NCBI GenBank assembly: GCA_028709385.1
Contig: JAQVXD010000011.1
Coordinates: 1-36,788 of the forward strand
Source: Fermentimonas sp.
GTDB taxonomy: Bacteria; Bacteroidota; Bacteroidia; Bacteroidales; Dysgonomonadaceae
Length of the DNA: 36,788 bases
Reading direction: 5' to 3'
Shown here: positions 1-36,788 of the stretch, one piece after another
How positions within the stretch are numbered: the first letter of the stretch is position 1
How the letters are laid out: each line of letters opens with the position of its first letter
Notes under the pieces: model-generated
What the model was told of the DNA's origin: nothing
What the model saw: the letters and a program-made list of their open reading frames with translations, nothing else
Database searches by the model: none
Translations under genes and position numbers: made by a program

Positions 1-648
1 TTCCCTCTTTACCTTAGAATACCTACCTGGAGTGATAATCCTACGATTACTGTAAATGGTATAAAACTTCAGACATCACTGGAAGAAGGTAAATATGCAT
101 GTATTGAAAGGGAGTGGCAAAACGGCGATGAGGTAGTATTTGATATGCCTATGAAATTGACTCAATCAGTATGGCAAGTAAATCAAGATAGCAGGAGTAT
201 CAATTATGGACCTTTGACTTTCTCATTAAAGATTAAAGAAAATTATGAGAAAGTTAGTAGTATTGAGACTGCAATTGGTGATTCAAAATGGCAAAAAAAT
301 GCAGATCAGGAAAAATGGCCTAGTTATGAGATCTATCCGGCAAGTGATTGGAACTATGCTTTGGAGTTAGATGATACATTACCACTTGAAAGTAATTTTG
401 AGGTAGTAAAAACAACTTGGCCTGCAGATGATTTTCCCTTTTCTACGGAGAGCGCTCCTATACATATAAAGGCAAAAGGGAGAAAGGTGCCGGATTGGAA
501 AATAGATCAGTACGGACTAACAAGTGAATTACCTATCAAGGAAGAAGTGAAATTTGAACAGCAATCTGAAAATATCACACTGATTCCTATGGGTGCAGCA
601 AGATTAAGAATTTCTGCATTCCCGGTATATATTAGAAACATCCAATAG
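1..648 (+). CDS. GH127/GH146 (DUF1680) beta-L-arabinofuranosidase, C-terminal part
   Basis: The reading frame is open from base 1 to the stop at 646-648, so this is the 3' end of a gene that starts outside the window (about 215 codons seen). The first residues read FPLYLRIPTW and then a VNG turn, ERE-W and GDEV-F-MPMKL, which is the beta-sandwich following the (alpha/alpha)6 barrel in DUF1680 proteins. The end carries GRKVPDW, TLIPMGAARLRISAFP, also typical of the family. Characterised GH127 and GH146 enzymes remove beta-L-arabinofuranose from plant glycans, and the arabinan-type genes downstream fit that. The catalytic cysteine/glutamate region lies upstream of the window, so activity and exact family cannot be checked. 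Confidence 0.85.
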   Translation, partial: FPLYLRIPTWSDNPTITVNGIKLQTSLEEGKYACIEREWQNGDEVVFDMPMKLTQSVWQVNQDSRSINYGPLTFSLKIKENYEKVSSIETAIGDSKWQKNADQEKWPSYEIYPASDWNYALELDDTLPLESNFEVVKTTWPADDFPFSTESAPIHIKAKGRKVPDWKIDQYGLTSELPIKEEVKFEQQSENITLIPMGAARLRISAFPVYIRNIQ

Positions 649-696
649 TATTAATATATATCAATACAAACTGAAAGGGATTGATTTAATATATAT

Positions 697-719
697 ACTA
701 GTGGTATAACTAGTTTTTT
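697..719 (+). terminator. Putative rho-independent terminator after the GH127/GH146 gene
   Basis: ACTAGT (697-702), a six-base loop and a second ACTAGT (709-714) can pair, and a run of six T (714-719) follows. The stem is only six base pairs and AT-rich, so this is a weak to moderate terminator. It would separate the upstream glycosidase transcript from the regulator gene starting at 746. The rest of the 97-base gap shows nothing clear. Confidence 0.5.
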
Positions 720-745
720 ATAACATACTTTTACTACTTTTTTAA

Positions 746-3700
746 ATGATAAAGCTGAATAAACTGTTATTTTCTATGTTACTACTATCAATTTTGAATA
801 GTAGAATAGTTAATGGAGCTAATAACGGTTACTCTTTTAAACATTACAATACAAATAATGGATTATCCCAAAACAGTGTTCGAACTATTTTACAGGATAG
901 TCTTGGTTTTATGTGGTTTGGAACGAAAGACGGACTTAACAGATTTGATGGCACTTCATTTAAAGTGTTTAAGTTTTCACCAGAAGGAATCCTGAGTGAT
1001 AACGTGTTTAACAGAATTATTCAGGACGCCAACAACAATATATGGTTATCCACTGATGAAGGAGTTTATATTTATGATATATGTAATGAACATTTTCATG
1101 TTTTTGACAAGAAAACGATTGAAAATGATTCAGTTGACGGTGTTGTAACTGACATGGTGGCAGATGATGACGGTGATATCTGGATGTCGGTAGAGGGTAA
1201 AGGTGTATTTCAATACAATCAGTCAGAGGATCTTCTTAACTTTTACTCAATACCAATTGTTGAGGATGGAATGAAAATGGTAAGCCTTTATCCTGATAAT
1301 AACCAAGGTGTATGGATTTTCCGATACTCTTCTATTATATTACATATAGATAAGCATACAGGTGAAATTACAGAATTCAATCTTGAAGACGATCCGGATC
1401 TTCTTTTAGAAACTGGTGAAGTGACCGATATTTATTCAGATCATAATAATATATTACTGCTGGGAACTTCACAAAAAGGGCTGGTTGCAATTAATACAGT
1501 AAATAAAACCCACAGGATACTTCTGGACAAAGATGCTGACGGGCAGCAGCTGTTCGTTAGGACAATTGAAAGAATTGATCCTAATACCATTTGGATAGGA
1601 ACAGAATCAGGTATATATTTATTAAGTTCAGCAAATAAGGATATAACAAATTTACGACACAATCCGGCTATTCCGAATTCTATCTCTGATAATGCCATTT
1701 ATTCGATATATAGAGACAGAGACGGAGGTGTTTGGGTTGGTTCTTACTTTGGAGGTGTAGACTACTATTCAAAAATAAACAACAACTTCGAATTGTTCTA
1801 TCCGGTACTGAATGAACAAAGTCTAAAAGGTAAAAGGGTAAGGGAGTTCTGCAATGCACCCGGGGGAAATATCTGGATTGGTACGGAAGATGGGGGACTT
1901 AACCTGTTTAATCCGGTAACCAATGCATTTCTGCCTTTACCTCAACCCCTGAGAACATTATATTCTAATATTCATTCATTGTATAGGGACGGTGATTATC
2001 TATGGATTTCTACATACTCGAAAGGTTTAAACAGATATAACACAGTAACCGGGGAGCTTGTTACTTACACTAGCAGTGATTATCCCAATTCAATAAATCA
2101 CAACAGTACATTCGCTATTTGTAAAGACAAACAGGGTATGTTATGGGTAGGCACCTTGTCGGGTGTTAATATTTATGATAAGGAAAAGGATCAATTCAAT
2201 AAAGTTGAAGAAGTAAAAGGAATGTCTATTCAGGATATTTTTGAGGATAGCAGTGGTTTTATATGGATCTCTACATTTTTAGACGGAGTTTACCGATATG
2301 ATCCGTCATCTGATACCTGGAAAGTATTTCAGCATAATTCTGATAATAAAGGTTCATTACCTTATAATAAACCTACCTCAATGTTTGAAGACAGTAAAAG
2401 GAGACTTTGGGTAACTACACAAGGCGGTGGATTTGGGCTGTTTGATTATGATACAGAAACATTTACAACTTACAACGCATCTAACGGCCTTAATAATGAT
2501 GTAGTTTATCAGATTCAGGAAGATATTGAAGGTAAGTTATGGCTCTCAACAAATCAGGGTTTGGTGAGATTTGATCCGGAGAAAGAGTTTTTTGTGAGCT
2601 TTACTGTAGATAACGGACTTAAATCAAATCAATTTAATTATAAGTCAAGTTTTAAAGATTCGAGTGGTATTATCTACTTTGGATCTTTGGATGGATTTAT
2701 TCGTTTTAACCCGGAAAGACTATTATCATCTAACATAAAGAGTGAATTTTTGTTTACAGATATTTTTGTAAACAGCCGAAGATTAAGTCCTTCTGCTCAA
2801 AACTCCAAATTAAAACAAAGCATAATTTTCACCGATGAAATTCAACTGCCACATAATCAGAACTCGGTAAGTTTGCAATATGCGATTTTAGATTATTCAG
2901 GATTAAGCAGAAACAATGTATATTATAAGCTTGAAGGCTTTGATGAAGACTGGATTAAGTCAACAGCTGGGCAACAATTAGTATATTCAAACCTGAAACC
3001 GGGTAAATATAAACTTCTACTTGGGAGTGGAGGATATGGAAACAATGAACCCATTACAACAAATAAAACTCTCTCGATAGTAATTAAGCCTCCATTTTGG
3101 TTAACAGGTTGGGCATACCTTTTTTATTTTCTGATTTTAGTCGGTGGTATAATTATATTAGCACGTTATCTTAATCGTCGTGATAAAATTAGACGTAAAG
3201 AAGAGATGAGAGTTTTTGAGCAATTGAAGGAAAGAGAATTATACCGTTCAAAGATCAATTTCTTTACCAATGTTGCTCATGAAATCAGAACACCGCTCAC
3301 GCTGATAAAAGCGCCTCTTGATCATGTTCTAATGAAAGAGTCGTTTTCGGATAATATGAGAGATAATCTGCAGATAATGCAGAAAAATACCGATAGGTTG
3401 CTTGATCTGACTAATCAGTTACTTGATTTTCGTAAAACAGAATCAGACTCATATCTTTTTAATTTGGAAACTCAAAATGTTACTGAGTTAATCAAGGAAT
3501 CACAACTACGTTTTACACCTTTTGCAAATCAAAAAGGAATAGAGTTTGAGTTTTATCTTCCTGATACAGATATGCTTGCGCAAATTGATAAAGATGCATT
3601 TTTAAAGATATTAAGTAATCTGTTAAGTAATGGGATCAAGTATTGTGAAAGCTATGTCAGAGTTAAAGCGTTTATTCAGTATGACGGTCAGCAGTTTCAT

Positions 3701-4759
3701 CTATTAACAGAGAATGACGGTCAGCTGATTCCACAGGAATATGAGGAAGAGGTGTTTAAACCCTTTGTGCAGTTTGATGCAGATGAATCAAGAAATGGTT
3801 CAGGTACGGGAATTGGATTAGCTTTGGCCAGTTCATTGGCTCAGCTTCATAACGGATCTTTGAGATTGGAAAATGACTCATCGGTTAACAGGTTTCATTT
3901 AATTTTACCTGTAGGTGATATCAGACAGGAGGAAAAGAAAACTGAAAAGATTGAGCATGATGAATTGCAAATAAGTAATAATGGAAGTGAGATAAATACA
4001 GGAACTACAGTTCTGTTGGTTGACGATGATATTGAACTTTTAAATTTTGAAAAAAAATTCCTATCTGACTATTACAACATTCTTATTGCTGAAAATGGTA
4101 TAGAAGCATTGGAAGTTTTAAAAAAATATAATGTCAATATCATTGTCAGTGATATCATGATGCCAGAAATGGATGGACTTGAATTCATGGAGAAAGTGAA
4201 ATCAGATGTTGAATTCAGTCATATTCCTGTTATCCTTCTTACAGCAAAAGTAACCAATCAATCAAAAGTGCAAGGATACGAGCTCGGAGCTGACGCTTAT
4301 CTTGATAAACCATTCTCTGTTGATGTTCTTTTAGCCAGGATTGAAAACCTGCTTCAGGGAAGAGAAAAGCTAAGGGAGTCATTTTTAAATAACCCTTTTA
4401 CAGGTGTTGCTACTGTTGCTTTAACAAAATCAGATGAGGAGTTTATTAAGAAATTAAATACTTTGGTTCAGGATAATTTAGCTGAATCTGATTTTAATGT
4501 AGAAAATATGGCAGAACATTTTAATATGAGCAGAGCCAGTTTTTACAGGAAAGTTAAAGGCGTGCTTGATCTGACTCCAAATGAGTATTTAAGAGTAGAA
4601 AGATTAAAAAAAGCAGCATATCTGCTTCGAGAAGGAGATTTGAAGGTTAACGAGGTGTGTTATATGGTAGGTTTTAATTCTCCTTCTTACTTTACTAAAT
4701 GTTTCCAGCAACAGTTTAACATTCTACCCAAGGAATTTCAGGAACAGAGAACAGTTTGA
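746..4759 (+). CDS. Hybrid two-component system regulator (HTCS), AraC output
   Basis: A 1337-residue single-protein sensor and regulator. In order: signal peptide (about 1-24); two seven-bladed Reg_prop beta-propellers, visible as many repeats of the type DS-G-W-GT-DGLNRFD; Y_Y_Y domain (about 715-780); one transmembrane helix (about 789-812); HisKA with phospho-acceptor His845 in NVAHEIRTPLTL; HATPase with GTGIGLALA; receiver (about 1090-1205) with VDDD and phospho-acceptor Asp1136 in VSDIMMPEMDG and the conserved LDKPF lysine; C-terminal AraC HTH (about 1240-1335). In known HTCS proteins the periplasmic propeller binds an oligosaccharide and the HTH activates the neighbouring utilisation genes. 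The neighbours suggest an arabinan or arabinoside ligand, which is inference. All key residues are present. Confidence 0.95.
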   Translation: MIKLNKLLFSMLLLSILNSRIVNGANNGYSFKHYNTNNGLSQNSVRTILQDSLGFMWFGTKDGLNRFDGTSFKVFKFSPEGILSDNVFNRIIQDANNNIWLSTDEGVYIYDICNEHFHVFDKKTIENDSVDGVVTDMVADDDGDIWMSVEGKGVFQYNQSEDLLNFYSIPIVEDGMKMVSLYPDNNQGVWIFRYSSIILHIDKHTGEITEFNLEDDPDLLLETGEVTDIYSDHNNILLLGTSQKGLVAINTVNKTHRILLDKDADGQQLFVRTIERIDPNTIWIGTESGIYLLSSANKDITNLRHNPAIPNSISDNAIYSIYRDRDGGVWVGSYFGGVDYYSKINNNFELFYPVLNEQSLKGKRVREFCNAPGGNIWIGTEDGGLNLFNPVTNAFLPLPQPLRTLYSNIHSLYRDGDYLWISTYSKGLNRYNTVTGELVTYTSSDYPNSINHNSTFAICKDKQGMLWVGTLSGVNIYDKEKDQFNKVEEVKGMSIQDIFEDSSGFIWISTFLDGVYRYDPSSDTWKVFQHNSDNKGSLPYNKPTSMFEDSKRRLWVTTQGGGFGLFDYDTETFTTYNASNGLNNDVVYQIQEDIEGKLWLSTNQGLVRFDPEKEFFVSFTVDNGLKSNQFNYKSSFKDSSGIIYFGSLDGFIRFNPERLLSSNIKSEFLFTDIFVNSRRLSPSAQNSKLKQSIIFTDEIQLPHNQNSVSLQYAILDYSGLSRNNVYYKLEGFDEDWIKSTAGQQLVYSNLKPGKYKLLLGSGGYGNNEPITTNKTLSIVIKPPFWLTGWAYLFYFLILVGGIIILARYLNRRDKIRRKEEMRVFEQLKERELYRSKINFFTNVAHEIRTPLTLIKAPLDHVLMKESFSDNMRDNLQIMQKNTDRLLDLTNQLLDFRKTESDSYLFNLETQNVTELIKESQLRFTPFANQKGIEFEFYLPDTDMLAQIDKDAFLKILSNLLSNGIKYCESYVRVKAFIQYDGQQFHLLTENDGQLIPQEYEEEVFKPFVQFDADESRNGSGTGIGLALASSLAQLHNGSLRLENDSSVNRFHLILPVGDIRQEEKKTEKIEHDELQISNNGSEINTGTTVLLVDDDIELLNFEKKFLSDYYNILIAENGIEALEVLKKYNVNIIVSDIMMPEMDGLEFMEKVKSDVEFSHIPVILLTAKVTNQSKVQGYELGADAYLDKPFSVDVLLARIENLLQGREKLRESFLNNPFTGVATVALTKSDEEFIKKLNTLVQDNLAESDFNVENMAEHFNMSRASFYRKVKGVLDLTPNEYLRVERLKKAAYLLREGDLKVNEVCYMVGFNSPSYFTKCFQQQFNILPKEFQEQRTV

Positions 4760-4772
4760 GAAAGAATTGCTA

Positions 4773-4799
4773 TTAATTGACCAATATTTTATCAATTAA
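4773..4799. repeat. Perfect 8-bp inverted repeat upstream of the GH2 gene
   Basis: TTAATTGA (4773-4780) and TCAATTAA (4792-4799) are exact reverse complements separated by 11 bases, in the 97-base gap between the HTCS gene and the GH2 gene. There is no T-tract, so it is not an obvious terminator. It could be a regulator site or only an AT-rich chance palindrome. Confidence 0.35.
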
Positions 4800-4856
4800 G
4801 CATGGATTTAAAACTATTTTCGTAATCGTATGATAATAACCCTAAAATAATTTTTT

Positions 4857-6665
4857 ATGAGAACAATTTTTACATTTTTATTTACAGTATTATTAACATT
4901 CAGCATTTCGGCGCAATGGAAAACGGCTGGTGATAAACTTAAAACGCGATGGGCATCAGAAATAGATGTCAATAATGTTTTACCGGAGTATCCTAGACCA
5001 ATAATGGAGAGAGCTGAATGGCAAAATCTAAACGGACTATGGAACTATGCAATCCTCCCTGTAGGAGAGCAACCGGCAAGTTATGACGGTCAAATACTTG
5101 TACCTTTTGCAGTTGAATCAAGTCTCTCAGGAGTACAGAAACGCGTAGGTTCAGAGAACGAACTTTGGTATCAGCGGGATTTCACTGTTCCTTCAAAATG
5201 GAAAAACAACAAGATATTGCTACACTTTGGAGCAGTTGACTGGAGAGCAGATGTTTGGGTAAATGATGTTAAAGTCGGTCGCCATCAGGGCGGTTATACA
5301 CCTTTCTCCTTTGATGTGACAGCAGCATTAGTTAACGGCACAAATATGATAAAAGTGAAAGTATGGGATCCCACAGATCGGGGTTTTCAGCCAAGAGGAA
5401 AACAGGTAAACAGACCTGAGGGAATTTGGTATACACCTGTTACAGGAATCTGGCAGACTGTTTGGCTAGAGCCTGTTCCTGAAACTTATATTAAAGACCT
5501 CAAAATAACTCCTAATATTGACAATAATACACTTTTAGTAGAGGCTATTACTAACATGTATACTTCTGCTAACAGAGTTGAGGTAACAGTTAAGGATGGT
5601 AACAGTGTAGTTGCAACAGGAAAATCAATTAATAAACAGCCTGTTGAGATAGCAATGCCTAAGAATGTGAAGCTTTGGTCACCTGATAGTCCTAATCTTT
5701 ATAACCTTGAAGTTGTAGTCTACGACGGCAACAAACAGCTTGACAAAGTTGAAAGTTATGCTGCAATGAGAAAATATTCAATGAAACGTGACGATAAAGG
5801 TATAGTAAGACTACAACTAAATAACAAGGATCTTTTTCAGTTTGGTCCGCTTGACCAGGGCTGGTGGCCTGATGGTTTATATACTGCAGCAACCGATGAA
5901 GCACTTGAATATGATATCATTAAAACAAAAGATTTAGGTTTCAATATGATACGTAAGCATGTAAAGGTTGAGCCTGCCCGCTGGTATACTCATTGCGACC
6001 GTCATGGAATTATTGTCTGGCAGGATATGCCAAATGGTGACCGCGGACCGGAATGGCAGATGCATAATTATTTTACAGGAAACGAAAGAGTTCGCTCAGC
6101 TGAATCAGAAGCTAACTATCGTCAGGAGTGGAAAGAACTGATTGATTATTTATATTCATATCCTTCAGTAGGTGTATGGGTTCCATTTAATGAAGCTTGG
6201 GGACAATTTAAAACCAAGGAGATTACTGAATGGACAAAAGCATACGACCCGACACGTCTTGTTAACCCTGCCAGTGGCGGAAATCATTACACTACAGGAG
6301 ATATGCTTGACTTACATAATTATCCTAACCCGAGAATGTATCTGTATGACGCACAAAGAGCTACTGTTTTGGGAGAATACGGAGGCATAGGATGGGCAAA
6401 CAAAGAACATCTTTGGGAGCCGGACAGAAACTGGGGATACGTTCAGTTTAACAGCTCAAAAGAGGTTACTGATGAGTATATTAAGTATGCAGAAGAACTG
6501 AAACAGTTAATTCGCCAGGGATTCTCTGCTGCAGTTTATACTCAGACAACTGACGTTGAGGTTGAAGTTAACGGCCTGCTTACCTATGATCGTAAACTTG
6601 TGAAGGTTGACGAAGATAGAGTAAGGAAAGTCAATCAGGAAATATGCAATATATTGAACGATTAA
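4857..6665 (+). CDS. Secreted GH2 family glycoside hydrolase
   Basis: A 602-residue exported enzyme with a signal peptide ending near ISAQ (residue 19). It has the GH2 layout: jelly-roll sugar-binding domain (about 30-215, with WYQRDF, LHFGAVDWRADVWVN, GGYTPFSFDVT), immunoglobulin-like domain (about 215-310) and TIM barrel. Glu446 in VPFNEAWGQ fits the acid/base and Glu507 in VLGEYGG the nucleophile. GH2 enzymes are retaining exo-hydrolases that cut beta-galactosides, beta-glucuronides, beta-mannosides or alpha-L-arabinopyranosides; the sequence alone does not choose. It is shorter than LacZ because the C-terminal domains are missing, which is usual for this subgroup in Bacteroidota. Its end overlaps the next gene by 22 bases, so the two are co-transcribed. 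Confidence 0.9.
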   Translation: MRTIFTFLFTVLLTFSISAQWKTAGDKLKTRWASEIDVNNVLPEYPRPIMERAEWQNLNGLWNYAILPVGEQPASYDGQILVPFAVESSLSGVQKRVGSENELWYQRDFTVPSKWKNNKILLHFGAVDWRADVWVNDVKVGRHQGGYTPFSFDVTAALVNGTNMIKVKVWDPTDRGFQPRGKQVNRPEGIWYTPVTGIWQTVWLEPVPETYIKDLKITPNIDNNTLLVEAITNMYTSANRVEVTVKDGNSVVATGKSINKQPVEIAMPKNVKLWSPDSPNLYNLEVVVYDGNKQLDKVESYAAMRKYSMKRDDKGIVRLQLNNKDLFQFGPLDQGWWPDGLYTAATDEALEYDIIKTKDLGFNMIRKHVKVEPARWYTHCDRHGIIVWQDMPNGDRGPEWQMHNYFTGNERVRSAESEANYRQEWKELIDYLYSYPSVGVWVPFNEAWGQFKTKEITEWTKAYDPTRLVNPASGGNHYTTGDMLDLHNYPNPRMYLYDAQRATVLGEYGGIGWANKEHLWEPDRNWGYVQFNSSKEVTDEYIKYAEELKQLIRQGFSAAVYTQTTDVEVEVNGLLTYDRKLVKVDEDRVRKVNQEICNILND

Positions 6666-7798
6666 TCTTTTTGTCAGTTTTTCTTTTCGCAGCTTTATCT
6701 TGTGAAAACAGGGAAAACCAGGCTGAAAAGAATTACTTTATAGAATGGGATAACACCTCTCTCGTCTGCATTGCAGATGAGGGAGGTTATCCTCGTTTAA
6801 TAAAACTGGATGACGAATCTCTGCTGGCCGTATACGAAAACAGAAAGGGAGATGTAGTAGTAAAAAAGAGTTTTGATAACGGTTCAGTATGGAGTGATGA
6901 AGTAACATCATTTGAAGCTTTTAATTACACTAATCCTCAAACAGGAGAAGAAACAAGGGTGAATATCGCCAATCCGGAAATTATTCAACTCGCTGACGGT
7001 GATTTGCTGCTTGCTGTTAACCTCCGCCCGCGTATTGAAGGAATTTACCCTTTTTCAATTGCTTTGAAAAGAAGTAGTGATAATGGAGCAACATGGTCGG
7101 ATGCTGAAATTTTGTTTCAAGCTGCAGAACAATTCAGAGACGGTTGCTGGGAGCCATCCTTTTTATTGTTGCCTGATGGTACAATACAAATATATTTTGC
7201 AAACGAATACCCGTACCAACAATCAGACGAACAGGAAATTTCGGTTTTAACTTCATACGACAACGGTTTTTCATGGGAAAGTGAACCAAAAACGGTTAGT
7301 TTTCGCAAGGGTCATCGTGACGGTATGCCGATGGCAGTGCATGACGGGGAATCGGTTTATGTAGTTATTGAAGATAATGTTTCAGGTCAGTTTAAACCCT
7401 GGATTATAAGTGGTACAGTTAATAACAGTTGGGATAACCCAGTACTTGCAGACTCACCGGACAGATATTCCGCACTTAAAAATAATCTCCCGGATACGGT
7501 TTATGCCGGTGCACCCTACATGATAAGGACTAATAGCGGTATTTATCTGATATCCTATCAAACGACAGAAAATAGATCATCTAATTGGGAACTTTCTACA
7601 ATGGAAGTAGTGGTAAGCCACAATTCTTTTGATTTTAGAAATCCGACTCAGCCATTTAATGTACCATTGAACAAAGAAGCAAAATGGAATTCTTTATCTG
7701 ATATCGGTAATAATACAATTGCTGCACTTGCTTCTACAAATTTCAATTCAGAAAAGATAGGTGTCTGGATGATTAAAGGTAAGATTGTCTTTAAGTGA
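6644..7798 (+). CDS. Lipoprotein with sialidase-fold propeller, GH93-like exo-arabinanase candidate
   Basis: A 384-residue lipoprotein with lipobox LSC at Cys20. Three Asp-box motifs (S/T-x-D-x-G-x-x-W) are visible at residues 76-83, 144-151 and 204-211, the mark of sialidase-type six-bladed propellers. The stretches RLIKLDDESLLAVYE, CWEPSFLLLPDG and RDGMPMAV resemble GH93 exo-1,5-alpha-L-arabinanases more than true sialidases, and no sialidase arginine triad or FRIP motif stands out. In a locus with GH127/146 and GH43 enzymes an exo-arabinanase would make sense. An automatic annotation would probably say exo-alpha-sialidase or BNR-repeat protein. The ATG lies inside the 3' end of the GH2 gene, a translational-coupling arrangement. 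Confidence 0.7.
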   Translation: MQYIERLIFLSVFLFAALSCENRENQAEKNYFIEWDNTSLVCIADEGGYPRLIKLDDESLLAVYENRKGDVVVKKSFDNGSVWSDEVTSFEAFNYTNPQTGEETRVNIANPEIIQLADGDLLLAVNLRPRIEGIYPFSIALKRSSDNGATWSDAEILFQAAEQFRDGCWEPSFLLLPDGTIQIYFANEYPYQQSDEQEISVLTSYDNGFSWESEPKTVSFRKGHRDGMPMAVHDGESVYVVIEDNVSGQFKPWIISGTVNNSWDNPVLADSPDRYSALKNNLPDTVYAGAPYMIRTNSGIYLISYQTTENRSSNWELSTMEVVVSHNSFDFRNPTQPFNVPLNKEAKWNSLSDIGNNTIAALASTNFNSEKIGVWMIKGKIVFK

Positions 7799-7888
7799 TA
7801 AATGATGTATCATCAAGCACAAGACATGAGCCTTAAATAGTAAGAAATAAGTAGTATAAAGTATTTATATTTAATAAAAAAACAAGCT

Positions 7889-8890
7889 GTGAAGACAATC
7901 ACAATATATGTAATTTTCATTCTTGTCTCGCTCTTAAGCTGTAAAGCTAATGAACCGAGTGATGTTAATACTGTTCCTGAAAAAGTTTACAAGAATCCGG
8001 TAATAAATTTAAGCTTACCCGACCCGACAATAATTAAAGCGGAAGATGGTAATTTTTACCTTTACGCTACCGAAGATATAAGGAATACACCTATATACAA
8101 GTCGGCCAACCTTGTTGACTGGCAATTTGCAGGAACAGCTTTTACTGATATGACAAGACCCACATTTGAACCTGGGGGAGGACTTTGGGCTCCTGATATA
8201 AATTATATAAACGGAAAATACGTTCTTTATTATTCAATGTCGGTTTGGGGCGGTGAATGGACATGTGGTATTGGTGTGGCGACTGCTGATAAGCCTGAAG
8301 GTCCATTTACAGATCAAGGTAAACTGTTTCGCAGCAATGAGATAGATGTACAAAACTCTATTGACCAGTTTTATATTGAAGAGAATGGTAAAAAGTATCT
8401 TTTCTGGGGAAGCTTCAGAGGGATATATTATATCGAGTTGTCAGATGACGGACTATCGCTGAAACCTGATGCTGAAAAAAAACAGATTGCAGGAACAGCT
8501 TATGAAGGTGTTTATATTCATCAGAGAAACGGTTACTATTATATGTTTGCTTCAATAGGTTCATGCTGTGAGGGACTTAAAAGTACCTATACAACAGTTG
8601 TTGGCCGTTCAGACAATCTTTTCGGGCCATATGTTGATAAACAGGGAAGGCCGATGATGGAGAATAATCATGAAGTTTTTATTCACAAAAACAGTAGTTT
8701 TGTTGGTACAGGCCACAACTCAGAAATTGTCCAAGACAAAAAGGGAAATGACTGGATATTTTATCATGCAGTTTCGGTTGCAAAACCAAAAGGGCGTGTA
8801 CTGATGATGGATCAGGTGAGGTGGCAAGATGACTGGCCATATGTTGAGGGTAATTCTCCATCCCTGGAAGAAGCAAAACCTGTGTTTTAA
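7889..8890 (+). CDS. GH43 family lipoprotein, probable arabinanase or arabinofuranosidase
   Basis: A 333-residue five-bladed propeller enzyme of family GH43. The start is GTG; it gives a complete lipoprotein signal with Cys18 in LLSC. The three GH43 carboxylates are visible: Asp45 in LPDPTII (base), Asp159 in NSIDQFYI (pKa modulator) and Glu206 in YEGVYI (acid). Glu-Gly-x-Tyr-Ile and His276 in GTGHNSEI match the calcium/chloride site region of endo-1,5-alpha-L-arabinanases, so arabinan is the most likely substrate; xylan-type activities cannot be excluded. GH43 enzymes invert the anomeric configuration. It lies 90 bases after the GH93-like gene, with only a small palindrome (7803-7815, TGATG-tat-CATCA) between them. 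Confidence 0.87.
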   Translation: MKTITIYVIFILVSLLSCKANEPSDVNTVPEKVYKNPVINLSLPDPTIIKAEDGNFYLYATEDIRNTPIYKSANLVDWQFAGTAFTDMTRPTFEPGGGLWAPDINYINGKYVLYYSMSVWGGEWTCGIGVATADKPEGPFTDQGKLFRSNEIDVQNSIDQFYIEENGKKYLFWGSFRGIYYIELSDDGLSLKPDAEKKQIAGTAYEGVYIHQRNGYYYMFASIGSCCEGLKSTYTTVVGRSDNLFGPYVDKQGRPMMENNHEVFIHKNSSFVGTGHNSEIVQDKKGNDWIFYHAVSVAKPKGRVLMMDQVRWQDDWPYVEGNSPSLEEAKPVF

Positions 8891-8940
8891 AAATAGTGAA
8901 ATCATAAATAAAAAATGTGCAGGGGTTAAGAATATTTTCT

Positions 8941-8948
8941 TACATTTG
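8941..8948 (+). promoter_or_regulatory. Bacteroidota -7 box (TAnnTTTG) before the mutarotase gene
   Basis: TACATTTG matches TAnnTTTG exactly and lies 63 bases before the mutarotase ATG at 9011. The -33 element is not clear. The box sits inside a longer inverted repeat, CTTACAT (8939-8945) with ATGTAAG (8966-8972), so a DNA-binding protein could block or control it. Confidence 0.5.
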
Positions 8949-9010
8949 CGAATAGTACATTATGCATGTAAGATAAATAATGCAAACTTTTGGAAAAATA
9001 TAAAAAGAAT

Positions 9011-10165
9011 ATGAAGAAATTTTATCAAATCGTTTTATTGTTAGCAGTTATTGCAGCAGTGGGCTGCACTAACAAACAACAAGAAACACAAACTGAGCAG
9101 ACAACATTGTCAGGATTGAAAAAAAGTGATTTCCAATCTAGTTTAAACGGAGATTCAACAGATCTTTATGTACTTACAAATGCAAATGGCGTAGAGGTGG
9201 CAATCACAAATTATGGCGGACGCATTGTTTCAGTTATGGTTCCGGATAGAGAAGGTAACATGAAAGATGTTGTATTGGGCTTCGATAATATTGATGATTA
9301 CACAGCAACAGATAACAATTTTGGTGCCACAATCGGTCGTTACGGTAATAGGATAGCCAATGGGAAAATCACTGTAGAGGGAGTAGAATACCAGCTTCCT
9401 CAAAATAATTTCGGACACACACTTCATGGAGGTCCCGAAGGATTCGATAAAAAAGTATTCAATGCCAATCAGCTAAACGACCAAACGCTTGAGCTTACAT
9501 ATTTGTCTGCAGACGGAGAAGCCGGATTCCCCGGTAACCTTAATGTGAAAGTTACAATGACACTTACAGATGACAATGCAATTGATATTCAATATGAAGC
9601 TGAGACTGATAAAGAGACTGTTGTAAATCTTACAAACCACTCTTATTTCAATTTATCCGGAGATGCCAATAATACTATTCTTAATGATGTTCTAACAATA
9701 AACGCAGATCAGTTTACACCCGTTGATGATACCTTCATGACTACAGGAGATATTTTGTCGGTAGAAGGAACACCAATGGATTTCAGAAGTCCGTATGTTA
9801 TTGGTGAGCGTATTGATAATTACGAATACGAGCAATTGAAATTTGGTGACGGATATGACCACAACTGGGTGCTGAATACCGGAAGTAATATATCTCAACT
9901 TGCAGCATCTGTTCATTCATCAGCGACAGGAATACTACTTGAAGTTTTTACTACTGAACCGGGTTTGCAGGTTTATACAGGCAATTTTTTGAATGGTACT
10001 GATACAGGTAAATATGGTGCAGTGTATAATAAACGTAATGCTATCTGTCTGGAAACACAGAAGTATCCTGACTCACCAAATAAACCCGAATGGCCATCGC
10101 CTTATTTAAAACCGGGAGAAAAATATACAAGTCGCTGTATTTATAAATTCTCATTAAAAGGATAA
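9011..10165 (+). CDS. Aldose 1-epimerase (galactose mutarotase family), lipoprotein
   Basis: Mutarotase interconverts alpha and beta anomers of aldoses. I place the start at ATG 9011, not the in-frame TTG at 8990, because 9011 gives a clean lipoprotein signal MKKFYQ...AAVGC with Cys19; the product is 384 residues. The fold is the GalM beta-sandwich. His139 in HTLHGGPEGFD, His210 in TNHSYFNLSG (general acid) and Glu348 in CLETQKYPDSPN (general base) are the expected catalytic residues. In this locus the enzyme probably acts on L-arabinose or galactose released outside the cytoplasm and speeds uptake of the right anomer. A promoter box lies just upstream, so it may be expressed independently of the hydrolases. 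Confidence 0.93.
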   Translation: MKKFYQIVLLLAVIAAVGCTNKQQETQTEQTTLSGLKKSDFQSSLNGDSTDLYVLTNANGVEVAITNYGGRIVSVMVPDREGNMKDVVLGFDNIDDYTATDNNFGATIGRYGNRIANGKITVEGVEYQLPQNNFGHTLHGGPEGFDKKVFNANQLNDQTLELTYLSADGEAGFPGNLNVKVTMTLTDDNAIDIQYEAETDKETVVNLTNHSYFNLSGDANNTILNDVLTINADQFTPVDDTFMTTGDILSVEGTPMDFRSPYVIGERIDNYEYEQLKFGDGYDHNWVLNTGSNISQLAASVHSSATGILLEVFTTEPGLQVYTGNFLNGTDTGKYGAVYNKRNAICLETQKYPDSPNKPEWPSPYLKPGEKYTSRCIYKFSLKG

Positions 10166-10217
10166 TTATTCCCGGTTCAAATAAATAGTAGCGCTAACAC
10201 ACCTAAACATAAGCTAG

Positions 10218-11006
10218 ATGAAAACAAAAACATTTCTTGTCATTTTGCTAGCATTAACGATGACTACTCAGTACTTATGGTCAAAGACAAAGTTGGGAGA
10301 ACAGAGTTTCTTCCAGCTTACAGTTTATCATTATAATACAGCTCTACAGGAAGATATATTGGATAGTTATTTTCAGGATGCACTAATTCCTGCATTGCAC
10401 GACATGGATATTCAATCTGTTGGGGTTTTCAAGGCAATTTCAAATGATACCTCAGCAAATAAGACATTGTATGTTTTGTTTCCAGTGAAGTCATTAAACA
10501 TGATTGAAGATATAAACGTAAAGCTGCTAAATGATGAAAAATTTAAATCGGCCGGCAAAGGGTATCTGGATGTGAAATATGATTCTCCTGCATATACACG
10601 TATGGAAACGATCTTGCTTAAGTCGTTTTCCTTATCTCCCGTATTGAAATTGCCTAAGCTGAAATCTCCTAAAGATCAGCGAGTGTATGAGTTGCGCAGC
10701 TATGAAAGTGCTGGAGAAAACATATTTCGTAATAAGCTTCACATGTTTAATGAAGGTGGAGAAATTGACATATTTACAAAACTAAATTTTAATGCTGTAT
10801 TCTACGGTGAAGTAATTGCCGGATCAAAAATGCCAAACCTCATGTATATGACTACATTTGAGAATAAGGAAGATCGAGATGCACACTGGTCATCTTTTGG
10901 TTCTGACCCTGACTGGAAAAAGCTCTCATCGCTACCGGAATACAAAAATAATGTTTCACACATTGATGTTACATTTTTGCGCCCTGTGGATTATTCTGAT
11001 TATTAA
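10218..11006 (+). CDS. Exported NIPSNAP family protein
   Basis: A 262-residue protein with a signal peptide (about 1-22, ending LWS). It has two similar ferredoxin-like halves, as in NIPSNAP and other dimeric alpha-beta barrel proteins: FFQLTVYHYN (about 31-40), and VYELRSYESAGENIFRNKLHMF with FNAVFYGEVIAG and YMTTFENKEDRDAHWSSF in the second half. The biochemical role of bacterial NIPSNAP proteins is not established. It follows the mutarotase after 52 bases and probably belongs to the same transcript. The following 134-base gap (11007-11140) holds only AT-rich sequence with no convincing terminator. Confidence 0.8.
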   Translation: MKTKTFLVILLALTMTTQYLWSKTKLGEQSFFQLTVYHYNTALQEDILDSYFQDALIPALHDMDIQSVGVFKAISNDTSANKTLYVLFPVKSLNMIEDINVKLLNDEKFKSAGKGYLDVKYDSPAYTRMETILLKSFSLSPVLKLPKLKSPKDQRVYELRSYESAGENIFRNKLHMFNEGGEIDIFTKLNFNAVFYGEVIAGSKMPNLMYMTTFENKEDRDAHWSSFGSDPDWKKLSSLPEYKNNVSHIDVTFLRPVDYSDY

Positions 11007-11140
11007 TATAAGATATTTACTATATAGTTTAACTGGTGTTTTAAAGAATTAAAAGTGAAAAGAATATGAGATCCTAACCGGTTTCTTTTAAAACATTATT
11101 GTAAAACTATTTCCAAAAGGATTGAATAAATTGTGTTTAG

Positions 11141-12439
11141 ATGTTTAGATTGAATGATAGAAGTGGATTTGTATTAATTTTTACTTTTTCTTTAGTTGTA
11201 TTGTTAAATTCATGCGGGTTAAAGCATCAACAAGATGCTGATTCCAACGAAGAACTTACAGACACAAGTGTGTATAAATATGGAATCTGTGTTGATTCTC
11301 TCGACGTTACAAATTATAATATAGAAAGAGGTGATTTGCTCTCTTCTATTTTATCACGCATGGGATTTGCCGGTAACGATATAGAAGAGATCAGTCAGGT
11401 AATGGAACCCCTTTATTCTGCTTCAAAACTACAAATAGGTAATCCTTACGCAACGATAACGACTAAAGACAGCACACAAGCAATTCAATATCTTGTATTT
11501 GAGAAAAACAAAACTGATTACGTGGTAATAGACCTTTGTAAGGAATCAATTACCGCATATGAATCATCAAAACCTGTGACTCTTCGCCGGGAATATGTTG
11601 AAGGAACGATTACCTCATCTCTGTGGAATACACTCGTAGATGCCGGTGCACCATTTATGCTGGCATTAAAACTTTCTGATATATTTGCATGGCAAATTGA
11701 TTTCTTTGATGTAAAAGAGGGTGATTCATTCAGATTAATGTACGATGCGGCATATATTGATGACACTACCTATGTAGATATTACCTCTATCGAAGGAGCC
11801 GCGTTTACACATCAGGGTAAGAAGTTCAGAGCTATACCTTTTGAGCAGGACTCTATAAGAGAATATTTTGATGAAGAAGGGAATAGTTTGCGAAAAGCAT
11901 TCCTTAAATCACCCCTTGATTACTACAGGATATCTTCAAAGTTTACTAATGCCAGGTTTCATCCTATATTAAAACGATACAGAGCTCATCACGGAATTGA
12001 TTATGCAGCGCCAACAGGTACACCTGTTAAATCAATTGGTGACGGAGTAGTTGTAGAAAAAGCATATCAGAGAAATGGGGCCGGAAATTACTTGAAGGTT
12101 AAGCATAATGCAGTTTACACTACTACATATATGCATTTGAGTAAGTTTGCAAAGGGTATTGAGAAGGGTAGCAAAGTATCGCAGGGTGATGTAATTGCCT
12201 ATGTAGGTTCGACCGGACTTTCAACCGGACCGCATCTCGACTTCAGAGTACACAAAAACAATCAGCCAATAAATCCGCTGACAATGGAAGCTCCGCCATC
12301 ATTGCCGGTAAAACCGGAACTCAGGGATAGTTTTATGGTGATTTATAACAGGGTTTGGTCAGAACTTGACAGTCTGCAATATTCCCGACAGCTTTATGTT
12401 TCTGAAACCGACTCAATCAGACAAGGTCAGGGGGTTTAG
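11141..12439 (+). CDS. M23 (LytM) family peptidoglycan peptidase, lipoprotein
   Basis: A 432-residue lipoprotein (lipobox LLNSC near residue 25). The N-terminal part resembles the OapA/LysM-like region found in MepM-type proteins (IERGDLLSSILSRMG). The C-terminal LytM domain starts near residue 255. Expected metal ligands His283 and Asp287 (HHGIDYAAP), the active-site YMHLS histidine and His365 are present. The last motif reads GPHLDFRV, not GPHLHFRV, so the third zinc ligand is Asp367. The protein probably cleaves or binds peptidoglycan crosslinks, but the substitution leaves activity uncertain. Its 3' end overlaps the convergent endonuclease III gene by 27 bases. Confidence 0.9.
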   Translation: MFRLNDRSGFVLIFTFSLVVLLNSCGLKHQQDADSNEELTDTSVYKYGICVDSLDVTNYNIERGDLLSSILSRMGFAGNDIEEISQVMEPLYSASKLQIGNPYATITTKDSTQAIQYLVFEKNKTDYVVIDLCKESITAYESSKPVTLRREYVEGTITSSLWNTLVDAGAPFMLALKLSDIFAWQIDFFDVKEGDSFRLMYDAAYIDDTTYVDITSIEGAAFTHQGKKFRAIPFEQDSIREYFDEEGNSLRKAFLKSPLDYYRISSKFTNARFHPILKRYRAHHGIDYAAPTGTPVKSIGDGVVVEKAYQRNGAGNYLKVKHNAVYTTTYMHLSKFAKGIEKGSKVSQGDVIAYVGSTGLSTGPHLDFRVHKNNQPINPLTMEAPPSLPVKPELRDSFMVIYNRVWSELDSLQYSRQLYVSETDSIRQGQGV

Positions 12440-13066
12440 TTTATAATATTTGCACCAATTCTTTAATCCGCATCTCTGACATTTAGGTTTCCTGGCAACA
12501 CAGATATATCTTCCGTGAAGAATCAGCCAGTGGTGAGCTTTTGACAGTAGCATTTCAGGTATATACTTTACAAGCTCCTTTTCTGTCTCAAGCGGATTTT
12601 TTGAATTGTTGGTCAGGCCAATTCTGTTGGCCACACGAAAAACGTGAGTATCCACAGGCATTGCCGGTTTATCAAATGCAACAGCTAAAATAACATTTGC
12701 AGTTTTGCGACCAACACCCGGAATCGTTAATAGCGAATCAATATCTGATGGAACCTTCCCACCAAAATCACTTACAATCTTTTTAGCCATCCCTACCAGG
12801 CTCTTGGATTTATTATTAGGGTATGAACAGGATTTGATATATTCAAATATCACTTCAGGCGATGATTCTGCCATAACCTCAGGGGTAGGGAAGTCCTTAA
12901 AAAGAGGTGGTGTGATCAGATTAACCCTTTTATCAGTGCATTGTGCCGATAAAATAACAGATACCAGCAACTGAAAATTATTTTGGTAATGCAATTCTGT
13001 CTCAGCTGATTCAGCGTTTACTTCAAACCACTCCAGTACTTTCGTGTACCGCTCTTTTTTTGTCAT
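12413..13066 (-). CDS. nth: Endonuclease III
   Basis: A 217-residue base-excision-repair DNA glycosylase/AP lyase that removes oxidised pyrimidines. The helix-hairpin-helix LLTIPGVGRKTANV carries catalytic Lys121, and VDTHVFRV carries Asp139. The four [4Fe-4S] cysteines have the exact C-X6-C-X2-C-X5-C spacing: Cys189, 196, 199, 205. It is the last gene of a minus-strand unit of four genes spaced by 11 to 13 bases, and it converges with the M23 gene, sharing 27 bases at the ends. Confidence 0.97.
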   Translation of the reverse strand: MTKKERYTKVLEWFEVNAESAETELHYQNNFQLLVSVILSAQCTDKRVNLITPPLFKDFPTPEVMAESSPEVIFEYIKSCSYPNNKSKSLVGMAKKIVSDFGGKVPSDIDSLLTIPGVGRKTANVILAVAFDKPAMPVDTHVFRVANRIGLTNNSKNPLETEKELVKYIPEMLLSKAHHWLILHGRYICVARKPKCQRCGLKNWCKYYKLNPLTLSD

Positions 13067-13079
13067 TATTTATTACTTG

Positions 13080-14630
13080 TTATTCATTTGCAAGAGGAAT
13101 AAACTGAGCACTAAGATCAGGATCATCCATGTCAGGATCTAGCGGATACATAGGTCTGTTTATCCTTTTGTAAGGCAATCTCAATAAGTCCTGGTCTACA
13201 CCTCCCGGAGTTAATGCCATCACCCAGTCTTCCCTCAAGTCATACAGTTCAGGCGTAAGATACCCAATCTTATTTACAAGAATATCAATTTCCTTTGGGT
13301 TAAGTCCAAGATCAGTAAAATCACGCTCATAGTGATATGCATTTCTTTTTTCAGTAACAACAGTGTAAATATTACCACTTTTGACTACCACCTCAATGTT
13401 GTTATCACTCTCTTTAATTGCAGTAATTTCACCCTGTATTCTGACCGGAGGTGCAAACCGATCATCTACTTCAGCCCCTGCTAATTCTTCAACTTGGCCT
13501 CCAACGCCAACTTCAACAGCTTTTTTTACGAGCGCAGGACCCGGAATTGATGCATAAATCAGTTTTTTACTATCAGAAGCCTTAAATTCAGGTCGTTTAA
13601 AGATCTCATGCAGAGTCCAGGTTACATCACCTGCGCCCCCGGCTGTTGGGTTGTCACCCATGTCACTAATTATAAAGGGTTTTTTGTCACTCGACAGAGC
13701 CTGATTCATAGCATCATCAAAGTAGGTTGTAGGAGCCACAAATTCAAACTCTTCCCTGACATCCCAAAAGCGTAGTGCCAATCTCTCTGCAGCTTTGCCA
13801 ACTGCCTCTTTATCATCGCCGTAAGCCATTACAACAGCGTGATTGCGAGGTTCATCAGCCCAAGGGTATGACATCCATATAGCAGCATCAATAACATTAT
13901 CACCATCAATTTGTCCTGGAATTAGTTCATATAAACCTTTGCCCGGCTCTATACGGGTACTCGTTTTTTCTCCGGGGAGTAATATTGGCACAGGAATCCA
14001 TGCCTTGTAGGCAGGTTTGCCTTTACCCGACTCAAGTCTGTTGAGTAGATTTGTAACAGCTCTCTTTTTTGTTTCTATTGCATCTTCGTGAGGAGCAAGC
14101 CTATAACAAGTAATCAGATCCGAGTTCTTGGCAAGTCGGGGAGAAACACTTCCATGCAAATCCATTGTTGTTGAAACTAATACCTCATTACCAACTAATT
14201 CTCTGATCCTTTGCAGAAAGTCACCTTCCGGATCATCAAGTCCCTGAACACTCATTGCGCCATGAACATCGAAAAACAATCCATCCAACGGCAAATTAGC
14301 TTCTAGCATGCTTAATGTTTTAGTAACCAGCGATTCATAAGCCTCGAGTGTTACAATTCCGCCCGGCATTGCATGCCCTCGCAGTGTAGGCAGCCAAACA
14401 GCTCTGTTAATGATTCCTGAATCAGGATTCATAAAAGGGTAATAACTAAATACATCTTCACCTTCACGTGTTCCGAAAGCCTCTTCGTGAGTCACAGCAG
14501 GCGAGAATGTACTTGATTCGATAGCAATACCCGCTATTGCAATTCTTGGTAGCTCATTATTATTCTGACTCTTACAACCTGTCAGAATAAGTAATACTCC
14601 AGCAGTAATTACAAGAATTATCTTTTTCAT
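13080..14630 (-). CDS. M81 family (MlrC-like) metallopeptidase, lipoprotein
   Basis: A 516-residue protein with lipobox LTGC near residue 19, so probably exported and lipid-anchored. The body matches M81/DUF1485 proteins, named after microcystinase MlrC: IAIAGIAIESSTFSP at the start, DGLFFDVHGAMS, TMDLHGSVSP, CYRLAPHEDA, and ISDMGDNPTAGGAGD in the second half. The His and Asp in these segments are candidate metal ligands. MlrC acts on linearised microcystin, but most M81 proteins have no known substrate, so none should be assumed here. It lies between rsmE and nth with 12- and 13-base gaps, which suggests co-transcription and not a shared function. Confidence 0.85.
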   Translation of the reverse strand: MKKIILVITAGVLLILTGCKSQNNNELPRIAIAGIAIESSTFSPAVTHEEAFGTREGEDVFSYYPFMNPDSGIINRAVWLPTLRGHAMPGGIVTLEAYESLVTKTLSMLEANLPLDGLFFDVHGAMSVQGLDDPEGDFLQRIRELVGNEVLVSTTMDLHGSVSPRLAKNSDLITCYRLAPHEDAIETKKRAVTNLLNRLESGKGKPAYKAWIPVPILLPGEKTSTRIEPGKGLYELIPGQIDGDNVIDAAIWMSYPWADEPRNHAVVMAYGDDKEAVGKAAERLALRFWDVREEFEFVAPTTYFDDAMNQALSSDKKPFIISDMGDNPTAGGAGDVTWTLHEIFKRPEFKASDSKKLIYASIPGPALVKKAVEVGVGGQVEELAGAEVDDRFAPPVRIQGEITAIKESDNNIEVVVKSGNIYTVVTEKRNAYHYERDFTDLGLNPKEIDILVNKIGYLTPELYDLREDWVMALTPGGVDQDLLRLPYKRINRPMYPLDPDMDDPDLSAQFIPLANE

Positions 14631-14642
14631 ATTGTATGTATT

Positions 14643-15350
14643 TTATTGATTATTTATTACATGTATAGTGTGTGTTGCAACCAGGCAAGCGGTTTCTGTA
14701 CGAAGTCGCGTATTTCCTAAGCTTATTGGTTCAAAACCATTGCTTATTGCATTTTCCACTTCATCTTCGCTGAAATCGCCCTCCGGTCCGATAAGGATCA
14801 CTGCATTTTGACCTTTTTCGTATAACTTTGCTAATGGTGTTTTTGGATAATCGTAACAATGAGCGATATATTTTTTTGACTCAAACGGTCTTGATATAAA
14901 TTCATTAAAACTCACCTGATTCTCAATTTCAGGGAGTGAAGCCTGCTGAGACTGTTTCAGAGCGGCAATTGCAATCTTTTGTAGTCTCTCTGTCTTTATT
15001 TCTTTCCTTTCAGAATAGAAAGAGTGAATAGTTGTGAACCAATCAATACCAATTTCTGTTGCCTTTTCTATAAACCATTCGTTTCTGTCCATTTGTTTTG
15101 TTGGAGAAAACGCAATATGAAGTTTAAAATTTCTTCCGGTTGGTACTTCATAACGTTTAAGAACAGTAACAGTACAATTCTTAGAATTTGCATCAATCAA
15201 TTCACAGTCATAAAAAAAACCCTTGCCATCAGTAACAGTAAGTTTATCACCTGTACGCATTCGCAGAACTTTTACACAATGCTGCGATTCATACTCTGGA
15301 AGTTGGAAGTTATCATTTATGCCGGGACTATAGAAGAGATTGAAAGACAT
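14643..15350 (-). CDS. rsmE: 16S rRNA m3U1498 methyltransferase RsmE
   Basis: A 235-residue SPOUT methyltransferase that methylates N3 of U1498 in 16S rRNA. The N-terminal PUA-like domain (about 1-70; HCVKVLRMRTGD, VTDGKG) is followed by the SPOUT domain with ATEIGI, the SAM-binding knot LIGPEGDFSEDEVE and SLGNTRLRTETA. Length and motif order are normal for the family. It follows the BFN-UVR gene by 11 bases on the same strand. Confidence 0.96.
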   Translation of the reverse strand: MSFNLFYSPGINDNFQLPEYESQHCVKVLRMRTGDKLTVTDGKGFFYDCELIDANSKNCTVTVLKRYEVPTGRNFKLHIAFSPTKQMDRNEWFIEKATEIGIDWFTTIHSFYSERKEIKTERLQKIAIAALKQSQQASLPEIENQVSFNEFISRPFESKKYIAHCYDYPKTPLAKLYEKGQNAVILIGPEGDFSEDEVENAISNGFEPISLGNTRLRTETACLVATHTIHVINNQ

Positions 15351-15361
15351 TATTTATTATT

Positions 15362-15961
15362 TCAGGATCTGTTTTCTCTACGGTTTATTTCATCACGCAA
15401 ACGAGTAGCCAGCTCGTAGTTTTCTTCGTTAACTGCATCCTTAAGACGATGTTTGAGAGCTTCAAGACGAAGTTCTGATAATTCTTCTTCATCACTGTTT
15501 TCGTCAACATCTTTAGATGAGTCTTCCTGGTCTGAAGCCGCCTGCTCATCAAAAATAATTGCCATATTCTGCATTATCTCCTCTGTAGTATAAATAGGAG
15601 AGTTTGTGCGAATTGCCAAAGCAACAGCATCAGAAGTGCGGGAATCTATTCTGTATTCATTACCATTGTGCTCAAGCAGCAACTCAGAGAAGAATGCACC
15701 CTCCTCAAATTTATATATTACTACTTCAATTAGCTTAATATCAAGCTCTTTGAAAATTGAACACATCAGGTCATGTGACAAAGGACGAGGTGGGGTTATG
15801 CCTTCCATTACAATAGCAATAGACTGAGCTTCAGGGGTTCCAATTACTATTGGGAGACGGCGTATACCATTTTCTTCAGAAAAGATAAGGGCGTATGCGC
15901 CAGCTTGAACCTGACTGAAAGAAATCCCCATTATGGATAATTTTATTCTTTTTTTCTCCAT
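15362..15961 (-). CDS. Bifunctional nuclease family (BFN/DUF151) protein with UVR motif
   Basis: A 199-residue protein and first gene of the minus-strand unit. Residues about 1-135 form a BFN domain, with YALIFSEENGIRRLPIVIGTPEAQSIAI, RPLSHDLM and the SRTSDAVALAIR segment. After an acidic linker (about 138-160), a UVR motif (about 165-199) reads LKDAVNEENYELATRLRDEI, the helix pair also found in UvrB, UvrC and McsA. Related BFN proteins have nuclease activity in some organisms; the function of the BFN-UVR fusion is not settled. It is widespread in Bacteroidota. Confidence 0.92.
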   Translation of the reverse strand: MEKKRIKLSIMGISFSQVQAGAYALIFSEENGIRRLPIVIGTPEAQSIAIVMEGITPPRPLSHDLMCSIFKELDIKLIEVVIYKFEEGAFFSELLLEHNGNEYRIDSRTSDAVALAIRTNSPIYTTEEIMQNMAIIFDEQAASDQEDSSKDVDENSDEEELSELRLEALKHRLKDAVNEENYELATRLRDEINRRENRS

Positions 15962-15990
15962 CTATACGGTTCTTTATTTAATAGCAACAT

Positions 15991-15998
15991 CAAATATA
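15991..15998 (-). promoter_or_regulatory. Candidate minus-strand -7 box for the BFN-rsmE-M81-nth unit
   Basis: On the minus strand the bases read TATATTTG, an exact TAnnTTTG, 30 bases before the ATG of the BFN-UVR gene. A TTTG-type -33 element at the usual 19 to 21 base spacing is not obvious, so support rests on the -7 box and position only. Confidence 0.4.
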
Positions 15999-16058
15999 GT
16001 AAATTTTTGCAACTAATAATTTGCAGTTGCTGATTTTTGAAAATTTGCATGATTTAGA

Positions 16059-16088
16059 TTGTCAATAATTAAAAATGTTGTATCTTTG
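16059..16088 (+). promoter_or_regulatory. Bacteroidota-type promoter of the tRNA-His gene
   Basis: TTG at 16059-16061, a 19-base spacer and TATCTTTG at 16081-16088 match the Bacteroidota primary sigma consensus (TTTG/TTG, N19-21, TAnnTTTG). The tRNA begins at 16106, a normal distance. Confidence 0.7.
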
Positions 16089-16105
16089 CACTCACAAAAT
16101 CAAAC

Positions 16106-16180
<75 letters not shown>

Positions 16181-16184
16181 CAAG

Positions 16185-16205
16185 TCTCCTGCAGAGGAGA
16201 TTTTT
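16185..16205 (+). terminator. Rho-independent terminator of the tRNA-His transcript
   Basis: TCTCCT (16185-16190), loop GCAG and AGGAGA (16195-16200) form a perfect six-base-pair hairpin followed directly by five T. It begins four bases after the mature tRNA end. Confidence 0.85.
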
Positions 16206-16230
16206 CATTCTCATAAGATTAGTTTTAGGT

Positions 16231-16261
16231 AATCACGTATTTACATATACGTGATTTTTTT
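16231..16261. terminator. Strong second hairpin terminator between convergent units
   Basis: AATCACGTAT (16231-16240) and ATACGTGATT (16247-16256) are perfect ten-base reverse complements with a six-base loop, followed by a T run to 16261. It backs up the tRNA terminator on the plus strand. It may also stop the convergent methyltransferase transcript, although the minus-strand T-tract is poor. The remaining bases to 16339 are AT-rich with no further signal. Confidence 0.8.
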
Positions 16262-16339
16262 ATGTCTATATGGAAAGAAACATAACGTGTTAAAATTGAA
16301 TAGATTGCGTTAAAGTTGAGTGTTTTTTTTTAGTAGTAA

Positions 16340-17095
16340 TCAAAGTTTCCGTCGCCTAAATTCAGAACAGACAATTGCAGTTGCAACAGCAACGTTAAGT
16401 GATTCAGAAGTCATGACACCGGCCGGATACTCAGGAATATACAGATTATGGCTGATATAACTTAAAACCTTATCACTTATGCCTTTCCCTTCACTCCCCA
16501 TTATAATTAATCCATTTTCAGACAATTCTTCATCATAGATGTTGTTCCCGTTTAATAAAGTTCCATATACAGGAATATCAGAAAGGCTGTTTAAAAACTT
16601 TGTTAAATCGGTGTAAGTAACAGATACCCTGGCTATGGATCCCATAGTAGCCTGAACTGTTTTAGGGTTGTATACATCCGCACAATCCTCTGAACAAATA
16701 ATGTTCTCTATTCCAAACCAATCAGCTATGCGTATTATTGTTCCAACATTACCCGGATCCTGAACACCGTCGAGCACCAGACTCAGTTTGTTTTTGAGGT
16801 TTTTTTTATCTATTTCTGAATCAGGACGGTAGAACACTGCAATTATCGAAGGTGGAGTTTTCAAAAAAGATGCCTTTTTCAGCTCGTTAGTACTGGCTTC
16901 AATAATCTCCTCAGCCTTTAGTTCGGGATTGGCATAAATTACTTCGGGCAGAGCAGCAATAAGCTGGCATTTACATGATCCTAAAAGATCGAGAACAAGT
17001 TTATTGCCTTCTGCAACGAAAGTATTATGCTCATTGCGAAATTTCTTTTCTTTTAGAGACTGGATATATTTTATTTTATTATTGCTTAAACCCAT
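16340..17095 (-). CDS. TrmH/SpoU family RNA 2'-O-methyltransferase
   Basis: A 251-residue SPOUT-class RNA methyltransferase. The N-terminal substrate-binding domain (about 1-95, KIKYIQSLKEKKFRNEHNTFVAEG) is of the SpoU_sub_bind type. The catalytic domain shows the three SpoU motifs: motif 1 DGVQDPGNVGTIIRIADWFG with the catalytic Arg and conserved Asn, motif 2 IIMGSEGKGIS, motif 3 ESLNVAVATAIVCSE. Proteins like this are often named RlmB or TsnR-like; the modified nucleotide cannot be deduced here. It is transcribed divergently from transketolase across a 199-base gap. Confidence 0.93.
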   Translation of the reverse strand: MGLSNNKIKYIQSLKEKKFRNEHNTFVAEGNKLVLDLLGSCKCQLIAALPEVIYANPELKAEEIIEASTNELKKASFLKTPPSIIAVFYRPDSEIDKKNLKNKLSLVLDGVQDPGNVGTIIRIADWFGIENIICSEDCADVYNPKTVQATMGSIARVSVTYTDLTKFLNSLSDIPVYGTLLNGNNIYDEELSENGLIIMGSEGKGISDKVLSYISHNLYIPEYPAGVMTSESLNVAVATAIVCSEFRRRKL

Positions 17096-17135
17096 TAGTA
17101 TTCAGTTATAAGTTATTTTTTTTGATGATATGAAA

Positions 17136-17152
17136 TTTACAAAGTGTGTAAA
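17136..17152. promoter_or_regulatory. Candidate operator palindrome upstream of transketolase
   Basis: TTTACA (17136-17141), five bases and TGTAAA (17147-17152) form a perfect palindrome. Extended outward to nine-base arms (AAATTTACA and TGTAAAATT) eight of nine positions still pair. A further TGTAAA half-site lies at about 17171. It is in the divergent promoter region between the SpoU methyltransferase and transketolase. No regulator is identified. Confidence 0.4.
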
Positions 17153-17213
17153 ATTAATCATTTTAACGGTGTAAACATATCATTCTTTAGAGCAGGTAGT
17201 TTTAAAAAATAAC

Positions 17214-17221
17214 TATCTTTG
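17214..17221 (+). promoter_or_regulatory. Bacteroidota -7 box for the transketolase operon
   Basis: TATCTTTG is an exact TAnnTTTG, about 74 bases before the transketolase ATG, leaving a leader of roughly 65 to 70 bases. The leader holds a small hairpin at 17241-17260 (GAAGAGTG, loop TGAA, CACTTTTC, one G-U pair), too short for a recognisable riboswitch. Confidence 0.6.
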
Positions 17222-17294
17222 TAAATAATCAACATATAATGAAGAGTGTGAACACTTTTCATTTGTAAAGAATAACAATATTTGATCGATTTTT

Positions 17295-19319
17295 ATGAAT
17301 GATAATGCATTAATGAACAGGGCTGCCGATAATATCCGCATTCTTTCGGCATCTATGGTTGAAAAGGCGAAATCGGGACACCCCGGGGGTGCCATGGGTG
17401 GTGCAGATTTTATAAATGTACTGTTCACTGAGTTTTTAGAGTATGATCCGGAGAACCCTTCATGGGAATCAAGAGACAGATTCTTTCTAGATCCCGGACA
17501 TATGTCTGCCATGCTTTACTCAGTATTATGTCTGAGCGGCAAATTTTCGTTGGAAGAGCTTAAAAATTTCCGCCAGTGGGGAAGTCCGACACCGGGTCAC
17601 CCGGAGATAGATGTTGAAAGAGGCATCGAGAACACATCAGGACCTCTGGGACAAGGACATGCATTTAGTGCCGGTGCAGCTATCGCAGCTAAATTTCTTA
17701 AGGCCAGACTTGGAGATATCATGAACCATACTATATACAGTTTTATCTCAGATGGTTCTGTTCAGGAAGAGATATCACAGGGTGTAGGGCGTATCGCTGG
17801 CCATCTGGGTCTGGATAACCTTATAATGTTTTATGATTCTAATGATATACAATTATCAACTACGACAGATGTCGTAACCAGTGAAGATATAGCAAAAAAA
17901 TATGAAGCTTGGAACTGGAAAGTGATTACTATAGATGGCAATGACGTTGAACAGATACGCAAAGCACTTAATGAGGCTAAGGCTGAAAAAGAAAAGCCTA
18001 CTTTGATAATCGGTAAAACCATTATGGGTAAAGGTGCTTTGACTGCAGATTCTGCTTCGTTTGAATGCCAGGTTTCTACGCATGGTCAGCCGTTAAGTGC
18101 TGCAGGAGGAGACTTTCATCAAACTATAAAGAATCTTGGCGGTAACCCGGATAATCCATTCGAAGTGTTTCCCGATGTCCAGCAGTTATATGATAAAAGA
18201 AGGCAGGAACTCAAAGAGATTGTTTCGGCAAAGAAGGCTAAATATAATGAATGGGCTAAATCTAACCCTGAACTGGCTGAAAAGAAACAACAATGGTTCT
18301 CGAGAGAACTGCCCGAAATTGATTGGGAGGGTATTCAGCAAAAACCTAATTCGGCAACCAGAGCAGGTTCAGCAACTGTCTTAAGTGAATTAGCCCAACA
18401 AGTGGAAAATATGATTGTTGCATCTGCAGACCTTTCAAATTCAGACAAGACAGACGGATTTCTAAAAAAGACAAAGCCATTTAAAAAAGGCGATTTTTCA
18501 GGAGCATTCCTTCAGGTTGGAGTGTCAGAATTTACGATGTCATGCCTTAGCATAGGAATGAGTTTGCATGGCGGAGTGATACCTGCATGCGGTACATTTT
18601 TCGCATTCTCAGACTACATGAAGCCTTCAATACGTGTTGCGGCATTAATGGAAACTCCGGTGATATTTATATGGACACATGATGCATTTAGAGTTGGAGA
18701 AGATGGGCCCACACATCAGCCGGTGGAACAGGAAGCTCAGATTCGTCTTCTTGAGAAGCTTCAAAACCACAGTGGTAAAAATTCTATGCTGGTTCTCCGT
18801 CCCGCAGATGTTCATGAAACTACTGTTGCCTGGAAGATGGCTCTTGAAAATGATGATTCACCTACCGGATTGATTCTTTCAAGGCAAAATATTAAGGATC
18901 TTCCCGCTGCAGAATCCCGTTTCACTGAAGCATTAAAAGCTGAGAAAGGTGCTTATATTGTTGAAGATGATCAAGATTATGAAATAATTTTACTTGCTTC
19001 CGGATCTGAGGTGTCAACTTTGGTGGAAGGAGCAGAGCTGCTTCGCAAGGACGGTATAAAGGTAAGAATCGTATCTGTACCTTCTGAAGGATTGTTCAGA
19101 TCTCAAACTAGCGAATATCAGGAATCAGTATTGCCAAAAGGTAAAAAGAAATTCGGTCTGACTGCAGGTCTGCCTGTAACACTTGAAGGACTTGTTGGAG
19201 CAGATGGGGCTGTGTGGGGTTTGAACTCTTTCGGATTCTCTGCGCCGTATACTGTGTTAGACGAAAAACTTGGATACACAGGTCAAAATGTTTACGAACA
19301 GGTATTAAAGCTTTTATAA
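17295..19319 (+). CDS. tkt: Transketolase
   Basis: A full-length 674-residue thiamine-diphosphate enzyme of the non-oxidative pentose phosphate pathway that moves two-carbon units between sugar phosphates. The TPP domain has SGHPGGAMGGADF near residue 28, GHAFSAGAAIA and the diphosphate/Mg2+ motif FISDGSVQEEISQG with DSNDIQLS (about 150-195). The Pyr domain carries VGVSEFTMSCLSIGMSLHGG with the conserved Glu, TFFAFSDYMKPSIR and the THDAFRVGEDGPTHQP loop. C-terminal domain from about 545 (IILLASGSEVSTLVEGAELL). It is followed after 41 bases by rpiB. With the arabinose-releasing enzymes to the left it fits pentose catabolism. Confidence 0.97.
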   Translation: MNDNALMNRAADNIRILSASMVEKAKSGHPGGAMGGADFINVLFTEFLEYDPENPSWESRDRFFLDPGHMSAMLYSVLCLSGKFSLEELKNFRQWGSPTPGHPEIDVERGIENTSGPLGQGHAFSAGAAIAAKFLKARLGDIMNHTIYSFISDGSVQEEISQGVGRIAGHLGLDNLIMFYDSNDIQLSTTTDVVTSEDIAKKYEAWNWKVITIDGNDVEQIRKALNEAKAEKEKPTLIIGKTIMGKGALTADSASFECQVSTHGQPLSAAGGDFHQTIKNLGGNPDNPFEVFPDVQQLYDKRRQELKEIVSAKKAKYNEWAKSNPELAEKKQQWFSRELPEIDWEGIQQKPNSATRAGSATVLSELAQQVENMIVASADLSNSDKTDGFLKKTKPFKKGDFSGAFLQVGVSEFTMSCLSIGMSLHGGVIPACGTFFAFSDYMKPSIRVAALMETPVIFIWTHDAFRVGEDGPTHQPVEQEAQIRLLEKLQNHSGKNSMLVLRPADVHETTVAWKMALENDDSPTGLILSRQNIKDLPAAESRFTEALKAEKGAYIVEDDQDYEIILLASGSEVSTLVEGAELLRKDGIKVRIVSVPSEGLFRSQTSEYQESVLPKGKKKFGLTAGLPVTLEGLVGADGAVWGLNSFGFSAPYTVLDEKLGYTGQNVYEQVLKLL

Positions 19320-19360
19320 ACAAAAAGTATTTAATACTTAACATTTAATAATTATTAGTT

Positions 19361-19816
19361 ATGTCAGAATTTAATAACACAGATAAACCTATCGGACTTG
19401 CATCTGACCATGCAGGTTTTAACGCCAAGAGTTATATCTTAAAGGTGCTTGAAGATATGGGTCTAAAATATAAGGATTTCGGAACATATTCTTCCGAAAG
19501 TACTGATTATGCAGATTTCGCTCACCCTATGGCTAATGCCGTAGAAAGTGGTGAATGCCGGTTTGGTATTGCAATCTGCGGAACCGGTAACGGCATAAAC
19601 ATGACAATGAATAAGCATCAGGGTATCAGAGCAGCTCTTTGCTGGAACCCTGAGGTTACGTTCTATGCACGTGCTCATAATGATGCTAATGTTCTATCTC
19701 TTCCGGGAAGGCTTCTTGATAACGAACAGTTTCTTGAAATTCTTAAAGTGTTTCTCAATACACCATTTGAAGGGGGCAGACACGAAAGAAGAATTGATAA
19801 AATACCGTGCGGCTGA
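19361..19816 (+). CDS. rpiB: Ribose-5-phosphate isomerase B
   Basis: A 151-residue RpiB/LacAB family isomerase interconverting ribose 5-phosphate and ribulose 5-phosphate. Visible family motifs are GLASDHAGFNAK, DFGTYSSESTDYADFAHP, the anion-hole loop CGTGNGINMTMNKHQGIRAAL with the catalytic Cys, and ARAHNDANVLSLPGR. The C-terminal arginine-rich stretch (GGRHERRIDKI) matches the phosphate-binding end. It sits directly after transketolase, a natural metabolic pair, and its stop overlaps the next gene's GTG start by ten bases. Confidence 0.97.
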   Translation: MSEFNNTDKPIGLASDHAGFNAKSYILKVLEDMGLKYKDFGTYSSESTDYADFAHPMANAVESGECRFGIAICGTGNGINMTMNKHQGIRAALCWNPEVTFYARAHNDANVLSLPGRLLDNEQFLEILKVFLNTPFEGGRHERRIDKIPCG

Positions 19817-20829
19817 AACATAGAGTAAAATATATTACCCTAATTTTCCTCCAGCTTTTCTATTTTCAAAGCTGTGTGGATATGAGTCTCCAGTTTGACA
19901 ATAATCCGAAGGGCAATTTTGAAGCTCTTTGGAGTATTATCGACAGGAATTATTGTTTTTTTGAGTATAAAAATATCGACTGGGATAGTGTATATGATGA
20001 ATACAGTTCCCGTGTAACCCCCGAAATGAGTAATGAAGGGCTCTTTAAACTTATGGGTCAAATGCTTGCTGAACTCAAGGATGGACATGTTAACCTTTCT
20101 GCTTCACACGATGTAACCCGTTATTGGGAATGGCAGGAAAATTATCCACCTAATTTTGATTCTGATATACAAAAAGTATATTTGGGAAGTGAAACTGAAT
20201 ACAGCAGGGCTTCAGGTATGTGGTATAAGGTTCTGGAAGATAACATTGGTTACCTTTATTATGGAAGTTTTTCAAATGACGTAAGCAATTCAAGTCTGGA
20301 TCAGATATTAATGAAAATGGCACTTTGTAATGGTCTGATAATTGACGTAAGAAATAATGGCGGAGGAAATCTTACCAATGTTGACAGAATAGCGAGTCGT
20401 TTTTTTAATGAACGCACACATATAGGATATATTTCTCACAAAATCGGACCGGGACACAGCGACTTTTCTGAAATGCATCCTAAGTATCTTGAAAGTTCAA
20501 ACCGGGTAAGATACCAAAAACCTGTAATTGTACTCACAAACAGAGGCTGTTATAGTGCAACTAACGAGTTTGTCAGTATCATGAAATATGCTCCGCAAAC
20601 AACAATTATCGGAGATAAAACAGGTGGCGGCAGTGGTTTGCCCTTTTCGTCAGAACTTCCAAACGGCTGGTCTATACGTTTTTCAGCATCACCGATGTTT
20701 AATGCCGAAAAAGAACACATCGAATTTGGAGTAGAACCCGATATTTATGTAAGCATGGAACAGGAGGATAAAGAGAAAAAAAGGGATACTATCATAGAAA
20801 AAGCCAGAGAATTACTAAAGAGACAGTAG
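19807..20829 (+). CDS. S41 family (tail-specific/C-terminal processing type) peptidase, lipoprotein
   Basis: A 340-residue exported protein. The GTG start at 19807, overlapping the rpiB end by ten bases, gives a signal with lipobox FQSC near residue 23; no later start keeps a signal. The N-terminal helical part (SIIDRNYCFFEYKNIDW, ELKDGHVNLS) is that of S41 peptidases of the tricorn-core type. The catalytic domain shows LIIDVRNNGGGN and NRGCYSATNEF with Ser250 as the likely nucleophile, then DKTGGGSGLPFS. No clear PDZ domain is seen, so the substrate-recognition mode differs from CtpA-type proteases. Substrate unknown. Confidence 0.9.
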   Translation: MRLKHRVKYITLIFLQLFYFQSCVDMSLQFDNNPKGNFEALWSIIDRNYCFFEYKNIDWDSVYDEYSSRVTPEMSNEGLFKLMGQMLAELKDGHVNLSASHDVTRYWEWQENYPPNFDSDIQKVYLGSETEYSRASGMWYKVLEDNIGYLYYGSFSNDVSNSSLDQILMKMALCNGLIIDVRNNGGGNLTNVDRIASRFFNERTHIGYISHKIGPGHSDFSEMHPKYLESSNRVRYQKPVIVLTNRGCYSATNEFVSIMKYAPQTTIIGDKTGGGSGLPFSSELPNGWSIRFSASPMFNAEKEHIEFGVEPDIYVSMEQEDKEKKRDTIIEKARELLKRQ

Positions 20830-20854
20830 ATTAAACAGATAGTAGTTGCTAACC

Positions 20855-21583
20855 ATGAATATTGTCGTTTCTCCTTCAACAATACCGTCATTTAACTTAT
20901 CAGCTGAAGAATACCTCTTTAGTCAAAAAAGTAAAGATTTTCTTTACCTTTATGTAAATGAACCAAGTGTCATCATAGGTTCTAATCAAGCAGTAATTAA
21001 TGAAGTTGATTTAGATTATTGTATTGAGAAAGATATATCTGTAATTCGTCGTTTATCAGGCGGAGGAGCCGTATATCATGATATGGGTAATCTGAATTAT
21101 TCATTTATTCATGATAAAACAGGTGAACCGTTAAGTGCTAAATTCCTAAATCCGATTATTGAAACACTTCACTCTTTAGATATTCCTGCTGAAATTGGAA
21201 AAAGGAAAGATATATGGCTAGACGGATTTAAAATTTCAGGTACTGCATCCCATATTTCTCGTGGAAGAGAGCTTCACCACGGAACTCTTTTATATGATAC
21301 AGATTTGGATGTATTACAAAAAGCTCTTTCTTCAAAACAGAAAAATACCATAAAAAAAGCTACAGCTTCAGTGCCAAGTCCGGTAATTAATATTAAAACA
21401 TTTTTATCAGAGAGCAATGGAAAAGCACCTGACGTCTTAGGGTTTATTGAGATGGTGATAAAAAGACTTTCTCTCATTTTCAATGTAGAAGAGACGTTTA
21501 AACTTCAAAAAGATGACATTGAAAAAATCGAAGAGATTAGGAAAAATAAATATATTCAGAGAGTTTGGAACTTCAAGATGTAA
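20855..21583 (+). CDS. lplA: Lipoate-protein ligase A, short form
   Basis: A 242-residue BPL/LplA-fold ligase that activates lipoate with ATP and attaches it to lipoyl domains. The ATG at 20855 is preferred over the TTG at 20846 because the family begins right at this NxSxxEE region. Motifs present: FNLSAEEYLF, RRLSGGGAVYHDMGNLNYSF (lipoyl-AMP loop), and DGFKISGTASHISRGRELHHGTLL with the catalytic Lys. Full-size LplA is about 330 residues; here only a stub of the C-terminal accessory domain remains (about 180-242). It follows the S41 gene by 25 bases and is probably last in the transketolase transcript. Confidence 0.92.
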   Translation: MNIVVSPSTIPSFNLSAEEYLFSQKSKDFLYLYVNEPSVIIGSNQAVINEVDLDYCIEKDISVIRRLSGGGAVYHDMGNLNYSFIHDKTGEPLSAKFLNPIIETLHSLDIPAEIGKRKDIWLDGFKISGTASHISRGRELHHGTLLYDTDLDVLQKALSSKQKNTIKKATASVPSPVINIKTFLSESNGKAPDVLGFIEMVIKRLSLIFNVEETFKLQKDDIEKIEEIRKNKYIQRVWNFKM

Positions 21584-21639
21584 TTTGTACATTTATTTTC
21601 TCTGTTATTATAATTTTTTTGTACTTTTATGGACTTTAT

Positions 21640-21663
21640 GCTTTCAGTTTGCCTGAAAGCTTT
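21640..21663 (+). terminator. Probable terminator after lplA
   Basis: GCTTTCAG (21640-21647), loop TTTGC and CTGAAAGC (21653-21660) form a perfect eight-base-pair hairpin followed by TTTAATCATATTTTT. The T-tract is interrupted, so efficiency is uncertain. It marks the boundary between the pentose/lipoate unit and the redox cluster. Confidence 0.6.
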
Positions 21664-21694
21664 AATCATATTTTTCATATCATACTAAACTACA

Positions 21695-23260
21695 ATGTCG
21701 AGAATTTCAAAAAGGAACAATAAACCTAAAAAGAAATTTTATCAACGAAGAGGTTTTATCCTGAGCACAGGGATTATTATAGGAATAGTATTTGTAGCCG
21801 CTTTATACCAGACTTCGGTCTATTTTTCTACAAATGAATCCTGCATGATCTGCCACGTACATCCACACGCAGAGGAAAGCTGGCAGCTTTCTGTACACGT
21901 AAATAACGGAAGCGGAGTTATGGTTAATTGTGTTGATTGCCACCTTCCTCCAACAGATAATACGTGGGCACATTATTCAGCAAAAGCAGTTTTGGGTGCA
22001 AGAGATTTGTGGGGATACCTGACAAAGGACAGTGCAGATTTTAACTGGGATCAGAAATCAGAACTGGAATATGCTGTTAAATATATCCCCAATGAATCTT
22101 GTGTAAAATGTCATCAGAATCTATTTCCTGAAGGTGTAACAGATGATGGAATTACAGCGCATCTCTATTACGAAGACAATGCAGAGAAGCTTGATTTGCA
22201 ATGCATAAGCTGCCATCTGGATGCAGGTCATTACAACCCGAATTACGCTCACGGTCAGATGGTAGGCATCCCCGGAATGGCCGGTTCCTATGCAGTTGAT
22301 ACCAGTCTCTATTTTAAAGAAGCAACCCCTGTAAGTAGTTTTACTGATTTCAGGGAACAGATACCGGGTACGCCGATCTCTTTTAATATGATTGCCATTG
22401 ACGGCGGTACCTTTAAGATGGGCAGCCCTGAAAAAGAACCCTTCAGAAATCCTGATGAATCACCTCAGCATGAAGTTACAGTTAGTCCATTCTTTATGGC
22501 AGAGGTTGAAACAACCTGGGATCAGTACTGGGCATTTTATGCTGAAACAATGAGTGAGGGCAGAACACCTCCTGAGGTGGTTTATGAAAACAATCTGAAT
22601 GCTCTCGGTGTAGATGCGATCTCAGGTCCCACACCGCCATTTGGTTATCCCGACCAGGGTTGGGGACAGGGAGACAGACCTGCAATAACCATGACTCATT
22701 ATGCTGCTGAGACTTATTGTAAGTGGTTGTCGGAGAAAACAGGAAAGAAATATAGGTTACCTACTGAAGCTGAATGGGAATATGCTGCAAGAGGTGGCAG
22801 AGAAACGCCTTACTTTTTCAGCGGAAGCCCCAAAGAATTCTCAGACCAAGGGTTTATGCGTAATATTTTTAAACCTAAGACGGACAGTATCAGTAGCTAT
22901 GTAATATATGATAATAACAGCAACGGACGCACGCAACTTCCTTCTGAAGTATTTCCAAATCCTTTCGGACTCAAGAATATGTTGGGCAACGTACTTGAAT
23001 ATACCGCCGATAAATATGATCCGGAAGCATATAGTAAAAGAAGCGGTACAACTATTGATCCGATTGTAACCGAAGGTGAAGAGTGGGTCGTTCGCGGAGG
23101 AAACTACACCTCTGATGCTGCCGATGTACGTAGTGCTTCCCGTTTTCATACACATCACGATGATTGGATGAGAACAGACCCTCAACAACCAAAAAGTATC
23201 TGGTGGTATTCGGATATAAAAGGTATAGGGTTCCGTGTAGTATGTGAACCTGATATTTAA
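21695..23260 (+). CDS. NrfH/NapC-like tetraheme cytochrome c fused to an SUMF1 (FGE-like) domain
   Basis: A 521-residue two-part protein. A basic N-terminus and one membrane anchor (about 21-43) lead into a NapC/NirT/NrfH-like domain with four CxxCH heme sites at Cys50, Cys79, Cys136 and Cys170. Residues about 230-518 form an SUMF1/formylglycine-generating-enzyme-like domain: IDGGTFKMGSP, VTVSPFFMAEVETTWDQYW, YCKWLSEKTGKKYRLPTEAEWEYAARGG, GNVLEYTADKYD, WVVRGGNY and GIGFRVV. The catalytic cysteine pair of true FGE is not seen, so it is probably not a sulfatase activator. NrfH-type cytochromes carry electrons between the quinol pool and periplasmic enzymes. The SUMF1 part may bind a partner or a glycan, which is inference. 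The next genes encode exported sugar oxidoreductase-like proteins and a heme lyase. Confidence 0.88.
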   Translation: MSRISKRNNKPKKKFYQRRGFILSTGIIIGIVFVAALYQTSVYFSTNESCMICHVHPHAEESWQLSVHVNNGSGVMVNCVDCHLPPTDNTWAHYSAKAVLGARDLWGYLTKDSADFNWDQKSELEYAVKYIPNESCVKCHQNLFPEGVTDDGITAHLYYEDNAEKLDLQCISCHLDAGHYNPNYAHGQMVGIPGMAGSYAVDTSLYFKEATPVSSFTDFREQIPGTPISFNMIAIDGGTFKMGSPEKEPFRNPDESPQHEVTVSPFFMAEVETTWDQYWAFYAETMSEGRTPPEVVYENNLNALGVDAISGPTPPFGYPDQGWGQGDRPAITMTHYAAETYCKWLSEKTGKKYRLPTEAEWEYAARGGRETPYFFSGSPKEFSDQGFMRNIFKPKTDSISSYVIYDNNSNGRTQLPSEVFPNPFGLKNMLGNVLEYTADKYDPEAYSKRSGTTIDPIVTEGEEWVVRGGNYTSDAADVRSASRFHTHHDDWMRTDPQQPKSIWWYSDIKGIGFRVVCEPDI

Positions 23261-23311
23261 TTTAAAAGCTGAAAATTACTAATTTATTGTTTTATATAAT
23301 ATTTATCCAAA

Positions 23312-24691
23312 ATGAAAAAAGAGAATAATTTAACCAGAAGATCATTCCTGAAGACTTCTGCTGTAGCAGGCGCAGTAGGTGTAATAGGCACAGGTTCTGC
23401 AGGTTTACTTACATCCTGCAGTGGTGGAACACAAGGAAAAGGAGCAAATGCTCCACTGAGAGAGCCGGGCAGTTATTACATCCCCGAATTGCCTGATCTT
23501 GCAACAGACGGAAAAGAGCTTAGAGCAGGAGTAGTAGGTTGTGGCGGTCGCGGCTCAGGTGCTGCAATTAACTTTCTGAATGCAGCAAACGGAGTTACCA
23601 TTGTAGCTCTGGGTGATGTTTTTCAGGACAGAGTAGATAGTCTTGCCGATAAGTTAAAATCAGACAAAAACATAGATATTCCGGCTGAAAAGAGATTTGT
23701 AGGTCTTGATGCTTACAAGCAGGTTATTGACAGTGATATTGATGTACTAATCGATTGTACTCCTCCTCTGTTCCGTGCAGAACATTTTAAATATGCAGTA
23801 GAGAAAAACAAACACTGCTTCCTTGAAAAACCGATATGTGTTGATGCGGCAGGCTACCGTACAATTGTAGCAGCAGCAAAACAGGCACAGGCTAAAAATC
23901 TCCGTGTTGTAACAGGAACACAAAGACATCACCAGCGCAGTTATGTTGAATCCTTTAAACAGATTATGAATGGCGCAATTGGTGAAATTACAGGTGGAAC
24001 GGTTTACTGGAACCAGAGTATGTTGTGGTATCGTGAACGTCAGCCTCAATGGAGTGATTTCGAATTCATGGTACGCGACTGGGTTAACTGGAAATGGCTG
24101 TCGGGCGACCATATAGTTGAGCAGCATGTTCATAATATTGATGTATTCACATGGTTCTCCGGGTTAAGGCCGGTTAGTGCAGTAGGATTTGGTTCTCGTC
24201 AGCGTCGAGTGACAGGCGATCAGTACGACAACTTCAGTATAGATTTCACAATGGAAAATGGTATTCACCTTCACAGTATGTGTCGCCAGATTGATGGTTG
24301 TGCCAACAATGTAAGTGAATTCATTCAGGGCACAAAAGGCTCATGGTCAAGTAACGGAGGTCATGTTATTAAAGACCTTGCCGGTAAAGTTATATGGCAG
24401 TTTGATCACGAAGCAGAAAAAACTAATTACAAGCAGACAGACCCTTACACACTTGAGCATGTTAATCTAATTAACAGCATCAGAGGTAATAAACCAATCG
24501 AGCAGGCTTCCGAGACTGCAATATCTAACCTTGCAGCTGTTATGGGACGCGAATCAGCTTATACAGGCCAGGAAGTTACATGGGATGCAATGACTGCATC
24601 ACCGCTTAATTATACTCCTGCAGACCTGAATATCGGTAAGATGGATATGTCAGGATTTACTGTTCCTGTTCCAGGCAGTGCACAAAAATAA
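23312..24691 (+). CDS. Tat-exported Gfo/Idh/MocA family oxidoreductase
   Basis: A 459-residue NAD(P)-dependent oxidoreductase of the glucose-fructose oxidoreductase/inositol dehydrogenase/MocA type. The N-terminus has a twin-arginine signal (NLTRRSFLKTSAVAG, Arg9-Arg10) and a possible lipobox LLTSC at Cys36, so it is folded with cofactor in the cytoplasm and then exported. The Rossmann domain begins near residue 72 (AGVVGCGGRGSG) and holds the EKP motif at 172-174. The C-terminal domain includes DHIVEQHVHNIDVF with candidate catalytic histidines. Substrate unknown. An exported dehydrogenase needs tightly bound cofactor or an acceptor; the cytochrome gene 51 bases upstream could supply the latter. 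Confidence 0.93.
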   Translation: MKKENNLTRRSFLKTSAVAGAVGVIGTGSAGLLTSCSGGTQGKGANAPLREPGSYYIPELPDLATDGKELRAGVVGCGGRGSGAAINFLNAANGVTIVALGDVFQDRVDSLADKLKSDKNIDIPAEKRFVGLDAYKQVIDSDIDVLIDCTPPLFRAEHFKYAVEKNKHCFLEKPICVDAAGYRTIVAAAKQAQAKNLRVVTGTQRHHQRSYVESFKQIMNGAIGEITGGTVYWNQSMLWYRERQPQWSDFEFMVRDWVNWKWLSGDHIVEQHVHNIDVFTWFSGLRPVSAVGFGSRQRRVTGDQYDNFSIDFTMENGIHLHSMCRQIDGCANNVSEFIQGTKGSWSSNGGHVIKDLAGKVIWQFDHEAEKTNYKQTDPYTLEHVNLINSIRGNKPIEQASETAISNLAAVMGRESAYTGQEVTWDAMTASPLNYTPADLNIGKMDMSGFTVPVPGSAQK

Positions 24692-24697
24692 CAACTT

Positions 24698-25612
24698 ATG
24701 GCATTTGACAGAAGAAGATTTCTTAAAACTACTATTGCCGGTTCAGCAGTACTGGCAGTAGGCGGATGTAACTCATTTGCTTCAAGTGAAACTAAGGCAG
24801 GTGATATTACAACAAATGCAAAGCTGAATATCTCTTTTCAGGAAGGTACAGCTCCGGGAGCAAACCTTAATGAGAAGTTTGATTTCATGGAAGAGCATAA
24901 TGTTGTAGGATTTGAGCCTCACGGTAAGCCTCTTCTTCAAAGAAAAGAGGAGTTCAAAGAGGCTCTGAAGGGTAGAAACATAAAAGTAAGTGCTGTATGT
25001 GCAGGCTTTGACGGATTTATACTTTCCACCGATCCAGAGGTACGCAAGCTGTGTCGCGATACAATGGCCCAGCTCATAATTGCAGCAGGGGAGTTTGAGT
25101 CTACAGGTGTTATTATTGTACCCGCTTTCAACAGTCAGGTACCGGTAATGCCTCACACACAGGAGACCCGTGATTTCCTTTGCGAACAGTTTGATGAAAT
25201 GGGAACCTTTGCTCAGCAACACGGAACTACCGTAATTTTAGAACCTTTAAACCGGAGAGAAGCTTTTTATCTTCGTCAGGTAGCTGATGCAGCCTCAATA
25301 TGCCGTGATATAAATAATCCGGGGGTAACCTGTTTGGGCGACTTCTGGCACATGACCTGGGAAGAGACCTCAGACATGGCGGCCTTTATATCAGCAGGAG
25401 AATATCTTCAGCATGTGCATATTGCAAGTCGTAAACGACGCAGTATGCCGGGTGAGGATGGAGAGGCCGATAATTATGTTGATGGCTTCAGAGGTCTTAA
25501 AATGATCGGATACGACAAGTATGTCAGCTTCGAGTGCGGTCTTCAGGGTGAGCGTGAGGTAGCAGTACCTGCGGCACTTGAGTTGATGCGCAAACAGTGG
25601 GAAGACGCCTGA
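24698..25612 (+). CDS. Tat-exported TIM-barrel sugar isomerase/epimerase-like lipoprotein
   Basis: A 304-residue protein of the xylose-isomerase-like TIM-barrel superfamily (PF01261), closest in appearance to hydroxypyruvate isomerase-like proteins. The signal has RRRFLKTT (Arg5-Arg7) and a lipobox AVGGC at Cys24, so it is probably a Tat lipoprotein. Candidate metal ligands are Glu182 (ILEPLNR), Asp215 and His218 (GDFWHM), His241 (QHVHIA) and Glu279 (SFECG), a complete set. The gene follows the Gfo/Idh/MocA gene by six bases, so the two act together, perhaps as oxidation plus epimerisation or elimination on the same sugar. Substrate unknown. Confidence 0.9.
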   Translation: MAFDRRRFLKTTIAGSAVLAVGGCNSFASSETKAGDITTNAKLNISFQEGTAPGANLNEKFDFMEEHNVVGFEPHGKPLLQRKEEFKEALKGRNIKVSAVCAGFDGFILSTDPEVRKLCRDTMAQLIIAAGEFESTGVIIVPAFNSQVPVMPHTQETRDFLCEQFDEMGTFAQQHGTTVILEPLNRREAFYLRQVADAASICRDINNPGVTCLGDFWHMTWEETSDMAAFISAGEYLQHVHIASRKRRSMPGEDGEADNYVDGFRGLKMIGYDKYVSFECGLQGEREVAVPAALELMRKQWEDA

Positions 25613-25639
25613 TTATGATTTAGTATCCTTCAATATAAG

Positions 25640-25677
25640 AATGGGTGAGGGGAATACATTTCTTTCACCCATTTTTT
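25640..25677 (+). terminator. Rho-independent terminator after the TIM-barrel gene
   Basis: AATGGGTGA (25640-25648) and TCACCCATT (25665-25673) are perfect nine-base reverse complements with a 16-base loop, followed by a T run to 25677. It separates the cytochrome/Tat-protein transcript from the heme lyase gene, which therefore probably has its own promoter. Confidence 0.85.
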
Positions 25678-25723
25678 ATATCTGTTTAAAATTCAGTATT
25701 ATATTTATCCGATATTTCACAGC

Positions 25724-28210
25724 ATGGAACGATTTATCAAATTTCTGTCCTCTTACAAAGGTTCGATTGTTTTGATGTTTATCTACTCAATAGGATTAGC
25801 AACTGCAACTATTGTAGAAAAACAGATGAGCACTCAGGCCGCCAAGATGCTTATCTATTACTCACCGCTTTTTATATTCTTGCAGTTACTGCTTGTTGTT
25901 AACTTCCTGTTAGTTCTTTTCAAAAGTAATTACATCAAAAGCAAACGGTGGGCACTGATTATAATTCATGGAGCACTTATCGTGATTCTTGGCGGTGCAT
26001 TAACTACATTCCTTTTTGGTAAAGAGGGACAGATACATATTCGTGAAGGTGAAAAATCTGATCAAATGGTGATGCATACATCAAAAGGAGTCAAGACAGA
26101 AACATTACCGTTTGTACTTGAACTTACAGACTTCAAATTAAACCGATATCCGGGATCAAATAGCCCCTCTTCTTATGAAAGTGATCTGCTGGTGTATGTA
26201 GATGATGAGGTGAGAGAAGTTTCTGTTTTTATGAATAATGTGCTGGATCTCAAAGGATATCGTTTCTTTCAGGCTTCTTACGATCAGGATGAGCAGGGAA
26301 CGATTCTTTCTGTTAATAAGGACGTGGCAGGCAGAACAATCACCTATACCGGATATATTTTATTGCTTATAGGATTTTTATTAATGTTTTTAATGCCTGA
26401 TTCAAGATTCCGAAAACTTGGTGAGCAATTAAAAGAGACCAGAGACAGAGCAAAGAAATTATCACTCATATTCGTTTTGGCACTGGTTCCCTTGATTGGT
26501 TTCGGGCAAAATAATGAAGTAGATTCAATATCAACATCAACATCAACATCAATATCAATTTCAGACCATAACAACGTTTTTAATCATTCAACCGTAACTG
26601 AGGCTGTTAAGCAAAATGCAATACCTGTTGAGCAAGCAGAAAAATTTGGCTCACTACCCATACAGTTTCGTGGCAGGGTTATGCCTATGAACACTTTTTC
26701 GTCCGATATATTACGTAAGCTCCATAAGGAAACAACTATTTATAATCTTAATTCTGATCAGTTTCTCCTTAGTCTTCTTGTAATGCCACAATTATGGACG
26801 CATGTAAACTTAATAGCTACTTCAGGTGATCAGCCTTATGCTTATTATAATCAGTTTTTTGATGAAAGAGGCAATTACTTGTTGTTAAGCCAGCTTCAGC
26901 ATGTTTATCATCAGCCGGCAGATAAAAGAACTTCTTTTGAGAAAGACCTGATTAAACTTGATGAGCAGGTGAATATTCTTTATCAGCTATTTATGTATAT
27001 GATACCGGGAGTATTTCCAAATGCGGATGACCCTTCACATACATGGTATAATTTGGGAGATGATTTATCTGTTTTTGCAGAGCAAGACTCAGTCTTTATA
27101 ACTGAATCATTTAATAATTACCTTGCGGAAGTGCGATTGTCATTGCAAACCAATGATTGGAGCAAACCTGATGAAATGCTTAGTTTAATAAATGAATATC
27201 AACTCAATAATGATAAAGCCTCACTGATTAATTCAAAGAAAATTCAGGCAGAGCTAAATTATAACCGCTTCAATATATTCAACAGCACTAAACTAGGATA
27301 TTTTATCTTTGGTGGATTGTTGCTAGTTTTTGCGTTTATGCAACTGATAAATAAGAGAAGGTGGATTCATTTTGCAAATATCATTCTGATTATCGGGATA
27401 TTGATTGTTTTTATTTATCACGCTTTTGGAATAGGAATGAGGTGGTATATCTCAGGTTACGCACCGTGGAGCAATTCGTATGAGACAATGGTATATGTGG
27501 CATGGGCAACAGTCTTGGCCGGATTCATATTCGGCAGAAAGAATATTCTTACACTTGCACTTGCAACCCTGTTTGGCGGTGTTATTCTGTTTGTTTCGGG
27601 ACTTAACTGGATGGATCCTCAGATTAACACACTCGTGCCTGTACTTAATTCACCCTGGCTGATGTTTCACGTTGCTGTGATAGTAGCCGCTTATGGTTTT
27701 TTTGGTATAAGTTTTTTGCTGGGGCTAACTAATATATCAATAATGTCTTTCAGTAAAGGAAGTCCACTAATGACTCTCAGAATCAGAGAACTCAGTATAA
27801 TAAATAATATGTCACTGCTGACAGGACTGGCACTTATGACTATCGGCACTTTCCTCGGTGCGGTCTGGGCAAACGAGTCTTGGGGAAGATACTGGGGGTG
27901 GGATCCTAAAGAGACATGGGCACTTATTACAATTGTGGTTTACTCCATAGTTACACATCTGCATCTGGTGAGAAAATGGAACAACGACTGGATATTCAAT
28001 TTCACTTCCGTATTGGGATTTTCCTCTGTTTTGATGACCTACCTCGGGGTAAATTATTTCCTTAGCGGGATGCATTCTTATGGTCAAACGGATAGTTCAT
28101 CCTCAGTTTTTGTTTATATTGCATTTGTATTTGCAGTTATCGGGATTCTTGGTTTACTTTCTTACAGCAGGAGAAAGAAATTTAATGATACTGATGTTTC
28201 GAGATTATAA
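25724..28210 (+). CDS. System II cytochrome c biogenesis protein CcsBA (ResB-CcsA fusion)
   Basis: An 828-residue membrane protein that carries heme out of the cell and attaches it to CxxCH motifs of apocytochromes. The N-terminal 230 residues form a reduced ResB/CcsB half (helices near 14-32, 43-65, 78-98 and 205-225). A long exported middle region runs to about 515. The C-terminal CcsA half holds the heme-binding tryptophan-rich WWD-type motif SWGRYWGWDPKETWALIT around 721-735, plus IYHAFG and the NYFLSGMHSYG histidine. Residues 268-279 are a Ser-Ile/Thr run encoded by a hexanucleotide repeat. It would mature the tetraheme cytochrome encoded four kilobases upstream. Confidence 0.95.
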   Translation: MERFIKFLSSYKGSIVLMFIYSIGLATATIVEKQMSTQAAKMLIYYSPLFIFLQLLLVVNFLLVLFKSNYIKSKRWALIIIHGALIVILGGALTTFLFGKEGQIHIREGEKSDQMVMHTSKGVKTETLPFVLELTDFKLNRYPGSNSPSSYESDLLVYVDDEVREVSVFMNNVLDLKGYRFFQASYDQDEQGTILSVNKDVAGRTITYTGYILLLIGFLLMFLMPDSRFRKLGEQLKETRDRAKKLSLIFVLALVPLIGFGQNNEVDSISTSTSTSISISDHNNVFNHSTVTEAVKQNAIPVEQAEKFGSLPIQFRGRVMPMNTFSSDILRKLHKETTIYNLNSDQFLLSLLVMPQLWTHVNLIATSGDQPYAYYNQFFDERGNYLLLSQLQHVYHQPADKRTSFEKDLIKLDEQVNILYQLFMYMIPGVFPNADDPSHTWYNLGDDLSVFAEQDSVFITESFNNYLAEVRLSLQTNDWSKPDEMLSLINEYQLNNDKASLINSKKIQAELNYNRFNIFNSTKLGYFIFGGLLLVFAFMQLINKRRWIHFANIILIIGILIVFIYHAFGIGMRWYISGYAPWSNSYETMVYVAWATVLAGFIFGRKNILTLALATLFGGVILFVSGLNWMDPQINTLVPVLNSPWLMFHVAVIVAAYGFFGISFLLGLTNISIMSFSKGSPLMTLRIRELSIINNMSLLTGLALMTIGTFLGAVWANESWGRYWGWDPKETWALITIVVYSIVTHLHLVRKWNNDWIFNFTSVLGFSSVLMTYLGVNYFLSGMHSYGQTDSSSSVFVYIAFVFAVIGILGLLSYSRRKKFNDTDVSRL
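26525..26560 (+). repeat. Hexanucleotide microsatellite inside the CcsBA gene
   Basis: Six tandem copies of a TCAAYA-type unit (TCAATA, three TCAACA, TCAATA, TCAATT) encode alternating Ser and Thr/Ile at residues 268-279 of the exported middle region. Because the unit is two codons, slippage would change length but not frame. Confidence 0.85.
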
Positions 28211-28327
28211 TAGTTGTTGCTAAATAAACAAGAATGGATATATCATTGTGAATTGATGAACAGACCTGTTTAGTTTAGTTGCTGAAGTTCAAGTTGAAAA
28301 TAGAGTTTACTTTTTAATATCTTGATT

Positions 28328-29299
28328 ATGATTAAATGGGGATTTATAGGTTGCGGAGCAGTTACAGAGAAGAAAAGCGGACCCGCATTCAGAAAGGCAG
28401 AAGGCTCTGATGTTGTTGCCGTAATGCGCAGAGACACTGTTAAGGCAGAAGATTACGCCAGACGTCATGAAATACTGAAGTGGTACGATAATGCACTCGA
28501 TTTGATAAACGATCCGGAAGTAAATGCTGTTTATGTTGCCACACCTCCGGGATCTCATGCCGAATATGCAATAGCCTCAATGAAAGCGGGTAAGCCTGTA
28601 TATATCGAAAAACCTATGGCAGCATCATACGAAGAGTGCGTACAAATAAATAAAGTCTCGGAAGTAACAGGAGTACCCTGTTTTGTAGCCTATTACCGCA
28701 GAACCTTACCCTATTTTAACAGAGTAAAACAGATAATTGATGATGGTCTGCTGGGAGATATCTCTACTGTTCAGATACAATTCGCCATTCCTCCTTATGC
28801 TACTGATTTTGACAGAGACAATTTACCCTGGAGAGTCAAGAAGGAGTTGGCTGGAGCCGGTTATTTCTACGATCTTGCATCACATCAACTTGATCTGCTT
28901 GATTATCTGTTAGGTCAGATTGAAGATGTGAAAGGGTTTAAAAACAACATAGGCGGTTTATATGATGTAGAAGATACAGTGGCTGCTTCATTCAGATTTC
29001 AATCAGGTGTTTTGGGAAGTGGCAGCTGGAGCTTTATTGCACCTAAAGATACACGTACAGACCTGATATTCTTTACCGGAACCAAAGGTAAACTGACATG
29101 CTCCACATTCAATTTTTCTCCTATTCTGTTAGAGACATCTGAAGGCGTTGAGGAATTTATTGAAGAAAATCCAGAAAATATTCAGTTTTATCTGATTCAG
29201 AGTATTGTGAATTTTCTTAACGGTAAAGGCAAGTTGCCTGTAAGTACAGGTATAACTGCTCAGCGTACTAATTATATAATGGACAAGATTTTGGCTTAA
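28328..29299 (+). CDS. Gfo/Idh/MocA family oxidoreductase, cytosolic
   Basis: A 323-residue NAD(P)-dependent oxidoreductase without any export signal. I use ATG 28328; the in-frame TTG at 28322 would add two residues before the Rossmann strand. Motifs: WGFIGCGAVTEKKSGPAF (dinucleotide binding), VYIEKPMAAS with the EKP motif at 94-96, and YDLASHQLDLLDYLLG with the candidate catalytic His. It lies 117 bases after the CcsBA gene, a gap without clear signals. Together with the exported homologue it suggests two oxidation or reduction steps on related compounds on the two sides of the membrane. Substrate unknown. Confidence 0.93.
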   Translation: MIKWGFIGCGAVTEKKSGPAFRKAEGSDVVAVMRRDTVKAEDYARRHEILKWYDNALDLINDPEVNAVYVATPPGSHAEYAIASMKAGKPVYIEKPMAASYEECVQINKVSEVTGVPCFVAYYRRTLPYFNRVKQIIDDGLLGDISTVQIQFAIPPYATDFDRDNLPWRVKKELAGAGYFYDLASHQLDLLDYLLGQIEDVKGFKNNIGGLYDVEDTVAASFRFQSGVLGSGSWSFIAPKDTRTDLIFFTGTKGKLTCSTFNFSPILLETSEGVEEFIEENPENIQFYLIQSIVNFLNGKGKLPVSTGITAQRTNYIMDKILA

Positions 29300-29393
29300 A
29301 GCTGCATAGACATGATTTTTGTTTACGTTTAGAGTGAACATTTTTCATGATTAGACAAAGAATGGGCAGGGAATAGATCGTCTTCCGTTCAAC

Positions 29394-29466
29394 TCCCGCT
29401 TATGTCCCGCTTATTACCGGCTTATATCAACCTCATAAAAACATAAGCCGATAATAAGCATTTTAT
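29394..29466. repeat. Three 11-base tandem repeats running into a 16-bp hairpin
   Basis: In the 279-base gap between convergent genes, 29394-29404, 29405-29415 and 29416-29426 are similar 11-base units built on TCCCGCTTAT (two near-identical, the third diverged). The arm 29410-29425 then pairs with 29443-29458 (ATAAGCCGATAATAAG) at 15 of 16 positions; the odd pair becomes a G-U wobble in minus-strand RNA. CATTTTATT follows, so it can act as a terminator. Nothing else is seen in the gap. Confidence 0.7.
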
Positions 29467-29578
29467 TAAGGATAGATATGCTAAACAGGATTTAAGCAGG
29501 GCAGATTACTCAATCTGGTAAGTAATAAAAACGTAGCTAAATAGATTTTACTTCCAAGTGAATATTTGAAGTTTGTTA

Positions 29579-30856
29579 TCAGAAGCTTCCCTTGAAAATT
29601 GTGGGATTTATTGTGAGACTCAGATAAGCCCAGTCCTGCCAAGCATCTGTGTCGCCGGGGCGCCCTTTAGCAACAGGCATAGCGTCAGTTGCAAGCATAA
29701 ATGAATATCCTCCCTCTAGCATGATATATTTTCGTATAGGATAATTAAATTTGAAGTCTATTTCAGATCCAAGATTCTTTTTCATTGCACCGGCCACATC
29801 TATCTCTTTGTGTGAATTAAAATGGTGATAACTCAAATCCAGTAGAAGTTTTTTACCTGTATTCCATTTCAGTCCAAGATATTTATGGAAAACGCCGTAA
29901 GGATCGTTGCCTCTAAAATAATCCATTGCACCCATGAAGGAGTGATTTGAGCGATACAAGAGGTCCATAAACCTCTTTTTATCAGAGTCGGGGTCCTGTC
30001 CCGGATGCAACTCCATTCCCCCATATAATGAAAAAGCAGGACTGACATTATAACCTCCGCGCAATGCAAGCATATAAGCATCAACACCTTCGTTATCAGC
30101 ATTAGTTCCCGTTTGATAATAAGCAGTACCCATTATATTAAATTGTTTATTATCAAAACCGATGTTAGTACCCACAGTCTGCATATAAACCTTATCAGAA
30201 ATCTGTGTGTCAGGATCACCTGTTTCAAAGCCCAGGTTAATAAAAACTGCAGAGGCTGTGAAACCACTGTTGTTGTGAAACTGATACCACAATGTCTGCA
30301 TGTTTTGATAAGGCTGACCGGTGGCTTGGTAAAAAGTGCCAGCATTTGTTAATTCTCTTGACTGATTGTATGCCAAAATAAAGTGCAATGTATTCAGATT
30401 ATCTTCATATCCGAGTTTAACTGCATCATGCCAGATACCAGTGGGGGTCCAGTTTGATACAGAAAGTATTCGTCCGTCATCGTAGTTTAATGACTGTCTC
30501 CCGACTCTTGCAAAAAAATTGTTGTGAGTCAACTGACCCCATGCTTCATTAAGGGTAAAACGACCACCGTCATTATCATTCTGCCTCTTTTGTCCCCAGA
30601 GTGATATGTCTTGTGCGGCTACTCTTGCAGAGAAAAAACCGTTATCAAAATTTGCACCTATTCTTGCCCTGTTGGAGATAAAAGCTGAAGCATCATCACT
30701 TTCTAGTCGCGGGTAATTGTAACCGTTTCGATATTCAAAACGTGGACGAAAGTTGATGTCAATTGAAAACTCTCCGCCAGTTTCTTCTTGTTGTGCAATC
30801 AGATTCATTGGCATTAGAATGCCGGCCAACAATATTATTGTCAAAAATCTTTTCAT
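29579..30856 (-). CDS. Outer-membrane beta-barrel, alginate-export/porin-like
   Basis: A 425-residue protein with a signal peptide ending NLIAQ. Start ATG 30856 is chosen over the upstream TTG 30880 because MKRFLTIILLAG is a normal signal start. The rest alternates polar and aromatic residues in about 16 to 18 short strands (FRPRFEYRNGYN, FISNRARIGANFDN, ARVGRQSLNYDDGR, GIWHDAVKLGYE, LSYHHFNSHKEID, MLEGGYSFMLATD), which fits the alginate_exp/porin family. Such barrels let small, often anionic, compounds cross the outer membrane; the compound here is unknown. It points toward the redox cluster but is transcribed separately. Confidence 0.82.
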   Translation of the reverse strand: MKRFLTIILLAGILMPMNLIAQQEETGGEFSIDINFRPRFEYRNGYNYPRLESDDASAFISNRARIGANFDNGFFSARVAAQDISLWGQKRQNDNDGGRFTLNEAWGQLTHNNFFARVGRQSLNYDDGRILSVSNWTPTGIWHDAVKLGYEDNLNTLHFILAYNQSRELTNAGTFYQATGQPYQNMQTLWYQFHNNSGFTASAVFINLGFETGDPDTQISDKVYMQTVGTNIGFDNKQFNIMGTAYYQTGTNADNEGVDAYMLALRGGYNVSPAFSLYGGMELHPGQDPDSDKKRFMDLLYRSNHSFMGAMDYFRGNDPYGVFHKYLGLKWNTGKKLLLDLSYHHFNSHKEIDVAGAMKKNLGSEIDFKFNYPIRKYIMLEGGYSFMLATDAMPVAKGRPGDTDAWQDWAYLSLTINPTIFKGSF

Positions 30857-31024
30857 CGGATTAAAATTATTGATTTTCAAATATGTTATTTTATACTAAT
30901 TCAAGTAATACATCAGGTTGATAATGATTATAATTATTATGCTGATTCGAACTATATTTAATTGATTAGTGATCCTGTAAATTAATAGAAAATATCAATA
31001 AGGAATTCAGAAACTACAATAAGG

Positions 31025-31032
31025 CAAAGATA
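31025..31032 (-). promoter_or_regulatory. Candidate -7 box for the outer-membrane barrel gene
   Basis: Minus-strand TATCTTTG matches TAnnTTTG exactly. It lies 22 bases beyond the stop of the BASS transporter gene and would give the barrel gene its own promoter with an unusually long leader of about 160 bases. The -33 element is poor. Confidence 0.45.
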
Positions 31033-31054
31033 AATTAATTTGGATAAAAAACAT

Positions 31055-31957
31055 TTAATTTACCTGTTTTCGTTTGGCATTTCTCCAAATCTGCCACGAA
31101 TTTACAAGATTTTGCCACAATACGTATGTTCCGGGACCTAATGTTGCAAGAGGGTTAAGATAAGTTTGAGTGAGCCAGATAGCAAGAACAGTGTTTTTTT
31201 GCCCCAACCCCTGTCCCCCTGCCACAGTTCTGCCAAACTTGCTGCCTATTAGTCTGCCGAAGTAAAACTGCAAAACACATATAATCATAGAAGAAGCAGC
31301 GATTATAATCTCTAAAGTGTAGTTACCGTCATCCTGCAAGCGAACATATTGCGTCACGTTGCCAATCACAATCGTTAAAGCAGCTGCCCATATGTAAAAT
31401 GATACAATTTGCGCATCCTGTATTTTCTTATGAATCACAGGCGCACTCTTTTGAAGCAGAAGAGCAAAAAGAAAAGGAACTATTAGTATTGGTATTACGC
31501 TTAGAAAAATGTGCCAGAAAGAAGATAACAGATTAAAGTTTTCACTTGTACCCCCTACAACAGATAGGAAAAGCGGTCCGATTAATGCTACAGATAAATT
31601 ACTTATTATTGAATAAGCCGCAGTTGCCGAGATGCTGCCTCCGAGTAAACCAGACACAACTGGTGCCGATGTTGCTGTAGAGGTTAATACACATATCATT
31701 GCAGCCTGTGCCAGGATCTCATTGATCGGGCGCAGTGCGATATAGATCAAAGCACTGCCAAAATATTGTATAGCAAGCAGGATGTAATGGAATTTAGTTA
31801 ATTTGATGTCGTTTAAGCTTACCCGGCAGTAGGATATAAACAACATCAAAGCAAGAAGAAACGGAAGAAAAGGAGAAAAGACAGAAAGTTGTTTGTGAAA
31901 TGCTATACCTACAACCATAGCTATAGGGAGCAGATATTTTTCTAAGAATTTTTGCAT
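31055..31957 (-). CDS. Bile acid:sodium symporter (BASS) family transporter
   Basis: A 300-residue integral membrane protein with about nine to ten hydrophobic helices. Features fit the BASS/SBF-like superfamily: LMLFISYCRVSL in an early helix, TSTATSAPVVSGLLGGS (first crossover-like segment), and AGGQGLGQKNTVLAIWLTQTYLNPLATLGPGTYVLWQN near the C-terminus (second crossover). Members import bile acids or other organic acids with sodium; the substrate cannot be read from sequence. It begins one base after the stop of the exported hydrolase gene, so the two are translated as a pair. Confidence 0.85.
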   Translation of the reverse strand: MQKFLEKYLLPIAMVVGIAFHKQLSVFSPFLPFLLALMLFISYCRVSLNDIKLTKFHYILLAIQYFGSALIYIALRPINEILAQAAMICVLTSTATSAPVVSGLLGGSISATAAYSIISNLSVALIGPLFLSVVGGTSENFNLLSSFWHIFLSVIPILIVPFLFALLLQKSAPVIHKKIQDAQIVSFYIWAAALTIVIGNVTQYVRLQDDGNYTLEIIIAASSMIICVLQFYFGRLIGSKFGRTVAGGQGLGQKNTVLAIWLTQTYLNPLATLGPGTYVLWQNLVNSWQIWRNAKRKQVN

Positions 31958-31958
31958 A

Positions 31959-32882
31959 TCAGTTGTAATAACTTACCGGTGTGTCTGATTGTTCAGGCTT
32001 TCTCATTATATCCTTATAGTTGATATCAATCATCAGCTGTTTGCGATCTAACACAAAGTCAGTTATAAACTTCTCAATCTCCGGAAGGAATTCTTTCATA
32101 GGGTATTCAGAAACTTCATGACCTATATCCTCCATACTGTAATACTGATATGGATAACGTTCCTGTTTAAACCTATTCACCAGTGAATTGGAGCCAAACA
32201 TGCCAATATGGAATAATCTTAACTTATCATAAGGAACAAGTCTGTCGGCACTGCCATGAAAGAAAAGAGTAGGTGCGGGCTTCTGTGTGTAGGACGGCAG
32301 ACCTTCTGTACTGAAAATACCTCCTGCAAACGAAATGACACCTGCATAACGGAAATCGTCAGGCAGAATTTCAGCAGAAGAATGATTGTCCCTTTCCTCA
32401 TAATCAGCATGCAAAACTGTAATAGCACCTGCACTTGATCCGCTTAAAATTATCAGAGAAGGATCAATATAAAGCTCTTCAGCATTTTCCAGAAGATAGT
32501 TTGTTGCGGAATATAGGTCTGATACAGCCAAGTCAATTGCGTTCTGAAGTGGTTTATAGTTCAGCATACCAGGCGCTTTCTGATCCTTCATTCCCAGACG
32601 ATAATCTATAGAAACAACCGTATAGCCCCTTTTTGCAAAATATTTAAAATATTCGGAGTAGTCCTGAGTGTCTCTGGTACCTTCCTTAAAACCACCGCCA
32701 AACACAAAAACCAGACATGGCTGAGGAAGAATTGCTGCTGAATCACTTTGGTATATATCCATTTTCAGTTCCTGCCCATTCTTAACTGCAAAAACCTGAG
32801 TCTCTTTTTGAACAGTATAGCCCAGCAAGATAAATGGTGAAATTAAAACAGCAAGAAAAGTAATATACCTCATGCGGATCAT
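31959..32882 (-). CDS. Exported alpha/beta hydrolase (carboxylesterase-like)
   Basis: A 307-residue alpha/beta hydrolase with an N-terminal signal (about 1-24); ATG 32882 and ATG 32873 are both possible starts. The oxyanion-hole strand reads LVFVFGGGF (HGG-like with Phe in place of His), then VVSIDYRLG. The nucleophile elbow is GSSAG with Ser150. The acid is probably in FFHGSADRLVPYD and the base is the His of DIGHEVSEYP. The layout fits carboxylesterases/lipases of the BD-FAE type, which act on short acyl or feruloyl esters. The substrate is unknown; direct coupling to a BASS transporter gene suggests that a released acid may be taken up. Confidence 0.85.
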   Translation of the reverse strand: MIRMRYITFLAVLISPFILLGYTVQKETQVFAVKNGQELKMDIYQSDSAAILPQPCLVFVFGGGFKEGTRDTQDYSEYFKYFAKRGYTVVSIDYRLGMKDQKAPGMLNYKPLQNAIDLAVSDLYSATNYLLENAEELYIDPSLIILSGSSAGAITVLHADYEERDNHSSAEILPDDFRYAGVISFAGGIFSTEGLPSYTQKPAPTLFFHGSADRLVPYDKLRLFHIGMFGSNSLVNRFKQERYPYQYYSMEDIGHEVSEYPMKEFLPEIEKFITDFVLDRKQLMIDINYKDIMRKPEQSDTPVSYYN

Positions 32883-32902
32883 ATTAAATGCAAAAATATT
32901 AT

Positions 32903-33466
32903 TTATTTTTGGGTAAAGTCACTGACTATTTTCAGGATTTCAGCTCTGGCCCTGTCATAGTCATCATTACAGATCGTAACGTCAAATTGCGGGGCGAAAC
33001 TTATCTCATATTCTGCTTTTGCAAGACGACCTTCGATTACTTTAGGAGAATCAGTTCCTCTTTTTTCCAGTCTCTCACGGAGCACTTCAATCGAGGGAGG
33101 CATGATGAAAATGCTTAATGCCTGTTCACCATATATCTTCTTTATATTGAGACCGCCTATGCAATCAACATCAAAAATAACGTTGGAGCCCTCTTCAAGG
33201 ATACGATCCACTTCACTTTTAAGTGTTCCGTAATACCTGTCGGGATACACCTCTTCATACTCAAGAAATTCGTTGTTATTGATTCGTTCACGGAATTCTT
33301 CAGGCGAAAGGAAATAATATTCAACACCGTTCTTCTCTTCTCCCCGTGGTTTACGGCTCGTAGCAGAAATGGAAAAGCGTATATTCAATTCCTGTTTTAG
33401 CAGATACCGCACAAGAGTCGACTTACCTGCACCTGAAGGGGCTGAAATTATAATTAGTCTGGCCAT
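32903..33466 (-). CDS. gmk: Guanylate kinase
   Basis: A 187-residue kinase that phosphorylates GMP to GDP. The P-loop is SAPSGAGKST at the N-terminus, followed by the GMP-binding segment SATSRKPRGEEKNGVEYYFLS, and FLEYEEVYPDRYYGTLKSEV. The end RLAKAEYEI...FDVTICNDDYD is normal. It follows yicC by 23 bases, a common gene pair in bacteria. Confidence 0.97.
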   Translation of the reverse strand: MARLIIISAPSGAGKSTLVRYLLKQELNIRFSISATSRKPRGEEKNGVEYYFLSPEEFRERINNNEFLEYEEVYPDRYYGTLKSEVDRILEEGSNVIFDVDCIGGLNIKKIYGEQALSIFIMPPSIEVLRERLEKRGTDSPKVIEGRLAKAEYEISFAPQFDVTICNDDYDRARAEILKIVSDFTQK

Positions 33467-33489
33467 TCTCTTTTCAGTTGATTGATATA

Positions 33490-34362
33490 TTATAAGATAT
33501 TTAGAATTTGCTCCTTTATTTGTTCTAGCTCGTCCTTCATTTGAACAACAATTCGTTGCATATCAGATTGATTAGACTTAGAGCCGAGTGTATTAATTTC
33601 ACGTCCTATTTCCTGTCCTATAAACCCGAGTTTTTTACCCTGTGACTGATCTGACCTGAGAGTTTCATCAAAATAATTAAGATGATGAGCCAGGCGGGTC
33701 TTTTCTTCGTTAATGTCCAGTTTTTCCAGGTAATATATTACTTCCTGTTCAAACCGGTTTTTATCTAATTCAAACCCTTCCAGATGATTTAATCCCTCAT
33801 ATAACCTGCTTTTAACTTTCTCAATTCTTTCTGCTTCAAATGGCTCAATGTCAGATAATAAAGTGCGAATATTACTTATTTTATCCTTGAGAACATTTTC
33901 AAGCATAACACCCTCTTGTTTGCGGAATGAAATAACCTCATTTGCTGCATTTTCTGTTGCTTCTTCAATTACTTTCCACTCTTCATCATCAAGCTCTTCA
34001 ATGTCCTGTTTCATTACATCAGGAAGTCGCAGCAGTACCGAAAACCAATCAGCAGGTGCAGGGATATTATTATTAAGCGCAAATTGTTCAATTTCTTCAC
34101 GGTATTGTGTTAACACATTGTGGTCTATTCTCGAAGATACATCTTTAGAGAATACCTCCACATTCATGGTAAGGTCGATTTTTCCTCTCTCTAGAATTCG
34201 GGAAAGCGAGTTGCGCAATTCAATCTCCTTTACACGATATACGCTTGGAATGCGTGTGTAAAGATCAAATTGCTTGCTGTTTAAGGATTTTATTTCTATT
34301 GTGATTTTCTTGTTGGGGAGTTCAGCAACAGCTTTGCCATACCCCGTCATTGAGTGTGTCAT
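33490..34362 (-). CDS. yicC: YicC family endoribonuclease-like protein
   Basis: A 290-residue YicC/YloC protein. The start MTHSMTGYGKA is diagnostic, followed by EIKSLNSKQFDLYTRIP and a C-terminal DUF1732 domain (about 205-290) with YYLEKLDINEEKTRLAHHLNYF and KLGFIGQEIGREINTLGSKS. The E. coli homologue is an endoribonuclease affecting stationary-phase survival; whether this holds here is inference. It precedes gmk in the operon. Confidence 0.95.
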   Translation of the reverse strand: MTHSMTGYGKAVAELPNKKITIEIKSLNSKQFDLYTRIPSVYRVKEIELRNSLSRILERGKIDLTMNVEVFSKDVSSRIDHNVLTQYREEIEQFALNNNIPAPADWFSVLLRLPDVMKQDIEELDDEEWKVIEEATENAANEVISFRKQEGVMLENVLKDKISNIRTLLSDIEPFEAERIEKVKSRLYEGLNHLEGFELDKNRFEQEVIYYLEKLDINEEKTRLAHHLNYFDETLRSDQSQGKKLGFIGQEIGREINTLGSKSNQSDMQRIVVQMKDELEQIKEQILNIL

Positions 34363-34400
34363 ACCTTCAGTTTTTCACAAAGGTATAGATTTTTATTTAA

Positions 34401-35126
34401 TTATGCATGCTCCTTTTGCAAGGCTTTCTGCTCTTCCGCTTTTAAACTGCGGTTTGCTTTGTCTTGTTCATCAGCCAGTTTGAGAAGTTTGCGTGACTCA
34501 ACAAGATTGGAAATCAGTAAAAAGATACATGCAGCAGATGCAAGATACTGTATAGTGCCAGGGATAAAAACCTCAAGTATAATAATTGTGCCTATAACCA
34601 GGCGTACTTCAGTAGGACCGAAGATACCGGAGTCTATAGAATATTGTCCGCCTATTTTGTATCGCAGTTGTGCCGTAATCATTTCCCAGCCATACAGTAC
34701 AACGAAAAAGAATCCTGCTAACTTCCATACACCCGGAGCATAAATGATGAATCCTGTACCGATAAATATAGTGCCAACCCAGTCAACTGTAACATCAAGA
34801 GAGAAGCCATACCATTTACGGGGTTTGTTGCGGTAATACGCCAGTCTGCCGTCAAGCGAGTCCCCAATCCAGTTTATAATAAAGCCCAACAGGGACAGGA
34901 GCATCCAGTATCTGTTAATATAAGCTCCCAGCACAAAACTGGCCGCAACCATTAAGTTTCCAAAAAAACCAATGGCAGTAAGTCCGTCAGAAGAAATCCA
35001 CGCCGGCACCTTTTGTACAAGGTAAGCTATCGTTTTTTGTTCCCATACTCTAAGTATATTTGTTCTTTGTCTGTCTGCGCTGATAAGTCTGAGCGACTTA
35101 GCCATGCTTCTTTTGTTAATATTCAT
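34401..35126 (-). CDS. CDP-alcohol phosphatidyltransferase family protein
   Basis: A 241-residue membrane enzyme of the family that joins a CDP-activated lipid to an alcohol such as glycerol phosphate or inositol phosphate. About five or six helices are visible. The signature with four aspartates is present: Asp89, Asp92-Gly93, Gly107, Asp111, Asp115 (DSLDGRLAYYR...GFSLDVTVD). The usual Ala-Arg is Ala96-Tyr97. The C-terminus (about 215-241) is a charged helix. The lipid product is unknown. It is the first gene of the five-gene minus-strand unit (gaps of 38, 23, 20 and 1 bases) and has a good promoter. Confidence 0.88.
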   Translation of the reverse strand: MNINKRSMAKSLRLISADRQRTNILRVWEQKTIAYLVQKVPAWISSDGLTAIGFFGNLMVAASFVLGAYINRYWMLLSLLGFIINWIGDSLDGRLAYYRNKPRKWYGFSLDVTVDWVGTIFIGTGFIIYAPGVWKLAGFFFVVLYGWEMITAQLRYKIGGQYSIDSGIFGPTEVRLVIGTIIILEVFIPGTIQYLASAACIFLLISNLVESRKLLKLADEQDKANRSLKAEEQKALQKEHA

Positions 35127-35171
35127 ATCAATACTTATTTTGCGGGTGACTTTCAGTTCTATCTCTCATTG

Positions 35172-35204
35172 CAAATGTAACCAATAAAATCTGGATGTTA
35201 CAAA
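35172..35204 (-). promoter_or_regulatory. Bacteroidota promoter of the CDP-alcohol transferase/yicC/gmk operon
   Basis: On the minus strand TTTG (35204-35201), a 21-base spacer and TACATTTG (35179-35172) match the Bacteroidota -33/-7 consensus. It lies 46 bases before the ATG of the first gene. Confidence 0.75.
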
Positions 35205-35309
35205 TTTGTTAAGTGAAAAATAAATTCTAAATTTAATTAATCCTAAATTTCCAACTTTTAAGAAAAGCTAAGTTCTGATTATAGGAGTATAAGCTCTGTT
35301 ATTTTTACG

Positions 35310-35317
35310 TACATTTG
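35310..35317 (+). promoter_or_regulatory. TAnnTTTG box immediately before umuD
   Basis: TACATTTG is an exact -7 box only four bases before the umuD ATG at 35322. A transcript begun from it would be leaderless or nearly so. No clear -33 element or known LexA-type operator is recognised in the 195-base gap. Confidence 0.4.
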
Positions 35318-35321
35318 CAGC

Positions 35322-35759
35322 ATGAAGAAGGTATTCACATCGTCGCAACTGGAGATTTACAGTCCCGAATTCTCGGAATTGAATATTCCGCTGGCCGGGG
35401 TGGCTTCTGCCGGTCCGTTCACTAATGTAGATGATTTTGTGAGTGAGCGGATTGATTTGAATAAACTGCTTATCAGACATCCCGAAGCTACGTTTTATGC
35501 TAAAGTTAAGGGTAACTCAATGAACGGAGACTTCAGCGACGGGGATTTGCTTGTTGTGGATAAGGCAGAAGAGTGGTCACATGGCAAGATAGCTCTCTGT
35601 TACATGGATGGAGAGTTTACGGTTAAAAGAATAGATATTGAAAAGGGGGTTTGCAGACTAATGCCATCTAATCCCGAATTTAAGCCGATAACCGTTACTA
35701 CAGAGAATACCCTTCTTATCTGGGGAATTATTGTATATTCCATCAGGAAGCACGGGTAG
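35322..35759 (+). CDS. umuD: UmuD-like autoproteolytic subunit of translesion polymerase V
   Basis: A 145-residue S24/LexA-type protein. Ser66 in KGNSMNGDF and Lys102 in GEFTVKRID form the Ser-Lys dyad used for self-cleavage. The likely cleavage site is Ala30-Gly31 in VASAGPF, the position of Cys-Gly in E. coli UmuD. There is no DNA-binding domain, so it is not LexA. After cleavage the dimer joins UmuC to form a damage-tolerant polymerase. umuC follows after 45 bases. Confidence 0.93.
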   Translation: MKKVFTSSQLEIYSPEFSELNIPLAGVASAGPFTNVDDFVSERIDLNKLLIRHPEATFYAKVKGNSMNGDFSDGDLLVVDKAEEWSHGKIALCYMDGEFTVKRIDIEKGVCRLMPSNPEFKPITVTTENTLLIWGIIVYSIRKHG

Positions 35760-35804
35760 TAAAATATTAGTCAAATAAAGGTCAGTTACAAACAGCGTAT
35801 ATTA

Positions 35805-36788
35805 ATGGTAGCACTGGTAGACTGCAATAATTTTTATGCATCGTGCGAAAGAGTATTCAACCCCTCTTTAAACGGACGGCCTGTCGTTGTTCTTTCAAAT
35901 AACGACGGATGTGTTATTGCCCGAAGCAATGAAGCCAAGAAAGCAGGTGTAGCCATGGGAGTGCCTGCATTTAAAGCCGCAGAGTTATTTAAGAGGCATA
36001 ATGTTGCAGTCTATTCAGCAAATTTTGCTCTCTACGGTGATATGAGCCGAAGAGTTATGTCTGTTCTTTCAGATTTCACTCCAAATCAGGAGGTCTATTC
36101 CATAGATGAGTGTTTTCTTGATCTTTCGGGTATTCAGGAAGATTTAAGAGATTATGGCTTTAAAATAAAGGAGAAAGTGTGGAAGTGGACAGGTATACCT
36201 GTTGGCATTGGTATAGCTCCCACAAAGGCTTTGGCAAAGATAGCCAATCGAATTGCAAAGAAATATCCTTCACAAACAGGCGGATGTCATGTTATAGACA
36301 GCGAAGAGAAGCGGCTGAAAGCACTAAAATGGCTCCCTGTTGAGGATATTTGGGGAGTGGGCAGAAGGAGTGCAATGAAACTGAATGCGGCAGGAGTTAC
36401 CAAGGCTATTGAATTTGTTCAGATGCCTGAGTCCTGGGTGCGCAAAAATATGACTATAACGGGAGTAAATCTTCAACGTGAACTTAAAGGTATTCCTTCA
36501 ATCGACTTAGTAGACCTTGAAAAAGCAAAGAGTATTTCTGTCACCCGTTCTTTTGAGAAGGAGTATGATACCTGGGATGATGTGAAAGAGCGTTTGATTA
36601 CATTTGTCTCTCTGGCAGCCGTTAAGCTGAGGGCACAACAATCTTTATGCCGTCGTATGCAGATCTTCCTGCAAACAAATTTCTATAAAGACAGTGAGGA
36701 GCCTGTTGCGCGTAGTGTGGAGGTTAGACTGCCATTCCCGACTTCCTCAACGCTTGAGATTGTTGATTTTGCACTGGCGGGTTTAAAA
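35805..36788 (+). CDS. umuC: UmuC-like Y-family DNA polymerase, 3' end outside window
   Basis: The frame opens at ATG 35805 (AAAGG lies about 18 bases upstream) and stays open to the last base, giving 328 codons of a protein usually about 420 residues long. Catalytic residues match the Y family: Asp6 in LVDCNNFYASCE, and Asp101-Glu102 in YSIDECFLDLSG. Further motifs: RPVVVLSNNDGCVIARSNEAK, GIGIAPTKALAKIANRIAKK, and the helix-hairpin-helix WGVGRRSAMKLNAAGV. The little-finger domain begins near residue 240 (ISVTRSFEKEY). It performs error-prone synthesis past DNA lesions with UmuD'. Confidence 0.96.
   Translation, partial: MVALVDCNNFYASCERVFNPSLNGRPVVVLSNNDGCVIARSNEAKKAGVAMGVPAFKAAELFKRHNVAVYSANFALYGDMSRRVMSVLSDFTPNQEVYSIDECFLDLSGIQEDLRDYGFKIKEKVWKWTGIPVGIGIAPTKALAKIANRIAKKYPSQTGGCHVIDSEEKRLKALKWLPVEDIWGVGRRSAMKLNAAGVTKAIEFVQMPESWVRKNMTITGVNLQRELKGIPSIDLVDLEKAKSISVTRSFEKEYDTWDDVKERLITFVSLAAVKLRAQQSLCRRMQIFLQTNFYKDSEEPVARSVEVRLPFPTSSTLEIVDFALAGLK

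Follow-up and report, generated by a model that had tools for sequence, protein, structure and literature searches.

Membrane-bound oxidation of sugars in the periplasm is described, in passages of PMC9007349, for LacABC of Caulobacter and Pedobacter, which occurs with a DUF1080 hydrolase and is clustered with epimerase, reductase, and transporter genes. BT2158 of Bacteroides thetaiotaomicron is a Gfo/Idh/MocA enzyme acting on glycosides outside the cytoplasm (parts of PMC11300592). The quinol dehydrogenases NrfH and NapC join a membrane helix to four c-type hemes, with CxxCHxM as the heme-1 motif of NrfH (parts of PMC8840924). PvdO of pyoverdine maturation, a periplasmic putative oxidoreductase with the fold of formylglycine-generating enzyme (FGE), is described as having no detectable cofactor on purification, as inactive once purified, and as possibly needing an electron-transport partner (parts of PMC6206403).

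The locus compared here with these systems lies in a 36,788-nucleotide stretch (the window) of a contig of Fermentimonas sp. It encodes a Gfo/Idh/MocA dehydrogenase (GFO1) and a NapC/NrfH-type tetraheme-SUMF1 carrier (CYT), in which it differs from LacABC, whose dehydrogenase we take to be of the GMC type. GFO1 reached only 27.4 bits with the NCBIfam BT_2158_fam profile (NF058561) against a cut-off of 750, and its assignment to this glycoside 3-dehydrogenase family was rejected. CYT shares with NrfH and NapC the membrane helix and four c-type hemes, and its K97 aligns with a lysine of the NrfH encoded in the same genome, whereas the heme-1 motif CxxCHxH, the C-terminal SUMF1 fusion, and a dehydrogenase partner instead of NrfA or NapA set it apart. 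PvdO, the top fold match of the SUMF1 part, has no heme fusion and a siderophore substrate, not a sugar. A third protein, the TIM barrel (TIM), is closest, among PDB entries with a named activity, to the 3-keto-D-glucoside 4-epimerase 6wn6, presumably YcjR, and differs from it by a Tat leader. In the open-licence literature, nothing was found on the cytochrome-SUMF1 fusion or its pairing with Gfo, in a search that probably missed the family name written with slashes. Exported Gfo/Idh/MocA enzymes work where free NAD is lacking, which raises the question of how they dispose of their electrons.

Organization of the locus

The five open reading frames proposed by the sequence-only reading all lie on the plus strand, and their Pfam domains agree with the gene types it named (Table 1). 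The description as a one-strand module of about 7.6 kb holds for the Fermentimonas locus, but CcsBA and GFO2 fall outside the widely conserved unit.

TABLE 1 Features of the CYT-GFO1 locus and the signals around it
Feature	Position	Strand	Annotation
Sigma-70-like promoter match 5' of CYT, weak	21586..21614	+	10/12 matches
CYT	21695..23260	+	Pfam: PF03264 Cytochrom_NNT 87.6 bits, PF03781 FGE-sulfatase 137.7 bits
GFO1, Tat-exported lipoprotein-like Gfo/Idh/MocA dehydrogenase	23312..24691	+	Pfam: TAT_signal and GFO_IDH_MocA domains
TIM, Tat-exported TIM-barrel epimerase/isomerase	24698..25612	+	Pfam: PF01261 99.9 bits, xylose-isomerase-like; twin-arginine leader
Terminator-like stem-loop	25637..25676	+	18 pairs (5 G-C), T-rich tail; splits cyt-gfo1-tim from ccs-gfo2
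CcsBA (ResB-ResC fusion) cytochrome c heme lyase	25724..28210	+	PF01578 Cytochrom_C_asm 124.8 bits, PF05140 ResB 77.2 bits
GFO2, cytosolic Gfo/Idh/MocA oxidoreductase	28322..29299	+	PF22725 90.5 bits, PF01408 85.5 bits

Terminator-like sites were about as frequent in the region as expected (6 versus 5.5), the stem listed having twice the pairs of the next one, and sigma-70-like sites were counted 25 times versus 23.5 expected. The pattern TTTG/TANNTTTG, which we take to be the Bacteroidota-type promoter, was absent 5' of CYT and its count was at chance level. No export signal was seen in GFO2 on inspection of the sequence. GMC and Gluconate_2-dh3 gave no match among the 30 proteins of the window, and the locus was not classed as LacABC-type, a composition we take to be GMC dehydrogenase, gluconate-2-dehydrogenase subunit 3, and cytochrome c.

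The tetraheme cytochrome fused to a SUMF1 domain

CYT consists of an N-terminal membrane helix, a tetraheme NapC/NrfH-type domain (about residues 20 to 185), and an FGE/PvdO-like SUMF1 domain (about residues 225 to 515). The PF03264 score is above the curated cut-off of 24.1 and, with the hemes and the helix, places CYT in the NapC/NirT/NrfH superfamily. Four CxxCH motifs and the heme-1 motif CxxCHxH were present in 101/101 fused sequences examined. These were selected by at least four CxxCH motifs, and no partial heme set was discarded, since the sequences with fewer were those of the 19 unfused loci only; L103 and L105, in which the ORF caller took antisense frames, were left out of the 101 and counted in the tblastn tables. 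The structural model has a helix at 15 to 44, while its cytochrome part is of low confidence and docking is unreadable from it. Foldseek with this model returned PvdO (5hha) at the top, followed by FGE structures, and the family profile placed FGE structures first (123.9 bits) and PvdO at 104.3 bits.

Three narrower assignments of CYT were rejected. As NrfH proper, it has CxxCHxM in 0/101 sequences, compared to CVNCHVM at heme 1 of the NrfH of the same genome, and reaches 66.6 bits with TIGR03153 (cut-off 134.2). As PvdO, the SUMF1 domain scores 91.4 bits with NCBIfam NF051459 (cut-off 500). As an FGE, it lacks the two copper-binding cysteines: when the profile is aligned to four FGE sequences, their motif, which we take to be GGS..CH.SYC, is met by a three-residue gap and no Cys.

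The exported dehydrogenase and the TIM barrel

GFO1 belongs to the Gfo/Idh/MocA proteins, with PF01408 (42.4 bits), PF02894 (35.8 bits), and PF22725 (33.5 bits) all above cut-off. It has a Rossmann dehydrogenase fold with the conserved EKP and DH residues, and R9, R10, F12, the glycine motif G76/G78, E172-K173, and D266-H267 are invariant in 39 aligned rows. The model (mean pLDDT 86) has the fold of inositol dehydrogenase and glucose-fructose oxidoreductase, and 1,5-anhydro-D-fructose reductase is among the fold matches. GFO1 is a predicted Tat substrate, ranking first and TIM third among 15 matches of the TAT_signal profile in their own genome, where TatC is also encoded (G000:C53).

TIM matched the putative sugar isomerase 3kws with 474.5 bits, and its top PDB match with a named activity was 6wn6, with 85.7 bits, or 125.2 with a profile. 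R5 and F8 of the leader are invariant in 21 rows, and with TAT_signal the protein reaches 21.3 bits, short of the curated cut-off. The barrel lies within 4 kb of CYT in only 8 of the 16 order-level loci with room for it, so that it is a frequent third partner of CYT-GFO1 and not the constant member that had been supposed.

Pairing of CYT and GFO1 across genomes

CYT (E 1e-60) and GFO1 (E 1e-70) were found in the identical 19 of 149 genomes of the order and in 0/130 of the others. In the class sample of 395 genomes, the SUMF1 domain (match threshold E 1e-30) was found in 23, all of them with GFO1 (23/23), and GFO1 was found alone in 5. The hypergeometric probabilities of co-occurrence are 2e-24 (order) and 9e-33 (class), uncorrected for kinship and threshold choice. 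A missing link between the cytochrome and the Tat proteins in related genomes was one of two outcomes that the sequence-only reading had named as refuting its proposal, and the genomes shared by CYT and GFO1 did not refute it.

The gene order follows the same pattern. GFO1 lies on the same strand within 1.5 kb of CYT in 75/75 near loci that offer 700 nt or more of downstream sequence. The near set comprises the best 80 of the 146 relatives confirmed; it is biased to close kin, and species are shared between groups. The same arrangement was found in 16/18 order-level and 4/4 class-level fused loci, with median distances of 48 to 73 nt across locus groups. Distant relatives have the SUMF1 domain without hemes, with GFO1 alongside on the same strand within 1.5 kb in 14/19 loci, and the genomes of the other five carry GFO1 elsewhere. 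L136 was scored as lacking GFO1, which lies about 9 kb further on, just beyond the stretch examined; the stretches around the loci vary in length, and counts of far neighbors are lower bounds. GFO1 outnumbers CYT in some genomes, such as G429 with one CYT match and seven GFO1-type matches.

Fused and unfused proteins are separated by a single split in both protein trees (support 100/100, with the bootstrap of the SUMF1 tree unsettled), which were built from 65 rows after rows more than 85% identical and loci without nearby GFO1 were left out. The heme part of CYT would have been gained (or lost) once. CYT and GFO1 are a well-supported partnership and the conserved core of the locus, and the SUMF1 domain is likely the contact with GFO1, because it pairs with GFO1 both with and without hemes.

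Lineage-specific and sugar-related neighbors

In place of the five-gene unit first proposed, CcsBA and GFO2 are lineage-specific neighbors of the core pair. Ccs genes lie within 6.5 kb of CYT in 20/80 near loci (best 80 of 146), 0/18 order-level, and 0/4 class-level fused loci, and Alistipes loci have split ResB/ResC genes as neighbors. Genome-wide, CcsA was found in 18/19 module genomes and 100/130 others, an enrichment that is not significant (p = 0.13), and CcsBA was rejected as a core member. GFO2 was detected by tblastn (E 1e-20) in 14/80 near loci, again of the best 80 of 146, from Proteiniphilum, Fermentimonas, Petrimonas, Seramator, and other Bacteroidales/Bacteroidetes.

ApbE is encoded near the unfused pair in 9/19 loci and near the fused pair in 1/102, which would fit a flavin carrier replacing the hemes. 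A loose flavinylation pattern gave a single chance-like match across SUMF1, GFO1, and TIM, in L026-L128, and was rejected as an explanation of ApbE. The words SUMF and MocA are absent from the main texts of the flavinylation papers compared.

Part of the loci have SusC-like, SusD, Nuc_H_symport-type symporter, and GH2 beta-galactosidase-like proteins as neighbors. Next to heme-free relatives occur 3-keto-disaccharide hydrolase and, together in 2/19 unfused loci, GMC dehydrogenase and gluconate-2-dehydrogenase subunit 3. The proposed sugar context is favored by these neighbors, in the part of the loci that has them, and by the match of TIM to 3-keto-D-glucoside 4-epimerase.

Proposed electron path and alternatives

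We consider it an even chance that CYT and GFO1 form a single extracytoplasmic sugar-oxidizing unit with electrons passing to menaquinone via CYT; the electron direction, cofactor, and substrate are what we infer. GFO1 would fold around NAD(P) before leaving the cytoplasm, be exported in the folded state by Tat, and be anchored as a lipoprotein. It would then oxidize a hydroxyl to a ketone, probably at C3 of a glycoside or in a cyclic polyol, dock onto the FGE/PvdO-like domain of CYT, and be re-oxidized through the four hemes, menaquinone, and fumarate reductase. Where TIM is present, the exported barrel may epimerize the ketone formed, and a sugar symporter would then bring it into the cell. 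A succinate dehydrogenase/fumarate reductase-type cytochrome b is encoded in the same genome, and it stands on the side of the oxidizing unit together with the tetraheme domain, TatC, the adjoining CcsBA, and the split ResB/ResC of Alistipes. Precedents are the periplasmic glycoside 3-dehydrogenase BT2158 and the membrane-bound lactose 3-dehydrogenase LacABC (parts of PMC11300592 and PMC9007349).

Against the oxidizing unit, nothing visible in these proteins, neither a flavin nor another group, could switch from two-electron to one-electron transfer on the way from NAD(P)H to heme. Direct transfer of hydride to heme has no precedent that we know of. No TatC was matched in G477, whose assembly is 94% complete and contains the CYT-GFO1 pair. 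B. thetaiotaomicron has a working BT2158, and the paper describing this enzyme (PMC11300592) does not mention a cytochrome by that word in its main text, so exported Gfo enzymes may need none. NapC/NrfH proteins usually move electrons the opposite way, outward from quinol (parts of PMC12285233 and PMC8840924). GFO1 also occurs without SUMF1 (E 1e-30) in the five class-level genomes, several GFO1 may accompany one CYT, CcsA enrichment is insignificant, and NrfA lies near CYT in G434.

The last-named direction of flow would turn the scheme around. Electrons from menaquinol would pass through CYT and its SUMF1 domain to GFO1, which would serve as an extracytoplasmic electron sink by reducing keto-sugars or some other substrate. 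This would suit anaerobes, as we presume the named hosts of the near loci to be. Sugar reductases exist among Gfo/Idh/MocA proteins, as in the GFO1 fold match noted above, and the oxidation of quinol is normal for NapC/NrfH-type proteins (parts of PMC12285233 and PMC8840924). The oxidizing-system parts at 2/19 unfused loci, GMC dehydrogenase and gluconate-2-dehydrogenase subunit 3, speak against it. Transfer from menaquinol to bound NAD(P)+ is also uphill, and we regard this direction as unlikely.

To a redox-neutral GFO1, in which bound NAD(P) is regenerated within the enzyme as in glucose-fructose oxidoreductase or the Gfo-type glycosidases, we give a similarly small chance. CYT-SUMF1 would then serve a separate oxidation by its PvdO-like domain, in line with glucose-fructose oxidoreductase among the fold matches of GFO1 and PvdO at the top of those of CYT, but this explains neither the shared 19 genomes nor the fusion of hemes to the very domain with which GFO1 is paired.

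That CYT is an alternative NrfH feeding NrfA, with incidental neighbors, is very improbable. The Cytochrom_NNT domain beside CcsBA resembles an nrf operon, NrfA is found in 11/19 module genomes, and in the order-level locus L145 of G434 a four-CxxCH ORF at about 1.7 kb and NrfA at about 2.3 to 2.5 kb from CYT are divergent to it. Yet 8/19 module genomes lack a strong NrfA match (three of these assemblies are less than 90% complete), the enrichment of NrfA with the module is insignificant (p = 0.32), and the Fermentimonas genome has a separate nrfH-nrfA-ResB-ResC operon. This distribution, the own operon, and the heme-1 motif and TIGR03153 score given above largely contradict a main role of CYT as nitrite reductase partner. 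Just as improbable is a sulfatase-activating FGE to which the cytochrome lends redox help. The Pfam and family-profile scores for FGE favor it, as do sulfatase genes (Pfam) in L104, at 8.8 kb from CYT, and in L110, at 3.2 kb from the unfused gene, and sulfatase-cluster mates (by clustering) in L103 and, at 2.2 kb, L065. Against it, the copper-motif Cys is missing and sulfatase-like genes were found in only 4/121 loci by pattern or cluster scan.

Returning to the oxidizing unit, we tentatively extend it to a less probable, general form, in which the FGE/PvdO-like fold might be an adapter from exported NAD(P)-binding Gfo enzymes to hemes and one CYT a hub for several of them, together making up a respiratory dehydrogenase so far unrecognized in anaerobic Bacteroidota. 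In that case PvdO would be related to it and have an electron partner still to be found.

CYT is confined to GFO1-bearing genomes among the 149 of the order sampled, and the electron question can thus be tested in cultured gut bacteria, e.g., Parabacteroides. If the oxidizing unit is real, it would let sugars feed the anaerobic electron-transport chain in Bacteroidota of the gut and of digesters at a further entry point, and it would give a function to an FGE-like family now annotated by fold alone. From the co-inheritance of an exported sugar-type dehydrogenase with an unusual membrane cytochrome, we predict that electrons from sugars may enter the respiratory membrane directly in some bacteria of gut and sludge.

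Conservation of the five genes

The five open reading frames of the window lie where the sequence-only reading had placed them, and Pfam confirmed its domain assignments: a tetraheme NapC/NrfH-type cytochrome fused to a SUMF1 domain (CYT), a Tat-exported Gfo/Idh/MocA dehydrogenase (GFO1), a Tat-exported TIM-barrel epimerase/isomerase (TIM), a ResB-ResC heme lyase (CcsBA), and a cytosolic Gfo/Idh/MocA protein (GFO2). The window's genome is 88% complete, and the closest CYT relatives among the best 80 of 146 (the near loci) are metagenome bins of Fermentimonas and Proteiniphilum. GFO1 was located within 1.5 kb of CYT on the same strand in all 75 near loci with at least 700 nt downstream, and TIM within 4 kb in 70/70 with room.

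Beyond close kin, 149 genomes of the order were surveyed with cut-offs of E 1e-60 for CYT and E 1e-70 for GFO1. CYT was found in 19 genomes from 14 families, with 48-73% identity outside the window's own genome, and GFO1 in the identical 19; the hypergeometric value of 2e-24 is a rough guide only, because the cut-offs differ between searches and the genomes share kinship. GFO1 was within 1.5 kb of CYT in 17 of 18 order-level loci (same strand in 16/18), and in the remaining one it lay about 9 kb further, beyond a SusC/SusD-like pair. At order level, half of the loci with room (8/16) had TIM within 4 kb. GFO1 is therefore the constant partner of CYT and TIM a frequent one, and the conserved unit is the CYT-GFO1 pair. 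Of the five-gene module originally claimed, this pair is stronger than stated and the other three genes weaker. GFO1-type genes outnumber CYT in several genomes (7:1 in G429 and 3:1 in G408), a ratio that would fit a single cytochrome shared by several exported dehydrogenases in these two. No literature on the cytochrome-SUMF1 fusion or its Gfo pairing was found among the open-licence papers listed, in which the Gfo family name, probably because it is written with slashes, is poorly searchable.

Locus surroundings

Ccs genes occurred near CYT in 20/80 near loci, compared to 0/18 order-level loci. This distribution marks the heme lyase as a lineage-specific neighbor, and its proposed place in the conserved unit is rejected. 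In 17 near loci CcsBA follows TIM; in the three Alistipes loci TIM is followed by genes of the Ccs type, which are split ResB and ResC in the one scanned. A terminator-like stem precedes CcsBA in the window.

The setting of part of the loci is sugar uptake. Near CYT, the best 80 of 146 loci contained a Nuc_H_symport-type symporter (7/80), SusD (17/80), an additional Gfo (29/80), and a GH2 beta-galactosidase-like cluster (17/80), and the Petrimonas locus L039 has the order symporter, SusC-like, SusD, Gfo, CYT, GFO1, TIM, CcsBA, GFO2. The window itself begins with a sugar locus, arabinoside-type by guess. In L061 and other loci (a protein cluster with members in 44 loci), TIM is followed by a LuxR-type regulator and a conserved 236-residue protein, which had no Pfam match and is hemerythrin/ScdA-like by eye.

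Coordinates of features in the window and in related loci
Locus	Coordinates	Strand	Feature
Window	1-11006		GH127 fragment, hybrid two-component sensor-regulator, GH2, BNR-repeat protein, GH43, aldose epimerase, NIPSNAP protein
Window	13080-14630	minus	M81/MlrC-type metallopeptidase
L061	13917-15220		236-residue protein and LuxR-type regulator (example from the 44 loci)
L106	9697-17649		Heme-free SUMF1-YceI-ApbE cluster, then Planctomycete-type cytochrome (PSCyt1/PSCyt2/PSD1) and DUF1501 proteins
L147 (G000:C45, window's genome)	3777-8157		NrfH-NrfA-ResB-ResC operon
L145 (G434:C153)	5324-6799	opposite to CYT	NrfA, divergent, close to CYT-GFO1
L145 (G434:C153)	4698-5306		Four-CxxCH ORF, divergent, close to CYT-GFO1

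Exported proteins

GFO1 and TIM of the window carry twin-arginine leaders with cysteines positioned as in lipoprotein signals (by eye); the leader cysteine is missing from some TIM relatives. The window's genome encodes TatC, and among its 15 matches to the TAT_signal profile GFO1 ranked first and TIM third, with the curated cut-off exceeded solely by GFO1 and one other. In genome G477, CYT is present together with GFO1 and TIM that bear twin-arginine leaders, and a search of its assembly (94% complete) gave no TatC match.

The GFO1 model (mean pLDDT 86) matched structures of inositol dehydrogenases, glucose-fructose oxidoreductase, and a glucuronide-3-dehydrogenase; a BT_2158-family glycoside 3-dehydrogenase was ruled out (27.4 bits against a cut-off of 750). 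TIM is close kin of the "putative sugar isomerase" of Parabacteroides distasonis (structure 3kws); among its matches to proteins of assigned activity, 3-keto-D-glucoside 4-epimerase scored best. Residues E182, D215, H218, and E279, presumably a set that would suit a metal-dependent epimerase, are invariant across 21 aligned TIM rows.

Identity of the cytochrome and SUMF1 domains

CYT (521 residues) comprises, in order, a membrane helix, four CxxCH sites with the Cytochrom_NNT domain, and an FGE-type SUMF1 domain. The one other Cytochrom_NNT protein found in the window's genome is the NrfH of a separate nrf operon, which lies next to a gene for a Crp-like regulator. In true NrfH, the methionine of CxxCHxM ligates heme 1 and an aspartate takes the distal position (PMC8840924). 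The genome's own NrfH has CVNCHVM, compared to CxxCHxH in CYT and 100/100 fused relatives of the set. CYT retains K97 and, seven residues on, D104, which would correspond to the lysine and aspartate at the quinol site of NrfH from Desulfovibrio; at these two positions the NrfH of the window's genome carries lysine and histidine. A strong NrfA match was present in 11 of 19 CYT genomes and none in 8, an association that was not significant. The motif, the separate operon, and the lack of a significant NrfA association rule out CYT as an NrfH; as counter-evidence, NrfA lies near CYT in genome G434.

The SUMF1 family of CYT aligns well to FGE structures; in the alignments shown, the family has a gap at the copper-cysteine motif and lacks cysteine there, which rules out an FGE. 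The closest relative depends on the method: PvdO tops Foldseek and the single-sequence search, FGE the profile search, and the best NCBIfam match is the secretion-system protein GldK, with all NCBIfam matches under cut-off. PvdO is described in PMC6206403 as a periplasmic putative oxidoreductase, inactive when purified and with no cofactor detected, that may require an electron-transport partner. The comparison is an analogy, not family membership. Sulfatase genes occur in a few flanks (L104 and L110).

Heme-free form

A SUMF1 relative (E 1e-30) was present in 23 of 395 class genomes, fused in 4 and without cytochrome in 19. GFO1 was found in all 23, and alone in five others. It adjoins the SUMF1 gene in 14/19 unfused loci and sits elsewhere in the same genomes in the other five. 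Since GFO1 accompanies the SUMF1 domain with or without hemes, this domain is likely the contact with GFO1. Maximum-likelihood trees were built for the SUMF1 domain and for GFO1 (65 rows each, 51 fused and 14 unfused); in both, a single branch with support 100/100 separates fused from unfused, which means that the partners were inherited together. As the trees are unrooted, the heme domain was either gained once or lost once at this split.

ApbE lay within 9 kb in 9/19 unfused loci (L106-L124), compared to 1 of 102 fetched fused loci (the near ones being the best 80 of 146). Unfused loci also contained a GMC dehydrogenase with gluconate-2-dehydrogenase subunit 3 (2/19), a 3-keto-disaccharide hydrolase (2/19), and YceI (3/19).

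Proposed mechanism

Membrane-linked extracytoplasmic sugar dehydrogenases are already known from LacABC (PMC9007349). LacABC differs from CYT-GFO1 in dehydrogenase and carrier. The mechanism predicted for CYT-GFO1 builds on the observed joint occurrence and linkage of the genes, their export signals and folds, the heme sites, and the sugar-locus context. GFO1 with bound NAD(P) would oxidise the substrate and contact CYT via the SUMF1 domain, and electrons would pass over the CYT hemes to menaquinone and on to fumarate, the putative end acceptor given that a cytochrome b of the succinate dehydrogenase/fumarate reductase type is encoded in the genome. The hydride-to-heme step is the weak link, because no flavin is visible; a search for a flavinylation motif in the SUMF1, GFO1, and TIM proteins gave none convincing. 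In the unfused form, the nearby ApbE hints that a flavin carrier fills this role. By the redox potentials, oxidation of a sugar hydroxyl is unfavorable if NAD+ is the only acceptor and favorable if menaquinone takes the electrons, which would give the cytochrome a reason.
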